DNA from: Planctomycetaceae bacterium
GTDB lineage: Bacteria; Planctomycetota; Planctomycetia; Planctomycetales; Planctomycetaceae
Assembly: GCA_021732785.1 (NCBI GenBank)
Contig: JAKFUG010000001.1
Location: forward strand, 62,001 to 126,000
Length of the DNA stretch: 64,000 nt
Direction: 5' to 3'
Shown piece by piece: positions 1 through 64,000 of this stretch. Every line of letters begins with the position of its first letter. Within the stretch, counting starts at the first letter, position 1. Made by a program: the position numbers and the translations under genes. Below the pieces are notes generated by a model. That model saw only the letters and a program-made list of their open reading frames with translations. It was not told the DNA's origin and did not search any database.

Positions 1-1365
1 ATCGGCAATTTGCACATCGACCAGCGTACCCGCCAGTCGCGGATTGCCGGGGAAGACGATGATGCGGTCACACATGCTGCGCCCCATCAATTGAACCGGG
101 CCGGCGGTCGCGTCGGTTTCGCCCCGCTTTTCGGCGGTCTTGCTCATGCCCTCGACGAGGACTTCCACTGTCCGGCCGATGAACGCCGCGTTGTCTTCTT
201 CGCTGATGGCGTTCTGCAGCTCAAGCATTTCCTGATTACGCTGCCGTTTGACCTCTTCGGGGATATCGTCCGGCATCATGTCAAACGCTTTGGTTCCCGG
301 CCGCGGGCTGTATTTGAAAATGAAGCTGTTCTTGAAGCGGAACTCGCGAATCAAGTCGAGGCTCAACTGGTGCGCAGCATCCGTTTCGCCGCAGAAACCG
401 ACAATGAAATCGCTCGACACGGCGGCATTCGGCAGCGTCGTCTGGATGCGGGCCATCATGTCGCGGTACTGAGCGATGGTATAACCGCGCTTCATCCGCT
501 TCAGCATTTCATCGCAGCCGGATTGGGCCGGAACATGCAGATACTGCGCACACTTCGGCAAGTCGCGAACGGCCTGCAAGAGATCGTCGGTCATGTCGCG
601 CGGATAGTTCGTGACGAACTTCAACCGCAGCAAGCCGTCGATCTCCGAAATCGCGGCGAGCAGATCCGACAGCCGCCATGTCCGGCCGTCTTCGACAAAC
701 CGAAAACTGTTCACCGTCTGACCGAGCAGCGTGACTTCTTTCACGCCCTGATCGACCAGCACACGGCACTCTTTGAGAATGTCCGTCGGATTACGGCTCT
801 GTTCCGGTCCGCGCGTCATCGGCACGACGCAGTACGTGCAGAACTTATCGCAGCCGAACATGATCCGCACGAACGCCTGATACGGCGATGGCCGCATCGC
901 CGGTTCCCGCAGCGGGTCGTAGCTTTGGAAGCTGCCGGAGACTTCGGTTCGCGTCCCTTCCCGGCGATTGAGGCTGACGGCGACCGCCCGTTGACGGCTC
1001 ACACGGGCTTCGTCAATCAGCCGGGGAATCTCGGCGAGTTGTCCGGTGCCGACGACGATGTCGACATGCGGCGCCTTCTGAAAGACGAGTTCCTGATCCT
1101 TCTGCGCCATGCAGCCGAGAACACCGATGACCTGTTGCGGCCGCGCCCGTTTGCTGAATTTCAAGCGGCCGAGCGCACTGTAGATTTTGTGCTCGGCATG
1201 TTCCCGGACGCTGCAGGTGTTGAAGAGAACCGTGTCCGCATCGGCAATCGCTTCGGTAAGTTCATACCCCTGTTGACGCAGCGCCGCCACGACCAGTTCG
1301 CTGTCCAGCATGTTCATCTGGCAGCCAACGGTTTCGATAAACAGCTTGTTATTGTGCGTCGTCAT
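1..1365 (-). CDS. miaB: tRNA-2-methylthio-N6-dimethylallyladenosine synthase MiaB (3' end cut by window)
   Basis: Radical-SAM methylthiotransferase that adds a methylthio group to i6A37 of tRNAs reading UNN codons. The leftward frame from the ATG at 1365 encodes MTTHNNKLFIETVGCQMN. It has the three N-terminal cluster cysteines of the UPF0004 domain (about C15, C51 in NTCSVREH, C85 in GCMAQKD), then the radical-SAM triad in CDKFCTYC near residue 160, and a C-terminal TRAM-like stretch. About 455 residues are visible, close to the family's full length of 440-480, so only the last few residues lie outside the window. RimO is a paralogue, but the NTCSVRE motif and the short N-terminus favour MiaB. 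Confidence 0.93.
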   Translation of the reverse strand, partial: MTTHNNKLFIETVGCQMNMLDSELVVAALRQQGYELTEAIADADTVLFNTCSVREHAEHKIYSALGRLKFSKRARPQQVIGVLGCMAQKDQELVFQKAPHVDIVVGTGQLAEIPRLIDEARVSRQRAVAVSLNRREGTRTEVSGSFQSYDPLREPAMRPSPYQAFVRIMFGCDKFCTYCVVPMTRGPEQSRNPTDILKECRVLVDQGVKEVTLLGQTVNSFRFVEDGRTWRLSDLLAAISEIDGLLRLKFVTNYPRDMTDDLLQAVRDLPKCAQYLHVPAQSGCDEMLKRMKRGYTIAQYRDMMARIQTTLPNAAVSSDFIVGFCGETDAAHQLSLDLIREFRFKNSFIFKYSPRPGTKAFDMMPDDIPEEVKRQRNQEMLELQNAISEEDNAAFIGRTVEVLVEGMSKTAEKRGETDATAGPVQLMGRSMCDRIIVFPGNPRLAGTLVDVQIAD

Positions 1366-1372
1366 CGGTATT

Positions 1373-1575
1373 CACCAGCCCGCAGCGCGAGCAAGGGAGT
1401 CAGGAGGGGAACCACGGAATACACGGACCACACGGAAAAATGCAGGAAATGAATGCAGAAGGGGAGGGGCAGACAATCCTCAGTCCATCGCTCCCTTCCC
1501 TCGCATTTTTCCGTGTCCTCCGTGTATTCCGTGGTTCCTCGTATTTGTTTTCCGTCGCTGACGCTTCCGGCTCGT
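1373..1575. repeat. composite dispersed inverted repeat, two nested arm pairs
   Basis: Inner arms 1409-1438 and 1508-1537 are inverted copies matching at 28 of 30 bases, built on the phrase ACCACGGAATACACGGA. Outer arms 1375-1399 and 1551-1575 are a weaker pair (about 18 of 25), built on ACCAGCCCGCAGCGCGAGC. I recall both phrases as intergenic repeats in planctomycete and other genomes, where they give spurious peptides such as TEYTDHTEK and ARSASKG. The right outer arm touches the stop codon of the small membrane protein. Confidence 0.75.
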
Positions 1576-1802
1576 CAAGCGGCTTTTGCGGTCGGTTTCG
1601 GCGTTGTTTCGCGGGTGGCTTCCAAGCCCGGCAGGCGGTCTTTCTCGGCTTGGATCGCGGCGGCTTCAGCTTCGCGGCGACGGGTTTCGGCGTTCACCAG
1701 ATCGGCGAACGTTCGTCGCCGATGCAGCACCATCAACGCCAGCAGCGTCTGCACGGCAAACACCGCGGCGATGCCATAAATCAGCAGCGACCATCGGGAC
1801 AT
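1575..1802 (-). CDS. small single-pass membrane protein, unknown function
   Basis: A 75-residue protein starting MSRWSLLIYGIAAVFAVQTL. One membrane helix (about residues 5-24) is followed by a charged, helix-prone tail rich in Arg, Glu and Ala that could form a short coiled coil. The start at 1802 is chosen because GGTGGAG precedes it and the hydrophobic segment then sits at the N-terminus; a longer reading to 1880 would run through a repeat. It lies between miaB and efp, all leftward. I do not recognise a family. Confidence 0.6.
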   Translation of the reverse strand: MSRWSLLIYGIAAVFAVQTLLALMVLHRRRTFADLVNAETRRREAEAAAIQAEKDRLPGLEATRETTPKPTAKAA

Positions 1803-1831
1803 GATGGGCTCCACCCAAGGTGGCAGGCGAT

Positions 1832-1882
1832 AGGTGGTCGGTGGCAGGCAGAAAAGACTCTTCTGCCCATCACCGACCACCT
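1832..1882. repeat. intergenic hairpin of GTGG/CCAC-rich dispersed repeat type
   Basis: Arms 1832-1853 and 1861-1882 pair at 19 of 22 positions around a 7-base loop. The left arm has AGGTGGTCGGTG and the right arm CACCGACCACCT. It sits just downstream of efp (leftward) and could end its transcript. The alternating GTGG/TCGG wording resembles repeats I recall between genes in planctomycete genomes. Confidence 0.55.
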
Positions 1883-1894
1883 GCCACCCATCAC

Positions 1895-2464
1895 CTACTC
1901 CCGCACGCGTTCCACATACTCACCGGTTTGCGTATTGATCTTCACCATGTCGCCGGTGTCGACGAAGGACGGAACCTGGACTTCGACACCGTTATCAACC
2001 TGGGCGGCCTTGGTGATGTTGCCCGAGGTATTCCCGCGGACGGCCGGTTCGGTGTATTGCACCTTCATTACCACGGAAGCCGGCAGAGTCACCCCGATTG
2101 GCGTATCGTTCCAATAGAGGAGTTCGCAAACGGCGTTATCCTGCAGAAAGCGGGCCTGGTCGCCCACAGTCGCTTCGGCGATCGAAAACTGCTCGAACGA
2201 TCCCTGATCCATGAACACAAAGCCACCCGATTCGCGGTACAGGAACTGCGCATCGTTCCGGCGGACATCCGCCCCTTCGAGACCGTCGCCGCTTTTATAC
2301 GTCCGGTCGAGCAAAGTCCCCTTGATGAGATTCCGCATTTTGCACTTGTAGAGCGCCTGCCCTTTGCCGGGCTTCACGAAATCGACGAGCAGCATTTCGT
2401 ACGGATCGCCTTCAATGACGACCTTGGTGCCCTTCTTGAAATCACTGGTGCTGATCTGAGCCAT
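1895..2464 (-). CDS. efp: elongation factor P
   Basis: Translation factor that relieves ribosome stalling at polyproline stretches. The 189-residue product has the usual EF-P length (about 188) and begins MAQISTSDFKKGTK. The start at 2464 matches family N-termini; in-frame codons upstream give low-complexity sequence. The acceptor loop of domain I reads VKPGKGQAL with lysine at position 34, the residue modified by beta-lysylation, hydroxylation or other chemistries in studied EF-Ps. The OB-fold domains follow, ending with the conserved VDTGDMVKINTQTGEYVERV. The modification enzyme is not obvious here, although a deoxyhypusine-synthase-like gene lies 9 kb away. Confidence 0.96.
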   Translation of the reverse strand: MAQISTSDFKKGTKVVIEGDPYEMLLVDFVKPGKGQALYKCKMRNLIKGTLLDRTYKSGDGLEGADVRRNDAQFLYRESGGFVFMDQGSFEQFSIAEATVGDQARFLQDNAVCELLYWNDTPIGVTLPASVVMKVQYTEPAVRGNTSGNITKAAQVDNGVEVQVPSFVDTGDMVKINTQTGEYVERVRE

Positions 2465-2535
2465 GGGTCTCGGTCTTCGAGAAGTCGCGCGGACAACAAA
2501 ATGAGCGCCCCACCCTGCGGCGGTTCGCGTTGGAA

Positions 2536-2709
2536 GTGTACCAAACGGGTACACCGCTGGGAATGCCGGAGATTCAGCCCCACGACCGCCGGATGGCGGT
2601 TGGAAAACCGAGGGTCGCCCTGTACGATTGGCCGCGTGCGTTTGCAGACGGCAAACTCATCCCGGTTGCCGATCGTCGGACCGGGAAGTTCGTGATTTGG
2701 GAATCTTGA
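2536..2709 (+). CDS. possible small protein ahead of pgk (GTG start)
   Basis: An open frame from a GTG at 2536 (or the internal ATG at 2563) to TGA 2707-2709 encodes about 57 residues containing QPHDRRMAVGKPRVALYDWP. It stops 6 bases before the pgk start, which would suit coupled translation, and its third codon positions are GC-rich like real genes here. No clear ribosome binding site and no recognised family. It could equally be a chance frame in the efp-pgk divergent spacer. Confidence 0.3.
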   Translation: MYQTGTPLGMPEIQPHDRRMAVGKPRVALYDWPRAFADGKLIPVADRRTGKFVIWES

Positions 2710-2715
2710 ATCGCT

Positions 2716-3909
2716 ATGGCTAAGAAGTCGATCGCCGATGTGGATGTGGCAGGCAAAGCGGTGCTGATGCGGGTGGACTTCAACGTCCCGCTCGACGATC
2801 AATCGCAGATCACCGATGACCGCCGGATTACCGAAGCGCTGCCGTCGATCAAGTCCGTGCTCGACCGGGGCGGCCGCGTCATTCTGATGAGCCACCTCGG
2901 CCGTCCGGAAGGCAAAGATCCGGCGGAAGACGCGAAATACAGTCTGAAACCGGTCGCCGAACGGCTGGGACAACTCCTCACAACGCCCGTCCATTTTGCC
3001 ACCGACACCGTGGGCGACGATGCCAAGGCGAAAGCCGCGGCGCTGAAGGACAAAGAAGTCCTGATCCTGGAAAACGTCCGGTTCAACAAGGGCGAAAAGA
3101 AGGGCGATTCCGACTACGCCGGTGTGCTCGCCGGGTTTGGGGATATCTACTGCAACGACGCTTTCGGGACTTGCCACCGTACGGAAGGCTCGATGGTTGC
3201 CGTGCCGAATGCGATGCCGGGCAAGCCGAAAGTCTGCGGTTTCCTCGTCGAGAAAGAAATCAAATTCCTGTCGGAAGCGATCGCGAATCCCCAACGACCG
3301 TTCGTGGCGATCGTGGGTGGCAAGAAGGTTTCCGACAAGATCAACGTGATTCAAAACCTGCTGGCCCTCTGCGACAAAGTCCTCATCGGCGGCGCGATGG
3401 CGTACACATTTTCGCTAGCGCAGGGTGGCAAGACCGGCAAGAGTCTGGTCGAAAAGGATAAGCTGGAACTCGCCAAAGAGCTGATCCAGCAGGGCGGTTC
3501 CAAGTTGATGCTGCCGGTTGATACCCACTGCGGCGACGATTTCAAGGGAACCTGCAAGAAGATGGTCGTTTCCGCCGGTGAGATTCCGGACGATTACGAA
3601 GGCTTCGACATCGGCCCGAAGACGATTGAAGCCTACAGCGCGGTGATCAAGTCGGCGAAAACGGTAGTTTGGAACGGTCCGATGGGTGTGTTCGAAATGC
3701 CGCCGTTTGATGCCGGCACGCGAGCCGTGGCGGACGCGATCGTGGCCAGCGGTTCCACCAGCATCATCGGCGGCGGCGACAGTGCCGCAGCCATCCAGGA
3801 ATTCGGCCTCGCGGACAAAGTCACCCACGTCAGCACCGGCGGCGGCGCGAGCCTCGAAATGCTGGAAGGCAAGAAATTCGTCGCCGTGGAATTGCTGGAC
3901 GACAAGTAA
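2716..3909 (+). CDS. pgk: phosphoglycerate kinase
   Basis: Glycolytic enzyme that transfers phosphate from 1,3-bisphosphoglycerate to ADP in the cytoplasm. The 397 residues match the usual bacterial length. The N-terminal signature [11 protein letters not shown], the substrate-binding SHLGRPEG, the central [13 protein letters not shown], and the C-terminal nucleotide-site sequences [11 protein letters not shown] and GGGDSAAA are all present and uninterrupted. The start is at ATG 2716; efp lies divergently upstream. A strong hairpin terminator follows at 3941. Confidence 0.97.
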
Positions 3910-3940
3910 TTTTTGGGTCGGGACATCCATCAATCAAAGA

Positions 3941-3964
3941 GCCCAGGGAAAGCGTTCCCTGGGC
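3941..3964. terminator. bidirectional hairpin terminator between pgk and the GYF_2 gene
   Basis: Perfect 10-bp stem GCCCAGGGAA / TTCCCTGGGC around the loop AGCG, between the convergent ends of pgk (3909) and the leftward gene ending at 3997. A moderately T-rich stretch follows on the plus strand. Confidence 0.8.
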
Positions 3965-3996
3965 TTCTGGGTTGATCTGATGATGTCTCGCAGCGA

Positions 3997-5604
3997 TTAC
4001 GACCCGACGTCGAGCACCTTGGCGGCTTTGCCTTTCGGTGTGGCCGTTTCAACCGGTTTTGGTGCATCCATCGGTAATTTGAGCGCCTGGGCCGCATCGT
4101 ACAGCAATTGTTCGCACTGAACTTCTTCAGCAGTACGGGTGGCGATCCCTTTGACGAGCATCTCTTTCATCCGATATTTCGCGACCCAGAGAAGCTTCTG
4201 GCTGGCGGGACGACTGACACCGGCCCGCTTATCCAACGCAACGACCAGAGGCGGACAAATCTTTTCGACCTTGGTGGCAATCGCTTGAACTTCGGCGTCG
4301 CTCCCTTTTTTCTCGCGGACCTTCTGGAACTCCACGAACAAGGGATGCAGTTGCTTGAACGCTTGCGCTTCGAGTCCATTTCCCGCGGGCATGTACATGA
4401 ATACGAAAACCAAGGCCACGGCGGCGATGGCTCCCCCCCCGACGCCGAGCGTCTTTGCATCGAGCTTGGACATCATCGCCGAGAAATCGATCGAGCTCCC
4501 GCCGCTGGATGAAGCCCGCGGTTTGGCAACCGGTTTCGGGGGCACTTTCGCCACGGGGGCTTGCCAGTTGCTGGCCGAGCTTCCGCCATAACTCGATGTG
4601 CTACTGACCGGCGTCGGGGCAGGCGGCGCGGGTTTCGGTTCCGGGGGTGGGGCAACCGGAGCTTGCTCGACCTTCGCCACGGCGGGCTTTTCCACCGCTT
4701 TCACTTCCGGCGCGGACGGGGCTTTCACCGCCGCGGCGGCAACGGTCGCCACGGTGGGATTCGAGGGCTTTACAGCGGGGGTCGCAGGCGTGGCAGCGAC
4801 CGATTTTGTCACCGGCGCGGAGGGAGCAGGAATGGCATGCGCCTTCGCTGCCGCCACGGTCTTCAACTGGTCGAGAATCTCATTCACGGTGGACGACGGA
4901 CACCATTGTCCTGTCGGTCCATACTTGACGAAGTCCGTACCCGAAAGCTGCCCGGTCTGAATCCATTGCTGCAACTGCAACAAGCTGCTCGGTCCATATT
5001 CCACGCCGCGGATCCAGGCGAACCAGCTTAGGTGCGTAGCTTCCGGGATCTCGTTGAGCGAGATCGTCACAACGGCCGGTTTTGCCACGGGGGCGGGGGT
5101 CGCGACCGCCGGAGCCGCTTTGGGGGCCGGTGTCGCGGGCTTTTCCTGAACTTGAACGACATCGATCGAGGATTTGGACTGCTTCGTCGGCGGAGCGGGG
5201 ACGTAGGGCAGCACGGCGACAAGCCGTCCCATCGAACCGACGCGCCGCCATTTTCCGTCGATTCCCAGACGGAGTTGATCGTCCGCCGAAAGTTCGCCGC
5301 CTTCTGCGAACCGGAGGAGATCATTAAACGAGAGCGGTCCCAATTCCTGTCCGAGAATCTGACAGTACCAATCTTCGACATCATCGGAGTCGTCGGTTTC
5401 ATCCGGCGGTTCATGGATGACCGCGGTCCCGACAGACGCCGTTGCCGGGCTTAATGCGGCGTGAATGGGGGTCCATGCGCCGCCCTTGTGTCGCACCGGA
5501 TCGTCTGAGGCCAAGGTTCCCTGGGCCATCAGGTTTCGAATCACGTCTTCCGAGACGGGTCCGAATTCTTCGCCGAACAGTTGGTAGTGCCAATGCTTGG
5601 CCAT
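3997..5604 (-). CDS. membrane protein with three GYF_2 domains and a Pro/Ala-rich linker
   Basis: A 535-residue protein. Three GYF_2-type modules are visible: residues about 4-50 (HWHYQLFGEEFGPVSEDVI), 78-125 (DWYCQILGQELGPLSFNDL) and 190-240 (WFAWIRGVEYGPSSLLQLQQ). A long Ala/Pro/Val-rich linker with a Ser/Gly patch follows, then one membrane helix near residue 400 (AIAAVALVFVFMYM) and a 110-residue C-terminal domain of unknown function. GYF_2 modules are thought to bind peptides and are very common in planctomycetes. No partner is apparent; the gene stands alone between a terminator and an intergenic gap. Confidence 0.8.
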   Translation of the reverse strand: MAKHWHYQLFGEEFGPVSEDVIRNLMAQGTLASDDPVRHKGGAWTPIHAALSPATASVGTAVIHEPPDETDDSDDVEDWYCQILGQELGPLSFNDLLRFAEGGELSADDQLRLGIDGKWRRVGSMGRLVAVLPYVPAPPTKQSKSSIDVVQVQEKPATPAPKAAPAVATPAPVAKPAVVTISLNEIPEATHLSWFAWIRGVEYGPSSLLQLQQWIQTGQLSGTDFVKYGPTGQWCPSSTVNEILDQLKTVAAAKAHAIPAPSAPVTKSVAATPATPAVKPSNPTVATVAAAAVKAPSAPEVKAVEKPAVAKVEQAPVAPPPEPKPAPPAPTPVSSTSSYGGSSASNWQAPVAKVPPKPVAKPRASSSGGSSIDFSAMMSKLDAKTLGVGGGAIAAVALVFVFMYMPAGNGLEAQAFKQLHPLFVEFQKVREKKGSDAEVQAIATKVEKICPPLVVALDKRAGVSRPASQKLLWVAKYRMKEMLVKGIATRTAEEVQCEQLLYDAAQALKLPMDAPKPVETATPKGKAAKVLDVGS

Positions 5605-5914
5605 ACGCGGTCATTCCACCGGGGGAAGCGGTCGCCAGAGCGGCTGGAACACAACTCCAGCCCACATCGGCCCATGGGAAGCGCGATTCCGCGCAGGGAC
5701 CCGGACGCCGCGTTCTTCACAATTGATATTTTGCCGAGAATTCAGGATGCGCCAAGATGCTACGGAGCATCTTCATCAACTTCACGCACAATCGTCTGAA
5801 GTCGTGAGTCGTCCTAATTCGTCGGCGGGGCAAACTGCGCAAAGATGCACGCCGCAGTGACAAGCCATTGCGGCGTGCGTAAAGTATTTTATGGTGATGA
5901 CTTACGATGTAGCA
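5605..5914. other. intergenic region between the GYF_2 gene and speD
   Basis: About 310 bases with no convincing coding frame. It holds the upstream region of the leftward GYF_2 gene and the speD terminator hairpin at 5847-5878. Nothing else stands out. Confidence 0.6.
5847..5878 (-). terminator. speD terminator hairpin
   Basis: Stem GCACGCCGCA (5847-5856) pairs perfectly with TGCGGCGTGC (5869-5878) around a 12-base loop. On the minus strand it is followed by ATCTTT and lies 37 bases past the speD stop. Confidence 0.7.
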
Positions 5915-6337
5915 TCAAGCCATCGCCGGCTCTTCCAGAACATCGCGATCAGGAACATTCGGATTGCGGCGGAGCATTTTCTTGCGGCTCCGGGTGAAGA
6001 TTCCCCGTTTCAGTTGCTGAACGTCGAACTCCTGCGGTTCGAAGTAGCGTCGCAGGACATCCGCCGCGGCCGAGGGCTTGGTGGTATCGCCGCAGGTGAA
6101 AATGTCGGCGGCCATGTAGCCATACTCGGGCCAGGTATGCACCGAGAGATGGGACTCAGAGAGCACGGCGACTCCAGTCACTCCGTGCGGACTGAACGTG
6201 TGGACATTGAGGTCCAACAACGTTGCGTTTGCGGCCTGAACGGCTTCCAGCATTGCCGTCCGAACGAGGTCGGCATCGTTAATGCCCTCGTTACAACCCC
6301 ACAGTTCGATGATGACGTGCTGACCCAAGTGCTCCAT
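5915..6337 (-). CDS. speD: S-adenosylmethionine decarboxylase proenzyme (prokaryotic small type)
   Basis: Makes decarboxylated SAM, the aminopropyl donor for spermidine. The 140-residue proenzyme has the self-cleavage and pyruvoyl site LSESHLSVHTWPE, cleaving between about E61 and S62 so that S62 becomes the pyruvoyl group. The GVTGVAVLSESHLS and AADIFTCGD segments are typical of the SpeH/SpeD class. The start at 6337 (MEHLGQHVIIELWGC) is preferred over the in-frame ATG at 6355 because AGGAGG lies 5 bases before it. Spermidine synthase is not in the window. Confidence 0.93.
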   Translation of the reverse strand: MEHLGQHVIIELWGCNEGINDADLVRTAMLEAVQAANATLLDLNVHTFSPHGVTGVAVLSESHLSVHTWPEYGYMAADIFTCGDTTKPSAAADVLRRYFEPQEFDVQQLKRGIFTRSRKKMLRRNPNVPDRDVLEEPAMA

Positions 6338-6966
6338 CAAATCCTCCTCATACACAGCTAGCTAGGTGCGAATTTGTCACAAACAAGCAGTGATTTGGTC
6401 CGACAGGACATAGAATCCCGTTCCTGGTTTGCCCGGGATCGGCGGCAAACACAACGATTCATTTCGGGGCGGTTCACCGTTCAAAGGCAACGGCGCCAAA
6501 GCGGCCCCACATGGGCTTTGGCTAGCAAGCGAACGATCCCGTTCGCATACACAGTGAGCGCACAAACGCCCACGTTTTTCCTCCCCTGCAATGCACGGGG
6601 GAACCCCAAATTATCCGCATCCGGGCCGCGGGAGTCAATTCCTTCGACGGTCTGCCTCCGGAAAGTTCACAAGGAATGTCCGATCGTAACGGATTGCCAC
6701 CCGCGTTGGTTCGCCATTCGCCAAGTCCTGCAGGACCCGCAAATTTGCCGAGAACTTCGTCTTTCGAGGACTTTGCCAACGACATGCCAGGCACCCCCAT
6801 TCCGTCGGTTTCCTGAGCGGTGATCGCCGGGTGCATCCTTGGCGTCGGCATCCCCGTACGGTACTCTCATCGTGCGGAGATTAAGTGCGGAGACGGTCGT
6901 GGACGTGGTGGATGGGCCGGCGACTCCGACAAGGATTCGTCGCGTCGGAACGGCGGAGTAAACCCG
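6338..6966. other. divergent intergenic region between speD and the FHA phosphatase
   Basis: About 630 bases between two divergent genes. Open frames exist on both strands but have compositions unlike neighbouring proteins and no recognisable motif. It must contain promoters for both flanking genes; I could not pick a convincing -35/-10 pair. Confidence 0.5.
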
Positions 6967-8730
6967 GTGGCGGTGTTGAAGCTGGTGAGCGGCGGTTCCG
7001 TCGGGCAGGTGCTGCCACTGGCGGGAGAGCGCGTCCTGCTGGGCCGGCACCCCACATGCCAGATCGTGCTCGACAACGCCGCCATCAGCCGCCATCACGC
7101 GCAGATTCTGGAAAGCCACGGCGAGTATTTTCTGGAAGATCTGCGGAGTCGAAACGGAACGCAGCTCAACACCCAGCCGGTCCGCGGACGCATTCCGTTG
7201 CAGGACGGCGACGAAGTCAAACTCTGCGATTTCGTCTTTCAGTTCATGCTCGATAACTCGTCCTCGCTCTCCTCGGGATCGATTCCCAAGCTCACCGCGG
7301 TGCGACCGACACAGGCGGCTCGGGAAAAAGAGACCCTGACGCGCGAAGATGGTCGCCCGCTGTTGAATCCGGATCTCGTGCCGGAAGTGGAGGAAGACGA
7401 AGGCTCGTCCATCCTCAGCCGCGTGCCGACCGATCATGTGCAAACCGTCCGGCTCAACGTCCGCCCCGAAGCCAAACTCCGGGCGATCATTGAACTGACA
7501 AAGTCGTTGGGTCGCGTTCTCAAGATCGATGACGTGCTGCCCTCGATTCTGACGGCCCTGTTCAGCATCTTCCCGCAGGCGGATCATGGCTTCGTGTTGA
7601 TGAAGAATCCGTCGACCGAGCGGCTGATTGTGCGGGCTTCGAAATCGCGCCGCGCCGACGATGACGAGGTGGTGCCCCTCAGCATGACTATTGTGCATCA
7701 GGCGCTGGAAAGCGGACAGGCGATGCTGAGTGCCGATGCCACGCGCGATCGGCGGTTCTCATCGAGCGAAAGCTTGTCCGATCTGCAGATTCGCTCGGTG
7801 ATGTGCGCGCCGATGCTGGATCCGAAGGGTGTGGGGTTGGGGGTGGTGCAAGTCAGCTCGCGCGACTTGGGGCAACCGTTCAATCACGAAGACCTGGAGC
7901 TTCTGGCCAGCGTCACGTCGCAGTGTGCCCTCGCCGTGCAGAACGCGAACATGCACGAAACGCTGCTCGCTCAGCACGACATGGAGCGGGAACTCGAGTT
8001 CGCCACGCAGGTGCAACTCGGCTTTCTTCCCCACGAGCCCCCGCAAGTCGCAGGTTATGAATTTGCCGATTACTATGAACCGGCTCACCGCGTCGGCGGC
8101 GATTACTTCGATTACATTCGCCTTCCCAACGGCAACCTCGCCATCACCGTGGGGGACGTCGCCGGCAAAGGCGTTCCCGCCGCATTGCTGATGGCGCGGC
8201 TGCATGCGTCCGCGCGGTATCACCTGCTCAGTGCGGCGACCGCGGCCGATGCGCTCACCAGTCTGAATCAGGAAATCGCCACCAGCGGGTTGGGGTTCCG
8301 GTTCATCACGCTGGCGATTGCCATTCTGAATCCGCAAAAAAATGAGCTGGACCTGGCCAACGCGGGCCACTTGCCGCCGTTGATTCGCAACAAGTTCGGG
8401 CACGTGATTGCGGTGGGACAAGAAGAATCGGGCATGCCGCTGGGTGTTTCCCCGACGCAGGCCTTTCGTCAGTTGCTGGTTCCGCTGGAGCCCGACGACA
8501 CCGTGTTGATGTTCACCGACGGCGTGACCGAAGCGATGAACCCGGCCCTGGAAATTTACGGCCGCCCGCGCTTGATGACGACGATGTCCGCCGGGCCCGT
8601 GGACGTCGGCAAGCTGATCCCCGCGATCGTGGACGACGTCGAAAAATTCTACGGTTCGGTGACGCAACGTGATGACCTCTGCATCGTCGCTTTCCGCCGC
8701 CTGCCCGAAGCCGCCGCTGTCCCTGCCTAG
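6967..8730 (+). CDS. FHA-GAF-SpoIIE/PP2C serine phosphatase
   Basis: A 587-residue signalling protein. FHA domain at residues about 5-95 with the phosphothreonine-binding positions GRH (26), SRHH (41) and SRNG (61). A GAF domain follows (about 170-330, RAIIELTKSLGRVLKIDDV), then a short helical linker (MERELEFATQVQLGFLP) and a SpoIIE-type PP2C phosphatase domain with GGDYFD, GDVAGKGVPAALLMA, FTDGVTEA and DDLCIVAF. The expected role is dephosphorylation of Ser/Thr-phosphorylated regulators such as anti-anti-sigma factors; the target is unknown. The GTG at 6967 is chosen because GGCGGAG precedes it and translation then begins MAVLKLVSGG, typical of FHA N-termini. Confidence 0.88.
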   Translation: MAVLKLVSGGSVGQVLPLAGERVLLGRHPTCQIVLDNAAISRHHAQILESHGEYFLEDLRSRNGTQLNTQPVRGRIPLQDGDEVKLCDFVFQFMLDNSSSLSSGSIPKLTAVRPTQAAREKETLTREDGRPLLNPDLVPEVEEDEGSSILSRVPTDHVQTVRLNVRPEAKLRAIIELTKSLGRVLKIDDVLPSILTALFSIFPQADHGFVLMKNPSTERLIVRASKSRRADDDEVVPLSMTIVHQALESGQAMLSADATRDRRFSSSESLSDLQIRSVMCAPMLDPKGVGLGVVQVSSRDLGQPFNHEDLELLASVTSQCALAVQNANMHETLLAQHDMERELEFATQVQLGFLPHEPPQVAGYEFADYYEPAHRVGGDYFDYIRLPNGNLAITVGDVAGKGVPAALLMARLHASARYHLLSAATAADALTSLNQEIATSGLGFRFITLAIAILNPQKNELDLANAGHLPPLIRNKFGHVIAVGQEESGMPLGVSPTQAFRQLLVPLEPDDTVLMFTDGVTEAMNPALEIYGRPRLMTTMSAGPVDVGKLIPAIVDDVEKFYGSVTQRDDLCIVAFRRLPEAAAVPA

Positions 8731-8773
8731 TGCGCGATCCCGGTCTTTCAACCCTCTCGCTCGAGGTTTCATC

Positions 8774-10192
8774 ATGCGCCGCATCCTGCTCGTGGCCGCT
8801 CTGTGTCTCGTATTCGACGGCAGAGACTCCGCAGTCGCCGAGACGGTCGCCCGCCCGAATCTCATTCTCATCTTTGTGGATGACCTGGGCGTGGGGGACA
8901 TCGGTCCGTTCGGCAATACCGAACTGAAAACGCCGCAGTTGGACAAGTTCGCCGCCGAAGGGATGAAGTTCACCAGCTTTTATGCCACGCCGGTCTGCTC
9001 GATGTCCCGCGCCTGTCTGCTCACCGGATGCTACAACGCGCGGGTCTCGATGCCTGGCGTACTGTTTCCGCAAAGCCAGATCGGTCTGCATTCCAATGAA
9101 ATCACGCTCGCGGAAATCGTGAAGCCAAAAGGGTACGCCACCATCTGCATCGGCAAATGGCACCTCGGTCATCGCGAGCCTTTCCTCCCCACGAAACAAG
9201 GTTTCGATTCATACTTCGGCATTCCCTACAGCAACGATATGACCATCGATCCGCAGAATGCCCGCTTCGCGAAGGACTGCCTGTTTCGCGAGGGAATGAC
9301 CGCCGAGAAAGCCCGCGCCGAAGCCATCCGCCACACCGTGCCCCTCATGCGCGGCGAAGCCATTGTCGAATACCCGGCGGATCAGGCCACGCTCACCAAA
9401 CGGTACACCGAAGAGGCGGTCTCGTTCATCCGCGCCCATCGAGCCGACCCGTTCTTTGTGTACCTGCCACACTCGATGGTGCATGTGCCGCTTGCCGCCT
9501 CCGCGGACTTTCTGGGCAAGAGTGGCCAGGGCCTGCTCGGAGACGCGATTGAAGAACTCGATTGGTCCGTCGGGCAAATCATGCAGACGCTGCGTGATCT
9601 GAAGCTCGATGAAAAAACGCTGGTGATTTTCACATCGGATAACGGCGCTGCCACCGGATCTTCGGCACCCTATCGGGGGAAGAAAGCCACCAACTTTGAA
9701 GGGGGCGTGCGGGAGCCATGTCTCATGCGTTGGCCGGGACATATCCCCGCCGGGACAACGTGCGACAAGATCGCGGGCAATATCGACATGCTGCCGACGT
9801 TTGCCAAACTCGTGGGTGCCGATTTGCCAACCGATCGCGTGCTGGACGGTCGGGACATCACTTCGCTGATGTTCGATCCTAACGCTGGTCCGGTGCGGGA
9901 CACGCATCTTTATTTCACGGCGAACCAGACGCTGGCCGCCATTCGGCAAGGGGATTGGAAGCTGTTCCTGCCCGATACGGCGGCCGGGAACACGAAGAAC
10001 GCGAAAGCCAAGAAGAACGCTGCGCCGGTTGGTGCCGAGCTTTACAATCTGGCCACCGATCCCGTGGAAGCCCACGATGTCGCCGCGGAAAATCCGGAAA
10101 TCGTGTCCCGATTGAAAGCGGAAGCCGCTCGACGAGACGCCGAGATCCGCGCGCATCGCCGCCCCGCGGGACAGCTTGCGAATCAAAATTGA
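8774..10192 (+). CDS. secreted sulfatase (arylsulfatase family)
   Basis: A 472-residue sulfatase with an N-terminal signal peptide ([16 protein letters not shown], cleavage near AVAE). The metal-binding LIFVDDLG, the active-site region [13 protein letters not shown] with the formylglycine cysteine at about C75, GKWHLGH, and FTSDNGA are present. Planctomycetes carry many such enzymes for sulfated polysaccharides. The active-site core is C-S-M-S-R, with Met in place of the usual Pro or Ala. The ATG at 8774 is chosen because it begins the signal peptide; it follows the phosphatase stop by 43 bases. Confidence 0.9.
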
Positions 10193-10275
10193 TGGTTGGT
10201 GGTTTCGCCAGCCATTCGCGACAATCACGACGCGACTTTGCCATCCCCAACCGAATCTGTCACAGGAGCAGGTGC

Positions 10276-11172
10276 ATGACTTCGAAGCGGTTTGCTGGTC
10301 TGACGCTGGTTGCGGCACTCGGCGTCACCATGGCCGGGCGGGCCGACGCCGTCGAGGCCAAAGTGACCAAAGTGACCAAAGATCTTCCGTACGCGAATCC
10401 CGCCCATGAACGACACGTTCTCGATGTGTATGCGCCCCCGGAGGCGAAGAATCTGCCGGTGGTCTTCTGGATTCACGGCGGGGGCTGGCAAGCGGGCGAC
10501 AAGACCGGCGTGCAATTGAAACCGCAGGCGTTCGTCGATCGCGGGTTTGTCTTCGTTTCGACGAACTATCGTCTGTTGCCCAACGTCGAGATCGACGTCA
10601 TCTTCCGCGACATCGCCCAGTCGGTCCACTGGGTTCACGATCACATTGCGGAATACGGCGGCGATCCGAATCGCGTGCTGATGATGGGACACTCGGCGGG
10701 GGCGCAACTCGCGGCGTTGATCTGTACCGATGAGCGTTATCTGAAAGCCGAGGGGTTGTCGCTGAGCATGATGAAAGGCTGCGTGCCGGTGGATGGCGAC
10801 ACGTACGATGTCCCGGCGATCATCGAAACCGCCGAGACCCGCCGCCGGGTGCATGGCCAGCCGCAAGCCACGTACGGGCACCGCGAAAAATTCGGTATCA
10901 CGCCGGAAAAGCACAAGGATTACTCGGCGGTCACCCACGTCGCGAAAGGGAAACCGATCCCGCCATTCTTGATCCTGCACGTGGCCGATCATCCGGACAA
11001 CGCCGCGCAGGCACAGCGTTTCGGTGCCGTTCTGAAAGACGCCGGCATCCCGGTGACGGTCTTCGGCGCGAAGGACACGAATCACACGCGGATCAACGCC
11101 GAACTCGGCATGCCCGATGATCCTTCGACGATCGCGATGTTCAAGTTTGTCGCCGAGGTATTGAAAAAGTAA
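10276..11172 (+). CDS. secreted alpha/beta-hydrolase (carboxylesterase-like)
   Basis: A 298-residue protein with a signal peptide ([20 protein letters not shown]). The oxyanion-hole motif IHGGGW sits at residues 66-71 and the nucleophile elbow GHSAGA at 138-143 (Ser140). A late DTNHTRIN supplies the likely catalytic His. This arrangement fits the hormone-sensitive-lipase/acetyl-esterase group. It lies 83 bases after a sulfatase gene in the same direction, with AGGAG before the start, so the two could act together on sulfated or acetylated polysaccharide. The substrate is unknown. Confidence 0.87.
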
Positions 11173-11264
11173 GGCTGCCGGAACGTGATCGGAAGCGCGG
11201 TTTCCCGATCGCGTCCCATGGCATACACTGCGGGGGTTCCGTTTCCTCCTGGAGTACACGGCGG

Positions 11265-12236
11265 ATGACTTTCCCGCAGTTTGACCGCTCGCAGTTGGTG
11301 ATTCGTCCGCTCGCGGAACGCATCCATGATTTGATGCGCGACAAGATCGTCAAGCGCCCCGGCGGTCCGCGCGTGCCGTTTGAACACCCGGCGATTCCCA
11401 TCCTCGCGGACGCCATTGTTGCGGCATACCGAAACGGAAAATCGGTGATTTTCCTCTGCGGCGGACATGTGCTCCGCGCAGGGAATGGGCCGTTGCTCAT
11501 CGATCTGATGCGGCGGGGGATCCTCACCAATCTGGGCTTCAACGGTGCTGGCGCGATTCACGATTTCGAACTGGCGATGATTGGCCAGACGTGTGAAAGC
11601 GTGGCCAAATATGTCAGCGAAGGGCAATTCGGTCTGTGGAGCGAAACCGCGAAGTTGAACGACGCCGTGGCGGCGGGAGCCCGTGACGGCCTCGGTTTTG
11701 GTGAAGCCGCGGGGCGATATATCGAAGCGCATGCGTATCCCTTCCGCGAGACGAGCGTCCTGGCGGCGGGATATCGGCTGAAGGTTCCGGTGACCGTACA
11801 TGTATCCATCGGACAGGACATCGTTCACGAACATCCCAACTGCGACGGGGCCGCCATCGGGGCCGCGTCCTACACCGATTTTCTGATCTTCACGCAGTCG
11901 GTGACCAATCTCGAAGGGGGCGTGTTCCTCAACATCGGCACCGCCGTGATGGGGCCGGAGATTTATCTGAAAGCGCTGGCGATGGCCCGCAACGTCGCCC
12001 ATCAGCGGGGCGAAACCATCCGCAAGTTCACCACCGGCGTGTTTGACCTGCCGGATCTCGGCACCGATCTCTCACACGAAGCCCCGAAGCACGACCCGCG
12101 GTATTACTTCCGCCCCTTCAAAACAATTCTCGTGCGAACCGTCGCCGACGGGGGCCAAAGTCATTACGTGCAGGGCGATCACCAAGGGACGATTCCCGCC
12201 CTGTATGACGCGATCATGGCCCGCATTGAATCTTAA
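11265..12236 (+). CDS. deoxyhypusine-synthase-like protein
   Basis: A 323-residue protein of the deoxyhypusine synthase fold family found in planctomycetes. Family-like segments are LIDLMRRGILTNLGFNGAGA, AIHDFELAMIG and TDFLIFTQSVTNLEGGVFLN. A lysine in GPEIYLKALAM (about K236) falls where the catalytic lysine of true deoxyhypusine synthases lies. Eukaryotic and archaeal enzymes move the aminobutyl group of spermidine onto eIF5A; bacterial relatives often make homospermidine or related polyamines. The actual reaction here cannot be read from sequence. A ribosome site (CTGGAG) lies upstream and a hairpin follows at 12241. Confidence 0.7.
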   Translation: MTFPQFDRSQLVIRPLAERIHDLMRDKIVKRPGGPRVPFEHPAIPILADAIVAAYRNGKSVIFLCGGHVLRAGNGPLLIDLMRRGILTNLGFNGAGAIHDFELAMIGQTCESVAKYVSEGQFGLWSETAKLNDAVAAGARDGLGFGEAAGRYIEAHAYPFRETSVLAAGYRLKVPVTVHVSIGQDIVHEHPNCDGAAIGAASYTDFLIFTQSVTNLEGGVFLNIGTAVMGPEIYLKALAMARNVAHQRGETIRKFTTGVFDLPDLGTDLSHEAPKHDPRYYFRPFKTILVRTVADGGQSHYVQGDHQGTIPALYDAIMARIES

Positions 12237-12240
12237 GAAG

Positions 12241-12263
12241 CCCAGGGGATTCTGATCCCCGGG
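12241..12263 (+). terminator. hairpin after the deoxyhypusine-synthase-like gene
   Basis: CCCAGGGGAT (12241-12250) pairs with ATCCCCGGG (12255-12263) with one bulged A and loop TCTG. It is followed by TCTCTTCGTTC, a moderately T-rich tail, in the 52-base gap before the next gene. Confidence 0.6.
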
Positions 12264-12288
12264 TCTCTTCGTTCGGAAAACGATATTC

Positions 12289-13341
12289 ATGAATCCCGAT
12301 CGTTTGCAGTCATTACTCAGCCAGTTCCCGCAGCGCCGGATTGCGGTCCTGGGCGATTTCTTTCTCGACAAATACCTCGAAGTCGATCCGAGTCTGGCCG
12401 AGCCGAGTCTCGAAACCGGACGGACCGCCCATCAGGTCATTCGACGCCGGCAGAACCCCGGTGCGGCAGGGACGGTCGTCAATAATCTCGCGGCTCTCGG
12501 CGCGGGTCATCTGCACGCGCTCGGAGCCATCGGGGATGACGGCGAGGGGTACGATCTCTGTCAGGGATTGCAGGCGCTGGGGTGTTCCACCGAGGGACTG
12601 CTGCGACGCAAGGAACTGATGACGCCAACGTATCTCAAACCGCGCGACGCCGGGGTCGCCGGTCTCATCGGCGAGCATTCCCGCTACGACACCAAGAACC
12701 GCAAACCGACGCCGCCGGAGATTGTGGAAGCGCTCGCCGCCCAGATCGATCGCGTGCTGGATGACGGGGCGCTCGATGCCCTCGTGATCATGGATCAGGT
12801 GGAGCTTCCCGATTGCGGCGTAGTGACGAGGTGGCTGCGCGACAAGCTGTCCGATCTCGGGGCACAGCATCGCCAGGTCTTGTTCTGGGCCGATAGCCGC
12901 CGGTTCATTCGCCAATTTCGCAACGTGATGATCAAACCGAATCAGTTTGAAGCGATCGGCCGCATCAATCCGTTGCCGGGCGACGAAGTCACGCAAACGG
13001 ACTTGAAGCGCGTCATTCCCCGCTTGCGAGCGGAAGCGGGCGTCCCCATCTTCGTCACGTGGGGAGAAAAAGGAATGTTCGTCAGCGACCCCGAGGTGCG
13101 TTTGATCCCCGGGGTGTCCGTGCGCGGACCGATTGATCCGACTGGCGCGGGCGACAGCGCGACCGCCGGTGCCGTTCTGGCACTCACCTCGGGCGCCACC
13201 CCTGCGGAAGCGGCCCTCATCGCGAACCTCGTGGCCTCGGTCACCGTTCGGCAACTCGGAATTACGGGAACGGCTCAGCCCGCCGATCTGGAAGACGCCC
13301 TCGTCCAATGGCGCGGGCAACATCCCGGCGTCGTGATTTAG
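12289..13341 (+). CDS. PfkB-family carbohydrate kinase (RfaE/HldE-like)
   Basis: A 350-residue ribokinase-superfamily protein. The N-terminal IAVLGDFFLDKYLEVD and the following GAAGTVVNNLAALGA match the substrate-side region of RfaE-type heptose-phosphate kinases, and the C-terminal PTGAGDSATAGAVLA carries the catalytic-base/anion-hole motif GAGD. It could phosphorylate D-glycero-manno-heptose 7-phosphate or another sugar; no nucleotidyltransferase domain is fused and no LPS genes are adjacent, so the substrate stays open. Confidence 0.82.
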   Translation: MNPDRLQSLLSQFPQRRIAVLGDFFLDKYLEVDPSLAEPSLETGRTAHQVIRRRQNPGAAGTVVNNLAALGAGHLHALGAIGDDGEGYDLCQGLQALGCSTEGLLRRKELMTPTYLKPRDAGVAGLIGEHSRYDTKNRKPTPPEIVEALAAQIDRVLDDGALDALVIMDQVELPDCGVVTRWLRDKLSDLGAQHRQVLFWADSRRFIRQFRNVMIKPNQFEAIGRINPLPGDEVTQTDLKRVIPRLRAEAGVPIFVTWGEKGMFVSDPEVRLIPGVSVRGPIDPTGAGDSATAGAVLALTSGATPAEAALIANLVASVTVRQLGITGTAQPADLEDALVQWRGQHPGVVI

Positions 13342-13352
13342 AAGGCGATCCG

Positions 13353-13589
13353 TTACGCGGCCCGGTTAACGGGATTTTGCTTCTGGGCTTCCAGCAACGG
13401 ACCGACCTGCATCACCGTCCGGCACAAATCCTGAATCAGACCCTTTTCGAGATCTTCCGTATTCAGCCCGTTGCAAGCGTTGATGCACGCCCGAATCCGT
13501 CGAGCCAGTTCGCGATTTTCGGGAGAATCCGGGCCGTAGACATCCCCCTCGGCCGTGATGACCAATTGACCAGTTGGGGCGAGTTCCAT
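13353..13589 (-). CDS. small conserved hypothetical protein
   Basis: A 78-residue leftward protein, MELAPTGQLVITAEGDVYGP, containing RIRACINACNGLNTEDLEKG. The ARRIxACxNACxGxxTExLE pattern resembles small proteins seen in phages and many bacteria; function unknown. It converges with the PfkB gene, leaving 11 bases between stops. Codon use is normal for the region. Confidence 0.65.
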   Translation of the reverse strand: MELAPTGQLVITAEGDVYGPDSPENRELARRIRACINACNGLNTEDLEKGLIQDLCRTVMQVGPLLEAQKQNPVNRAA

Positions 13590-14000
13590 GGCAACCTGCG
13601 TTTCTAAAGCCGTGAGTGGGGATGATCGCGCCCGGCGCGGCGCTCGACAGCATCACCCTTACCATCGGCACGTCGGGCACAATCGGTATGACCAAACCGG
13701 ACTTGAAGATCGAAATCAGTCGACTTTCAAGCCATGCCGAGGCGTTTTGTTTATCCCAGACATCCCAAATTCCCCTGTCGGTCAATGCGGGAGTGACCGC
13801 TGGAACCCTGAACAAAACGGTCTGTCGCGGCCGATTTGGCCAAATCGGCCGCAAATTCTGCGGAGCAGACCGCTCTTTCGACCCTTGCCCCGGACGGGTA
13901 GAATACGGTTCTCGACAGCGACCGGACCGCTCCGAGTGCACCCCGCCCTGATGCCTGCCCCGTGCCGTAACCGACTGTCCGCCTTGTCTTTTGGTCTCCG
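13590..14000. other. intergenic region upstream of lepA
   Basis: About 410 bases without a supported gene. It contains the 26-bp perfect palindrome at 13827-13852 and presumably the promoters for the leftward small gene and for lepA. Confidence 0.5.
13827..13852. repeat. perfect 26-bp palindrome upstream of lepA
   Basis: Two 13-base arms with no loop: GCGGCCGATTTGG followed directly by CCAAATCGGCCGC. Such a loop-free dyad suits binding of a dimeric protein better than a terminator. It is 149 bases before the lepA start. Confidence 0.6.
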
Positions 14001-15806
14001 ATGTTCGACCAGCGCTGCATTCGTAATTTCTCCATCGTCGCTCATATCGACCATGGCAAGAGCACCCTTTCCGACCAGTTGCTCCTCAAGAGCGGGGCCA
14101 TCACCCAGCGCGAGTTCCAGGAGCAGATCCTCGACGATCTCGAAGTGGAACGCGAACGCGGCATCACCGTGAAAGCCCGGGCTGTCGCGATCAACTATAC
14201 GCTCGACGGCCAGCAGTACGAGATCAACTTCATTGATACGCCCGGTCACGTTGACTTCCACTACGAAGTCTCACGGAGTCTCGCCGCTTGCGAAGGGGCG
14301 TTGTTGCTCGTCGACGCCTTTCAAGGGGTGCAAGCCCAAACGGTGGCGAATGCGTATGCGGCGATTAATGCGGATCTGGAAGTCATTCCGGTCGTGAACA
14401 AGGTCGACCTCCCGATCACCCGCATCCCGGAAATTCTGGAAGAAATCGAAACCGTCGTCGGCCTCGATACCACCAACGTGCTCAAGACCAGCGGCAAGTC
14501 GGGCATTGGAATCGAAGAGTGTTTCCGCGCGATCATCGAACGGATTCCGGCTCCCAAAGGTGATATTAACGCGCCCCTGACAGCACTCATTTTCGATAGT
14601 AAGTACGATGTCTATCGCGGCGTCGTGACTTATATTCGCGTTATGGATGGGAGTATCCGTAAAGGCCAGAAAATCCTCTTTATTAAATCGGCATTGGCTC
14701 ACGAGGTGCTTGAGATCGGGCAGTTCCGTCCGCAGATGGTCGCTTGTGACGATCTCGGCCCGGGGCAAGTCGGATATATTATCACCGGTGTGAAAGTGCT
14801 CGGGAGTGTCCACGTCGGCGACACCGTCACGGACTTCCACAACCGTGCGCCGGCGGCGCTGCCGGGGTACGAAATCCCGCAGCAGATGGTGTTCTGCGGG
14901 ATGTACCCGATCGATGCCACCGACTTCGAACACCTGCGCGACCAGTTGCAGAAGATGAGTCTCAACGACGCCAGTTTCTCGTTTGCACCGGATACCAGCG
15001 ACGCCCTTGGTTTCGGTTTTCGCTGCGGTTTTCTCGGGATGCTGCACATGGAAATCATCCAGCAGCGTCTCGAAAAAGAAGCCGATGTCGACCTGATTCA
15101 AACCGCGCCGAACGTCACCTATCAACTGGTCAAAACGAACGGTGACGTGACGACGCTCGATAGCCCGCAGGATGTTCCCGACTCCGGTTCGATCAAAGAA
15201 TTGCGGGAGCCCATCGCCAAGGTCCACTTCATTCTGCCGAGCGACAAAATCGGCCCCATTATGCAACTGTGTGCGGATCGCCGGGGGACGTACCTTACTA
15301 CGGAATATCTCGGTCCCAATCGGGCGCAGATCACGTATGAATTGCCGCTCGCGGAAATCGTCTTCGACATGTACGACAAGTTGAAGAGTATTACCGCGGG
15401 GTATGGGACAATGAATTATGAGGTCATCGGTTTCCGGACCGCTGATCTTGTGAAAATGGATATTCTCGTCAAGAGCGAGAAAGTCGATGCGCTGGCAGTG
15501 ATTGTGCATCGTTCGCAAGCCGAACGCCGCGGGCGCGCTGTGTGCAAGAAGCTGAAGGAAGAAATCAGCCGGCATCAGTTCGAGATTCCGTTACAGGCCG
15601 CGCTGGGCGGGCGCGTGATCGCCCGCGAAACGATTCAAGCGGTGCGGAAAGACGTGACCGCCAAGTGTTATGGCGGCGATATCAGCCGGAAAAAGAAGCT
15701 GCTCAACAAGCAGAAGGAAGGCAAGAAACGACTGAAGCAATTCGGCCAGGTGGAAATCCCGCAGAAGGCGTTTCTCGCGGTTCTCAGCACCAGCGAAGAC
15801 GATTGA
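14001..15806 (+). CDS. lepA: elongation factor 4 (LepA) GTPase
   Basis: Ribosome-associated translational GTPase implicated in back-translocation and 30S assembly. The 601 residues equal the usual length. G-motifs are AHIDHGKST (G1), RERGITVKA (G2), DTPGHVDF (G3) and NKVDLP (G4). The LepA-specific C-terminal domain (KRLKQFGQVEIPQKAFLAVL) is complete. The start at 14001 gives MFDQRCIRNFSIVAHIDHGK, as in the family. Confidence 0.97.
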   Translation: MFDQRCIRNFSIVAHIDHGKSTLSDQLLLKSGAITQREFQEQILDDLEVERERGITVKARAVAINYTLDGQQYEINFIDTPGHVDFHYEVSRSLAACEGALLLVDAFQGVQAQTVANAYAAINADLEVIPVVNKVDLPITRIPEILEEIETVVGLDTTNVLKTSGKSGIGIEECFRAIIERIPAPKGDINAPLTALIFDSKYDVYRGVVTYIRVMDGSIRKGQKILFIKSALAHEVLEIGQFRPQMVACDDLGPGQVGYIITGVKVLGSVHVGDTVTDFHNRAPAALPGYEIPQQMVFCGMYPIDATDFEHLRDQLQKMSLNDASFSFAPDTSDALGFGFRCGFLGMLHMEIIQQRLEKEADVDLIQTAPNVTYQLVKTNGDVTTLDSPQDVPDSGSIKELREPIAKVHFILPSDKIGPIMQLCADRRGTYLTTEYLGPNRAQITYELPLAEIVFDMYDKLKSITAGYGTMNYEVIGFRTADLVKMDILVKSEKVDALAVIVHRSQAERRGRAVCKKLKEEISRHQFEIPLQAALGGRVIARETIQAVRKDVTAKCYGGDISRKKKLLNKQKEGKKRLKQFGQVEIPQKAFLAVLSTSEDD

Positions 15807-16044
15807 ACGTGTGACTTGCAGCCGGTGTCCGTGTCGTCGATACTGCGATTTCGCGATCGCGGAAAGCCGATCCGGACACACTCTACCTGTCGGACCTGAC
15901 GCCGATGAATTTTCCCAGGTACACCACAGCCTCACAGGGTTCGACAACCCCGCGCTGCCTCGCGCCGCGAATCGTCGCTTCGATAGTCCGCTAGCCCCCT
16001 CGCCGGATTGTCCGCAGCAGCAGCAATTCGGCAGATTCACCTTC

Positions 16045-16118
16045 GGGGCCGTAGCTCAATCGGTTAGAGCGCGGGACTCATAATCCTAAGGTTGTCGGTT
16101 CGAGTCCGACCGGCCCCA
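16045..16118 (+). tRNA. tRNA with anticodon CAT (elongator Met or Ile2)
   Basis: Cloverleaf: acceptor GGGGCCG / CGGCCCC, D arm GCTC...GAGC, anticodon loop CTCATAA (anticodon CAT), T arm GTCGG-TTCGAGT-CCGAC, discriminator A. The outer pair of the anticodon stem is mismatched. CCA is not encoded. Sequence alone does not decide between elongator tRNA-Met and the lysidine-modified tRNA-Ile2. Confidence 0.92.
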
Positions 16119-16179
16119 TTCGTCACCGCAGGCGCCATTCCACTTCGTCGGGTTCAACGAGTCCGCACGCCGGGTTTCA

Positions 16180-17436
16180 TCACTCCGCGGCTTTGATTTT
16201 CAGGGTGATTACGCCGGTATTATCGGCGATGGCGTTCCATGCGTCGTCGCAGCGGACGAAGAGGACGCCGTCGGACGGGGTGGCCCAGCGGCCGGTGGTG
16301 CCGAGCGGGAATGAGTCCGAAAGTTTGTAATCGTCGAACATCACGCCGACGAGTTTGCCCTTGCCGTTGGCGTCGCCGTCCGCGGTGAGCTTGTCGCCCT
16401 CCTTTTCGATCGACCATTCGCCGGTGGCGGTGAACTCGTACATTTGCCCTTCCTTCGCCAACAGCCGCGACGACTGCCAGCCCCGGGCCGCTTCAATTTT
16501 GGATTGCACGTTGGCGGAACCGCGGAGTCCGACGGCTTTCGTTTTCCAGTCCCAACGGCACAAGTCCACACGGAAGCCGTTGTCCATGTGATCGAGAAAG
16601 AAGCGGTATTCGAAGGCAATTTCCGGGGCCATTGGTCCGTAAACGCTTTGAAACGTCGCCCCTTGTTCCGCGAGAATCTGTAGTCCGAGCGGACGGAAGC
16701 GGTCGCCGTAGTTCGGGTTGTAGGCCAGCATGTGGCACAACGCCCACCGCCAGGCGTAGTTCTGCCAACTGTCGCCGGTCCGTTCGCGTGAATCGACAAT
16801 TTCCGCCAGCGGTTTCGGTTCGCTGCGCTGCAGATATTTCAGGACCTCCGGGTGAATCTGCACGCTGTAATCTTTGTCTTTCCAGTAATGACCGATTTCG
16901 GCGATCCCTTCCGCGAACCATGTCGGGCCGGTGGTGCCAAACGATTGATGACAATAGGCATGCACGGCTTCATGCTGGGGCGTGCCATGATCGGCGACCG
17001 CATAGACGATGGATTTCGCGGCGATATTCCCGATTTTCTTGCCGGTGAGCGTGTTGACCATCGCGCGGGTCTGGCTCATCGTCAACCCGCCGCCGGTCGT
17101 CATGCTGTCGACGGCTTCGGGCGGAAAGAAACCCGCGGGCCACGAGTTCACATCCTTGGCGACGTACATTTCGATCGTCTGGCCGTTCGGTTTGCCCCAG
17201 TATTTGCTGACCTGGGTGAGCATCGTTTCCAGTCGCTGCAGCAGTTCTTTGGCTTCGTCGGCCGAAATATCGGTGTGCAACAGAAAGTTGCGCGACGTGT
17301 AATCGCGCGGGCCGTCCTCAACAATGCTGGCTTTCTTCCCTCGCGGCGGCGTTTTTGTTTTCGGCTCCGCAGCGTGGGTCCCGGCCGTCAAAGCGCAAAC
17401 GATCAGAGCTGCAATCCATGAGTGTCGATACATCAT
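16180..17436 (-). CDS. secreted zinc metallopeptidase with C-terminal lectin-like domain
   Basis: A 418-residue exported protein with a signal peptide (ending near THAAEP). The gluzincin motif HEAVH is at about residues 155-159, with WFAEGIAE 15 residues later supplying the third zinc ligand. The last 100 residues (from ARGWQSSRLLAKEGQMYEF) resemble the galactose-binding PA-IL/LecA-type beta sandwich often attached to planctomycete exported proteins. It probably cleaves peptides outside the cytoplasm; substrate unknown. Confidence 0.78.
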   Translation of the reverse strand: MMYRHSWIAALIVCALTAGTHAAEPKTKTPPRGKKASIVEDGPRDYTSRNFLLHTDISADEAKELLQRLETMLTQVSKYWGKPNGQTIEMYVAKDVNSWPAGFFPPEAVDSMTTGGGLTMSQTRAMVNTLTGKKIGNIAAKSIVYAVADHGTPQHEAVHAYCHQSFGTTGPTWFAEGIAEIGHYWKDKDYSVQIHPEVLKYLQRSEPKPLAEIVDSRERTGDSWQNYAWRWALCHMLAYNPNYGDRFRPLGLQILAEQGATFQSVYGPMAPEIAFEYRFFLDHMDNGFRVDLCRWDWKTKAVGLRGSANVQSKIEAARGWQSSRLLAKEGQMYEFTATGEWSIEKEGDKLTADGDANGKGKLVGVMFDDYKLSDSFPLGTTGRWATPSDGVLFVRCDDAWNAIADNTGVITLKIKAAE

Positions 17437-17559
17437 CCCGGATCTCCTGATCTCAGTAGACGGCAGTCCGGAGGCAAACTCAATCCCGTTTTCGCGGCGG
17501 GGGCGTTATTCTAGTGGGCATTGAAACGCGCTCAGATCCCAGGCGACAGGAGTTTCCAG

Positions 17560-19146
17560 ATGTCGACGGCGATGGAGAAATGGCAACGATTCTGTCAGAC
17601 ACGGATCGCCGATCGGGCGCTCGGCTTTTCGCTGGATGTCAGCCGCGTCCGCTTTCAAGACCACGACCTCACGCCCTTGTGGCCGAAGATGGCGCAAGCC
17701 CTCGCGGCAATGAAACAACTCGAAGCCGGTTCCATCGCCAACCCCGATGAAAACCGGATGGTCGGGCATTACTGGCTGCGAGCGCCGGAACTGGCTCCGC
17801 CCCCCGCGATCACCGCCGAAATCCGCGCGACACAATCGGCGATCGGCGACTTCGCCGCGAAAGTCCACGGCAAGGAAATCGTCGGAACCGCGGGACCGAT
17901 CGCGCATGTGCTGCATGTCGGCATTGGCGGCTCGGCACTCGGACCGCAGTTCGTCGCCCAGGCACTGGGAACGGCGCATGATCCGCTGGTCATGCACTTC
18001 GTCGATAACACTGATCCCGACGGCATCGATCGTGTGCTCGCCGAATTGCAGGGGAAACTCGGCCAAACGTTGACGGTCGTGGTTTCCAAGTCCGGCGGGA
18101 CCCCCGAAACGCGCAACGGCATGCTCGAAATCCAGGCGGCCTATAAAGCCGCGGGAGTCGACTTTGCACCGCACGCCGTCGCCGTGACACAGGAGGGCAG
18201 CCAGCTCGCCAAAACCGCGGCGAAAGAAGGCTGGTTGAAAACGTTCCCGATGTGGGACTGGGTCGGCGGCCGGACGTCGGTCTTGTCGGCTGTGGGGCTG
18301 CTTCCCGCGGCGCTGCAGGGTTTGAAAATTGACGATTTACTTTCCGGCGCGGCGGCGATGGACGTGCTCACCCGCCACACCGATGCCCGCCAAAACCCCG
18401 CGGCGATGCTCGCACTGATGTGGTACCACATCGGCGGCGGCAAGGGGCTGAAAGACATGGTGATCCTGCCGTACAAAGATCGGCTGGCCCTCTTCAGCAA
18501 GTATCTGCAACAACTGGTCATGGAATCGCTCGGCAAGGAATTCGACCGCAAACAGAACGTGGTCGAACAGGGGATCGCCGTCTACGGCAACAAAGGTTCG
18601 ACCGATCAACACGCCTACGTGCAACAACTCCGCGACGGCATTCCGAACTTCTTCGCAACGTTTCTGCAGGTGCTCCGCGATCGCAGTGGTTCATCGATCG
18701 ATGTGGAATCGGGCATCACCTCGGGGGATTATCTGCAAGGGCTGTTTCTTGGCACACGGGCCGCGCTCGCGGAGAAGAATCGCGATTCGATCACAATCAC
18801 GGTCGATGAAGTGAATGGGGCGACCGTCGGGGCGCTCATCGCGCTGTATGAACGGGCCGTGGGGCTGTATGCCGAGATGGTCGATATCAATGCGTATCAT
18901 CAACCCGGTGTGGAAGCCGGCAAGAAAGCCGCGGCGACGGTGTTGAGCCTGCAAACCGCGGTCGTCACGGCGCTGAAACAAGCCGCCGGACCGCAGACGG
19001 CGGGACAGATCGCAGCCGGGATTGGTCAGCCCGAAGCCGTCGAGCACGTCTTCAAAATTCTCGAGCATCTCGCGATGAACCCCGGCCGCGGGGTCGTTCG
19101 CACCGGTGGCGAAGGACCGTTAACGGATCAGTTTCGCGCGGGGTGA
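17560..19146 (+). CDS. pgi: glucose-6-phosphate isomerase
   Basis: Interconverts glucose 6-phosphate and fructose 6-phosphate. The 528 residues contain [34 protein letters not shown], the active-site [19 protein letters not shown] with [16 protein letters not shown], and a C-terminal SIS-type helix. The start at ATG 17560 is preferred over TTG 17521 because AGGAG lies 8-9 bases before it. It is divergent from the peptidase gene. Confidence 0.95.
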
Positions 19147-19199
19147 TTCAAGTCGCCATCGCGCTCCGCCGTGATGAGCGGCATGCTTCACAACGCGCT

Positions 19200-19560
19200 G
19201 AATTGTGCCTGTTGCCGGTGCCGGTCCCAGCGTCGGCTGATGGTCCTTCACCGGGAGGACCTCGTGACCGCCGGAGTCGGTGATGAGCTCACCGGTTTCC
19301 TGTTGACCGTCCAGCGCGTCGGACGTGATCACGCGACCGGTGAGCACGAGTTCTCTCAGCAGATCGAGCCCGGCCTTCTGCTCGTTGGTGCCCGCTGGTA
19401 CGGCACATGGCTGCACGGCTGGCGTCTTCCCTCATGCCCGCAGGGATCAAGAACTTGTGCCATGCACTGCCGCAAATCCCTCGCGGGGCACATCATGCCG
19501 AACGCTCCGTCTCCAGCACTCCATGTGCTTCTTTGCAAACTCACAGCCATCCCACCAACC
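19200..19560 (-). pseudogene. decayed ISAs1-family transposase fragment
   Basis: The leftward frame at about 19219-19404 encodes VITSDALDGQQETGELI followed by VLPVKDHQPTL, matching the catalytic (V)xxDA...Q.ET and LxVKDNQPTL segments of ISAs1/H-repeat transposases. Upstream, in another frame near 19466-19555, CEFAKKHMECWRRSVRHDVP resembles the N-terminal half. Frames are broken and both ends are missing. The remnant overlaps the pgi stop on one side and ends 100-200 bases before tRNA-Pro on the other. Confidence 0.65.
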
Positions 19561-19694
19561 CCGTCAAGTGGGCCATTTGATCCGCCGTGAGCAGCGACAG
19601 AGGCAGACTTGCAATTCCCGTCTGGCACTGCGATAACTGCCGTATCTCGGGTCAACGGAGTGGAAGCGCTCCCATTCCGTTGACTCGCGGTGAT

Positions 19695-19750
<56 letters not shown>

Positions 19751-19769
<19 letters not shown>

Positions 19770-21283
19770 CTTGATGAGATAAGAAGCCCTTCGGCGAGAA
19801 CGTCGAAGGGCTTTCTTGTTGTCGGGACTAGAGTTACGTCGTCGAGGACGAAGTTCAAAAAGACAATTTCCAAATACCGACGCTTCACCGGGTAGTCAGC
19901 CGTAAGCCATTTGCCACGAAGGTTTTGCGAAAGTTCAAAAGCCTTGATCGCAATTTCGGCGTTCTCGTCCAGTCCAAGATCGCAGGCATTCAATTTCAGC
20001 TTGAAGTTCGCCTCACGATCCCGATGCTCGGTGGCCTTGGCTGCATAGCCATCAGCATCAATCTCTTCGTTCAGCCGCATATTCAAAAGCTGATTCTTCT
20101 GCTGGCGAAGGAGTGAAAGCTGCCTTTGGATTTCTTCGGCCTTGAGCCGTGCGTCGTCCTGCTCGTACTGTGTCCGCACCCGCAACTGTGCTGCGAACCA
20201 CTCCCGCACGTCATCACTCTCGATGCGCATCTTGTCGAAGATCGCCAGCATTTGCAGGTCGATCTTTTCTTCGTTGAGACGAACCCGTGGATGGCCCGGA
20301 GCGTTGTACTGCGAGCAGCGGTAGTAAACGTATTCCTTCCCGGTCGTCTTCTTGACGACCGACTCCCCGGTGACGATGGCGTTGCAGTGTTTGCACTTAA
20401 TCAGACCACCGGCGTAGGTGAGTTCATGGGAACGGTAGACCTTCTCCCCCAACAGCACTTGCACCGTGTCCCAAGTCACCCGATCAACCAGCGCCTTGTG
20501 CGTCCCAGGATGCCACTGCCCCTGGTACTTCACTTCCCCGATGTATGAACGATCCCGGAGAATGGCGTACAGCTTACTTCGTGGAAATCGAGGTACGGAA
20601 TCGCTGTAGGGGATGCCTTCTTGGTAGAGACGCTCCTGAAGGCTGTCGAGGGTCAAATGATGATATGCGTACAGATCGAAGAGCTTGGTGACTTTTGTGC
20701 CGTTCACGGGATGAACCTCCACAAGACCACGTTTCTCAACTCGGATATTTCGATAACCGTAAGGAGCCTTCTGCGGGAACAGACCTTCTTCGACCCGCCG
20801 CTTCACGCCACCTTTCACGTCGATTGATTGCTGCTCCGTGTAGAAGCTCGCCATGCTCGCCAACATGCGGCGTTGCATCCGGCCTGCGGGCGTATTCTCG
20901 GTGGGTTGCGTCACCGAAAAGAATGGCACGTCGAATTCTGACTCCAGCCGTTCAAGCTCAACGTAGTCGAACAGGTTTCGAGCCGCCCGGTCAACCTTGT
21001 AGAACAAGATTCCGTCAAGCTCGATAGCGTGCTTCTTGGCGTATGCAATCAGTTCCTTGAACGTCTTGCGTTCGTCCGTCTTGCTCGCCGTTTCTGCAAT
21101 TCGCCAGAGCTTGATGATCGTTCCATTCTGCCTCTCGGCGTAGGCGTTCAGAGCGTCAACTTGAATGTCGAGTGAGAAGCCTTCACGCTCTTGTTCCCGA
21201 CTGCTGACCCGTGCCAGGGCAATGAACCGCTTCTTTTTCTGCGTGCTTGTCTTGGGTTTGTTGTTTGACTTGGGCTTCTTCAT
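19751..21283 (-). CDS. large serine recombinase (integrase of the element)
   Basis: A 510-residue site-specific recombinase. Resolvase catalytic domain at about residues 18-165 with FIALARVSSREQ (nucleophile probably S27) and YKVDRAARNLFDYVELE. The recombinase domain spans about 185-290 (APYGYRNI, YAILRDRSYIGEVKYQGQW), a zinc-ribbon-like CKHC with a later YYRCSQY follows, then a coiled coil rich in Gln/Leu/Lys (about 380-430). The final residues SSSRAGGI are read from tRNA-Pro sequence on the opposite strand. The gene starts inside the coupled upstream gene (ATGA overlap at 21280-21283). Confidence 0.92.
19784..19813 (+). terminator. hairpin terminator after tRNA-Pro, inside the integrase 3' end
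   Basis: Perfect 10-bp stem AAGCCCTTCG / CGAAGGGCTT with a 10-base loop, followed by TTCTTGTTGT on the plus strand. On the minus strand the same bases encode the integrase C-terminal PFDVLAEGLL. Confidence 0.75.
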
Positions 21284-21894
21284 CGGATGGCCTCCCTGCC
21301 TTCGCCAACCTTCGGGTACATCACGTCCAGAAGATTGTGGACGTTAATCAGAATTTCCAGAGCGTCGTCAGCGGTCAGGAGTTGCCGGTAATACCGTTGC
21401 CAGACTCGGAGTGTGTCCTCGATCTCGTTGCCCGTGATCCATTTCGGTGCGCCGGGCGGGACAACCGAAAACCACTCCTTCACCGATTCACGTTGATGGC
21501 GAACTTCTTGGCCCTTTACCCGGATGGACGGAAGGCCCTGCCGAAGAAGTTGCTCATATTGTTCGGCGGTGAGTCCTCGCCAAGCCATCAGGTCTTGGGC
21601 CGACATCGGCTCGTCGCTGCCCTTGAATCCCCAGGGATAGACGAACTCAACAGTGTCGCCAGGAAGAACCCGGTAATGGCGTCCGAAACGCTGGCCGTTG
21701 ATGAATGGAACGCACCATCGGGGCGCATTCAGAACTTCACGAGTCCAGATGTGGATGGACGCAACAGATTGCCCCACCGAGTTGGACAAGATTATGTCGT
21801 TGGCCCCATAGATGACCTTCACCGAGCAGGCAGTCGCCACGCCGGGAAAACCGATGGGGTTCGGACGATCAGAACGATTTCTTACGGCAACCAT
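21280..21894 (-). CDS. unknown protein with a possible beta-grasp half and HTH half, coupled to the integrase
   Basis: A 204-residue protein. The N-terminal 95 residues contain VCFINGQ-like phrases (CVPFINGQRFGRHYRVLPGD, then TVEFVYP) that recall ThiS/MoaD-type beta-grasp sequences. The rest (LTAEQYEQLLRQGLPSIRVK and RHQRESVKEWF) resembles excisionase-type HTH proteins. Its stop overlaps the integrase start (ATGA), so the two are probably co-translated. A role in controlling excision is an inference; no named family is recognised. Confidence 0.6.
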   Translation of the reverse strand: MVAVRNRSDRPNPIGFPGVATACSVKVIYGANDIILSNSVGQSVASIHIWTREVLNAPRWCVPFINGQRFGRHYRVLPGDTVEFVYPWGFKGSDEPMSAQDLMAWRGLTAEQYEQLLRQGLPSIRVKGQEVRHQRESVKEWFSVVPPGAPKWITGNEIEDTLRVWQRYYRQLLTADDALEILINVHNLLDVMYPKVGEGREAIR

Positions 21895-22060
21895 GAACAG
21901 ACAATCTCCCTTTCACGCAAAAAAAGCGTGGTACGAGATCGCCTGTTTGGTTTCTGGCCGTAGTCCAAAACAAGGCAGGCTGGGGGCAAGCAGAGCGGCC
22001 ACAAAAAGTAGGCCCCAGCACCGATCTCAAAATTTTACCACGATGGAATTCGTTTGTAAA

Positions 22061-22516
22061 TCACTTTTGGGGCGGCTGGCGTTTTCTCTTGCCACCGAGT
22101 TTTGAGGCACGGATGCCACGCTTGATCCGCTGGCTCTGGTCTTCCTGGACCGTCTTGGGCATCTGTTTGATGAGCGTGTGGGCGACGAGATCAGCAAAGC
22201 CGATCTCGGTTCCATCTGTCGTCACGATCTGCACCCCGGCTTTCTGAATCGCCCCAATGATCTCCGATGAGAGACTCCGGGTGAGCCGTGTGAGGTCGCT
22301 GCACACCAAGACTTCGACATCCCCCTTGGCAGCGTCTTCCAGTAACTTCTTGAGGCCAGTGCGATCCTGAATTTCCTGGGTGCCGCTGGCAACGTCACTG
22401 ACTTCGCCAACGATCTCGTACTCCCCGCCCAATCTGGCAAGAAGTTCTTCATGCTGGCCCTCACGGTCCAGTCCGAGTTTGCTGCTAAATCTGGTGTATA
22501 TCACTGCTTTCTTCAT
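22061..22516 (-). CDS. small serine recombinase, catalytic domain only
   Basis: A 151-residue protein starting MKKAVIYTRFSSKLGLDREG, with the resolvase N-terminal catalytic fold (catalytic Ser in YTRFSS), VLVCSDLTRLTRSLSSEII and the E-helix region QRIKRGIRASKLGGKRKR. It ends with a short basic tail and lacks the usual HTH_7 domain, so it may bind DNA weakly or with a partner. It could act as a resolvase or invertase within the element. Confidence 0.82.
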   Translation of the reverse strand: MKKAVIYTRFSSKLGLDREGQHEELLARLGGEYEIVGEVSDVASGTQEIQDRTGLKKLLEDAAKGDVEVLVCSDLTRLTRSLSSEIIGAIQKAGVQIVTTDGTEIGFADLVAHTLIKQMPKTVQEDQSQRIKRGIRASKLGGKRKRQPPQK

Positions 22517-22761
22517 GGTCTTGCTCCTTGAAACGGTAATTGATTGCGAGTCTGCGTGTTCCTAGAGAGTGAAAGGGGCATTGAGTTCATTTCCGTGATC
22601 GTGATTTGGTACTTACCCCAGATTGAAGTTGGCATCGACCGACACTTTGATGCAGCCGTCCGAACAACGAATCTCCCCGCCGCCGCAATGGACGGAGGGG
22701 ATTCGTGCAGGCACTTATGGTGTCGAGGCAGTGGCATAGCTGCGCCTACAAAGCTCGCCGA
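22517..22761. other. gap between two leftward genes with an imperfect hairpin
   Basis: No supported gene in 245 bases. CGAATCTCCCC (from about 22668) can pair imperfectly with GGGGATTCG (ending near 22706); it could end the transcript of the leftward genes to its right. A 74-residue leftward frame here has unusual composition and was not called. Confidence 0.4.
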
Positions 22762-23091
22762 TTACTGCGAAAACTGGTGTAGAATCCGCTCGATCTGCGA
22801 TTTGGAAAGCGAGACGGGGATAACTTGCTCGCTAGGCGTTCCCTTTTTTATTCGCCTTCTCGACGCAAAGATCACGTTGCCAACAATTTGCCCACATCGA
22901 GGATGGACAAAGTTGGGAGCCAGCTTCTTTAGTTTGCCCTCGTCATCGAAATACATATCAATGCCGTCTTCATCGTAAGGAGCATATTGCACCCATCCTT
23001 CGAGAAGACTACGCCATTCGGCGTAACCTTCTCCTGGGTCGCAATCCATCTCGACAGGCTTTTCACTCGGTCGTTTCAAGACAATTTTCAC
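22762..23091 (-). CDS. DUF3846-like protein
   Basis: A 109-residue protein. The segment DGIDMYFDDEGKLKKLAPNF followed by GQIVGNVIFA matches the general DUF3846 pattern (acidic residues, NEEGKLKGLPxN, then a hydrophobic IxGxxV strand). Such proteins occur in phages and plasmids; biochemical function unknown. It is the last gene of a three-gene leftward set. Confidence 0.6.
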   Translation of the reverse strand: MKIVLKRPSEKPVEMDCDPGEGYAEWRSLLEGWVQYAPYDEDGIDMYFDDEGKLKKLAPNFVHPRCGQIVGNVIFASRRRIKKGTPSEQVIPVSLSKSQIERILHQFSQ

Positions 23092-23136
23092 GGCTGTCTC
23101 CTTAGTTGCTGGTTGTCGTTGTGTTTTTGTGTCTGG

Positions 23137-23367
23137 TTATCGGTCATGGCTTAGGTCCTCGACCGACTTCAGGTTCTTGAGAAAAGCCTGGGCTGCTTTC
23201 GGTCCTTTTTCCACCGCCAGAAAAAAGGCATGTATCACTACGGGAAGGCGACGTAGGCCCTCCTCGGTGATTAGCTGGGTTGTGATGGTGTTGTCGTTGT
23301 CGTCGCAGAAACGAATCAACACTGAGCCGTTGTGCAGTTTCTCGAAATCGAAGCCAGTAGCGATCAC
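23137..23367 (-). CDS. small hypothetical protein
   Basis: A 76-residue protein, MIATGFDFEKLHNGSVLIRF, mixed alpha/beta by appearance with no recognised motif. Its start overlaps the stop of the zinc-ribbon gene by 4 bases (ATGA), supporting real translation and joint expression. Confidence 0.6.
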   Translation of the reverse strand: MIATGFDFEKLHNGSVLIRFCDDNDNTITTQLITEEGLRRLPVVIHAFFLAVEKGPKAAQAFLKNLKSVEDLSHDR

Positions 23368-23855
23368 TTGCTGGCCTCCTTCGCCAATTTCTCAACGGCA
23401 TCCCCGTAGGTGCTGCCTTGGGGGATGTCGAGGTCGGAGCAGTAACCAGCGGGCAGGATGCCGGTGCAGCCAGTCAGCCGCTCCACGAACCACTCCAAGC
23501 CGACTTCCACGCCATCCACGTCCACCGTGTCCGTGTCGCATTCGAGAAAATCCTGGAAGGCTTCCCGGATATGAGTCGGAGCGTCCTTGATCTTCGCTGC
23601 CTGCTCGAACCTTGCGACGATCTCATCAGGTTCGGTGATCGGTTCGCCGTCCTCGTCAACCAATTCCCAGCCGCACTGTTTGCACTCATAGGCTTGGGCA
23701 GAATCTTCACCGCTGCACTCACTGTCCTCGATGAACTCGTCATCGACTTCGCCCCTTGAATTGAACTTTGCGACGACGGATTCATCGTAGATCATTGAAC
23801 GCTGCTGATTGAATTCGTCGCTTCCGCACTCCGGGCAAGTCAATCTCTTACTCAT
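23364..23855 (-). CDS. zinc-ribbon protein, unknown function
   Basis: A 163-residue acidic protein. Two CxxC pairs (CPECGSDEF at about residues 6-14 and CKQCGWE near residue 60) form a probable zinc ribbon; the rest is acidic and helix-rich. ATG 23855 is chosen because AGGAGA lies about 8 bases before it; a longer frame to 23999 would cross the palindrome at 23881. It is the first gene of the leftward set ending at 22762. Confidence 0.65.
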   Translation of the reverse strand: MSKRLTCPECGSDEFNQQRSMIYDESVVAKFNSRGEVDDEFIEDSECSGEDSAQAYECKQCGWELVDEDGEPITEPDEIVARFEQAAKIKDAPTHIREAFQDFLECDTDTVDVDGVEVGLEWFVERLTGCTGILPAGYCSDLDIPQGSTYGDAVEKLAKEASK

Positions 23856-23880
23856 GTGTGGTTCTCCTGAACTGATGTGA

Positions 23881-23903
23881 AAACGGAACCTTTTGTTTCC
23901 GTT
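23881..23903. repeat. copy 1 of a 23-bp near-palindrome
   Basis: Arms AACGGAA and TTCCGTT around a CTTTTG-type core. Read on the minus strand it matches bases 25983-26005 at 22 of 23 positions. This copy lies in the divergent spacer 26 bases upstream of the zinc-ribbon gene start. Confidence 0.65.
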
Positions 23904-24017
23904 CATGCCAATGTCGGGGTCTGGCAAAACCGCTCTACAAACGGCCATTTCCGTGGTAGAATCTTCAGCCGAAAACAGCCTTTCACTGCGAAAGACCACG
24001 TTCGTCGGCTATCCAAT

Positions 24018-24051
24018 GAAGCGACCGGTCGGGCGTAGCGCCGCTACGTCC
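24018..24051. repeat. left arm of a perfect 34-bp inverted repeat
   Basis: Exact reverse complement of 25480-25513. Each arm is built from two short palindromes, GACCGGTC and CGTAGCGCCGCTACG. The two arms enclose a single gene (24084-25478); the cassette totals 1,496 bp. No flanking target duplication was seen. Confidence 0.9.
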
Positions 24052-24083
24052 GAAAAGAATCGTGGGGTTTCGAGGGTGAACTG

Positions 24084-25478
24084 ATGTACGAACCGTTACG
24101 AGCTTCGCTGATGGCGATTTGGAGCGAGATGAGCCGGGCATCTCAGAGGTATCCGGCTCTCTACCATCAGCGGTTTTCAGACCCAATGCTCGTCGGTCCC
24201 GGCCTAATTTCCGAGGAGGCATTCGCAGCCTTCCAAGGGATGTTTCCCGACAAAGAGTGGGCGTCGTGGGAACGAACCCCTGATGGAAGTTATTGGGGGC
24301 GATTTCACGGCAAGAAGGATGGCCTGGATGAGTTCGAGCGACTGGCCGAAAGCGCCTATCTGGTCCTACACGAATTCAATTCCGAACTGCCCGAAGGTCA
24401 CGGATTCCACGGATGGTTGAATGTGATTCACGACATGGCCCGTGACTTCCCGACGCCTTTGCTTCGGACCCGGTATGGCGTGTGGGGAATTGACCCGCAA
24501 CCTACGGGCGACAAGTTCGATGAGGTTGTGAACCTCTGGGAGAACTCGGCGACTGCACGTTTTCGTCCGCACCCATTCTTCAACGAGTTGGTTCACAACG
24601 TCTTCACGTCATCTATGTCAGCAATCGAGTTGATCTTGGCCCCGGAGAAGGCACTATTGGTGGGAGAGTGGCTGGATGACTTTCCCGTGATTCTTTACCG
24701 CTTCGAGGATGAGCCATCGTCTGAGCCGGAACTTGACGGCTCGCAACGACACCATCCAGCGAGCGATGTTCAAGATCAATCGGACAAAGGTTCTAAACGA
24801 TTGGTCGAAGAGAAGATCACCCGACCAATTGTCGAAATGGCGTTTGATGGAGCGACGTGGCAGTTCCGATACGAGTTTGCCGGTATCAAGGAAAGCGGGC
24901 CGATTACAACCGACATGAAAGGATTCACCATGTATCAGGCCATCCTGAAACATGACGGTGATGAGCGATGGTCTTCTGAGGAATTCGAGAGAGAAGCCGG
25001 GTTGGGACGCCCAAAAGTGTTTTACTTGAATACAGGAACGGTCGATGCCGACGCCGAAAGCCGGAAAGCGGTTTTTGATTCAGAGGGCGATGGGGAGCCA
25101 ATCGTTCTACAAGGCGCTTCAACGGATCAGATAATTGATGACAAAGACCGCAGACAGTTGCTCAACGACATCGAATCTTTGCAGAAAGAGCTTGAGACGT
25201 GCCAGAACCTTGAACGATCTGAAGAAATCGAACAACAACTTGAGCGGTTAATTGCTCGGCGTTCACGTTCGGTGAATATCAGAGGCAAGTCTCGCACAGT
25301 CAACTGCACTGAGGAAGAAAAGGCACGAAAGCGAGTTACAAATAGACTGAGTGCTGCCAGAAACATGCTGATGAAGAGTATGCCCACCTTGGCTCAGTAT
25401 CTACTTATGACCGTCAAGAATGACAATGGCTGGTCATACACATCCAGTCGAGCGTTAGCGTTGTTGGCACAAAAATAA
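24084..25478 (+). CDS. unknown protein inside the 34-bp inverted-repeat cassette
   Basis: A 464-residue protein. The first 215 residues (MYEPLRASLMAIWSEMSRAS onward) match nothing I recognise. Residues about 245-310 (DGATWQFRYEFAGIKESGPI, then DMKGFTMYQAIL) look like a winged-helix-like module. A coiled coil (about 350-390) and EEKARKRVTNRLSAARNMLM follow, ending GWSYTSS. This C-terminal architecture recalls a domain seen in actinobacterial and planctomycete regulators and hypothetical proteins. The ATG is 33 bases after the left repeat arm and the stop 2 bases before the right arm, so gene and repeats form a compact unit. Confidence 0.6.
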   Translation: MYEPLRASLMAIWSEMSRASQRYPALYHQRFSDPMLVGPGLISEEAFAAFQGMFPDKEWASWERTPDGSYWGRFHGKKDGLDEFERLAESAYLVLHEFNSELPEGHGFHGWLNVIHDMARDFPTPLLRTRYGVWGIDPQPTGDKFDEVVNLWENSATARFRPHPFFNELVHNVFTSSMSAIELILAPEKALLVGEWLDDFPVILYRFEDEPSSEPELDGSQRHHPASDVQDQSDKGSKRLVEEKITRPIVEMAFDGATWQFRYEFAGIKESGPITTDMKGFTMYQAILKHDGDERWSSEEFEREAGLGRPKVFYLNTGTVDADAESRKAVFDSEGDGEPIVLQGASTDQIIDDKDRRQLLNDIESLQKELETCQNLERSEEIEQQLERLIARRSRSVNIRGKSRTVNCTEEEKARKRVTNRLSAARNMLMKSMPTLAQYLLMTVKNDNGWSYTSSRALALLAQK

Positions 25479-25479
25479 A

Positions 25480-25513
25480 GGACGTAGCGGCGCTACGCCC
25501 GACCGGTCGCTTC
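25480..25513. repeat. right arm of the perfect 34-bp inverted repeat
   Basis: Exact reverse complement of 24018-24051. It starts 2 bases after the stop of the enclosed gene and could also fold as a terminator hairpin. Confidence 0.9.
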
Positions 25514-25608
25514 TGTTCTCAGGTGGTGCGGATTGGCCGCACCAATTTCACTGCTGACTCATCGCCCCTGGCGTGGGAAAGCTCTGGCTGAGAATTGGAG
25601 ATTGAACA

Positions 25609-26484
25609 ATGGTCGTCATGACCGGCAGCAACCGTTTAGCGGTAGCAGCAGCGAGAACTCTGGAAAAGTTGGCAGAACAAGCGGCAACGCAACAAGAACA
25701 CACGGAGACGGAGAAGAACTCCGTGGTGGCCGAGTCGAGCGACGATCTGTCGCCCATGACCGACGCTGAATACGAGACGCTCGCCGACCTCGAAGCGAAC
25801 ATCTCGGACTCGTGGTGGAAGATGGGCCAGGCGTTCGCCGAGATCAAGGCGAAGAAACTGTATCGGCAGACAAAAGACGGGACTCGACGAACTTGGGACG
25901 AGTATTGCAAGGATACCCACGGTATCAGCAAGCAGCAGGTGGACAAGATCATCCGGGCTGCTGATGTCCGTCTGACTCTTGAAACGGAAACAAAAGTTTC
26001 CGTTTTGCCAGCGACGGTTTCCCAAGCAGCCGAATTGAGTGGTCTGCAACCGGCAGAGATGGCAACGGCGACCGAAGACGCTGTGACCGCCGCAGTATCC
26101 GAGAATCGGAAGCCCACGGCCAAGGACTTCAAGCGGGCGGCGGCAACGCTCAAGATTGCCAACACCGGAGAATTGTCGGCCCCTGCCAGCCAGTCACATG
26201 AAGGCGAGACGGCGGTTGAAGAACCACTGGTGCCGGAACGTCTTCAGCAGCGGCCATTTCGATTCCGTGCCAGCGTAAGGTCGAAAGACGATCTCGTACT
26301 CAAAGCGGTAGATCAGATCACAGCAGAACACGAGATCAAGATCACCAAACGAGGCAAGCCGTCTGGTGGCGTTGTCTGCCATCCTACGACGGACAACATC
26401 AAGAACTGGTTGACAAACCTCGGCGTTTGGCTTGAGGCAAATAAGCCGGGCGACTTTCGGCTCATCGTCGAAAGCCAAGAATGA
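25609..26484 (+). CDS. ParB/KorB-like or DUF3102-like DNA-binding protein
   Basis: A 291-residue protein. Residues about 50-115 (MTDAEYETLADLEANI, WKMGQAFAEIKAKKLY, then WDEYCKDTHGISKQQVDKII) match the type of plasmid/phage protein that couples an ARI-type helix to an HTH; VLPATVSQAAELSGL follows as in ParB-like proteins. The C-terminal 80 residues (FRFRASVRSKDDLVLKAVD) form a separate domain. Likely roles are partition, copy control or regulation. GGAG precedes the ATG. The gene contains one copy of the 23-bp near-palindrome (25982-26005). Confidence 0.6.
   Translation: MVVMTGSNRLAVAAARTLEKLAEQAATQQEHTETEKNSVVAESSDDLSPMTDAEYETLADLEANISDSWWKMGQAFAEIKAKKLYRQTKDGTRRTWDEYCKDTHGISKQQVDKIIRAADVRLTLETETKVSVLPATVSQAAELSGLQPAEMATATEDAVTAAVSENRKPTAKDFKRAAATLKIANTGELSAPASQSHEGETAVEEPLVPERLQQRPFRFRASVRSKDDLVLKAVDQITAEHEIKITKRGKPSGGVVCHPTTDNIKNWLTNLGVWLEANKPGDFRLIVESQE
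25982..26005. repeat. copy 2 of the 23-bp near-palindrome (inside the ParB-like gene)
   Basis: Perfect 9-bp arms AAACGGAAA and TTTCCGTTT with spacer CAAAAG. It matches copy 1 (minus strand) at 22 of 23 positions and encodes residues ETKVSV of the host gene. Confidence 0.65.
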
Positions 26485-26639
26485 AAACGGTGAAGTGGGG
26501 CGGCAGGAAGAACCCCCTGCCGCTCTCACCTTTGTCGGACCAACGACTCAATTGGACACGCAAGAGCCATTGGCGATAGCCACCATATTCCCTTTCGCTC
26601 TCGAACAAATGTTGACCTCATCGCTTCCAGGACTGCGAA

Positions 26640-27206
26640 ATGAACGACACTCTTTATTATTTGTGCTTCACAACGGACAACGGCGAATTGGACCTTCTTA
26701 CCAGCCATGCGACTCGTGAAGAGGCATGGAAAGAGTGGGAAGCTCAAAAGCCAACCATGACGGACTTTAGCCGCTACAGCATCAAGTGCATTGCCGAGTT
26801 GGGAAGAAACGTGCGTGATTACACAAGCCTACAGGACGAACTCCGGCACCGAATTTCCCAAAAGCAACAGGAACGCCAAGCGGTTCGGCAGGCAAGAGCG
26901 ATACTTCGGAGCGTGCGGGACACATTGCCAGAAGTGGCGCACAGACCTCTGACGGACAAGTTCATCGAACTCACGGACATCATCGACAAAGGCGAACGGT
27001 ACATCGAGAACCGCAGCCGTGAAGTAGAGAGGTACGCTTATCACGTTGAACGATGCATCAAAGATGGTGCGTTACTCCGAGCAGCAATCAACTCGGCCAA
27101 GGCTGCGAATGGCAAGGCAATTCACATCCTTGATAAACGCAGTCTCGCCCAAACGCACAACATTCGGGGCGATGACAATTCCAAAGAGACGGAAGACAGC
27201 GAGTAA
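26640..27206 (+). CDS. hypothetical coiled-coil protein
   Basis: A 188-residue protein. The N-terminal 45 residues (MNDTLYYLCFTTDNGELDLL) look like a small alpha/beta unit. Residues about 60-150 are charged and helical (DELRHRISQKQQERQAVRQA), suggesting a coiled coil. It ends with an acidic tail. No family recognised. It lies in the rightward run between the ParB-like gene and the primase. Confidence 0.6.
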   Translation: MNDTLYYLCFTTDNGELDLLTSHATREEAWKEWEAQKPTMTDFSRYSIKCIAELGRNVRDYTSLQDELRHRISQKQQERQAVRQARAILRSVRDTLPEVAHRPLTDKFIELTDIIDKGERYIENRSREVERYAYHVERCIKDGALLRAAINSAKAANGKAIHILDKRSLAQTHNIRGDDNSKETEDSE

Positions 27207-27279
27207 ATATCGGTGAAGCCCCTCTTCTTTTCATGATGAGAAATCTCGCCAGCACACTACATAAGTGCGGAGGATCATC

Positions 27280-27486
27280 ATGACCAAAGAATTGTTTTTG
27301 CTGGGCGACGTGTCTCGTCGCTTGAACGTCCCGCCGCACCGTATCAGCTATCTCTTCGTGAAGAGGGCTATCCCGGAGCCACTTCTCCGACTGGGAAATC
27401 GCCGTGTGTTCACCGAAGAAGATGGCCGGGCCATTGCGAAGATGCTGGGCCTGGAATGGAAGTGGGACAAGGATCAGGAGAAATGA
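27280..27486 (+). CDS. MerR-type HTH / excisionase-like protein
   Basis: A 68-residue protein, MTKELFLLGDVSRRLNVPPH, then RISYLFVKRAIPEP and RVFTEEDGRAIAKMLGL: a single winged HTH of MerR/HTH_17 type, as in excisionases and small plasmid regulators. ATG 27280 follows GGAGG by 5-7 bases, which is better than the in-frame ATG at 27265. It could be the excisionase or a regulator of the primase gene that follows. Confidence 0.72.
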   Translation: MTKELFLLGDVSRRLNVPPHRISYLFVKRAIPEPLLRLGNRRVFTEEDGRAIAKMLGLEWKWDKDQEK

Positions 27487-27614
27487 AGGCTGGCGTCGTC
27501 CGGCATGAGGACCATGACGACGCCAGCCAAGGTGCAAACGCTACCGGCTCGATTGTGACGATGCCCGTCGTGCCTGCACCTGCGATTAAATCAAAACTGC
27601 AATGTAGGTGAGTA

Positions 27615-30248
27615 ATGACTCAACAATATCTATCAGCCTCGCACTCGAATTGTACGCCGGATGCGACCGAAGAAACGAAGAACCTGTATCCACCGGAGCC
27701 GAAGGACGATGCCGATTGGTCCCGCTGGGCCGTGGATCATCCCGTGATTCAGATTTGGCTAGGTGAAATGGCCCCGTGGCAAAAGTATGCCGACGATCTG
27801 ACTCGCTGGACGCTGGATCGGTTGGTCGTGAGAGACGATGTTTTCGGTGGCTACTACGTCAAGGACGGGCAGGTGCGCCGCTGCAAGAAGGATGGCCCGC
27901 TAACGCCGGAGATCATCGCCAATCACTTCGGCCTGACGAGCCTGGAGTCGGTCATCGGCCTCTACACGACTTCGTTGGACGATCAGTGCAAGTCGCTCAC
28001 CATCGACCTCGACCGGCACGATGGCGAGCCGGGCGATCTTGTGAACAAGAACCTGCGGCTGGCTCTGGACCGATACCAATACCTTGAAGACCTGGGATTC
28101 CACCCGCTGCTGATCGACAGCAACGGCATGGGCGGTCTGCACCTGCGGGTGTTCTTCAATGCCTTGGTTCCTGCCGCCCAGATCAGGGCCTTCGGCCTTT
28201 GGCTGGTTCGTGAATGGGAAAAGTACGGCCTGCCCAAGCCACCTGAAGTCTTTCCCAAGCAGGACACCATCGGCGGCAAGTACGGAAACTTCGTTCGACT
28301 CATTGGCCGACACCATCAGCGGCAGTTCCTTTCAGGAGTTTGGGACGGCGAAGGATGGAAGCACGGCGAAGACGCCATCCAGATCATTCTCAGCAGAGTC
28401 GGTGATTCGGTATCGTTGATTCCGAACGAGGCATTGGAGTTTGAACTTGGACCACGCCCCGCCACAATCTCCATTGCTGGCGTCTATTCACCAGATGATG
28501 CGGAAGCCGACGATCAATGGTGGAAGAACTACCAGGGCGATCTGCGAACACTCGACATCTTGAGCCTGCTGGAGACAAAGGGCCTGTCCGTGTCCGAAGT
28601 CAGCGACCGGAAGTACGAGGTCGAATGTCCCTGGGCCAGAGAGCATACGACCGGCGAAACCACGGCCAGCATTCTGCTCGGCGACGAAGCCGAAGAAGCG
28701 TTTCCGGCGTTTCACTGTTTCCACGACCACTGCAAGCACCGCCGATTGAAGGACGTACTGTCCCTGTTCGGTGCTGAAGCGGTGGATCGGCATTGTTCAA
28801 CGAAGTACGGACAAGTCGAGGCCGTCAACGTGATCTCTGGTGACGATCCCTTTGAAGTAGCCCGATTGTTCATGAACAGGAAATTCACCGAGGGAGAGGA
28901 CCGAACCCTGGTACACCATCAGGGAGAATGGCTGGTCTGGGACGGCCAGCGTTTCATCAAGATCACCGAGGACGATCTCAAGGCAGCGGCGTGGCCTTGG
29001 CTTGCCAATTGTTGGCAGTACAGCAAAGCCACGAAGAAGGAGCCGAGCAAGCTGGTTCCCTTCAAACCAACTCGTGGCTCAGTTATCTCATTGGTCGATG
29101 CACTGAAGGCTGTGACGAATCTTCCCAGCCACCACGAATCGCCTTCGTGGATCGGGACTGCGCCATGTAGACCAGAATCGGTCATCGCCTTTGCCAACGG
29201 CCTGCTTGATCTTGATCGCTATCTCAAGACCGAAGAAACGGTACTTCTGCCGCATACTCCCCGATGGTTCTCCACCAATTGTCTGCCGCACCGATTTGAC
29301 CCTGATGCAAAATGCCCGATGTGGCTCGACTTCTTGAACCAAGTCTTCGAGGGAGATGAAGAACGTGTGCGGGCCTTGGCGCAGTGGTTCGGATACAACC
29401 TCACGCTGGACAACCGCCAACAGAAGTTTGCGTTGCTCATCGGACCACCGAGGTCTGGCAAAGGCACGACCATGACCGTGCTGACGCATATGCTCGGCAA
29501 GCAGAATGTCGCCAATCCGACTCTGACAACGCTGGGGAGTCGATTCGGACTTGCCCCGCTGGTCGGCAAACAGGCGGCGGTGGTCCCCGATGCACACCTG
29601 GGTCGCAATTCTGATTCGATTGCCATTCTTGAAAAGCTGAAGTCCATTGTTGGTTGTGACGAACAGAACGTGGACCGCAAGAACAAGACGGAATTGGCGA
29701 ACGTCAGAATCAATGCCCGCTTCACCATTGCCGTCAACGAACTGCCGAGATTGCCGGATGCTTCCGTGTCGCTCAAAGAGAAGATGGTGGTGATCCCATA
29801 CAACTTCTCCGTCGCTGGCAAGGAAGACTACAACTTGCCAGAAAGACTCGTGGCCGAAATTCCTGGCGTCACGAATTGGGCGTTGAGTGGCCTGATGGAC
29901 CTGCGCCGGTCAGGGAGATTGATCCAGCCAAAGGCCGGTCTTGAGATCGTGACGGACTTTGTGAGGCTGTCATCGCCCTTGTCGGCATTTCTGGATGACT
30001 GTTGCGAACTTGGACCAGACAAGAGCCAAGCCAGCACAATTCTCTTTCAGGGATGGTCCATCTGGTGCCAACGCAATGGACACGAAATCGGCAGCGTCAC
30101 TTCATTCGGGATTAAACTGCGTGCAGCAGTCATCGGGCTGAGGAAGGGAAAGACACGAAGCGGTGAGAAGACGTTCAACATTTATCACGGGCTGCGACTC
30201 ACCGATGAGGCAGCAGAACGAGCTAATAATGTGAGTCTCATCGAGTAA
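27615..30248 (+). CDS. primase-helicase (TOTE-type AEP primase fused to SF3/D5-like helicase)
   Basis: An 877-residue replication protein. Archaeo-eukaryotic primase domain at residues about 60-280: catalytic acids in LTIDLDRHD (D131, D133), GMGGLHLRVFF, FPKQDTIGGKYGNFVRLIGR. A Cys/His patch (CPWAREH; FHCFHDHCKHR) at about 338-375 may bind zinc. From about 540 a D5/SF3 helicase follows with Walker A GPPRSGKGT (610-618) and AVVPDAHLG, ending near NFSVAGKEDYNLPERL. This primase-helicase pairing is used by plasmids and integrative elements to start their own replication. The AT-rich block just downstream is a candidate origin. Confidence 0.87.
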   Translation: MTQQYLSASHSNCTPDATEETKNLYPPEPKDDADWSRWAVDHPVIQIWLGEMAPWQKYADDLTRWTLDRLVVRDDVFGGYYVKDGQVRRCKKDGPLTPEIIANHFGLTSLESVIGLYTTSLDDQCKSLTIDLDRHDGEPGDLVNKNLRLALDRYQYLEDLGFHPLLIDSNGMGGLHLRVFFNALVPAAQIRAFGLWLVREWEKYGLPKPPEVFPKQDTIGGKYGNFVRLIGRHHQRQFLSGVWDGEGWKHGEDAIQIILSRVGDSVSLIPNEALEFELGPRPATISIAGVYSPDDAEADDQWWKNYQGDLRTLDILSLLETKGLSVSEVSDRKYEVECPWAREHTTGETTASILLGDEAEEAFPAFHCFHDHCKHRRLKDVLSLFGAEAVDRHCSTKYGQVEAVNVISGDDPFEVARLFMNRKFTEGEDRTLVHHQGEWLVWDGQRFIKITEDDLKAAAWPWLANCWQYSKATKKEPSKLVPFKPTRGSVISLVDALKAVTNLPSHHESPSWIGTAPCRPESVIAFANGLLDLDRYLKTEETVLLPHTPRWFSTNCLPHRFDPDAKCPMWLDFLNQVFEGDEERVRALAQWFGYNLTLDNRQQKFALLIGPPRSGKGTTMTVLTHMLGKQNVANPTLTTLGSRFGLAPLVGKQAAVVPDAHLGRNSDSIAILEKLKSIVGCDEQNVDRKNKTELANVRINARFTIAVNELPRLPDASVSLKEKMVVIPYNFSVAGKEDYNLPERLVAEIPGVTNWALSGLMDLRRSGRLIQPKAGLEIVTDFVRLSSPLSAFLDDCCELGPDKSQASTILFQGWSIWCQRNGHEIGSVTSFGIKLRAAVIGLRKGKTRSGEKTFNIYHGLRLTDEAAERANNVSLIE

Positions 30249-30279
30249 TAACTGGTTTCATCACCGGCTCGTGGTAATA

Positions 30280-30319
30280 ACGGCCCCGGTTTGTGCTTCG
30301 GTACGATCCGGGGCCGTTT
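30280..30319 (+). terminator. terminator of the primase transcript
   Basis: ACGGCCCCGG (30280-30289) pairs with CCGGGGCCGT (30308-30317), 18-base loop, followed by TTCGTTTC; located 31 bases after the primase stop. Confidence 0.8.
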
Positions 30320-30356
30320 CGTTTCATGTTCATCATGCTCGCTTCGCTCGCACGAT

Positions 30357-30383
30357 AATGGCGTCCCCTGCGGGGACGCCATT
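30357..30383. terminator. second strong hairpin after the primase gene
   Basis: Perfect 12-bp stem AATGGCGTCCCC / GGGGACGCCATT with a 3-base loop, no clear T-run. It could back up the previous terminator or isolate the AT-rich block that follows. Confidence 0.55.
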
Positions 30384-30409
30384 GAAGAACCTTCACTCGG
30401 CAGTCGCAT

Positions 30410-30620
30410 TTTCTTTTGTTCCTACCTGTTCCTAGGAACTTGTCTACTCGTTTCTATTTCAGAGCAATTACTGATTAGTAAAAAGGGAATAAAAAGAAAG
30501 AGAGATAGTAAAAACCCAGGAACAAGTGTGAACAGGATGCGGAGACGACACGGTAAGTGGCTATTTCGCAGGCACTTGTGATGTTCCAGGGCAAGCGTTC
30601 AAGGTGGGAACAAACCGGAC
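30410..30620. other. AT-rich block with GTTCC/GGAAC copies: candidate replication origin
   Basis: Copies of GTTCC or its complement GGAAC lie at 30418, 30428, 30435 (the last two in the palindrome GTTCCTAGGAAC), 30519, 30583 and 30607. Between them is an unusually A-rich stretch (about 30466-30515) in an otherwise GC-rich sequence. The position right after a primase-helicase gene fits an origin. No coding frame here looks real. Confidence 0.35.
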
Positions 30621-31413
30621 GTTATTTTCTGTGAAGGCACTTTGCAGAAGATGTACTGACCCGGCACTCATCCCGGTCAAACAATCAAAATGTGTGACTT
30701 TACATCCAACTGATCGTTCAGCACCAAATCGTGAGCCAGATGACTAAAACGACGGGCAAAACACCATTCTCTTTATGCTGCGCTGGCCTTCGATGGAAAG
30801 CCAGCGATCCAAGGGCCTAATCTCACTTCAATTGTGCGTCATGGCCCCCACGACGACCCCGCAGAAGTCGATTTTCACCAAAAGCCGCTCTATCAGCCAT
30901 CCTGCCAACAGCATGAGTGGCGTCCAGCAGCCGTGATTGTGGATGGACACGGGACGATCACTCGGCACTGATACTTGCCTTATTAACCACATTTGGCCCG
31001 GAACGCTTTCCCTTTCACTCAATCGCAAGTTATCTACCAGACTGCCCCGATTCCAGCCCGATCACCATGATCTCTGGTTTCGTTGCTTCAAGCCGGTCGG
31101 CATTATTACTGTGCAGCAGCCAGCCTGATTCAAAGACCAGAAACGCCAGGATTCCGGCAATGCCTGAGCTATTAAACGACGAGGCACTGGAAACTGCTCC
31201 GACGCAAGATCGTCGCCAGGAACATCGCATATCACGATTTTGTGAATTGCACCGAATTGCGGTCACTCTTCCACAACCGCCCGTCTCTGATCTCGACGAG
31301 TCCTGAGTCGCTTCAAACGTCGATCCCCGTGCGTCCCTGAGCAAGCCCCGGTGTGGCTTGCTGCCCTTTGCTGACCCGACAGGGTTTCAATGGCGGCAGC
31401 GTATTTTACCACC
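30621..31413. other. long gap with no supported gene
   Basis: About 790 bases between the candidate origin and the ArdC gene. Overlapping open frames occur on both strands (for example a 104-residue frame at 31030-31344 on minus and one ending near 31306 on plus), but none shows family motifs or a ribosome site. One hairpin, CGCTGGC / GCCAGCG at 30781-30806, is visible. The region may contain oriT, origin accessory sites or decayed genes. Confidence 0.45.
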
Positions 31414-31423
31414 AGTGTACCCG
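31414..31423 (+). promoter_or_regulatory. AGTGTACCCG motif, copy 1
   Basis: 38 bases before the ArdC ATG. Extended similarity with the copy at 39935: both continue CAGG, then TTGTT/TGTTG and TCAACC. Confidence 0.5.
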
Positions 31424-31461
31424 TCAGGTTGTTCAACCAACTTTCGACGGGGATCACTGCC

Positions 31462-32379
31462 ATGCTTTCGCAATCAGCCATTCGTGAAGACGTAACAAAC
31501 CGAGTCGTCGCCGCTCTCCAGTCAGGAGCCGTCCCGTTCTGGCGACAGACGTGGACAAAGAGCGAGAACTCCGGCACGCCGACCAGTGCGGTGTCAGGCA
31601 AGCCCTACCGAGGTATTAACCGAATTCTTTTGTCGTTGCTGGGCCACGAATCGAAGTGGTTCGCCACCTACGCCGGATGGCGCAGTCTCGGTGGTCAGGT
31701 TCGTCGTCACGAACGAGGCGTGACAGCAATTCTTTACAAGCCCGTCACGAAGAAGAAGGTGAACGACGATGGCGAAGAGGAGCAGAGTTCCTTCGCCTTC
31801 ATGAAGACCTTCAGTCTCTTTCACATCTCCCAGGTCGATGGCGATTTGAGCCGGTTCCGGGACACGAAGAAGCCTGACAGCGAACCGACGTTTGTGGATT
31901 ACGGCCCCGCTGAAGATGTCTTTGCTGCGACCGGGGCCGATTTGCGTTTTGGTGGTGGTCGTGCGTTTTATTCGCCGAGTAGTGACTTCATTCAAATGCC
32001 CCAAAAGAGTGCTTTCCAGCAGGCCCACGAGTATTACGGCGTGCTGGCCCATGAAACCGTGCATTGGTCAGGTCACGAGTCTCGTCTCAATCGGCTGAAG
32101 AAGTTTGCACGGTTCGGCGACGAGTCGTATGCGGTCGAAGAACTGGTGGCCGAGCTTGGGGCTGCATACTTGGTGAACGAGATCGGCCTTCCTCAGTCCG
32201 ATGATCTGAGCAATGTGGTCAATTATTTAAGCCATTGGGTAAAGGTACTTCAGCGGGACCATACTGCGATATTTTCGGTTGCAGCCTCAAGTTCTGCGGC
32301 AGTAGATCACATCCTGGAGTACAGCCGCCCAAAGGAAGAGCCGGTTGATGAATCGCAGGAGGCGATGGTGACTGTCTAA
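31462..32379 (+). CDS. ArdC-like antirestriction protein (ssDNA-binding domain plus zincin domain)
   Basis: A 305-residue protein. N-terminal ArdC ssDNA-binding domain (about 1-125: IREDVTNRVVAALQSG, PFWRQTW, PYRGINRILL). C-terminal MPTase-like domain with zinc motif HETVH (197-201) and EELVAE (226-231). ArdC proteins protect incoming plasmid DNA from host restriction. The ATG at 31462 is chosen over the one at 31390 because family N-termini begin near MxxxxIRxDVTxRV, and the shared motif at 31414 then sits in the leader. Confidence 0.85.
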   Translation: MLSQSAIREDVTNRVVAALQSGAVPFWRQTWTKSENSGTPTSAVSGKPYRGINRILLSLLGHESKWFATYAGWRSLGGQVRRHERGVTAILYKPVTKKKVNDDGEEEQSSFAFMKTFSLFHISQVDGDLSRFRDTKKPDSEPTFVDYGPAEDVFAATGADLRFGGGRAFYSPSSDFIQMPQKSAFQQAHEYYGVLAHETVHWSGHESRLNRLKKFARFGDESYAVEELVAELGAAYLVNEIGLPQSDDLSNVVNYLSHWVKVLQRDHTAIFSVAASSSAAVDHILEYSRPKEEPVDESQEAMVTV

Positions 32380-32400
32380 GTCAACATCAGGTGAAGTTGT

Positions 32401-32420
32401 CCGGGTCAGAGATGGCCCGG
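32401..32420 (+). terminator. hairpin after ardC-like gene
   Basis: CCGGGTC (32401-32407) pairs with GGCCCGG (32414-32420, one G-T pair), followed by CTTCTTCTTC. Confidence 0.6.
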
Positions 32421-32445
32421 CTTCTTCTTCAAGCCCTTTAGGTCA

Positions 32446-32455
32446 AGTGTACCCT
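32446..32455 (+). promoter_or_regulatory. AGTGTACCCT motif, copy 2
   Basis: Located 7 bases before the first ATG of the next gene, closer than the other copies, so the true start of that gene may be downstream or the transcript may have a very short leader. Confidence 0.45.
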
Positions 32456-32462
32456 AGGGGGT

Positions 32463-32948
32463 ATGAAGACCTACAAGCACATCAACGGAACTAGCTTTGA
32501 CGAACGGACGCCGGACGAAGTGATTCGGGTACTCGAATCGGCCAGACAGAATCGGACGAGACTCCACATCAGCCTGGGCGACACCGCCTCTGGCCGGGAT
32601 TGGCTCGAAGAATTCGAGACTCACGGTTACGTCGGTCGCTCGATGGGGCCGGTGAAAGTGCCGCTGCTTGTGGCCAACACGAGATCGTTGGGCGGCGGTT
32701 CGATTCTCGCCCACTGCATCGTGCGAATCAGGACGAGTGCCGGTGGTCGGGTTCTGTGGCAACATCCCGACTACCACCACGGGACGTTGGAGATTCGGCA
32801 GAAGACCGAACCTGTGACGTTGCCGGACGGTCGAACACTGACGGTGGATGTTCTTCGTGATGGAGAACTTCACGCCAGCTTCGAGGACATGCAAAAGGCC
32901 CGGCGTTGGGTCAACAAACACGGCGTGATCGCACCGATTGCGGCGTAA
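32463..32948 (+). CDS. conserved hypothetical protein of plasmid type
   Basis: A 161-residue protein, MKTYKHINGTSFDERTPDEV. Segments RTRLHISLGDTASGRDWLEE, VGRSMGPVKVPLL and HCIVRIRTSAGGRVLW recall small proteins found on plasmids and integrative elements; function unknown. AGGGGG sits directly before the ATG. A RuvB gene follows. Confidence 0.62.
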   Translation: MKTYKHINGTSFDERTPDEVIRVLESARQNRTRLHISLGDTASGRDWLEEFETHGYVGRSMGPVKVPLLVANTRSLGGGSILAHCIVRIRTSAGGRVLWQHPDYHHGTLEIRQKTEPVTLPDGRTLTVDVLRDGELHASFEDMQKARRWVNKHGVIAPIAA

Positions 32949-32979
32949 TGACTCACGAGACATTCCAGGAGTATCTGAG

Positions 32980-33969
32980 ATGGACGACCAGCAAGAGCCG
33001 AATGAACTGCGAGACATCAGGGACGTGCAACCGACTGCGTTCCGACAAATCATTGGACAAGAGCATGTGAAAAAGGCCCTGGAGATTGCTGTAGAGGCTT
33101 CATTCGCAGAACAGAAGCGCCTCGATGACGTGCTGCTGTGCGGCCCGCCCGGACTCGGCAAGACCGGCTTCGTAACGGTGTTGCAACACGAGCTTGGACT
33201 ACCACCGTCGAAGGTAAAAACCATCCTGGCGCAGTCAATCTCGAACACCGCCGAACTGAACAGTGTGATGCTCAGTGCAACAGAAGGGTTGCTGTTTTTG
33301 GACGAACTGGCGCTCCTGTCGGCCTCGATTCAACATAACTTGCTCAAAATTCTGGACACTCGGACCATCGACATCAACACGGGCAAGACCGTGACCTCGA
33401 TTCCGGTCGCTCCGTTCACGCTGGTCGGCGCTACGACAGACCCGGACGGCGTGATCGCTCCGTTGATTGATCGTTTTAGATTAGTCCTGCACTTGGACTA
33501 TTTCAGCGAGGACGAACTTGCACAGATCGTGCGGCAGCGTCTTGGGGCGATGCGCTGGAAGTACGAGTCGGAGTTGCTGCACGAGATTGCTCGGCGGGCG
33601 AGACAGACGCCTCGAATCGCCTTGCGATTGCTGGCTTCGTGCCGTCGATGGCAAGTCGCCGAAGGCAGTGACGTGTTGACCGTCGATCACCTTCGTCGGG
33701 CCTGCGAGGTCGAGCGCATCAGCGACCAGGGCCTCGACAATATGCAACAAAAACTGCTGCACCTGTTGGGCGGTGGTCCGCAGCGGGTCGGGGTATTGGC
33801 CTCGATGCTCGGAACCAGTCCGAAGGTTCTTCAAAAGACCGTGGAACCTTTCCTGATGCGCAGCGGGATGGTGGTGAAAACCGATGCCGGACTCAGAACT
33901 CTGACAGAAATCGGACAGAGGCATCTGGAGGATTTGCATCCTGCAACTGTCCGCAACTCGTCCAACTAA
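32980..33969 (+). CDS. ruvB: RuvB-like Holliday junction helicase
   Basis: A 329-residue AAA+ ATPase of RuvB type. Walker A GPPGLGKT (55-62), Walker B LLFLDELALL, sensor/arginine region TLVGATTDPDGVIAPLIDRF, and the C-terminal winged-helix domain (RVGVLASMLGTSPKVLQKTV) are present in the order of chromosomal RuvB. The N-terminal phrase is FRQIIGQEHVKKALEIAVEA. RuvA and RuvC are not nearby, so this is a stand-alone, probably element-borne copy. The start at 32980 has CAGGAG 8-9 bases before it. Confidence 0.86.
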   Translation: MDDQQEPNELRDIRDVQPTAFRQIIGQEHVKKALEIAVEASFAEQKRLDDVLLCGPPGLGKTGFVTVLQHELGLPPSKVKTILAQSISNTAELNSVMLSATEGLLFLDELALLSASIQHNLLKILDTRTIDINTGKTVTSIPVAPFTLVGATTDPDGVIAPLIDRFRLVLHLDYFSEDELAQIVRQRLGAMRWKYESELLHEIARRARQTPRIALRLLASCRRWQVAEGSDVLTVDHLRRACEVERISDQGLDNMQQKLLHLLGGGPQRVGVLASMLGTSPKVLQKTVEPFLMRSGMVVKTDAGLRTLTEIGQRHLEDLHPATVRNSSN

Positions 33970-34041
33970 CTTCCCGGTTTCGCCCGTGAACGATCCATTA
34001 TTCCTCCGGCAATCGTGCGATTAATGAAGGAGATTCATCCG

Positions 34042-34509
34042 ATGTCTGCCCCCAATAAGTCCATCAAGGCTGCGGTATCCGTCTCGGAAATGGCCGAGTT
34101 GTGTGAAGTGTCCAGAAGCCGCTGGTACGAATTAGTGGATGCCGGGGTCTTTCCGGCTCCCGTCGTCATCCTGCCGATCAAGCGCCCGGTTTACGACCGC
34201 TCTCTGATCGAGAAATGCCTCCAAATCAGAGAGACAGGGATCAGCCTTGGCGGTTGGCCGGTCGTCTGGAACCGGAAGCGGAAGAAGACTTCGCTGACGA
34301 AGCAGAAGGCCACACCACCTGCGAAGGGACAAACTGCCGACCCGCTCATTGAACCAATCTTCGATGCGGTCAAAGCCTTGGGGCTGACGACCACGATGCA
34401 GGCCGTGACCGATGCTGTCGCCGCAATCTACCCGACCGGGATCGAAGGCCAGGATCAGGGCGACCTGATTCGGAAAACCTTCCTCTATCTGCAAGGGAAA
34501 CGAACATGA
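34042..34509 (+). CDS. HTH (MerR/excisionase-like) DNA-binding protein
   Basis: A 155-residue protein. Residues about 12-60 (VSVSEMAELCEVSRSRWYEL, then RPVYDRSLIEKCLQIRET) form a HTH_17/MerR-like fold. A basic linker with KRKKTSLTKQKA follows and a C-terminal helical part. AGGAG lies 9 bases before ATG 34042. The stop overlaps the next gene (ATGA), so the two are coupled. Probably a regulator; target unknown. Confidence 0.68.
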   Translation: MSAPNKSIKAAVSVSEMAELCEVSRSRWYELVDAGVFPAPVVILPIKRPVYDRSLIEKCLQIRETGISLGGWPVVWNRKRKKTSLTKQKATPPAKGQTADPLIEPIFDAVKALGLTTTMQAVTDAVAAIYPTGIEGQDQGDLIRKTFLYLQGKRT

Positions 34510-34817
34510 ACCATCATTTGATCGCCCTGTATTTGTCCGCTTTTTTGATCGCTACTTCATTCACGGGGACAAGCCACGGACAGGAGAAGGCACGCAAAGG
34601 ATTCTTGTCCGTCTTTAAGGATGGCCAGTCGGTTTCTGTGAAGGAAGTCGCCGGTAGGTTTGAGATCACGCTGATGAAGGATGTGAAGCTCGGCCACCAT
34701 GTTGTCGAAATCGGGCCTGACTACCTCGTGATTGAAGACATCGCCGGAGTGACGGAAACCAGAATTCATGTGACCTCGATCAAGGCCATCGTCCGGCTGA
34801 AACTTCCCAAAGAGTGA
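34506..34817 (+). CDS. small secreted hypothetical protein
   Basis: A 103-residue protein with a signal peptide (MNHHLIALYLSAFLIATSF, cleavage near SHGQ). The mature part is about 78 residues, beta-rich by appearance, ending VTSIKAIVRLKLPKE. It overlaps the HTH gene by 4 bases. No family recognised. Confidence 0.6.
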   Translation: MNHHLIALYLSAFLIATSFTGTSHGQEKARKGFLSVFKDGQSVSVKEVAGRFEITLMKDVKLGHHVVEIGPDYLVIEDIAGVTETRIHVTSIKAIVRLKLPKE

Positions 34818-34826
34818 CCCCACAAA

Positions 34827-34852
34827 GATGCCAATTCTTCAGAATTAGCATC
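34827..34852. terminator. inverted repeat between the secreted protein and the resolvase
   Basis: GATGCCAATTC and GAATTAGCATC pair at 10 of 11 positions around TTCA. It may be a weak terminator, or an operator for the resolvase gene that starts 34 bases later. Confidence 0.45.
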
Positions 34853-34885
34853 GTTTGGAGTCGTAACTCCTGAAAGCACAAGACC

Positions 34886-35575
34886 ATGAAAGCGTTTTCA
34901 TATCTGCGAGTCTCCGGCAAAGGCCAAGTGCTTGGCGATGGTTTTCCTCGCCAGCGTGAAGCCATTGAAAAATATGCCAAGGCCCACGGCATCGTCATTG
35001 AAGAAGAGTTCAGGGACGAGGGCATCAGTGGCACGACAGAGTTAGCCGACCGGGATGGCTTGGCACGTCTGCTTGACCGGATCGAGAGCAACGATGTTCG
35101 TACCGTCCTCGTGGAACGGTCGGATCGTGTTGCCCGTGATCTCCTTGTCGGCGAAGTCATCCTTGGTCAATTTCGTGACCTGGGCGTGACTGTTATTGAA
35201 GCGGCCAGCGGTAACATACTTACCAGCGACGACGCCGATGCAACCAAGGTGTTGATTCGGCAAATTCTGGGGTCAGTTGCTCAGTTCGATAAAAGCGTGA
35301 CCGTTGCCAAACTGCGGGCTGCAAGAGATCGCAAGCGTCGGAATGAGGGACGGTGTGAAGGACGAAAGCCTTTCGGTGCAAGACCCGGTGAACAAGAAGT
35401 ATTTGATCGCATCATTGGACTCAGGCGGTTACGAAGGGGCCAGCGACGATTATCGTTTCGGAAGATCGCTGAGACACTGAATGGAGAGGGAGTCCTGGCA
35501 CGAAGCGGCAAGCCCTGGGATGGGACCACGATCAGGAACATAGTGGCTCGCCGAAAGACAACGAAGGCGACGTGA
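34886..35575 (+). CDS. serine recombinase (resolvase/invertase-like)
   Basis: A 229-residue protein. Catalytic domain MKAFSYLRVSGKGQVLGDGF (Ser in LRVSGKGQ), FRDEGISGTTELADRDGL, VLVERSDRVARDLLVGE, and a C-terminal HTH-like segment (LSFRKIAETLNGEGVLARSG, WDGTTIRNI). It resembles the short recombinases used for resolution or inversion. It is the third serine recombinase on the element. Confidence 0.87.
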   Translation: MKAFSYLRVSGKGQVLGDGFPRQREAIEKYAKAHGIVIEEEFRDEGISGTTELADRDGLARLLDRIESNDVRTVLVERSDRVARDLLVGEVILGQFRDLGVTVIEAASGNILTSDDADATKVLIRQILGSVAQFDKSVTVAKLRAARDRKRRNEGRCEGRKPFGARPGEQEVFDRIIGLRRLRRGQRRLSFRKIAETLNGEGVLARSGKPWDGTTIRNIVARRKTTKAT

Positions 35576-35581
35576 GGTCAA

Positions 35582-36169
35582 TCACACGCTTGCCCGGCAC
35601 TGCCAAGCCAGTCGTTCCTCGCCACGACTGGCGACCTCGGACACGACTTCATCAAGGCCCATGAACGCTTCCCAAGTCTCGATCCCCAGAGACTCAGCGA
35701 TTCGCCTGGCCACCATCGTTTCCAAGGCTTCGCTCCTGCAACCTTTCCAGCAGTGGTCGGCCAGGGCCACGAGACAATCCTCCAGGGCAAAGTCTTGCTC
35801 TGTTTCCCAAGTCCCATGCGTTCGAGCAAACCGTGATCGCTCCGGTGACACTCCATGTTGCTGTAGTACGCCGGGGCCGTCTTGTTCGTGCTTGTTGCCC
35901 GGCCCGGTCAACTCGTTCAGATGCAGAATCTTTCCGACATCGTGAATCGCAGACCCGAACAAAACGTCATCCCGGTCAATCGTGAGATCGGGCCATCGGG
36001 CATGAAGGGCATCAAAAATCTCGGCGGCGGCACCATGAACGAGGGCAAGGTGAACCACCAGACGAGGCGGCGCATTGAGCGTCTCCAATAGTCGCTGGGC
36101 TTCTTCTGGTAAGTCACGAAAAGGCACGAAGTCATCCAAGTCAAAAGTGAATTCTGTGAACACGTCCAT
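35582..36169 (-). CDS. HD-domain phosphohydrolase-like protein
   Basis: A 195-residue leftward protein. HD signature: VHLALVHGAAAEIFDAL, then GSAIHDVGKILHLNEL, HEQDGPGVLQQHGV and LVALADHCWKG, giving the H...HD...D metal-site pattern. HD proteins hydrolyse phosphate esters, often nucleotides. It converges with the resolvase (6 bases between stops) and diverges from the next small gene; its start codon overlaps an AGTGTACCC-like motif (36168-36177). Substrate unknown. Confidence 0.75.
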   Translation of the reverse strand: MDVFTEFTFDLDDFVPFRDLPEEAQRLLETLNAPPRLVVHLALVHGAAAEIFDALHARWPDLTIDRDDVLFGSAIHDVGKILHLNELTGPGNKHEQDGPGVLQQHGVSPERSRFARTHGTWETEQDFALEDCLVALADHCWKGCRSEALETMVARRIAESLGIETWEAFMGLDEVVSEVASRGEERLAWQCRASV

Positions 36170-36177
36170 TGTACCCT
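36168..36177 (+). promoter_or_regulatory. ATTGTACCCT motif, copy 3 (one mismatch)
   Basis: 35 bases before the ATG at 36213; it overlaps the start codon of the divergent HD gene, so binding here could affect both genes. Confidence 0.4.
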
Positions 36178-36212
36178 TGAGATCAACCCCTCAACTTCCC
36201 GGAGAACTCACC

Positions 36213-36482
36213 ATGAAAGTCGAACTCACCGGCCCGGACGATTTGGGGTTCTGGTATTTGACCAATGCAGACGGAAACGCTTTCCCGCTTGTCGAATCGC
36301 ACGAGGGCCATCCTGCCGCCGCTGCCCTGTTCGGTTGGCAAGCAACCGAAGGTGTCGAAGACCGGGAAGCGATCATCCAGGATGCCCTTGTGTTCTTGAT
36401 GGACCACATTGGAGATGAGATCGAAGCCCCGAAGGAAGCTGTCGATTACTTCAGTGAGTTGGAAGAGGAAGACGAGGAATAG
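36213..36482 (+). CDS. small acidic hypothetical protein
   Basis: An 89-residue protein, MKVELTGPDDLGFWYLTNAD, with HPAAAALFGWQ and an acidic tail SELEEEDEE. GGAG lies 7 bases before the ATG. No recognised family; it lies in a run of similar small plasmid-type genes. Confidence 0.58.
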   Translation: MKVELTGPDDLGFWYLTNADGNAFPLVESHEGHPAAAALFGWQATEGVEDREAIIQDALVFLMDHIGDEIEAPKEAVDYFSELEEEDEE

Positions 36483-36519
36483 GCCAAGGTTCATAGAGGA
36501 CCGACTTCCCGGTAGGTGA

Positions 36520-36529
36520 AGTGTACCCC
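36520..36529 (+). promoter_or_regulatory. AGTGTACCCC motif, copy 4
   Basis: 41 bases before the preferred start (36571) of the next gene. Confidence 0.5.
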
Positions 36530-36570
36530 TGCTAATGAAGACACAATTCATCGGCATGAGGAACACAATA

Positions 36571-37173
36571 ATGCTCGGCACATTGGACATCGAAGAAGCG
36601 GCGAAGAAGGCTGCTGGAAATTGGAAACGCTTTGATTCTTTTGTCTGGTTTCGTGATCGAGAACTCGATGACGCCGATCAGTGGAGCGTGATCTACACGC
36701 ACAACCGGGACAGCAGATTGCTCGACCAGAGCAATGCCCATGTCATCACAAAGGTGATGGAGCAATTTGCAGAATCCGACGAACCTGATGTCGTCTTCGA
36801 GAGCCACCATCATTGGGCGGTCGGCCACATTGACGGTTTCTCGGTCAAGGTCTTCGACCAGAACGGAGAGATTACCCCAGCATTTCGTGCATATCACGAG
36901 CTTGCCGAGCGTCTCGATGACTATCCGATTCTGGATGAAAGCGATTACTCGAACCGGGAATACGAAGCCACACTGGACAACATCAAGGACTCAGCGTGGC
37001 GGTTGAAGAACGATTTTCAACTGCCGGACGGCTGGGAAAGCGAAGTCTATTCGTGGCTATCGGACCATCGCAGCGGCGAGATCGAAAACAAAGACGACCA
37101 GGGCGGCTACCCGTCTGAGCAAGCACTTCGGGCAGCATTCGAGGCCCTGGGCTTCGATGAGGAGAAAGAATGA
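36571..37173 (+). CDS. conserved plasmid-type hypothetical protein
   Basis: A 200-residue protein starting MLGTLDIEEAAKKAAGNWKR. Phrases VIYTHNRDSRLLDQSNAHVI, HHHWAVGHIDGFSVKVF and YHELAERLDDYPILDESDYS recall proteins found on plasmids and phages; function unknown. The ATG at 36571 is preferred over 36535 because GAGGAA precedes it and the family seems to start near MLGT. Its stop overlaps the next gene by 4 bases. Confidence 0.65.
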   Translation: MLGTLDIEEAAKKAAGNWKRFDSFVWFRDRELDDADQWSVIYTHNRDSRLLDQSNAHVITKVMEQFAESDEPDVVFESHHHWAVGHIDGFSVKVFDQNGEITPAFRAYHELAERLDDYPILDESDYSNREYEATLDNIKDSAWRLKNDFQLPDGWESEVYSWLSDHRSGEIENKDDQGGYPSEQALRAAFEALGFDEEKE

Positions 37174-37382
37174 GCCGCACAAAAGTGATCGACTTCGTGG
37201 TGCGTCACCACGGGACCATCTGGACGTTCGAGCCAAAGACCGACACTGCCAAAGGCTTCGTTCGCACTGACCTGGAAGTGCAAGGTTGGCAATGGCTTGG
37301 CCCCGCCTTCGGCGTGGACCATCGGCTTGCGACCGATCTGATTGCGGCATTGGAAAGCGAAGGGTTTGTCATTGAAATGTGA
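37170..37382 (+). CDS. small hypothetical protein
   Basis: A 70-residue protein, MSRTKVIDFVVRHHGTIWTF, translationally coupled (ATGA) to the preceding gene. No motif recognised. Confidence 0.55.
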   Translation: MSRTKVIDFVVRHHGTIWTFEPKTDTAKGFVRTDLEVQGWQWLGPAFGVDHRLATDLIAALESEGFVIEM

Positions 37383-37405
37383 CGAGCCGAGAGGGGCCTA
37401 GCTCC

Positions 37406-37415
37406 AGTGTACCCT
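37406..37415 (+). promoter_or_regulatory. AGTGTACCCT motif, copy 5
   Basis: 49 bases before the GTG start at 37465; preceded by CTCC as in copies 6 and 7. Confidence 0.5.
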
Positions 37416-37464
37416 CCTGGGCATCACCACCGCATTTGTCTCTTTGTCTCAAGGATTACGCATC

Positions 37465-38976
37465 GTGACTGCATTTTTGAAAATAGAGAACCCAGGCCAA
37501 GCGCCAATTGAAGGATTCACTGTCCTCGGTGTATCGCTCGCATCGACCTCGAACAACGTCGGCGTCATCGGCCAGTTCGGGTCGGGCAATAAGCACGCTG
37601 TCGCCGTCCTGCTGCGGAACGACCTGTCGCCCATCGTCTACGCCGGAACGCTGAAGATGGAGTTCAGCACCCGACCGCAGATCGTTACTGATGGGGTGGC
37701 GAGCAAGGAGTTCGGTCGAGTTGTCGTGAAGTTCGGCGGCACGGACCCGAACACGGGGACCAGTCGCTCCAGCACGGAGGACTTGGGGTTCGTCTTGAAC
37801 TACGGGGAGAAGGATTGGACCGATGTGGCGCTCGCCCTGCGGGAGTTCGTGTCGAACAGCATCGACAGGTCCATCCGAGAAACCGGCGACTGGTCGGGCG
37901 TGAAGATCGAAGTTGTCGGCGAGTCCCAAGTCCGGGCGAAGGCCGGGTTCACCCGTGTCTACATCCCGCTCACGCCCGAAGTCCTCACGTTCTTTAACGA
38001 TTTGCCGAAGTGGTTCCTGCACTTCAGCGAGCCGCATCTGCTCGACAAGGCGATCCTGCCAAAGAACAACCGCAATCTCGGCGAGCGGAAGGCGGCGGTC
38101 ATCTATCGGCGAGGAGTGAGGGTCCGGGAATTCGAGGCGTCCGACACCGAATCGCTTTTCGATTACAACTTGGACAACCTTCGGCTCGATGAATCTCGTC
38201 AAGCGAACGATTGGGAAGTCCGAAATGCTGCGGGAAAGGCCCTTGCGAGCAGCGATAAACAAATCCTTGCCGTCCTCTTCGACCGGCTGTTGAATTCGGA
38301 TAAGCCCGCATGGGAATTCTCGTTCGATAGTTTCTCGATGCAGCCGTCGTATGGGGATAGTGCTGATGTCGTCGCCCAACGTCGGAAGAACTGGAGTGAG
38401 GCATTTATCCAGGTTGCTGGTGACGATGGCGTATTGACGGCAAAAGGCACGGTGAACCAGCTTGAGCGAAAGGGATACATTCCCATTGTCGCCTCTGAGA
38501 ATCTCGTGAGCGCCGCTGGTATGTATGGCGTTCAGACATCAGCAAGCGTGCTTTCTGCCGACGAGCTTTCGGGCCGGGAACTTTCAGACCCGACCCCGGA
38601 TGCCCAGGCAGCAGTGAACTTTGTGTGGAATCTGCTGGAGCAGATTGGCCTGACGAACGACAAAGAGAAACCGACCACCAAAGTCTTCACGTCGATTCTC
38701 GATGGCGGTGTGCAACTCAACGGATACTACCGTTCGGGAACTGTCTATCTCCATGAAGACTTGGGCGGTACAGCCTCAATCGTGGCTGGGACAGAAGCAT
38801 TGTCGGATCGGCTCGTAAAGGTGGCACTGGAAGAAGTCGTTCACCACATAACGCAGGCGACTGACAATAGCCGAGACTTTCAAAACTTCTTGCTCGATGT
38901 GGCAGTGAAGCTGGCTCGACGTGGCGAAGAGAAAGTCAGCGTTCGACGGGGCAGACAGTCAGCATCGGTGGCGTGA
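37465..38976 (+). CDS. GHKL-ATPase-like protein with zincin-like C-terminus
   Basis: A 503-residue protein. Near the N-terminus is GVIGQFGSGNKHAVAVLL, like the G-box of GHKL ATPases; about 75 residues later comes WTDVALALREFVSNSIDRS, like their N-box. The order is the reverse of ordinary GHKL proteins. Near residue 465, VALEEVVHHITQATDNSRDF resembles a zincin helix. I recall similar uncharacterised proteins in planctomycetes. ATP binding and peptidase activity are inferences. The GTG at 37465 has AAGGA before it; a TTG at 37444 is possible. Confidence 0.5.
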   Translation: MTAFLKIENPGQAPIEGFTVLGVSLASTSNNVGVIGQFGSGNKHAVAVLLRNDLSPIVYAGTLKMEFSTRPQIVTDGVASKEFGRVVVKFGGTDPNTGTSRSSTEDLGFVLNYGEKDWTDVALALREFVSNSIDRSIRETGDWSGVKIEVVGESQVRAKAGFTRVYIPLTPEVLTFFNDLPKWFLHFSEPHLLDKAILPKNNRNLGERKAAVIYRRGVRVREFEASDTESLFDYNLDNLRLDESRQANDWEVRNAAGKALASSDKQILAVLFDRLLNSDKPAWEFSFDSFSMQPSYGDSADVVAQRRKNWSEAFIQVAGDDGVLTAKGTVNQLERKGYIPIVASENLVSAAGMYGVQTSASVLSADELSGRELSDPTPDAQAAVNFVWNLLEQIGLTNDKEKPTTKVFTSILDGGVQLNGYYRSGTVYLHEDLGGTASIVAGTEALSDRLVKVALEEVVHHITQATDNSRDFQNFLLDVAVKLARRGEEKVSVRRGRQSASVA

Positions 38977-38985
38977 TCTACTTCC

Positions 38986-38995
38986 AGTGTACCCT
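38986..38995 (+). promoter_or_regulatory. AGTGTACCCT motif, copy 6
   Basis: 42 bases before the proposed start at 39038; preceded by TTCC. Confidence 0.5.
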
Positions 38996-39037
38996 CCCGA
39001 ATGTCACGAACCGATAACCGATGAAAGGCTGGAGGAA

Positions 39038-39325
39038 ATGATCGCTGTGCAAAGTCCACGATTTCAATTGGGGAAGGTCGTCGCCACACCGGGAGCTATC
39101 GAAGCACTCGCTGCGGCGCAGACCTCAGCTTGGGAACTTTTAAGCAAACACGTCATAGCCGATTTTGGAGACGTTGATGCGACTGATTGGCAGTCGAATC
39201 TCGACGCCATCAAGGAAGGCGAAAGGATTCTTTCAGCCTACACGCTCAAGACTGGTGAACGCTTATGGGCAATCACGGAAGCGGATCGGTCAAGTACCTG
39301 CATTTTGAGGCCAGATGAATACTAG
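39038..39325 (+). CDS. small conserved plasmid-type protein
   Basis: A 95-residue protein, MIAVQSPRFQLGKVVATPGA. Segments LGKVVATPGAIEALAAAQTS, GERILSAYTLKTGERLW and ITEADRSSTCILRPDEY form a pattern I recall from small proteins on plasmids across bacteria; function unknown. The frame is open back to 38921 inside the previous gene, so the ATG at 39038 is chosen; GGAGG lies just before it, unusually close. Confidence 0.65.
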   Translation: MIAVQSPRFQLGKVVATPGAIEALAAAQTSAWELLSKHVIADFGDVDATDWQSNLDAIKEGERILSAYTLKTGERLWAITEADRSSTCILRPDEY

Positions 39326-39333
39326 AGGACACC

Positions 39334-39930
39334 ATGACCAAGCCCCTCGACACCCTGATCGCCGATCTCGCCAGCCCCGACCGGCTGCTTCGCATGGAAG
39401 CGATTTGGACATTGAAGAAGTTTGGAGAAGTCGCACGGCCTGCGATCCCGGCGCTGAAACTGGTCATGGCCGACACGAGTGAGCCGTACCTTCAGATCAT
39501 GGCTGCTGGAACGATCAGCAGATTGTCACCCGAAGACCCCTCGCCAACGCCAGTGCTGGTTCAAGGGCTGAAGGATACGGCGAGTCTTCACCGAGTAGCG
39601 GCCATCGAATTCCTCGGCGAGCGGCGCAGCAAAACTGCCGTGCTGAATGCGATGACACTCTTGAGCGACGAAGACTTTCTGGTGCGGTTTGCGACAGGCA
39701 AAGCCATTGGAAAGGTTGTAGGTGACTACTTCCACGCCGTCGCTGTCTGTGTGGCGATGCTCAAGGACGACAACGCAACGAACCGGGTGATGGGCGGGGA
39801 ATGCCTCTTGAGCATTGGCCGCTACGTCGGCGATCACCTTGATTTGTTGACGATGGCAATGGCTGCTGACTGTTCATGGCAGGCAAGGATCGACATCGAG
39901 GAAGTGCTGGCCGAACTTCGACGCCAATAA
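39334..39930 (+). CDS. HEAT-repeat protein
   Basis: A 198-residue all-helical protein with about five HEAT-like repeats (LLRMEAIWTLKKFGEVARPA; HRVAAIEFLGERRSKTAVLN; LVRFATGKAIGKVVGDYFHA). Such repeats act as protein-binding scaffolds. It starts 8 bases after the previous gene. Partner unknown. Confidence 0.72.
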   Translation: MTKPLDTLIADLASPDRLLRMEAIWTLKKFGEVARPAIPALKLVMADTSEPYLQIMAAGTISRLSPEDPSPTPVLVQGLKDTASLHRVAAIEFLGERRSKTAVLNAMTLLSDEDFLVRFATGKAIGKVVGDYFHAVAVCVAMLKDDNATNRVMGGECLLSIGRYVGDHLDLLTMAMAADCSWQARIDIEEVLAELRRQ

Positions 39931-39934
39931 CTCC

Positions 39935-39944
39935 AGTGTACCCG
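39935..39944 (+). promoter_or_regulatory. AGTGTACCCG motif, copy 7
   Basis: 35 bases before the ATG at 39980, with extended similarity to copy 1. Confidence 0.5.
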
Positions 39945-39979
39945 GCAGGGTGTTGCTTCAACCTGGAAGGGAACACCCG

Positions 39980-40333
39980 ATGGACTCATTTACCCACGCA
40001 TACATCGAAGCCGCACTCTGGTCTTCGACGGACGAATCCGACGAGCAAGGCGGCGCACCGCTCGATGCCAACTATGGCCTCGACGACATAGCCCCAGAAA
40101 CACTGGCAAGCATTCTTGCTGACTGCAAGGCGTTTCAGGAGGCTCACGCCGACGACATCGGCGGCGAACTTGAACGAGCCGGTCACGATTTGTGGTTGAC
40201 CAGGAACGGCCACGGAGCCGGGTTTTGGGATGGAGACTGGCCAGATAATGTTGGCCAACGGCTCACCGATGCGAGCGACGTTTTTGGAACCGTTGATCTC
40301 TATGTCGGCGACGACGGGTTGATCTATTCGTAA
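39980..40333 (+). CDS. small conserved phage/plasmid-type protein
   Basis: A 117-residue protein: YIEAALWSSTDESDEQGG, LDDIAPETLASILADCKAFQ, HDLWLTRNGHGAGFWDGDW, VDLYVGDDGLIYS. This pattern recurs in phage and plasmid small proteins of unknown function. The ATG at 39980 is preferred because the family begins just before YxxAALWSS and an AAGGGAA site precedes it. Confidence 0.7.
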   Translation: MDSFTHAYIEAALWSSTDESDEQGGAPLDANYGLDDIAPETLASILADCKAFQEAHADDIGGELERAGHDLWLTRNGHGAGFWDGDWPDNVGQRLTDASDVFGTVDLYVGDDGLIYS

Positions 40334-40345
40334 GGAGCATCTGCC

Positions 40346-40789
40346 ATGTTTGAATCAGACGAATTCGACGACGAATTCGACATCGAATCGTTTCGCAGCG
40401 TGGTTCTTTCGCATTGGAAATACCTGAGCAGGAGCAACATCTCCAATTGGGCCATCCACAAGCGGGACGACGACGTGTGGCAGATCGGTGCGGCCCCGGT
40501 GTTTCAGGAATGCTACGGCGGCGAGGACGACGGCAAGCGAGTCTGGAGCGCATTCGAGTTCGACATCATGGACTTTCTTGCGGAGCCGGAACTCGTCGTC
40601 GAGGAATGCGGGGCGATGAGCTTTGAGGAAGCAACCAACACACGCCCATTCATCGGCTTCGTCGGTTCTTACAAGGGGCAACCATTTGTATTTCAACTGA
40701 ACCTTGAGCCAATCCCGGACACAGAGCCACTGGAAATCGTGGACACCATCCAGGATGTAGTGCGACCTTACAACGGAGAAACATCATGA
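40346..40789 (+). CDS. hypothetical acidic protein
   Basis: A 147-residue acidic protein, MFESDEFDDEFDIESFRSVV, with AAPVFQECYGGEDDGKRVW. AAGGAG precedes the ATG. It overlaps the thioredoxin gene by 4 bases (ATGA), so they are co-translated. No family recognised. Confidence 0.55.
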   Translation: MFESDEFDDEFDIESFRSVVLSHWKYLSRSNISNWAIHKRDDDVWQIGAAPVFQECYGGEDDGKRVWSAFEFDIMDFLAEPELVVEECGAMSFEEATNTRPFIGFVGSYKGQPFVFQLNLEPIPDTEPLEIVDTIQDVVRPYNGETS

Positions 40790-41103
40790 GCAACTTGATT
40801 GAAGTAAACGATTCCAACTTTGAGGCTGAGGTTTTGCAGTCGCCAGTGCCGGTTCTGGTGGACTTCTTCGGAGAGTATTGCGGCCCGTGCCGAATGCTCA
40901 AGCCCGTGCTGGTTGCGCTTGCCGAGAGCATGGGTAACAGCGTGAAGATCGTAGCCGTCGATGTTGCAGCCAATGAGCGGCTTCTCAATGACTACCACAT
41001 CAGCGCTCTTCCAACCTTGATCGTCTTCAGAGACGGCAAGGAGCGTGATCGTATGGTCGGCCTCAAGGACATGAAGTATTTGAAGGAGGCATTGGAAGCA
41101 TGA
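40786..41103 (+). CDS. trx: thioredoxin
   Basis: A 105-residue thioredoxin with the active site EYCGPCRMLKP (C32-C35), VDVAANERLLNDYHISALPT (cis-Pro), and LIVFRDGKERDRMVG. It reduces disulfides in cytoplasmic proteins. Being on the element between unknown genes, coupled on both sides by ATGA overlaps, it may serve those products rather than general metabolism; that is an inference. Confidence 0.9.
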   Translation: MSNLIEVNDSNFEAEVLQSPVPVLVDFFGEYCGPCRMLKPVLVALAESMGNSVKIVAVDVAANERLLNDYHISALPTLIVFRDGKERDRMVGLKDMKYLKEALEA

Positions 41104-41561
41104 ACTCGAAGCTGAACGTCGCCTACTCGTACTCGTGGCTGCTGCCATCTGGAGACACAGCGCTGGTTCGTTCGATCATCGAGTCCTTGAGGCAGCACGC
41201 CATCGAACTTGGAAGTGAGTCCGTGAGCGACGTGATCGTGCTGACTGGTAACGAGGCCCAGTCTGCTCGGCCAGATGCCGATCACATCGTTTTGTTCACG
41301 GCGATCATCCCGAATGCCAGGAGTGATTCTGGCCCGCAGAGTTACGGCCTCGGATTCTCTCCTGAGAAAAAGTCCTGGTCGTGGAGCGGGGTCGTGAGAG
41401 TTTCGTCATTTCGAGAGATCAGCGAATTGATGCACCACGGAGCATCGTTGGGGATTTTCGTCGGGATGACATTCGCCGGAATGGTGATGGAGTACCGGAG
41501 GAACGCAGCAGGCGAAATTGAAGTCGAACAACGCCCCGCATTCGACCTGGACGCATTCTGA
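41100..41561 (+). CDS. hypothetical protein coupled to thioredoxin
   Basis: A 153-residue protein, MNSKLNVAYSYSWLLPSGDT, alpha/beta by appearance, with YGLGFSPEKKSWSWSGVVRV. It overlaps the thioredoxin stop by 4 bases. Family not recognised. A hairpin at 41628 ends the operon. Confidence 0.58.
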   Translation: MNSKLNVAYSYSWLLPSGDTALVRSIIESLRQHAIELGSESVSDVIVLTGNEAQSARPDADHIVLFTAIIPNARSDSGPQSYGLGFSPEKKSWSWSGVVRVSSFREISELMHHGASLGIFVGMTFAGMVMEYRRNAAGEIEVEQRPAFDLDAF

Positions 41562-41627
41562 GGGCGTTCCTGCGTGGAGTTGGGAGTTGCTCGTCAACTT
41601 CTTCAGAATTGGAAATTGGGAATCTTT

Positions 41628-41653
41628 TCCCGAAAACCTAGAGGGTTTCGGGA
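41628..41653. terminator. terminator between convergent operons
   Basis: TCCCGAAAACC pairs with GGGTTTCGGGA (one mismatch) around TAGA. It sits 66 bases after the rightward operon and about 140 bases from the stop of the leftward GYF_2 gene. Confidence 0.65.
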
Positions 41654-41793
41654 CTCCGCCCCCCACCACCCCGCCCATGCGATCTCTTCTTTCTTGAACG
41701 TGGGCTGAAAAAAGTTCCGGCAGGGCGATTTCAAAAATGGGCGGGAGGGGGTTCTGTGCCGGGCCAGGGGGATTTTCACCGAAGAACACAGAA

Positions 41794-43260
41794 CTAGTTC
41801 TCGTACTGCTTGAAGTTGATTACATCAAGCGTGAGTGGCGATTTGTCGCCCTTCGATTCTTCGCATATTAGTTGTCGAAGAGGAACCCAATACTTCGCAG
41901 CATTCCCTTTTCCCGACCCGAATATGTCGAGTCTCAGAACACCACCACCTTGCTGCAAATACCACCGTCTACGAATAATCGGCTTGCTTAGACTGTTTTT
42001 GAAAATTGTTTGCTCGACCACTGCTGTCCCACCGTTGGTTGATTCCACGGCGACGTACTCGCATACATGTTTCAGGCTTCCTTCGATACTCTGCCACTTG
42101 CCTCCTGGCTTCTCACCGCTCTTGATGAATGTCATCCATATCGGAGACGGATATATCTGGAGCAGCATCTCCACATCGTTTCCGACACGCCGTATGGCGA
42201 ACATGTCATTGCCGAAGTCACCAGAACACTCAAGGTCGCCTTTGCTATTTTGGCCGTAGAGTTTCATGACGTGAACATCGTCGTCGAGATTGTTGCTGCG
42301 AATGAACGGTTCACTTGATTCGACTCGAATCAATCCTGGACGAGTCGTTTTCTCAACGGTCTTGTCTGCGCTTTTCACCAGGAATGTATTGTCCTCGTAG
42401 TTACGATCTGGCTGTCCCTTGAGAGGAATCATTCCGGCATGTAGCGATGTCGTCCTCCCAAATCCGAACAGGACGAACAGCAGCAAGGCAAGGCATCCGA
42501 TGCCGCCCACTGCAATTGCCAGTTGCTTCGGGCTGATCCAAGACCCTTCTTTGGAGACTGACAGGCCGTCGAGTTCGCTATCGAGCATCGCAAGACGTGC
42601 CACAGTGTCAGCTATAGGCTTTATGAGTTCTTGCGGGCCGCTTGCGGCTTCATCCTTTTCGTACACCGCTTTGCCGAGCGTTCCGAACAACGACGATTGC
42701 CGCAGCGACAATTGTTTTGTCTGCGCCGCCTGCATCGCTTGTCCTGCCATCGCCTTGGCCTTTTCGCCGAAACTCTTCGCCGCCGCAGGACTTCGACCAC
42801 TGATCTCCGAAAGCTCTGCTTGCACTTGATCGAGTTGTTGGAACAGTTCAGCGAACTCCGCACGATAGTCCGGCGACGAAAAGGCGTTCCATCCGAGTGC
42901 CTGATACAGCGGAGGTAACGTCAAGTTCACCAGCTTTGTTCGTTCTGTTTGTTTTGCCGCATATTGAGCGGCCCCTTTTGCTGCCTCGACTAAAGATTGC
43001 CTCTTGGCCGTCCCCGGTACGACTGGCAGCGTTTCGACTTGAGGAGAGGCAGGAGATGCTTTGGGACTCTCGACTACTGAGACGGGCGTAGCTGAGAAAA
43101 GCCCTTTGACGTTGCTGGCTGGCTTCCACTCGGCCATGCCTTCCTTCCAAATCAGGTCGGTCGGCAGGAGATCGCCGGACTTCGCCAGATTCTTGAGATC
43201 AGATGCGGAAACCGGCCCGTGCTGCTGACCGTCTTTCGAGTAGTGCCATTCCGCTGCCAT
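41794..43260 (-). CDS. GYF_2-domain membrane protein
   Basis: A 488-residue protein with one GYF_2 module at residues about 4-50 (EWHYSKDGQQHGPVSASDLK, ending EGMAEWKPASNV), a helical, Ala/Gln-rich middle (about 90-245), one membrane helix near 258-278 (LAIAVGGIGCLALLLFVLFG) and a 210-residue beta-rich C-terminal domain that should lie outside the cytoplasm. Unlike the chromosomal GYF_2 gene at 3997 it has a single GYF_2 copy and a different exposed domain. Confidence 0.72.
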   Translation of the reverse strand: MAAEWHYSKDGQQHGPVSASDLKNLAKSGDLLPTDLIWKEGMAEWKPASNVKGLFSATPVSVVESPKASPASPQVETLPVVPGTAKRQSLVEAAKGAAQYAAKQTERTKLVNLTLPPLYQALGWNAFSSPDYRAEFAELFQQLDQVQAELSEISGRSPAAAKSFGEKAKAMAGQAMQAAQTKQLSLRQSSLFGTLGKAVYEKDEAASGPQELIKPIADTVARLAMLDSELDGLSVSKEGSWISPKQLAIAVGGIGCLALLLFVLFGFGRTTSLHAGMIPLKGQPDRNYEDNTFLVKSADKTVEKTTRPGLIRVESSEPFIRSNNLDDDVHVMKLYGQNSKGDLECSGDFGNDMFAIRRVGNDVEMLLQIYPSPIWMTFIKSGEKPGGKWQSIEGSLKHVCEYVAVESTNGGTAVVEQTIFKNSLSKPIIRRRWYLQQGGGVLRLDIFGSGKGNAAKYWVPLRQLICEESKGDKSPLTLDVINFKQYEN

Positions 43261-43319
43261 CGTGTTCTCCGGTCGTCAATGTTGCTGCAATAGATGTTGA
43301 GTTGATCGTGATTCGAGCG

Positions 43320-43880
43320 TTACTCATCCTCGGTGTTGATTCCCAAACCCTTCGCAGCTTTTCTCACTTTGGCCTTTTCTTGCGGCGTCATGTTCCCAGG
43401 AAGTTGCGACGAAAATCCTTTTCGTATGTCGTATCCAGGGGTTCCACCATCCTGAAGCCGACCGTTGACGAAGCTCAAGATGATCGAGCCTTGTGATTCT
43501 GTGTCGCCGTGCCATGTGCAAATGTCGAGCATCTGGCCAGTCTTCTGCGGGTTCAGTTTGCCCATGTCCTTTTCGTCAGATTCATCGGCCATTCCAAGTA
43601 TCGCTTCAACTTGTTCTTTCGACATTCCCGGCTTCACCCGGTTCACAAGTGACTTGTACCGTTCCTCCATATCCTTCAGATCGGCGTCGGCGTCCTCAGT
43701 GACATCACGATCCCCCTTAAACTCTGCCTGATGGTTCTCTCGGCCCTCGAAGAATGACGGCTTGTCTTCTGATGGCTGCGAGTCTGCGACAGGCAGATTA
43801 GGGACGGTGGCAGCTTGAGGTCCACAACCTTGCAGAAGGCCAATCAAGAATAGCAGGCCAGTCGTATGGGGTCGGTTCAT
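43320..43880 (-). CDS. lipoprotein with a BamE/SmpA-like motif
   Basis: A 186-residue protein with a lipoprotein signal (MNRPHTTGLLFLIGLLQGCG, lipobox LLQGC). After an acidic stretch comes NRVKPGMSKEQVEAILG, the motif of SmpA/OmlA (BamE)-type beta-alpha-alpha-beta units, then GQMLDICTWHGDTES and SIILSFVNGRLQDGG as the following strands. It probably sits in a membrane facing the periplasm. ATG 43880 is the start of the lipobox signal. It is divergent from the sigma gene. Confidence 0.68.
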   Translation of the reverse strand: MNRPHTTGLLFLIGLLQGCGPQAATVPNLPVADSQPSEDKPSFFEGRENHQAEFKGDRDVTEDADADLKDMEERYKSLVNRVKPGMSKEQVEAILGMADESDEKDMGKLNPQKTGQMLDICTWHGDTESQGSIILSFVNGRLQDGGTPGYDIRKGFSSQLPGNMTPQEKAKVRKAAKGLGINTEDE

Positions 43881-44085
43881 GAAGCAACTCTCGGCAGTCG
43901 GGATATTCAGTCTCGTTTCAGCCCTGCGAGAGCGAAGACCAAAGTGGGCCAAGAATCCGAAAAGAATTTTCCGTGGCCCATTTCTGGCACCCTTCTCGCA
44001 ATGCCATGTTGAGGCGAGACTGTGCCTGCTTTTTCCGGTAAAATGGGCGAAATCGTTGCTTTCGCCACGCCACCAGGAAATCGCC

Positions 44086-44700
44086 ATGCCGCAGCCTCCG
44101 GCAGTTGGGACGGATACCCAACTGCAAAATCTGATCGACCGAGGATCAAACGGGGACGCTGCTGCGCATGACGCTCTACTCAATCACGCCTGCGACCGGC
44201 TGCTCCGACTCACTCGGAAGATGTTCCACGGCTACCCCAACTTGCGCCGCTGGGAGCAGACGGATGACGTGTTCCAGAATTCAATGGTCCGGCTTCACCG
44301 GGCGATGGCAGAAGTTCCAGTGGAGTCCGTGCGACACTTCTTCAACTTGGCGGCAGTCCAGGTCCGGCGTGAACTGCTCGATCTGGCGAAGCACCACTTT
44401 GGGCCGGACGGCGGCGGGGCTAATCACCACACGGACGGGCAACCTGCCGACGATGAGGGAGGCACGTTACACCAAAACGCTGAGGAACCGGACGATCTCG
44501 CCGGGTGGAGTGAATTTCACGCTCAGGTCGAGAAACTGTCGGAAGACGAACAAGAAGTTGTCAATCTTGTCTATTACGAGGGGCTAACGCAGGAAGAAGC
44601 GGCGAAAGTGCTGGGCATCTCGTTCCGCACCCTGAAACGGCGTTGGCAAGCAGCCAAAGTGAATCTTTACGAGGCATTGAAAAGTGACGGACAAGGATGA
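44086..44700 (+). CDS. ECF-type RNA polymerase sigma factor
   Basis: A 204-residue sigma factor. Region 2 contains RRWEQTDDVFQNSMVRLHRA; region 4 contains LSEDEQEVVNLVYYEGLTQE and EEAAKVLGISFRTLKRRWQA. This is the layout of the planctomycete sigma factors that sit next to Ser/Thr kinases. AGGAAA lies 6-8 bases before ATG 44086. The stop overlaps the following kinase gene by 17 bases, so kinase and sigma factor are coupled. No anti-sigma gene is visible. Confidence 0.87.
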   Translation: MPQPPAVGTDTQLQNLIDRGSNGDAAAHDALLNHACDRLLRLTRKMFHGYPNLRRWEQTDDVFQNSMVRLHRAMAEVPVESVRHFFNLAAVQVRRELLDLAKHHFGPDGGGANHHTDGQPADDEGGTLHQNAEEPDDLAGWSEFHAQVEKLSEDEQEVVNLVYYEGLTQEEAAKVLGISFRTLKRRWQAAKVNLYEALKSDGQG

Positions 44701-46603
44701 AGACCTTCTGGCTGATCTCCTGCTGCGGTGGGAGGAATTGCGTGAGCAGGGCCAGGATGTCTCAGCCTTGGAACTGTGCCAGGGGTGTCCGCATCTTACC
44801 GATGAGCTTGCACGCCGCATCAACGCTTTGAAGGTCACGTCCTGGCTCGACAAGCCGGTTGACGTTCGTGCCGCCGACCTTGATTCTCCCAACTCAGGAA
44901 ATCACGAACCACGCACTTTGGTCGGCCGTTACCATCTCGATCAACTCATTGCCGAAGGTGGGTTTGCCCAGGTTTGGCGTGCCTACGATCTGGAACTTCA
45001 CCGATTTGTCGCCGTCAAAGTACCGAAGCCGAGTCGTTTGGATTCAGCAGATGCGTTCATGGCCGAGGCCCGCCGTGTCGCCCGACTCAAACACCCTGGG
45101 ATCGTGCCAGTGCATGACGTGGGCCGAGAAAATGGAACCTGCTTTATCGTTTCAGAGTTTGTAGAGGGTGGCAACCTTGGCGATCATCTTGCTCGAAGGC
45201 CGCTCGAACCACGTCAGGCGACCCGGTGGGCAGCAGAGATCGCCGAGTCCTTGGAATATGCCCATGCGAACGGCATTATCCACCGGGACATCAAGCCCGC
45301 CAACATTTTGATCGACCACCACGGGCGGGCGCTTCTTGCCGACTTTGGAATCGCACAGTCTGCGAACAAGACCGGCAAGTTTGCTCCATCCATCGGCACG
45401 CTGCGGTATATGTCGCCGGAGCAGCTTGAAGGCAAGGAAGCAGATGCCCGCAGCGACATCTACAGCCTTGGCGTCGTGCTGCACGAGCTACTGACCGGGA
45501 AGTTGCCATATTCCTCCACCGAGCCGAACGTGTTGCGTCGGGAGATTGTCACTGGAGCGAAGGTTGGCCCGGAGAATATGCCAGCCGAACTGCGCCGCAT
45601 TTGCCTCAAAGCCCTGGATCGTGACCCAGCAGCCCGGTACTCCACGGCGGCAGAGTTGGCGGCTGATCTTCGGATGAGTCTGGTGAAGACCTCGACTCGT
45701 TGGTTGGTCTTCGGTGCAATTGGAACTGTCTTCTTTTTGGTGGTTGTCGGACTGGCTCTTTGGTCGCCGAAGAAGGAACCGGCACCTGAACAAGCTCCGA
45801 TAAAGACTGAGACAAGAACCGAAGACCCTTGGATTGCGCAAGTCCGCACGCTTCCTGCAAAACAACAAGTGCAGGCCGTCGCCGCAAAGTTGACGGAACG
45901 GAATGATGGCTTCAGCGGTGATGTGAAGGAAACCATCGAGGAAGGCGTGGTGGTTGGACTTGAGTTCCAGACAGATGCCGTGATAGACATCTCGCCACTG
46001 AGGGCCTTGCCAGGATTGAAGTATCTGACTTGCACCGGAAGTACCGAGAACAAGGGGATACTTGCTGACTTGGGGCCACTCACGGGAATGCCGTTGAAGG
46101 AACTCCATTGCTACTACAACCCCATCGCCAACCTTGCACCGCTTGAAGGAATGAAACTGAAAGTCCTCAGTTGTAGTTACACGCTGGTATCTGATCTGAC
46201 GCCGCTTGCTCAAATGCCCCTTGGTATTTTGAATCTTCATACAACTCGTGTCAGTGACTTGTCGCCAATTCGCAGTTGCCCCATCACCGAGTTGAATATC
46301 TCTGAAACTCCGGTATCCGATCTCACCCCGCTACGAGGCTTGAAGCTGGTGGCCTTTTATTGTGAGCGATCACAGGTGATGAACATCACCCCACTCAGTC
46401 GAATGCCGCTGACGACGCTCGACATCTCGGAAACCGCAATAACCGACTTGTCGCCAATCAGAAATCTGACGCTTGAATGGCTGCGATGCGATTTCAAACC
46501 TGATCGTGACACAGAGCTTCTTCGTTCGATCAAGACGCTTCTGATTATCAACGAGAAACCCGTGAACGAATTCTGGAAGGAAGTTGAAGCGGAACGGAAA
46601 TGA
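44684..46603 (+). CDS. membrane Ser/Thr protein kinase with leucine-rich repeats
   Basis: A 639-residue protein. Kinase domain at about 82-335: glycine loop LIAEGGFAQVW, ATP lysine K112 (FVAVKVPKP), catalytic HRDIKPANI (200-208), DFG (220-222), APE-like SPEQLEG. One membrane helix at 340-360, then an exposed domain of about six short leucine-rich repeats of the LSPIRxxPLTxLxISxTxVxD type. The start is GTG 44684, inside the sigma gene. Kinase and sigma factor probably form one signalling unit; ligand unknown. Confidence 0.88.
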   Translation: MTDKDEDLLADLLLRWEELREQGQDVSALELCQGCPHLTDELARRINALKVTSWLDKPVDVRAADLDSPNSGNHEPRTLVGRYHLDQLIAEGGFAQVWRAYDLELHRFVAVKVPKPSRLDSADAFMAEARRVARLKHPGIVPVHDVGRENGTCFIVSEFVEGGNLGDHLARRPLEPRQATRWAAEIAESLEYAHANGIIHRDIKPANILIDHHGRALLADFGIAQSANKTGKFAPSIGTLRYMSPEQLEGKEADARSDIYSLGVVLHELLTGKLPYSSTEPNVLRREIVTGAKVGPENMPAELRRICLKALDRDPAARYSTAAELAADLRMSLVKTSTRWLVFGAIGTVFFLVVVGLALWSPKKEPAPEQAPIKTETRTEDPWIAQVRTLPAKQQVQAVAAKLTERNDGFSGDVKETIEEGVVVGLEFQTDAVIDISPLRALPGLKYLTCTGSTENKGILADLGPLTGMPLKELHCYYNPIANLAPLEGMKLKVLSCSYTLVSDLTPLAQMPLGILNLHTTRVSDLSPIRSCPITELNISETPVSDLTPLRGLKLVAFYCERSQVMNITPLSRMPLTTLDISETAITDLSPIRNLTLEWLRCDFKPDRDTELLRSIKTLLIINEKPVNEFWKEVEAERK

Positions 46604-46648
46604 ATGCGATGGGCGGTTATTTCCAATTCCGTTTGCATAAGCACATTC

Positions 46649-47218
46649 ATGGACACCATCAACCTGACGGACGGCGGCATCCTGCTTTACAACGAAGCCT
46701 TCCTACCGCCCGACATCGCTGATCGTTACTTCGCTGAGTTGCGGGACCATTGTGCCTGGGAACAGAAGCCGGGCATCTTTGGCCACATGCAGCCTCGGCT
46801 GATTGCGTCCTATGGCGAGCCGGGGATCGTCTATCGGTATTCTGGTCGGGATAACGTGGCGTTACCCTGGACGCCGACCTTGCTGGAGATCAAGGAGAAG
46901 ATCGAAACCGTCCAGGGTCGTTACAATTACTGCCTGCTGAACCGCTATCGCTCTGGTCAGGACAGCATGGGGATGCACGCCGATGACGAGCCGGAGATGG
47001 GCAACGTGATCGGCTCATTGTCCCTGGGAGCGACCCGGACGTTTCGGATCAAGCACAACAAGTCGAAGGAGACAAGGAGCTTCCAGGTCGGCAACGGCAC
47101 GCTCATCATCATGGCGGGAACGATGCAGCAATTCTGGAAGCATGAAATTCCGAAGACGAAGGAACCTGTCGGGGAGCGGATCAACCTGACGTTCAGACAG
47201 ATCGTGGAGCCAGCATGA
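46649..47218 (+). CDS. AlkB-like 2-oxoglutarate/Fe(II) dioxygenase
   Basis: A 189-residue protein of the AlkB/ALKBH2-3 group. Iron ligands are in GMHADDEP (H110, D112) and KHEIPKT (H165); the 2-oxoglutarate arginine is in GERINLTFR (R177). NYCLLNRYRSGQDSMGMHAD and GSLSLGATRTFRIKHNK are typical. It should remove methyl groups from 1-methyladenine or 3-methylcytosine in DNA or RNA by oxidation. The ATG at 46649 matches family N-termini. Its stop overlaps the next gene (ATGA). Confidence 0.87.
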   Translation: MDTINLTDGGILLYNEAFLPPDIADRYFAELRDHCAWEQKPGIFGHMQPRLIASYGEPGIVYRYSGRDNVALPWTPTLLEIKEKIETVQGRYNYCLLNRYRSGQDSMGMHADDEPEMGNVIGSLSLGATRTFRIKHNKSKETRSFQVGNGTLIIMAGTMQQFWKHEIPKTKEPVGERINLTFRQIVEPA

Positions 47219-47850
47219 CCCTCACCGTTGACGTGATCTCTGACGTAATCTGTCCTTGGTGCTTTATCGGCAAGCGACGGCTGGAGAAAGCCATCGCCGC
47301 TTATGGCGAGCCAGTGACGGTGCAATGGCACGCATTTCAACTGAACCCTACGATGCCGAAGGAAGGCATCAGCCGCAGGGAGTACCGGATCAGGAAGTTC
47401 GGCAGTTGGGAACGCTCGATGCAACTCGACGCCAACATTGTTGCCACTGGCAAAGATGTAGGCATCCACTTCAACTTCGACCGGATGGAGCGGACTCCGA
47501 ACACGGTTGATGCTCATCGGCTCATCTGGCTGGCCGACAAGGACGGCGTTCAAGATGCTGTCGTGGAAGCGTTGTTCCTGGCCTACTTCACGGAGGGCCG
47601 GGACATCAGCAATCGGCAGACACTCATCGACGTGGTTGCCGAAGCTGGTCTGGACAGGAAACGGGCCGAGGCCGTGCTGGACGGCGATGAGGGAATGGAT
47701 GCGATCAAGGACGCTGGCGATGAGGCACGGCGGCTTCGAGTGGACAGCGTGCCGTTCTTCGTCGTCAACGGCAAGATAACTCTTTCCGGTGCGCAGCAGC
47801 CGGACACGTTCCTTGAGGCGTTCAGGCAGGCGGGTGGTAGCGACAAATGA
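47215..47850 (+). CDS. FrnE-like DsbA-family oxidoreductase
   Basis: A 211-residue thioredoxin-fold protein with ISDVICPWCFIGKRRLEKAI (redox pair C13-C16), FQLNPTMPKEGI, TVDAHRLIWLAD and VDSVPFFVVNGKITLSGAQQ. FrnE-like proteins are cytoplasmic disulfide oxidoreductases, some tied to oxidative stress. It overlaps AlkB upstream and the next gene downstream (ATGA both times). Confidence 0.87.
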   Translation: MTLTVDVISDVICPWCFIGKRRLEKAIAAYGEPVTVQWHAFQLNPTMPKEGISRREYRIRKFGSWERSMQLDANIVATGKDVGIHFNFDRMERTPNTVDAHRLIWLADKDGVQDAVVEALFLAYFTEGRDISNRQTLIDVVAEAGLDRKRAEAVLDGDEGMDAIKDAGDEARRLRVDSVPFFVVNGKITLSGAQQPDTFLEAFRQAGGSDK

Positions 47851-48542
47851 TCGAGTTCATTCCCGCCGACGAGTTGAAGTGTAAGTTCAGCGTCTTCGGC
47901 CACTTCTATTCGGTCCAAGTTGCCCCGAAGCGACTTGTCGAGTGCCGAAGCGTACTTGAAATCGTGGAGTCCGATCACGTCCCGAAGAAGACGGCGGCAA
48001 TTTCCAATCGAAAGCCAGATGCCGTCTTCATCATGATGAACCCCGGCTCATCCCGGCCATTAGCCGAGGTAAACAACCGCATCCATTCCAAGGCAATTCA
48101 TGAATTGCCGATCTCGCTGGTCCCGACGAAGCCCGATACGACACAGTATCAGGTCATGCGGCTCATGCACTATTGCGAATGGCAGCACGTTCGGGTTTTG
48201 AACCTGTCCGACCTGCGGTGTCCCAAGAGCGGCGTGTTCTTCAAGCAGTTCAAGGCACTTGAAGCAGAACTTTCATTCGACGCACATTCGGTCTTTTCTA
48301 ATCTGAGAAAGGACGAGCTTGGTTTGAAGCTCATCGACGCCGTTCCCGTCATTCGTGCTTGGGGCTTGAGTCCACACCTTGATCCACTGATCGACCGCTG
48401 CCTGTCAAGACTGACCAACATCAAGGCCATCAAGGGTCTGATGAAGGAAGGATCGCCGAACAAGTTCCTTCACCCACTGCCTTCACTGCAATTGCAAAAA
48501 GTGGAATGGGTGAATCGAATGGTTGAGCAGTGCCAGTGTTGA
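47847..48542 (+). CDS. DUF1643-like hypothetical protein
   Basis: A 231-residue protein. KPDAVFIMMNPGSSRPL followed by YQVMRLMHYCEWQHVRVLNL and VIRAWGL recall the DUF1643 pattern (LxxLNPSxA...V...AWG). Function unknown. It is the last gene of the AlkB/FrnE set and converges with the leftward DUF5990-like gene. Confidence 0.5.
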   Translation: MIEFIPADELKCKFSVFGHFYSVQVAPKRLVECRSVLEIVESDHVPKKTAAISNRKPDAVFIMMNPGSSRPLAEVNNRIHSKAIHELPISLVPTKPDTTQYQVMRLMHYCEWQHVRVLNLSDLRCPKSGVFFKQFKALEAELSFDAHSVFSNLRKDELGLKLIDAVPVIRAWGLSPHLDPLIDRCLSRLTNIKAIKGLMKEGSPNKFLHPLPSLQLQKVEWVNRMVEQCQC

Positions 48543-48610
48543 TTTTGCCCACCGTCGAGTCACGAGAAGCACACCACGCCGAAATGTGATCGCTGAGACG
48601 GTTCCACTCA

Positions 48611-49072
48611 TCACTTGCAAACCTTCCAGCCTTCTATTGGCTTCACCGTCGCACAACTCGGCCCGCCGTCCTTGCCCGTCCCAGGCAATCGGGCTTCCAG
48701 CAACATCTTCGTTGACGCCTTCTCGATCATTTCCCAGGTGATTCCAGCCAAGGGAATCTTGAGGCGGCGATCCCAACAAGAGTCGAACTGCCCGGCAGAT
48801 TTTCCGATGTTGATGTAAATGAAGCGGCCCGTCGTCGGCCCGTGCGTCAGCGGGCCGAGGAAGTTCGGCAAACCGTCGTCACGGTTGTCCTTGATCGTCA
48901 CCGTGAAATCGAAGATGAGGTCAGCATCCTTCGACCGCTGCTTGTGGATGGTCGTGTAGTCGCTGCCCTTTCCCTCTTGAACGCCGAAATCCACGCCAGG
49001 AGGAGGAGCGATCAGGACGATGCGCAGCCGGACCTCGCCTTCCTTCTTGGGTGTTTTGTTCTCTTCCTTCAT
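48611..49072 (-). CDS. DUF5990-like protein
   Basis: A 153-residue protein containing LRIVLIAPPPGVDFGVQEGK, DLIFDFTVTIKDNRDDGLPN, FLGPLTHGPTTGRFIYINIG and RLKIPLAGITWEMIE, the pattern I associate with DUF5990. Function unknown. Its start overlaps the stop of the cupin gene (ATGA), so the two are co-translated. Confidence 0.68.
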   Translation of the reverse strand: MKEENKTPKKEGEVRLRIVLIAPPPGVDFGVQEGKGSDYTTIHKQRSKDADLIFDFTVTIKDNRDDGLPNFLGPLTHGPTTGRFIYINIGKSAGQFDSCWDRRLKIPLAGITWEMIEKASTKMLLEARLPGTGKDGGPSCATVKPIEGWKVCK

Positions 49073-49407
49073 CAGCCTGTGGCCTCCAAGACGGCGTTGT
49101 AATTCACCGCCAGCCAGATCGTTGGTTCGTCCGGTGTCGTCCAATCAACACGGTGCTTCTTGAACGCCGGAATGTTGATGAAGTCGCCCACTTTCATCTC
49201 GACCATGCTATCCTCGAACTGCAACCTCGCCGCTCCCTTCAGCACGATCACCCACTCGTGTTGAGGCTGGTCGTACCAGAAGTCTGGTGCTGAGGCATGA
49301 CCGTGGGAGATGATTCGTTCGATGCGCACGTCGTCGGCTTGGAGGAGCGTCTGGACGACTTCCTTGGGCATGTTGTTCGGGATGTCATCGAAGATGTTGG
49401 CCGTCAT
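49072..49407 (-). CDS. cupin-domain protein
   Basis: A 111-residue single cupin. HGHASAPDFWYDQPQHEWVI carries motif 1 ligands; MKVGDFINIPAFKKHRVDWT carries motif 2. Such small cupins bind a metal and may act on a small ligand or regulate. The ATG at 49407 (MTANIFDDIPNNMPKEVVQT) is chosen; the longer in-frame reading runs into the next gene. Only 2 bases separate it from the gene upstream. Confidence 0.78.
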   Translation of the reverse strand: MTANIFDDIPNNMPKEVVQTLLQADDVRIERIISHGHASAPDFWYDQPQHEWVIVLKGAARLQFEDSMVEMKVGDFINIPAFKKHRVDWTTPDEPTIWLAVNYNAVLEATG

Positions 49408-49409
49408 GA

Positions 49410-50303
49410 CTACTTCTCTTTCGGAGCAGTCATGAGACTGTATGGGTACTTCGACACAGTTTCCCACGCCAGTTCTTGCATAGAGCGATTGAACTTCTCG
49501 TCCCACACTTCACGCTTGGCGTTTTTCAGCATGGACGGCATCGGCAGGCCCACGGGACTTCGGCCATAAAGCACAGCGAAGTGCATGTAGGTGTTGAGAG
49601 CTTCCATTGGGGCCGATGGATGAACTGCATCCACAAAAAGTTCGCCCTGTTTCGTCAGGCCCGGCCATTCTTTGTTGGCGATCTTTGTTCGTATTGCCAC
49701 CATCGCCTGTGCGCTGGGAACGAGGGCTACGATTTTCTTACCCTTGCCGTACTTTTCGTTGAGTTCGACCGCTTGAGCTTCCCCTGCCTTGATATTCCGC
49801 TCGTTGAGGCCCTTGAGTTGGTCCGGCGTTTTTTCTTTGTCTACGTTGTCGAACGCACCCTTGGGAAAATCCTGATTGTCGATGTCCCCGCCGCCCCAAG
49901 AAAGCTGAATGATAAACCGCATGTTGGGATTGTGTTCCAGCCCCAGCTTGACGTAGTTCTCGACCCCTTCATCTGGAAAGGAAATCGGTGACATGATGAA
50001 CACATCGACTTCGCCTGTCTTGAGAGCTTTCTTCGCCTCGTTCTTGTCGTCTGGGAGGTTCCAATGCTGGAGCGTTTTGGAAGCGCCGAGAGACTGAAGG
50101 CCGACAAGTTTATGCCCTTTGATCCCTGCGGCTTCGGCCATCTCGCCAAGCGGCTTCGGGGCATACCACATGAGGCTATGGGAAGCGAAAAAGACTCGCA
50201 GGCCCGGTGGTGCAGAAGTCTGGTCGGGCTTCTGCTCCTGCGCTGAGGAAGAACCAGCCAAGCACCCGAAAACCAGAAGCAAAGCAAGCGTGAATCGTGC
50301 CAT
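49410..50303 (-). CDS. secreted hypothetical protein (SGNH-hydrolase-like)
   Basis: A 297-residue exported protein with signal peptide MARFTLALLLVFGCLAGSSS. FFASHSLMWYAP near the mature N-terminus and DAVHPSAPMEALNTYMHFAV near the C-terminus resemble the Ser and D-x-x-H blocks of SGNH hydrolases, although the classic GDS is absent. I recall such proteins in planctomycetes. Substrate unknown. Confidence 0.6.
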   Translation of the reverse strand: MARFTLALLLVFGCLAGSSSAQEQKPDQTSAPPGLRVFFASHSLMWYAPKPLGEMAEAAGIKGHKLVGLQSLGASKTLQHWNLPDDKNEAKKALKTGEVDVFIMSPISFPDEGVENYVKLGLEHNPNMRFIIQLSWGGGDIDNQDFPKGAFDNVDKEKTPDQLKGLNERNIKAGEAQAVELNEKYGKGKKIVALVPSAQAMVAIRTKIANKEWPGLTKQGELFVDAVHPSAPMEALNTYMHFAVLYGRSPVGLPMPSMLKNAKREVWDEKFNRSMQELAWETVSKYPYSLMTAPKEK

Positions 50304-50400
50304 CGCACACCTTATTGAGCCGAAGGTAGGGGAGTAGGAATCGTGTCGTATGCCAACATTGATGTCGGCGATTGTCCGAGCGTTGGGTATTTCCACATCC

Positions 50401-50868
50401 TTAACCGCTGATCTTTCTTTCCAAGAACGCCGCCAGATTCTCGGTGTCGTCCGTGCCGATGCGAAACACACCGCCATTCCGAAAATGCACGACCACGCAA
50501 TCCCGGCCCCACAAGTTCCAGACCCACCCACCACGAATGCTCTTGTGAATTCCCAAGCCATCGAGAAGTAGGGTCCGACCAACTTCGACCTTTACGATGT
50601 CGGCATACTGCACGGTCTTGCGGAACAATGGGATGGGGCCGAAGCGGACTGACAGCACGTCGCCCTGATCCTCGACCGTCAGGTGATGGAACGAAGCCGC
50701 AATGACAAGCATCAGCACGCCGATGGGCGGGAACAGCCAAGGAATCGGCGGTGCATCTCGGATGAACCAACCCAGCGCAAGGAACACGATGGCGAGTGAG
50801 TAGACCAGCAAGCAGAGCGGGGCCTTCTGCGTGTGGGAGTAACCAGAGGTCTTCGTGTCGGTCGTCAT
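50401..50868 (-). CDS. small membrane protein with a PH-like domain
   Basis: A 155-residue protein. Two membrane helices in residues about 17-60 (LCLLVYSLAIVFLALGWFI; WLFPPIGVLMLVIAASF) are followed by a beta-rich part with LSVRFGPIPLFRKTVQYADI and VKVEVGRTLL, as in PH-like (bPH2) domains. It overlaps the gene upstream by 4 bases (ATGA). Function unknown. Confidence 0.62.
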   Translation of the reverse strand: MTTDTKTSGYSHTQKAPLCLLVYSLAIVFLALGWFIRDAPPIPWLFPPIGVLMLVIAASFHHLTVEDQGDVLSVRFGPIPLFRKTVQYADIVKVEVGRTLLLDGLGIHKSIRGGWVWNLWGRDCVVVHFRNGGVFRIGTDDTENLAAFLERKISG

Positions 50869-51230
50869 TTCTTCGGCTTCTTCCGGCTCTCTGCCTTCTT
50901 CGCCACGAACTCTGAATCGTCGCCGTTATGGAAGAAGATCATACCGTGGAGTTCGTCGTCCTTTACGATGGCCCAGCCTCGGCCCTGCGCTGGGTCCATC
51001 TCATCGTTGCCATCCCAGGTCCATTCAACGGCGGCTTCACCGTCCCTTGTCGTCAGGCAGCAGTCCATTTGGCCGTGAACGTATCCGAAGTGAAACTGGC
51101 CGTTGTCCTTCTGGTCGAACTCGATGTAGCCCTCTTCCTCTTCATCAATGAACTCCTGGTCCCAGGCACTCATCGAGACGATACGCCAGCGGCCAGTGAA
51201 GGGGTTCGGGGCTTTTGCTTTTCTTGCCAT
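50865..51230 (-). CDS. hypothetical acidic protein
   Basis: A 121-residue protein: NPFTGRWRIVSMSAWDQEFI, EEEEGYIEFDQKDNGQFHFG, AVEWTWDGNDEMDPAQGRGW, ending in a basic AESRKKPKK tail. Lipocalin-like short beta repeats are suggested. I recall similar small bacterial proteins without known function. ATG 51230 avoids an unlikely N-terminal extension. Confidence 0.6.
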   Translation of the reverse strand: MARKAKAPNPFTGRWRIVSMSAWDQEFIDEEEEGYIEFDQKDNGQFHFGYVHGQMDCCLTTRDGEAAVEWTWDGNDEMDPAQGRGWAIVKDDELHGMIFFHNGDDSEFVAKKAESRKKPKK

Positions 51231-51260
51231 CAATTCATCCCTCCCCATTCCTGCGCTGTA

Positions 51261-51572
51261 TCAGTGATCCATGAGTTCATGTAGCTCGACGTGCTTCGCC
51301 CACAACTCCTCGAACTGCTCACTGGAAACCAGGATTGCGGCAGTGTTGCTCGTCTCGCTGCCGATCCATTTCAAGTGTTTGCCCGTGGTCGCACCCCATT
51401 CGTTCTGGCGAACAATTGTCGGCGTTCCCGGCGCTCGGAACGCAATCGGCGTCTTGAAGCTGAACCAGACAGTCAATGTTCCCAGGTCAATCCGTAGCGT
51501 ATGCGTTCCATAGTTGCTGACGCTGTGCGGAGCGTAGCTGCTGATCGAAGGGAGTTCAGAATTGGTCGTCAT
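51261..51572 (-). CDS. DUF8033-like small protein
   Basis: A 103-residue protein: LRIDLGTLTVWFSFKTPIAF, RQNEWGATTGKHLKWIG, then an acidic end. The STxxxFRxPG...RENxWGxTTGKHL pattern recurs in phage and plasmid proteins of unknown function. It lies 48 bases downstream of the BREX-coupled small gene in the same direction. Confidence 0.6.
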   Translation of the reverse strand: MTTNSELPSISSYAPHSVSNYGTHTLRIDLGTLTVWFSFKTPIAFRAPGTPTIVRQNEWGATTGKHLKWIGSETSNTAAILVSSEQFEELWAKHVELHELMDH

Positions 51573-51620
51573 TGCTCGTATTGCTGTGTTCAGTTGGGTC
51601 TTGCTGAGTGTACGAGACTC

Positions 51621-51956
51621 CTACCTTTGCCTCTTGATCTCGGCCACCTTCGCCACCAGAAACCCCACTTCGTCGCCGTCGAGTTCTGCTACGGGGGCAA
51701 CGCCGTGGATGTTTTTGATGAGGTCTTCCGATGCACCCAGGAAAACCTTGAACGCCGCTTCGCCGTCGCATCGACCGAGCATGTGACCATCCGGCGTGAT
51801 GACCATCTCGATCAGCCTGGGCGTGGTCCAGTCTTCTCCAAGCAGACATCCGAGGATCGCTTGGAAGTGATCGCTAACCTTCACAGCCCGGAGCTTACGG
51901 GCGCAGTCCTGCCGTATCTGGTCGGGTTCACGGATTGGGATGTCTTCGGGGGTCAT
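51621..51956 (-). CDS. unknown protein coupled to brxHI
   Basis: A 111-residue protein, MTPEDIPIREPDQIRQDCAR, with FQAILGCLLGEDWTTPRLIE, VITPDGHMLGRCDGEAAFKV and FLGASEDLIKNIHGVAPVAE. It starts in the brxHI stop codon (ATGA at 51953-51956), so it is translated with the BREX operon. I recognise no domain. It is either an extra BREX component or the first gene of the small-protein run that follows. Confidence 0.6.
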   Translation of the reverse strand: MTPEDIPIREPDQIRQDCARKLRAVKVSDHFQAILGCLLGEDWTTPRLIEMVITPDGHMLGRCDGEAAFKVFLGASEDLIKNIHGVAPVAELDGDEVGFLVAKVAEIKRQR

Positions 51957-54061
51957 GCTTCACCATTCCCTTCTCCCACCACTACCACTCGCATCGGTTC
52001 CCGGCGAATGTTCGCAATCGCTTCCGGGTCGTTGAACCGGGCGAAGAACACTTCACCTGCAATCGGCGGCGGTAGGCATTCGCCGAATTTCAGATTGTCG
52101 ATGGCTTCCTGACTCGGCACGGGGATGATCTCGTCCCGAATGCGAGAAGCGATCAGGGCTTCCACGTCGGCGAGTTTCAACGTGGATGAAAACCGCAGGC
52201 ACAGGTTGTCCGTCTTCGCCTTGGAACCACCGCCCAGGTGATCCATGACGATGGAGTTTGCCAGCCCACCGGCGAAGGTCCACCACTGAACCTCGCCGTT
52301 CGCTTGTTGAACGAGCGTCGTGCGGTCATGCGATGCCCACGGATATTCGAGACGAATCTCGCCGATCTGGGCGGTCGCTCGCTGCGACCAATAGGGTTCC
52401 GTCGTTTCAGCGGCCAGGACACGACGAATGGCTTGGCAGACTCGGAAGCCGAGGAATTGACCTTCGCCTATCCATCGGGAACGGCCTTTCTCGTCAGTCG
52501 GTTCGACGTAGGCAATACGACGTTTCCAATCCAGGTGATTCGTTTTCCAGTTTCGACCCGCCAGCACGAGGATCACCGGGCCTTCTTGCTTTTTGTAGAA
52601 CGTCGATTCGTGGACATTGCCAAGTTCCTTTTGGCCACTGATGACACGAAAGAGCGGCGGCGAAGTGAAGACCGACAGGATTTCCAAGAAGTTCTTCCTG
52701 CCGTACTCAGCCTCACCCTCTGGGCCAAAAGAGAGAATCCCGGCGTCATCAAAGAGCGTTCCGGTGCGAACCAGATGGTCCACCAACAATTCAATCTGCT
52801 CGCTGGGCATGGCTGCGAACGCCGGTACGTCGGCCAGCCATTCCACGAAGGCACGTCGGCCAATCCCTCGCTCTTGCAGGATGAGCGCCATCAACTGCTG
52901 GGCAAGAATATGAAAGGGCTTGGGCGGTGCATTGACGGGTTCAACGAATCCACGGCCCCAAAGGTCAAGAAGGGCGGCGGCTCGCAACAACCCTTCGTCA
53001 CTGGTGGCCAAGAACAAGCAGTTGGATCGTGTACCCGCCCGTCGCCCCGTCCGTCCCATCCGTTGCAGGAATGATGAGACGGTGGCCGGGGCATCGATCT
53101 GTATAACTCGGTCCAGGTCGCCCACATCGAGGCCAAGTTCCAGCGAACTGGTGGCGACGATGACGCAATTCTGCTTTTGAGCGAAGGCTTCTTCCGCTGC
53201 TCGTCGTTCTTCAAGGCCGAGCGAACTATGCGAAACAAAAGTGTCGATCTCTCGTTCTCGCAGCAGCAACGCTAGTTGTTCGACTCTGGAGCGGCTATCG
53301 CAGAACACGAGCCGCTTCTCGCCTCGATGCAAAAGTGAAATCACCTTGGCCGCATTTTGGAGGGAGCCAACGTAATCCAGTTGCACGTCGGGAGCTTGCT
53401 TGGCGACAGGGGCAGGCGAAACCACTTGCCGTTGCCGCTCCGAACCGGATGACAACCACACCAGCATCTCGGCGGGATTGCCGACCGTGGCCGACAAACC
53501 GATGCGTTGCAGATCACGTCCCGCTAAACGATGAATTCGGGAGAACACTGAAAGCAGATGCCAACCCCGGTCGTCTCCGGCGAACGCATGAAGTTCATCA
53601 ATCACGATGGCTTGGACGTTCTTGAAGAACTCTCGATGGTCAATCTTTGTCGAAACCAAGATCGCTTCGAGCGATTCTGGCGTCGTAAGCAGACAATCGG
53701 GCCAATCGTCAAGAATACGCCGCCTTTCACCCTGAGTCGTATCACCGTGCCAGCAGGCGGCTCGCCGACCAACTAAGGAAAAGTATTTTTGAAGTCGCTG
53801 CTCCTGGTTGTTCAACAAGGCTCGAATTGGACTGACGTAGAGAACCGAAAGCCCGTTCCAACCCTCGGTGAGCATCTGTGAAATGACGGGGAAGAACGCC
53901 GACTCGGTTTTACCGCCCGCAGTCGGTGCAAGAATGACGAGATTGGCCCCGCTGAGAAACGCATCAATTGACAACGACTGCACTTCTCGCAATTCGCTCC
54001 AGCCGAGCGAATTGACGATGTGGTGTTGAAGCGCCGGGTGTAGTCGCTCGAATGCGGTCAC
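51953..54061 (-). CDS. brxHI: BREX type 2 Lhr-like helicase BrxHI
   Basis: A 702-residue superfamily 2 helicase. Motif I LAPTAGGKTESAF (45-57), motif II IDELHAF (DELH), motif III LSATVGN, motif VI QRMGRTGRR, then a long C-terminal part. The Lhr-like core and its position next to BrxD identify BrxHI of BREX type 2. In BREX the helicase is required for phage resistance, but its step is not settled. It overlaps brxD by 4 bases (ATGA). Confidence 0.88.
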   Translation of the reverse strand: MTAFERLHPALQHHIVNSLGWSELREVQSLSIDAFLSGANLVILAPTAGGKTESAFFPVISQMLTEGWNGLSVLYVSPIRALLNNQEQRLQKYFSLVGRRAACWHGDTTQGERRRILDDWPDCLLTTPESLEAILVSTKIDHREFFKNVQAIVIDELHAFAGDDRGWHLLSVFSRIHRLAGRDLQRIGLSATVGNPAEMLVWLSSGSERQRQVVSPAPVAKQAPDVQLDYVGSLQNAAKVISLLHRGEKRLVFCDSRSRVEQLALLLREREIDTFVSHSSLGLEERRAAEEAFAQKQNCVIVATSSLELGLDVGDLDRVIQIDAPATVSSFLQRMGRTGRRAGTRSNCLFLATSDEGLLRAAALLDLWGRGFVEPVNAPPKPFHILAQQLMALILQERGIGRRAFVEWLADVPAFAAMPSEQIELLVDHLVRTGTLFDDAGILSFGPEGEAEYGRKNFLEILSVFTSPPLFRVISGQKELGNVHESTFYKKQEGPVILVLAGRNWKTNHLDWKRRIAYVEPTDEKGRSRWIGEGQFLGFRVCQAIRRVLAAETTEPYWSQRATAQIGEIRLEYPWASHDRTTLVQQANGEVQWWTFAGGLANSIVMDHLGGGSKAKTDNLCLRFSSTLKLADVEALIASRIRDEIIPVPSQEAIDNLKFGECLPPPIAGEVFFARFNDPEAIANIRREPMRVVVVGEGNGEA

Positions 54062-55374
54062 GGGTCAAGCTCGATGTCATCTACGCTCTGGGGCTGGGAT
54101 TCACGTTCAACGGGGGTCATCTCGTTGCTGTTGATCGTCAACTGGTAGTGTTTGTTCGGGTCAAATTCCTCGAACTGGTCGATTCGGTCCAGCACATCTG
54201 AAACCAGTTTCTTGAGGAATAGCCGAGGGGCGATACCGACCTTGCCGCCAAGTTTGCCGGTGACAGAACGGGCAAGCAGATCGATATATTCGTTCGGAGC
54301 AAGACGGCGTACTCGATCCGGGGATGTGCAATCGGCGGCGAACAAGTCACGCACTTTGATGCCGACCTCCAGAAGTCTTTCATGGTCGAAAGCAGAAAGA
54401 CGCAGTTGCACCGCACGAGGGTTGTCGAACCGGGGATCGGTCTGGAAGTCCACATGTAGTCGTTGGGCCAGCGGCTCCAACCGCCGCACACCCTGCGGTC
54501 CATCAAAGAACGCTGGGGTTCCTGTGGTCAGCAGGTAAAGATTCGGGAACCGCCCGCTGTCGATGTCATCAATCAACTGACGCAGGGCATTGAGTCCTTT
54601 TTCCCGCACGTCGCCTCGGACTCGTTGCAGCGTTTCAATTTCATCGAGAACCAGTACCAGACCGGAATAGCCGGAGTCTTTGAGAATCAGCAGCAGCCCA
54701 CGGAGAAAACTCAGAGCGGCGTAATGGTCAACATCCCCTTTGACACCCGCTTCTCTTTTCACTGCTGCTGCCACATGGGGTTGACCAGCCAACCAGCCTG
54801 CCAGCCCTTCGGCGGTGGCATGGTCATTCGCCCGCTGCGCCGCTCGATAGGCACGCAAGGCAGCGGCGAATTGCGGGGTGGCACGAGTGATCTCGGCGAG
54901 CCGCTGTTCCAGCAACTCATCGGCTCGTTTGGAGAGGGCCTTTTCATCACCGGGATCGATAGTGCCTTCAGCCAAGACATCTTCTTCAAGGCCGTAGAAC
55001 CACCCGTCCAGAATCGAACGGAAAGCCCCAAGAAAAGTGTCCGTTGTGGAAAGCTGTTCCATCGCTCGTCGGTATACAGTCTCCAAACGGTGAAGCGGAG
55101 TCTCCGTCTCCGAGATTTGAACCTCAGCTACAGCGAAGCCTTTCTTCTTGGCGAATTCCTGAACCCACCGACCAAAGAACGTCTTGCCGCAGCCATAGTC
55201 GCCACGGACGGCCTTGAACATCGACCCACCTTGGGCTACGTCGGCAAGTTCACTGGCAATCACCGGCTCAAATGGCCGTAGACCCACAGCCAAGAAATCC
55301 AGTCCACGTTGCGGAACGGTTCCCTTCCGCAGTGCAGCGATGATCTCTCGACGGCGTTCGTTGCTGATTTCCAT
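54058..55374 (-). CDS. brxD: BREX type 2 ATPase BrxD
   Basis: A 438-residue P-loop ATPase (DUF2791 type). RRREIIAALRKGTVPQRGLD at the N-terminus, Walker A GDYGCGKT (58-65), Walker B YSGLVLVLDEIETLQR. BrxD is a hallmark of BREX type 2. The ATG at 55374 lies 3 bases after the pglZ stop, and the gene overlaps brxHI, so the whole set should be one transcript. Confidence 0.9.
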   Translation of the reverse strand: MEISNERRREIIAALRKGTVPQRGLDFLAVGLRPFEPVIASELADVAQGGSMFKAVRGDYGCGKTFFGRWVQEFAKKKGFAVAEVQISETETPLHRLETVYRRAMEQLSTTDTFLGAFRSILDGWFYGLEEDVLAEGTIDPGDEKALSKRADELLEQRLAEITRATPQFAAALRAYRAAQRANDHATAEGLAGWLAGQPHVAAAVKREAGVKGDVDHYAALSFLRGLLLILKDSGYSGLVLVLDEIETLQRVRGDVREKGLNALRQLIDDIDSGRFPNLYLLTTGTPAFFDGPQGVRRLEPLAQRLHVDFQTDPRFDNPRAVQLRLSAFDHERLLEVGIKVRDLFAADCTSPDRVRRLAPNEYIDLLARSVTGKLGGKVGIAPRLFLKKLVSDVLDRIDQFEEFDPNKHYQLTINSNEMTPVERESQPQSVDDIELDP

Positions 55375-55377
55375 AGA

Positions 55378-58089
55378 TCAATCCAGATCGAATTGCCTTT
55401 TGAGTTTCGATACATTCAACTCGATCCGATTCTCGGAGCGGCTGAAGGTTAGGATTTCGTAGCCGTCCACGTTCAATAGGCGTTGAATACGAGCAATCAA
55501 CCCATCGAGTCGAGCCGCTGGAATGTCGGCAACCTTGGAGAAAGCTGCCGGAGTCAACATGCCTCCACTTGAATCCAGTGCCTCAAGGCAACGACGCACG
55601 AGATCGTCTTCGGGAGCGTGCCGACGAACGAAGTCTTTCTGATCTTTGTAACCCGTTGAAGCAAAGAGGCGTTCGAGCCACGCCCCGGCAGTTGGCGTTG
55701 GTTGAATCGTCTTCGTTTTGACCGGAGTGGTTACGGGCTTCACATTCACTTCGGCCTGCCAGTCGAACAAGCCGATTGGCTTCTTCGGCACACTGATCGC
55801 AATGGACGGCTCTTCGACCTTCGCTGAAGCAACAGGCGGTGCCATCCACCATTCCGGCTTCGGATATTCGCACGGATAGAGGCCAGAGTAAGTGCTGGTC
55901 TTGTCCATCAGGATCACCAGGGGACTGACCATTTCCTGCGGTGTGGCTCCACCGTGATAGCCGTTCTGCTGCTTGCCGTAATAAATGGTTTCCACCCACG
56001 GCACGATGACTGACCGGCTTCCGTTTTCTTCCCGAACTCGGTTTCCCGTGATTGCAATTTCGCCCTCTTGAACGTCTTCGGTCTGCGAGCGCCAGCGGCT
56101 ACCGCAGTCACCGGAACAGAGCTTGGCTTCGGGCCGGTGCCAAACGTGTCCGTGGTCACTGGCAAGGATTACCACCCGTCCAGAATCCCTCGCCAACTTC
56201 AGAACTGCACCCAGCGGACTGATACGGTTGATGTTCCAGTCTTCCCGTACTTGTTGGGCGCTACTGAGTCGGTCGTCGATGGCGTTGAAGACGACGCCGA
56301 CAATCTTGTTGTTGGTTGAAAGGATCGCCTTGCTGAGATCATCACCAACGATCCCTCTAGCGCCTTCGGTGACTTCTTTCTTGTGAAACAGGACTGGAGG
56401 ATACCGCTTGTCACATACTTGCTTCAGGGCGTTGTTGGCCTCGAAGTTGCGTTTTTCAATTCCTTGATCGCCTTTGACCAACTCCCCTGACAACAACGAC
56501 GTGCGAGAGTAGGTAGTAACGCTGGGGACCGTGGCGATCACAGGGACCGGAAGACTCGATGACTCAGCGAGGGTCGCCTCGAACCAATGCTCGTTGCGAA
56601 TATCGGCCAGAAGTTCATGGCAAACCGCCCAACTCATTCCATCGAGAACGATCAACAGAACACGGTTGTTGGCCTCGGCGATCTTGGCGACGAATTGCGA
56701 AAGAACTTCTTCCACGCCACAAACGTCTTTGAAGGTCGAACCAATCGAGGTCCAGTCAGCCAGGGACGTGGCAAAAATCTGGTTGAACTGCTCTCGTCGA
56801 GCAAGAACCGCTTGATCGAGTTGCTGGTAGGCTTTGGTGAGATCAGCAACATCTTCACCCCGGCAGATCGATTCCCTTGCCCAATCAACGAACGCCAGTT
56901 CCTTCCGATAGACGTTCGCCATCTCGGAAAATGAAGTCGCCGCTGGAATTGGTGCTGCCAGCCAACGCAGGAGTCGGAGCGCCATCTCGGTGCGGGATAG
57001 TTGCTCCGTCCGTTGACCGATTTTAGCTCGTCGATGAGCGGCAATTTCGGCCTGCAACTCTTCGCATCGTCGAATCGATTCTTGATTCAGGCAGGCCAGT
57101 GCCGAACAGACTTGATTGCCGAATCGACTCAACCGCTGTTCATATCCCAGCAGAGTCAATCGACTGCGGAAGGCGTGATCCTCGCAGCGGAATTGCTTGA
57201 GGAGATCATCGGCCCGTTGCAAATGCTCTTGGGCGAGGCGTGGATCATCGGTTCGGTCGAGGTCGGCAATCGCATCGTTGGCAATACGACTCAATGCCCG
57301 CCCGACCAACTTCGAGATTGGCTTGTTGTTGTGGTACTGCTCCATGCGAGCAGCGGCGGCATCCAGAACCGCATCTTGGCCATCGCCGAAAATCACCTGA
57401 CAGACAACCGCAAGAGCCAGGGCATCGACTCCCGCTTGGCAATCAACGAATCGCAGGATGGAATCGGCAGCATCTCCGAGATTTGAAACGAGCCGCTGCC
57501 GCAGGCTGACCCGAAGTTCTTCGCCAACATTCAGGTAACGAGAAGAAGCCACCTTGTTCGTCGCCCACAACAAGAGCATCACAAGGTCTGGTTCCCGTTC
57601 CCCCATCTCGAACACATGACGGCAAGTTGCCCGCCACACCGTTCCCGCATCCAGGACACCCGCTGAGACAGGTGGATAGCCATCGGCAGGAGCGCATTCC
57701 AATAGCGCCTCTGCCAGCGATGCGTCACAAATGGACGGATCGAGTTCCTTCGCCTTGAACAGCGAACACAGGCTCGCCCAATGGTCGATGGCAAACAATC
57801 GGCTGCGGGCCAAACGTGCCACGACATCATTGCCCAGATCACCTTGACGCAACTTCGTCAACAAGATGATGCGGCCTTTGCTTCGTTCGGCATCCAAGAG
57901 TGCTTCACGCACTTGAAAGACCGTATCGGCCCGCACGACTTGTGCCTTGCCGAAATCGAATTCCACGACGTTGGGAAGTTTCCACGCCTGCGCAACGTGA
58001 AGTCCCACGGCCACGGCGTCCAAGTCCCGTTGCCATTTGTCTTCCACGAGGGAACGAAGCTGTTGTGAATTCAGAGTGCCGATACTCAT
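55378..58089 (-). CDS. pglZ: BREX type 2 phosphatase-superfamily protein PglZ
   Basis: A 903-residue protein. The alkaline-phosphatase-superfamily core begins near residue 475 with RVLLIVLDGMSW (metal-site D483), and VVILASDHGHVWHRP supplies the later D/H ligands. Flanking helical regions are long, as in PglZ. PglZ is the one component common to all BREX types. The ATG overlaps the pglY stop (TAATG at 58089), with GGAGG nine bases upstream; an earlier in-frame ATG at 58113 is less likely. Confidence 0.91.
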   Translation of the reverse strand: MSIGTLNSQQLRSLVEDKWQRDLDAVAVGLHVAQAWKLPNVVEFDFGKAQVVRADTVFQVREALLDAERSKGRIILLTKLRQGDLGNDVVARLARSRLFAIDHWASLCSLFKAKELDPSICDASLAEALLECAPADGYPPVSAGVLDAGTVWRATCRHVFEMGEREPDLVMLLLWATNKVASSRYLNVGEELRVSLRQRLVSNLGDAADSILRFVDCQAGVDALALAVVCQVIFGDGQDAVLDAAAARMEQYHNNKPISKLVGRALSRIANDAIADLDRTDDPRLAQEHLQRADDLLKQFRCEDHAFRSRLTLLGYEQRLSRFGNQVCSALACLNQESIRRCEELQAEIAAHRRAKIGQRTEQLSRTEMALRLLRWLAAPIPAATSFSEMANVYRKELAFVDWARESICRGEDVADLTKAYQQLDQAVLARREQFNQIFATSLADWTSIGSTFKDVCGVEEVLSQFVAKIAEANNRVLLIVLDGMSWAVCHELLADIRNEHWFEATLAESSSLPVPVIATVPSVTTYSRTSLLSGELVKGDQGIEKRNFEANNALKQVCDKRYPPVLFHKKEVTEGARGIVGDDLSKAILSTNNKIVGVVFNAIDDRLSSAQQVREDWNINRISPLGAVLKLARDSGRVVILASDHGHVWHRPEAKLCSGDCGSRWRSQTEDVQEGEIAITGNRVREENGSRSVIVPWVETIYYGKQQNGYHGGATPQEMVSPLVILMDKTSTYSGLYPCEYPKPEWWMAPPVASAKVEEPSIAISVPKKPIGLFDWQAEVNVKPVTTPVKTKTIQPTPTAGAWLERLFASTGYKDQKDFVRRHAPEDDLVRRCLEALDSSGGMLTPAAFSKVADIPAARLDGLIARIQRLLNVDGYEILTFSRSENRIELNVSKLKRQFDLD

Positions 58090-61000
58090 TACGACTCTTC
58101 CTCCAAAGTCCATTGGACGGTGAGCCGTAGTTTCGGATTCTGTTCGAGTTTCTGAAGGATCGATTTCGTTTCAGAGATCGATTCGGTGTTGTTCATTCGA
58201 GCCTTGCCGCCAGAACCAACTGCTTTCCAACCCGGCTTGGACTTGGGAGGTTCGATAGGTGGTAGTATTGGCGTTGGGTCCACAACCTTTGGAGGCGTGA
58301 GCAACTTGATGGCCCGGCCCTCGGCTTCGGATAACTTGCTGGCCAATCCACCGGCTAGGGCGTGTTCGTCGGCCTTGAGCCAACTGCACACATCCTGAAT
58401 CAAGATGTCGGCTTCGGTCTTTCGTTGGTCCTGAATCTGAGATACAGCGGAGAACAAATCCCATTTCGTCGTTCGCAGGCATTCCAATAACACCTTGCCC
58501 GACTTGAGGCTCTTTCCCATCGCCGTGCTGTTGGTTTCGAGCTTGGCGTGGGCAATCGCTCCCACAAGGGTCGTCGGCTCCTTGTTTTCGCAACCCGCCA
58601 GAAGAGTCTTGACGGCCTTGGCAGTTCGCACTCGGTCGCACTTCACGAAGTCGGCTTCTGGCACGCCCATGTTCTTCAATACCAGTTGCAGGCGATCCGG
58701 CAGGCTTTCGCAGTCTGCCTTATGCTCGGTGACGCTCTCCTTCACCTTGGCGGCGAGCGTGGCCAGATTCGAGGCGTTGAGCAACTTGGAGATGGCGTGG
58801 CCGAGAAGATCGGCGGCTCGTACCACCGCTTCGTTCCAGTCCTTCAGGTCGGGCAGCGTTTGCTCTTGAAGCTCCAGTTCGTTCGGCACGTCATCAAGAG
58901 TTGGCGTGTAGTTGCTGCCGTATCGCACGAATGAACGGTTCGTCTGATCGGCGTACACGAGAATCAGAAGGTTCTGCACTTCCTTCGACAAACCACGTTC
59001 ATCGGGCTGATCCGTCCACCGTCGTAAGTCTGCTGCCGTGGGATGCGGCTGTCCCGATTGGGCCAACATACGATTGAAGTGATTCTTCCAGTAGGCATCC
59101 AAAACAAGATGCGTCTCGGACATCTGGCCCAGATCAAGCGGGTTGCAGATATTGCGGAGCTTCAGACGCACAGCCTTGTCTTCCACAAACACACGGCCAT
59201 CCGGTGTGCGGGCTGCTTCTTGGCAAATCTCCAAGACCTGCCGCAAGTCTTTGCCGAGTTTGACCTCTTGGCCAAACTTTGGATGTTTCGGGAACTGGTG
59301 CGACAACGCCTGATCGAGCAGATGTTCAAGCGCCTCGCCCAAGTTTGCTCCCACAGGACGCTGCAACACGAGCGTCGGGAATAGCGATTGGAAGTGCGAT
59401 TCGGACATGTCATATGACACGTCGAGCGTGCCAGGGGTCGGCTCGGAGCGAATGGCATAAGCCGATTCGACGGCCTGGATAAGCCGCTGGGACAATGCAC
59501 TCTGTTGATTCTGAAGCAACAGACGGGCCGTCTGCCGATCTTGCAGAGACAGGTGCTTCGAGTGCTGTTCGAGATTATTCCCTAACAGCAGACGGTCGAT
59601 GATGACGAGCTTGGCCAGTTCCCCTTGGGTCCGAGTCGAGAAGAACGACGGGAGCCATACGAGAGTCTTTTGGCGTTCGTTTTTCTCCTTGAACTTGTCC
59701 AGCCGATCCATGTCTTCCACCGGGGAATGTCCCTCGGTGTCGAATGGGAAGTCGATAATCAACTTCCAGTCTTCCGTGGATCGCAGCGATTCGTCAGGCA
59801 ACGTGCGGACGTTGGTAAACAGCAAGTCGCATGACCGCCTGCTGCCCCGCCACAGATGCGAGTGCGACATGAACATGTCGTCTTGTTCGGGGATACCGAG
59901 CGACTGGAACAACATCTGCCGAATCTTGAATTGCCGAGTGCCGATGTTGTCGAATGTCTTGGCCGATTCGATGATGGTGTCGGTATCGACGCCCGATAGT
60001 TGCAGCGACACCGTGGGATTTGTGACTTCTTCGCCGACTCGAATTTCGCCGACGATGCCAGCCCATCTCCGCATCTTGTCTGCTACGACTTGATGTTCCC
60101 TGTTTGGAATGCGGGATCGAACCGTGCCGTGGTTCAGTGCAGCCAGTCTCATGCAGGTCATGTTCTTCAGGGTTTCAACCCCGTGAACCAAGGCACACAA
60201 GAGCAGGCTCTTGATGAGCCGGTCATCGTTCTCGAACCGCTGGAGTTTTTCTGCGACTTCGGGATTCGTTTTCCCCCGCTCCTTGTCCACTTCGAGGTCG
60301 ATCTCGTGTTGCTGCTCCAGGAGCGGAAGCAGTTTGTTCTGGTACAGCTTCTTCGCATTCTCGAAGTTCACCCGCATGACATCGGTGAAGGCTTCATCGC
60401 CGTGAGCCACCACATCCCACAAGTCGCCGAGCGGGATAACATCCCCTAACCGCAATGTGTCCCGTCGATTGACGAGCAATTGCAGCATGATCTTGAGGGC
60501 CGTGCGTTCCCGTTGCAGGGCGCTGGAAACCGCCACGAGTGCTTGGATGAGCGCCGGGCTGAAGGGATAGACCATTTTGAACATGGTCCGGTCAGCTTCT
60601 CGTGTCAGCAGGACTTCCATGATCTCGGCCCGCACCTGTGCCGTCTTCTCAAACGACTCTTCCAATTCGGCACGGCAGGCATCGTTCTTCGGTTTCAAGA
60701 CCCGCTTCTGGGCGATGACCGGCAGGTTGCGGTCTTCCAGAGTGATCGTGTGAAAACGACCTTCCCAATGGCTCAGCACATCGGAGAAGTTCAGTTGCTC
60801 CACCCCGGTCACATTGTCGCCGATCAAGTCCCGGAGATCACGCTGCCGAGCTACGAAGCTGATGATCGGCACCGGACGCTCGGCCTTGCGGGACTCGACC
60901 AGCTTGGCGAGTTTGTTCCCTTCGGTTTGCAGAAAGCCAATGTCGGCAGCGTGACTGGCCAACCACAGGATGAGTTCATCGAGGAACAGAATCAGCCCGT

Positions 61001-61799
61001 CGTAGCCGAGGGTTTTGGCGTGGACACTGATGATCGACAAACCGACATCCAAATCGACATAGGCTTCGTCCTTCCCTTGGGCGATGCCCTTGAATGCCGG
61101 GAAGATGAACTGCACCAAGTCGCCTACCAAACGGCTGCGTTCTTCACTTGAAGGAGCGGCTTCAAGGGCGGCTTCAAACCGGGCCGCATCCCACCCCTTT
61201 GCGAGTTTGCCCCAGCCCGTACCACCGCTGCTCTTTTGGCCCTGGTTCAGTTGCTCGAAGAACTTGTCGTCACCCAACGCCTTCCGATGTTGTTGGGCGT
61301 TCTTGAAGATTTCTTCGGCCAGATAGACGCCAGGGAGTGGGGCTGTTGGATGAAGCTCCATCACATGATCGACGTAGCCGCCCAGAATGGCCGACTCCAT
61401 ATTGCGAGCGCCGATCATGTGGTACGGCACGAGCAGGAACTTCTTGTTCTCGACCCAGCAATGGTTGTCCTTCTTGTGGGAATCGAACAGCTTGGCCAAC
61501 TCAGCGATGTTGCGCACGGCGGGGTTGTGCTGAAGCAACAGATGCAGCACTGCCATGAAGTGCGACTTACCGGCACCGAAGCTACCGTGCAGGTAGCACG
61601 CCTTGCTGTTCACCGAGTCCACAGCGGAACGGATGAAGCCGAGTGCATCATCGAAACAGGCCACCAATTGCGGCGTGACGACGTACTGCTCCAGTGTCTT
61701 GTCTGGCTCGGTGATGCCCTTGGACAAGTTGAGAACGAAGTCTCCCTTGCGGACCTTCTCCGGCAGATCGAGCAAATCGCTGATGAGTTTTTCAGGCAT
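58089..61799 (-). CDS. pglY: BREX type 2 large ATPase PglY/BrxC
   Basis: A 1,236-residue P-loop protein. Walker A ACYLHGSFGAGKSHF (GSFGAGKS at 72-79), Walker B YDGLILFLDELILWLASH, long helical C-terminal half with proline-rich linker (PTPILPPIEPP). PglY/BrxC is the large ATPase of BREX, thought to organise the complex with PglX. ATG 61799 (MPEKLISDLLDLPEKVRKGD) has GGAG nine bases before it; the in-frame ATG at 61808 has no space for a ribosome site. It overlaps pglX by 8 bases. Confidence 0.91.
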   Translation of the reverse strand: MPEKLISDLLDLPEKVRKGDFVLNLSKGITEPDKTLEQYVVTPQLVACFDDALGFIRSAVDSVNSKACYLHGSFGAGKSHFMAVLHLLLQHNPAVRNIAELAKLFDSHKKDNHCWVENKKFLLVPYHMIGARNMESAILGGYVDHVMELHPTAPLPGVYLAEEIFKNAQQHRKALGDDKFFEQLNQGQKSSGGTGWGKLAKGWDAARFEAALEAAPSSEERSRLVGDLVQFIFPAFKGIAQGKDEAYVDLDVGLSIISVHAKTLGYDGLILFLDELILWLASHAADIGFLQTEGNKLAKLVESRKAERPVPIISFVARQRDLRDLIGDNVTGVEQLNFSDVLSHWEGRFHTITLEDRNLPVIAQKRVLKPKNDACRAELEESFEKTAQVRAEIMEVLLTREADRTMFKMVYPFSPALIQALVAVSSALQRERTALKIMLQLLVNRRDTLRLGDVIPLGDLWDVVAHGDEAFTDVMRVNFENAKKLYQNKLLPLLEQQHEIDLEVDKERGKTNPEVAEKLQRFENDDRLIKSLLLCALVHGVETLKNMTCMRLAALNHGTVRSRIPNREHQVVADKMRRWAGIVGEIRVGEEVTNPTVSLQLSGVDTDTIIESAKTFDNIGTRQFKIRQMLFQSLGIPEQDDMFMSHSHLWRGSRRSCDLLFTNVRTLPDESLRSTEDWKLIIDFPFDTEGHSPVEDMDRLDKFKEKNERQKTLVWLPSFFSTRTQGELAKLVIIDRLLLGNNLEQHSKHLSLQDRQTARLLLQNQQSALSQRLIQAVESAYAIRSEPTPGTLDVSYDMSESHFQSLFPTLVLQRPVGANLGEALEHLLDQALSHQFPKHPKFGQEVKLGKDLRQVLEICQEAARTPDGRVFVEDKAVRLKLRNICNPLDLGQMSETHLVLDAYWKNHFNRMLAQSGQPHPTAADLRRWTDQPDERGLSKEVQNLLILVYADQTNRSFVRYGSNYTPTLDDVPNELELQEQTLPDLKDWNEAVVRAADLLGHAISKLLNASNLATLAAKVKESVTEHKADCESLPDRLQLVLKNMGVPEADFVKCDRVRTAKAVKTLLAGCENKEPTTLVGAIAHAKLETNSTAMGKSLKSGKVLLECLRTTKWDLFSAVSQIQDQRKTEADILIQDVCSWLKADEHALAGGLASKLSEAEGRAIKLLTPPKVVDPTPILPPIEPPKSKPGWKAVGSGGKARMNNTESISETKSILQKLEQNPKLRLTVQWTLEEES

Positions 61800-64000
61800 C
61801 GTCCCCATCTCCTGCGGTTGTCTTCTTCTTGCCAGATGTTCGTGTCTTTTTGGCCTTCTCAGGCGGCGTCCAGTTACGAATGTCTTCCATCGTCAGGCCG
61901 AGTTCGTGGGCGTCGTGTTCCAGCATTGTTTGGAAAGACTGGCCTGCTGTTTCGCCGAACTCGGCGTCGATTTCCTTGTGCCATTGGTGAATCCAGGGCA
62001 GCAGTTGATCGAGGCCCGCTAAGAGCGGCGTGAGGCGTTTGGCCTCCCAGCCTTCTCGTTTGCGAGCGTCGTAGTAGGCGATCAGCGCCGTCGCTTGCTC
62101 AAGATGATTCCATCCTGCCCACCCGACCACGAGGGTCGGATCGCTGTCGGTCGAACAGTGTGGGTAACTGATCCAGCGTTCTTTGGGGACATCGAGCTTG
62201 CCTCGAAGTCTCCAGAAATCGGTCTTCAGAAAATCCGCAGAGACGTACTTCGGCGGCACCGGAATTTCGCCCACGGCTTTCCCGGCATCCTGCTGGCGTT
62301 GCAAGTCCCAGGTTCGCTCCCAAACTTCCCTTTTTCGTAGGCCCGCCAGTTTATATCGCAACATCGGCAGGGACGGGACGGATTCGCCTTCGATCAGTTC
62401 GGCCACGAGCGCAGCCACGTCGAAGTCAGGTCGGCCCCGATACAGTTCGGCGACTTGAAGGAACTCTGCATCGGCACTGGCCACGTCTGCCAACTGAGCC
62501 GTTGTGGTGAGTTCAGGATTGTCCTTCGTGCCATTGCGGTATTGCGGTGTTTCGAGCCGGTCGAGCAGCCAGTTTTTTAAGGCCCGCTCTTCCTGTTCTT
62601 CCCACGGCTCAGAATGCCACCGACGCTTGTACTCTGGTTTTTCAATGAGTGCGATGTCTTTATTCGTTTCGATCAACTTGATGCGACGTTCGACCAACTT
62701 CCGGTAGGAGTCGGGCCAGTGCGTAGGGATGTCAGTGATCGGCGTAAACCCGTGCCGCTCGAACCAAGCGGTCTTGAGTTCACCTTTGGCAATCTGCCGA
62801 GCCACAACAATCTCAAAGGCCCGTTGCCCAGGAAGAAGTTCAGGAAGTTCGTTCTCCGTGTACCGAAGAGTGTAGGACAGAATGCCATAATGTTGATAAC
62901 ACGACCAATCAAGCTCTTCTTGCAGAGCAATCATTTGATTGCGAATTGTTTCTGCCTGATTACGAGCTTGAGTCAATCTTTCGGCTGTCGGAATTGCTTT
63001 TTGGATGGTTGCTAGAGGAAAGTGCCGAACATATTGCTGACCAAGCTGATCGAGTTGTGTAGCTAGATCGGAAGGAGTGGTTTCTGGAATCGGGATTCGA
63101 CCAACGCAAGTCGAATTGTACTGGTATGTATTGAATGCTGGGTCACCAGTCGTGCGTGCGCCGTGTTGATCTGTCGAATCGCCCTTGTTGTGTGCCGCCT
63201 GCTTGAGCCAGAATCCAATCGTGGAACAATTGAGCAGTCCAAGCAGATTAACATGTTCGGTGTCGCCTGCACCATCTGCCAATTTGATGACAGGTGAAGT
63301 ACGATTGAAAATCGTCCCGACTCGATCAAGGACAAAGTGGTTGTGGGTCGCAACTTCGGCAAACCCAATAGCAAAACGAGACGACAGCTTGCTTTTCACG
63401 AGGATTGCAAACTCCGTCCAGTCCATTCCTCGCTCTTCTCTGGTCTTTCCAAAATACAACGACTGACGAAGTACAGGTTTCAGGCACCAGAAGTGTTTTT
63501 TGGCACTTGGCGCTCCTATGAATCGACCATCATCGCTGTAGGGAAAAATGCATGGTTCGGTTTTGGTAAGAACCCAATCTCTTACCCCATCGCCTGCCGC
63601 CATCGGACGAATTGATGCCTCTTCGATTGCAACACGAGTCCAACTGGTAATGTTCTCCGTCATAAAGGCGTCTTCGTCACCCGGCACAGCAACGAAGCCG
63701 ATGGAAAATGCAATGTCGTTGAGAGTTCTTTCGCACTCGTCAAGCTGCTCTTTCAATTCACTAGCCCCGCCACCGCCAATGCTCCACGGATGCGTATTGA
63801 ATGAAGTTCGGAGCGTGTCAACTACCGAAATGAAATCATTTTGCGCCCCGGCTCGATCAACGTGCGTAAGAACTGACTGCCAGACCAATCCAAGCGACGG
63901 GTCTTCCGGCGTTGAAGGCTCTCCCTTTATCCCAAGGACAGCCCGCACAGAGTCACCAACCGGCTTCCGATTCCGGCCAAGCAAGATGACGGTAGGAGTG
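61792..64000 (-). CDS. pglX: BREX type 2 adenine-specific DNA methyltransferase PglX (C-terminal part; N-terminus outside window)
   Basis: 736 residues of the C-terminal part are visible, open through the window edge (the first readable residues are TPTVILLGRNRKPVGDSV). Segments FGKTREERGMDWTEFAILVK, LDWSCYQHYGILSYTLRYTE and ERWISYPHCSTDSDPTLVVG are of the type seen in type 2 PglX. The catalytic SAM-binding and NPPY motifs should lie to the right, outside the window. PglX methylates host DNA at a non-palindromic adenine site and is needed for defence. The protein ends with a basic, Thr/Lys-rich tail. Confidence 0.86.
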   Translation of the reverse strand, partial: TPTVILLGRNRKPVGDSVRAVLGIKGEPSTPEDPSLGLVWQSVLTHVDRAGAQNDFISVVDTLRTSFNTHPWSIGGGGASELKEQLDECERTLNDIAFSIGFVAVPGDEDAFMTENITSWTRVAIEEASIRPMAAGDGVRDWVLTKTEPCIFPYSDDGRFIGAPSAKKHFWCLKPVLRQSLYFGKTREERGMDWTEFAILVKSKLSSRFAIGFAEVATHNHFVLDRVGTIFNRTSPVIKLADGAGDTEHVNLLGLLNCSTIGFWLKQAAHNKGDSTDQHGARTTGDPAFNTYQYNSTCVGRIPIPETTPSDLATQLDQLGQQYVRHFPLATIQKAIPTAERLTQARNQAETIRNQMIALQEELDWSCYQHYGILSYTLRYTENELPELLPGQRAFEIVVARQIAKGELKTAWFERHGFTPITDIPTHWPDSYRKLVERRIKLIETNKDIALIEKPEYKRRWHSEPWEEQEERALKNWLLDRLETPQYRNGTKDNPELTTTAQLADVASADAEFLQVAELYRGRPDFDVAALVAELIEGESVPSLPMLRYKLAGLRKREVWERTWDLQRQQDAGKAVGEIPVPPKYVSADFLKTDFWRLRGKLDVPKERWISYPHCSTDSDPTLVVGWAGWNHLEQATALIAYYDARKREGWEAKRLTPLLAGLDQLLPWIHQWHKEIDAEFGETAGQSFQTMLEHDAHELGLTMEDIRNWTPPEKAKKTRTSGKKKTTAGDGDDA

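Follow-up and report, generated by a model that had tools for sequence, protein, structure and literature searches.

The DNA analysed here, a 64-kb stretch from a Planctomycetaceae bacterium (the window), carries an integrative element with a primase and a module of accessory genes at 31.4-41.6 kb, most of which are preceded by one short repeated motif, hereafter the box. An orthologous element from another genus of the same family, L033, was reached through searches with the RuvB-like and 510-aa proteins and is used for comparison throughout. The genes and features of the element are as follows.

19695..19770, plus strand: tRNA-Pro
19751..21283, minus strand: large serine integrase; its overlap with tRNA-Pro is at the 3′ end of the tRNA
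31462..32379, plus strand: ArdC-like anti-restriction protein (ArdcN + MPTase-PolyVal, Pfam)
32463..32948, plus strand: 161-aa protein of a family common only to the window, L033, L094 and L095
32938..33969, plus strand: RuvB-like AAA+ ATPase, present in every boxed element examined (sequence clustering)
34042..34509, plus strand: HTH_17-like protein, the marker of the element family
34886..35575, plus strand: serine resolvase; L033 has a tyrosine recombinase in that place
36213..36482, plus strand: 89-aa gene, behind box 3
36535..37173, plus strand: 212-aa ORF (gene family 5), behind box 4; the start is more likely at 36571
37444..38976, plus strand: 510-aa ORF, behind box 5; the start is more likely the GTG at 37465
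38921..39325, plus strand: ORF of a small conserved protein (gene family 3), behind box 6; the start is more likely at 39038
39334..39930, plus strand: HEAT-repeat protein, in the unit of box 6
39980..40333, plus strand: gene of box 7, with no relatives among the fetched loci
51953..63984, minus strand: BREX-like cargo (BrxHI, BrxD, PglZ, BrxC/PglY, PglX; PADLOC), extending past the window

The tRNA-Pro gene is probably the integration target, and the integrase/tRNA-Pro pair probably marks the element's left end. A search for a right border in the 40 kb past the window gave no direct repeat of the tRNA-Pro 3′ end that reached 14 bases. Positions 41739-46648 encode a GYF-domain protein, an ECF sigma factor and a Ser/Thr kinase; L033 is without this segment at the same place, and the sigma/kinase pair recurs in several other elements.

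The box copies, with their counterparts in L033, are listed below.

31414..31422, plus strand: copy 1, AGTGTACCC, in the ArdC leader; an identical AGTGTACCC precedes the L033 ArdC ortholog at 4807
32446..32454, plus strand: copy 2, in the leader of the operon of the 161-aa, RuvB-like and HTH genes; the orthologous L033 site is ATTGTACCC
36168..36176, plus strand: copy 3, ATTGTACCC, in the leader of the 89-aa gene; ATTGTACCC at L033 9892
36520..36528, plus strand: copy 4, in the leader of the 212-aa ORF; TTTGTACCC at L033 10219
37406..37414, plus strand: copy 5, in the leader of the 510-aa ORF; ATTGTACCC at L033 11106
38986..38994, plus strand: copy 6, in the leader of the small conserved protein and HEAT genes; AGTGTACCC at L033 12684
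39935..39943, plus strand: copy 7, in the leader of the gene at 39980-40333; L033 has neither this box nor the gene
21314..21320, minus strand: TGTACCC, possibly the core of an eighth box; the serine integrase ATG follows after 30 nt

These seven plus-strand copies bear out the original prediction in number, coordinates, strand and leader position, including its division into six exact copies of AGTGTACCC and one, at 36168, with a single mismatch. The spacing had to be revised. Six copies had been placed 35-49 bases before the start; with start codons chosen by homology (to L033 and family members), the distances from box start to start codon are 48, 17, 45, 51, 59, 52 and 45 nt for copies 1 to 7, so that copy 2 is the exception at 17 nt and the remaining copies stand at 45-59 nt. 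A terminator-like hairpin lies at about 32401-32421, upstream of copy 2. The flank that copies 1 and 7 had been said to share, CAGG...TCAACC, is indeed common to both and is not a general feature of the leaders. Likewise, the statement that no equally placed copy occurs elsewhere in the window does not quite hold in view of the TGTACCC ahead of the integrase, a single 7-mer that is only suggestive as an eighth box core. Outside the element, a near-palindrome at window positions 2535-2555, GTGTACC-AAAC-GGGTACAC, resembles two inverted box copies and may be due to chance.

A genome-wide count had been proposed as a check on the frequency of the motif, and its result favours a special association with the module: across 6,691,477 bases, AGTGTACCC occurs exactly 10 times, and 6 of the 10 copies fall within the 8.5-kb module, all of them in the stretch 31414-39944. 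Two genomes of the same genus have six exact copies each, widely dispersed. When one mismatch or fewer was allowed over the 64 kb, 13 occurrences were found against a shuffle expectation of 5.0, and 1 of 100 shuffles reached 13.

The comparison with L033 identified the part of the box that is conserved. The core TGTACCC was kept at all six orthologous leaders (6/6), whereas the two bases 5′ of it vary in L033 (AG, AT or TT). The 25 nt on either side of copies 2-4 are only 24-48% identical between the window and L033 in an ungapped comparison, and therefore the TGTACCC core is the selected part; at copy 1, homology between the two elements starts one base 5′ of the box. An extra copy in L033 lies on the minus strand, ahead of a divergent short ORF, which indicates that box orientation follows the gene.

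To place the window motif in a wider context, we followed the marker HTH protein (homologs of window 34042), which was present in 17 of 170 genomes of the order and in 39 of 398 of the class. Matches in a genome collection (n=13) were titled Planctomycetota or its groups, or were MAGs titled only bacterium, and no relatives of the marker were found among viral contigs. Each fetched locus was then searched for its own over-represented words. Strong repeated boxes occurred in more than 20 loci, with 179 sites in 22 loci, and fell into about a dozen classes of single, asymmetric boxes about 9-13 nt long: TTGTACC-type, GGCACCCC, GGCACCTGCTA, TAACACCCGCTT, CGGACAC[C/T], GGACACCT, GTTGTACAG, GTACCAGAG, CGGACCA, CGACGGGYGTC and GTCAAARTGCG. 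Related elements also give the forms GGCACC[T/C], GGACAC[C/T], GGACCA and AACACCCGCTT. The first nine bases of GGCACCTGCTA reach up to 18 copies in 20 kb, and in five genomes GGCACCTGCTA was clustered within elements, with few scattered copies outside. As in the window, the boxes of related elements sit in leaders and are oriented with the gene. Among 130 leaders with a Shine-Dalgarno sequence and an ATG, the distance from box end to ATG had a median of 43 nt, its middle half spanning 41-47 nt; the distance from the preceding stop codon to the box varied between -1 and over 200. No recognisable repeated box was seen in several of the loci that have the marker HTH. As judged by these comparisons of DNA, the window motif is one case of a general system in which each element repeats its own box in the same place, one short element-specific box standing about 45 bases before most accessory genes of this element family.

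Some loci have further arrangements. In L098 (6005-6315) and L100 (6163-6265), extra boxes lie in non-coding DNA between two recombinase genes; L098 has four tandem and one inverted extra boxes there, and a convergent pair about 100 bp apart occurs in both loci. The region might have a control function or encode a small RNA. In L035, a long palindrome at 12276-12306 between divergent boxed genes has a box at both ends, pointing outward. In L046, five tandem TTTTACACG repeats at 10468-10553 form a non-coding, iteron-like array near a relative of the 510-aa gene.

Next, we asked whether box identity belongs to the element. For homology-supported genes, leader matches counted class by class gave 163 local versus 9 foreign boxes, while permuted class labels gave a mean of 29 and a maximum of 83. 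Read on the antisense strand, these leaders gave 7. Because the boxes had been found in the same loci, the count of 163 arises partly by construction; the scarcity of foreign boxes and the strand bias do not. ArdC homologs illustrate the pattern: their boxes differ from element to element, and every ArdC leader in which a listed box was recognised has the local one. Single hosts (G208, G381, G033 and G346) contain elements with different boxes, G381 for example having both GGCACCTGCTA and GGACCA; since one host can hold different boxes, the host does not set the box, and a host factor as the setter of box identity was ruled out.

A natural exchange separates the box from its neighbouring genes. 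In L090, the RuvB-HTH-recombinase block at 8783-11253 is closest to GGACCA-type elements, whereas both of its flanks are GGCACC-type. Only coding sequence was swapped, and the leader of the block keeps a local-type box, GGCACCCGCTAG. On gene trees, the number of box-class changes was 18 for the HTH, 16 for the RuvB-like protein, 16 for the recombinase and 12 for ArdC, against a minimum of 11. The L090 swap and the tree fit indicate that the box travels with the accessory backbone. At the level of sequence, box identity is thus a property of the element and not of the host, the gene family or the neighbouring recombinase block; position, orientation, conservation and restriction to the element are established in the same way.

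Two readings of the box can be weighed on these data. That the copies are chance or duplicated sequence draws on the fact that 9-mers recur by chance in 64 kb. The genome-wide count, the six retained orthologous sites, the strand bias and the different boxes of homologous elements all contradict it, and the copy flanks do not align, so the copies are not one duplicated block; these counts have already refuted chance, to which we assign practically no probability. The other reading makes the box a site of recombination, with the genes as integron-like cassettes. Three observations would be in keeping with cassettes: a stop codon often overlaps the box or precedes it, the window has a box-gene unit (copy 7) that is missing in L033, and the replaced block of L090 lies between two boxes. 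However, the window and L033 have unrelated recombinases 3′ of the HTH gene (serine versus tyrosine) and nearly the same box, which speaks against a recombination site; L036 and L041 likewise combine the same or nearly the same box with different recombinases (short and long tyrosine, respectively), and different boxes occur with similar recombinases. Moreover, spacing is tied to the ATG and not to the stop, the unit gained with copy 7 has no box on its right, and the block exchanged in L090 is coding sequence only. Cassettes are therefore a very improbable explanation.

The leaders were then examined for the kind of site that the box might be. No sigma-70-like enrichment was found upstream of or around the box, conserved -35/-10 hexamers were absent, and no conserved partner hexamer was found up- or downstream of it. 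The G content falls downstream of the box from 29% to 19%, as in a 5′ leader. The lack of a conserved -35/-10 partner weighs against the promoter/operator reading, in which transcription would be initiated at the box. Terminator-like hairpins with stems of at least 8 precede boxes in 28% of cases versus 19% at random places, a slight excess. Nevertheless, these leaders are explained most simply by a promoter or operator where transcription starts.

Another possibility is that the box acts in RNA, as a common part of the 5′ leader that is bound by a protein or small RNA controlling translation or stability. The box does lie between stop and start codons; hairpins occur in about a third of the leaders, some with the Shine-Dalgarno sequence in or near the loop, which would also fit control at the RNA level, and some of them have differing, complementary arms. 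The two elements with extra non-coding boxes, including the convergent pair, could be taken in the same sense. Against this, hairpins are not general, and a conserved leader hairpin was rejected on that ground; the complement of the box is not in excess downstream in the leader, which dismisses pairing of the box with an anti-box there; and the convergent non-coding pair is missing from the other class members examined, so that a small RNA from the L098/L100 cluster was also discarded. We regard action in RNA as quite unlikely.

Within the promoter-or-operator reading, one branch holds that the box, instead of being a repressor operator, is the part of a promoter that a dedicated sigma factor or polymerase recognises. 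The fixed distance to the ATG, the single oriented block, the G-poor leader directly after it and the lack of a sigma-70-like promoter nearby are all compatible with such a promoter, and the window element, like eight other loci, has an ECF sigma gene with a kinase. Yet the segment with the sigma and kinase genes is missing from the syntenic place in L033, although L033 keeps all the orthologous boxes, and a search of four assembled GGCACCT elements detected no ECF homolog. The box is a single conserved block, against two in known ECF promoters. We consider a dedicated sigma factor possible, if doubtful, and the ECF sigma/kinase pair was set aside as the common reader, being recurrent but not general.

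Other candidate readers were evaluated in the same manner. The original prediction had named two HTH proteins of the element as possible regulators, and neither withstood comparison. The first, given there at 27280 and here at 27265, is rarely shared, with a homolog in only one fetched locus (L093) and none in L033; the second, at 34042, moves between box classes. Because L090 imported the HTH, RuvB-like and recombinase genes all three and kept its own boxes, none of them sets box identity, and as readers they were rejected by this swap and by the tree fit. None of the class-specific gene families resembles a box reader. A small MerR-like HTH family (27) occurred only in three GGCACC loci and one other, and a ParB-methyltransferase fusion at the left end was not detected in all elements of its class. 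Among the fetched stretches, which are mostly incomplete elements, no DNA-binding family that occurs in the boxed elements was also congruent with box class.

Several known systems resemble the box in part. On plasmid p576 (EGeRS2), a strong promoter is flanked by dual heptamers, TTATCCCnnTTATCCC, which are bound by the autoregulated RHH repressor Reg, itself encoded by the plasmid, and on pLS20 (EGeRS1) regions of 400-600 bp with inverted repeats take this place, where no sigma-A promoter was found (PMC8708921). The elements studied here share with both plasmids the combination of ArdC and variable mosaic genes in several transcription units, each behind the same regulatory sequence (PMC8708921). 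Regulons of this kind are expressed transiently once the plasmid has reached a recipient. The elements differ in that their regulatory sequence is one asymmetric box, about 9-13 nt long, whose distance to the ATG is fixed and which comes in a dozen classes. Furthermore, the strong sigma-A promoter that accompanies the operators of p576 has no counterpart, no sigma-70-like enrichment being found around the box, which is a likeness to pLS20. No Reg-like gene was found in the fetched stretches, mostly incomplete elements.

The stoperators of Cluster A mycobacteriophages are many asymmetric 13-14 bp sites oriented with transcription; most are not promoter associated, and a known immunity repressor stops elongation (PMC6550527, PMC9283540). 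They are uniform within a genome and differ between relatives, hence their recognition is element-specific. The boxes resemble them in being asymmetric, transcription-oriented and element-specific, and differ in being anchored to start codons at the median distance given above. The start-associated sequences (SAS/ESAS) of Cluster K mycobacteriophages are a short asymmetric repeat before many genes of one genome in one orientation, about half of the sites having an inverted repeat nearby (PMC3203893), a likeness that the box shares within its element. However, SAS lies directly upstream of the start, can partly pair with 16S rRNA and is conserved across the cluster (PMC3203893), whereas the box stands about 45 nt upstream, does not overlap the Shine-Dalgarno sequence and differs between elements. 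Single-stranded DNA promoters in the leading regions of F and ColIb-P9 drive anti-restriction genes upon entry (PMC8708921) and, like the box, recur ahead of several operons; in them, a larger structure of inverted repeats creates the promoter, and most leaders here are without such structure. In integrons, the identity of the attC site follows the recombinase, which is not the case here. By analogy, the system would work most like the ArdC establishment regulons of p576 and pLS20, with stoperator-like element-specific asymmetric sites; as far as tested, it is a member of neither group.

Taken together, we think it rather probable that the box is the cis-acting promoter/operator of one element-wide mobilisation/establishment regulon that includes ArdC. 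Each box would head a single gene or a short operon, and would be promoter/operator DNA at or just upstream of the transcription start. A putative trans-acting reader would have an element-specific specificity that has diverged among elements. Predicted members are ArdC, the block of RuvB-like, HTH and recombinase genes, and many small genes; in relatives, the tRNA-proximal recombinase would also belong to it. Defence cargo would lie outside the regulon; no correctly oriented box was found in the leaders of the BREX-like cargo. The regulon of ArdC, RuvB (through the operon of copy 2) and small genes foreseen in the original prediction is in agreement with boxes that are conserved, gene-oriented, start-anchored and element-wide. 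The likely purpose would be silence of these genes while the element is resident, and their joint activation at excision or on entry into a new cell, for which the control of the p576 ArdC establishment regulon by Reg offers a model. We think it unlikely that the boxes are interchangeable private identity tags on transcripts or promoters, read by a fast-evolving putative protein or RNA reader; if they were, elements in one cell would avoid cross-regulation, and an imported gene could be used only once it had gained the local tag.

For the regulon reading, element-local boxes even in closely related genes point to a shared on/off switch. With the box, a regulon could be traced from sequence alone in a family of planctomycete integrative elements that is large and for the most part uncharacterised; the members studied in more detail carry defence systems, for instance BREX or a type I restriction-like set. 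As the box predicts which small, uncharacterised genes act with ArdC, it may serve as a guide to candidate anti-restriction or establishment genes. Finally, the dozen parallel box classes and the natural swap in L090 provide a test set in which the specificity of an element and that of its regulator would be expected to change together.
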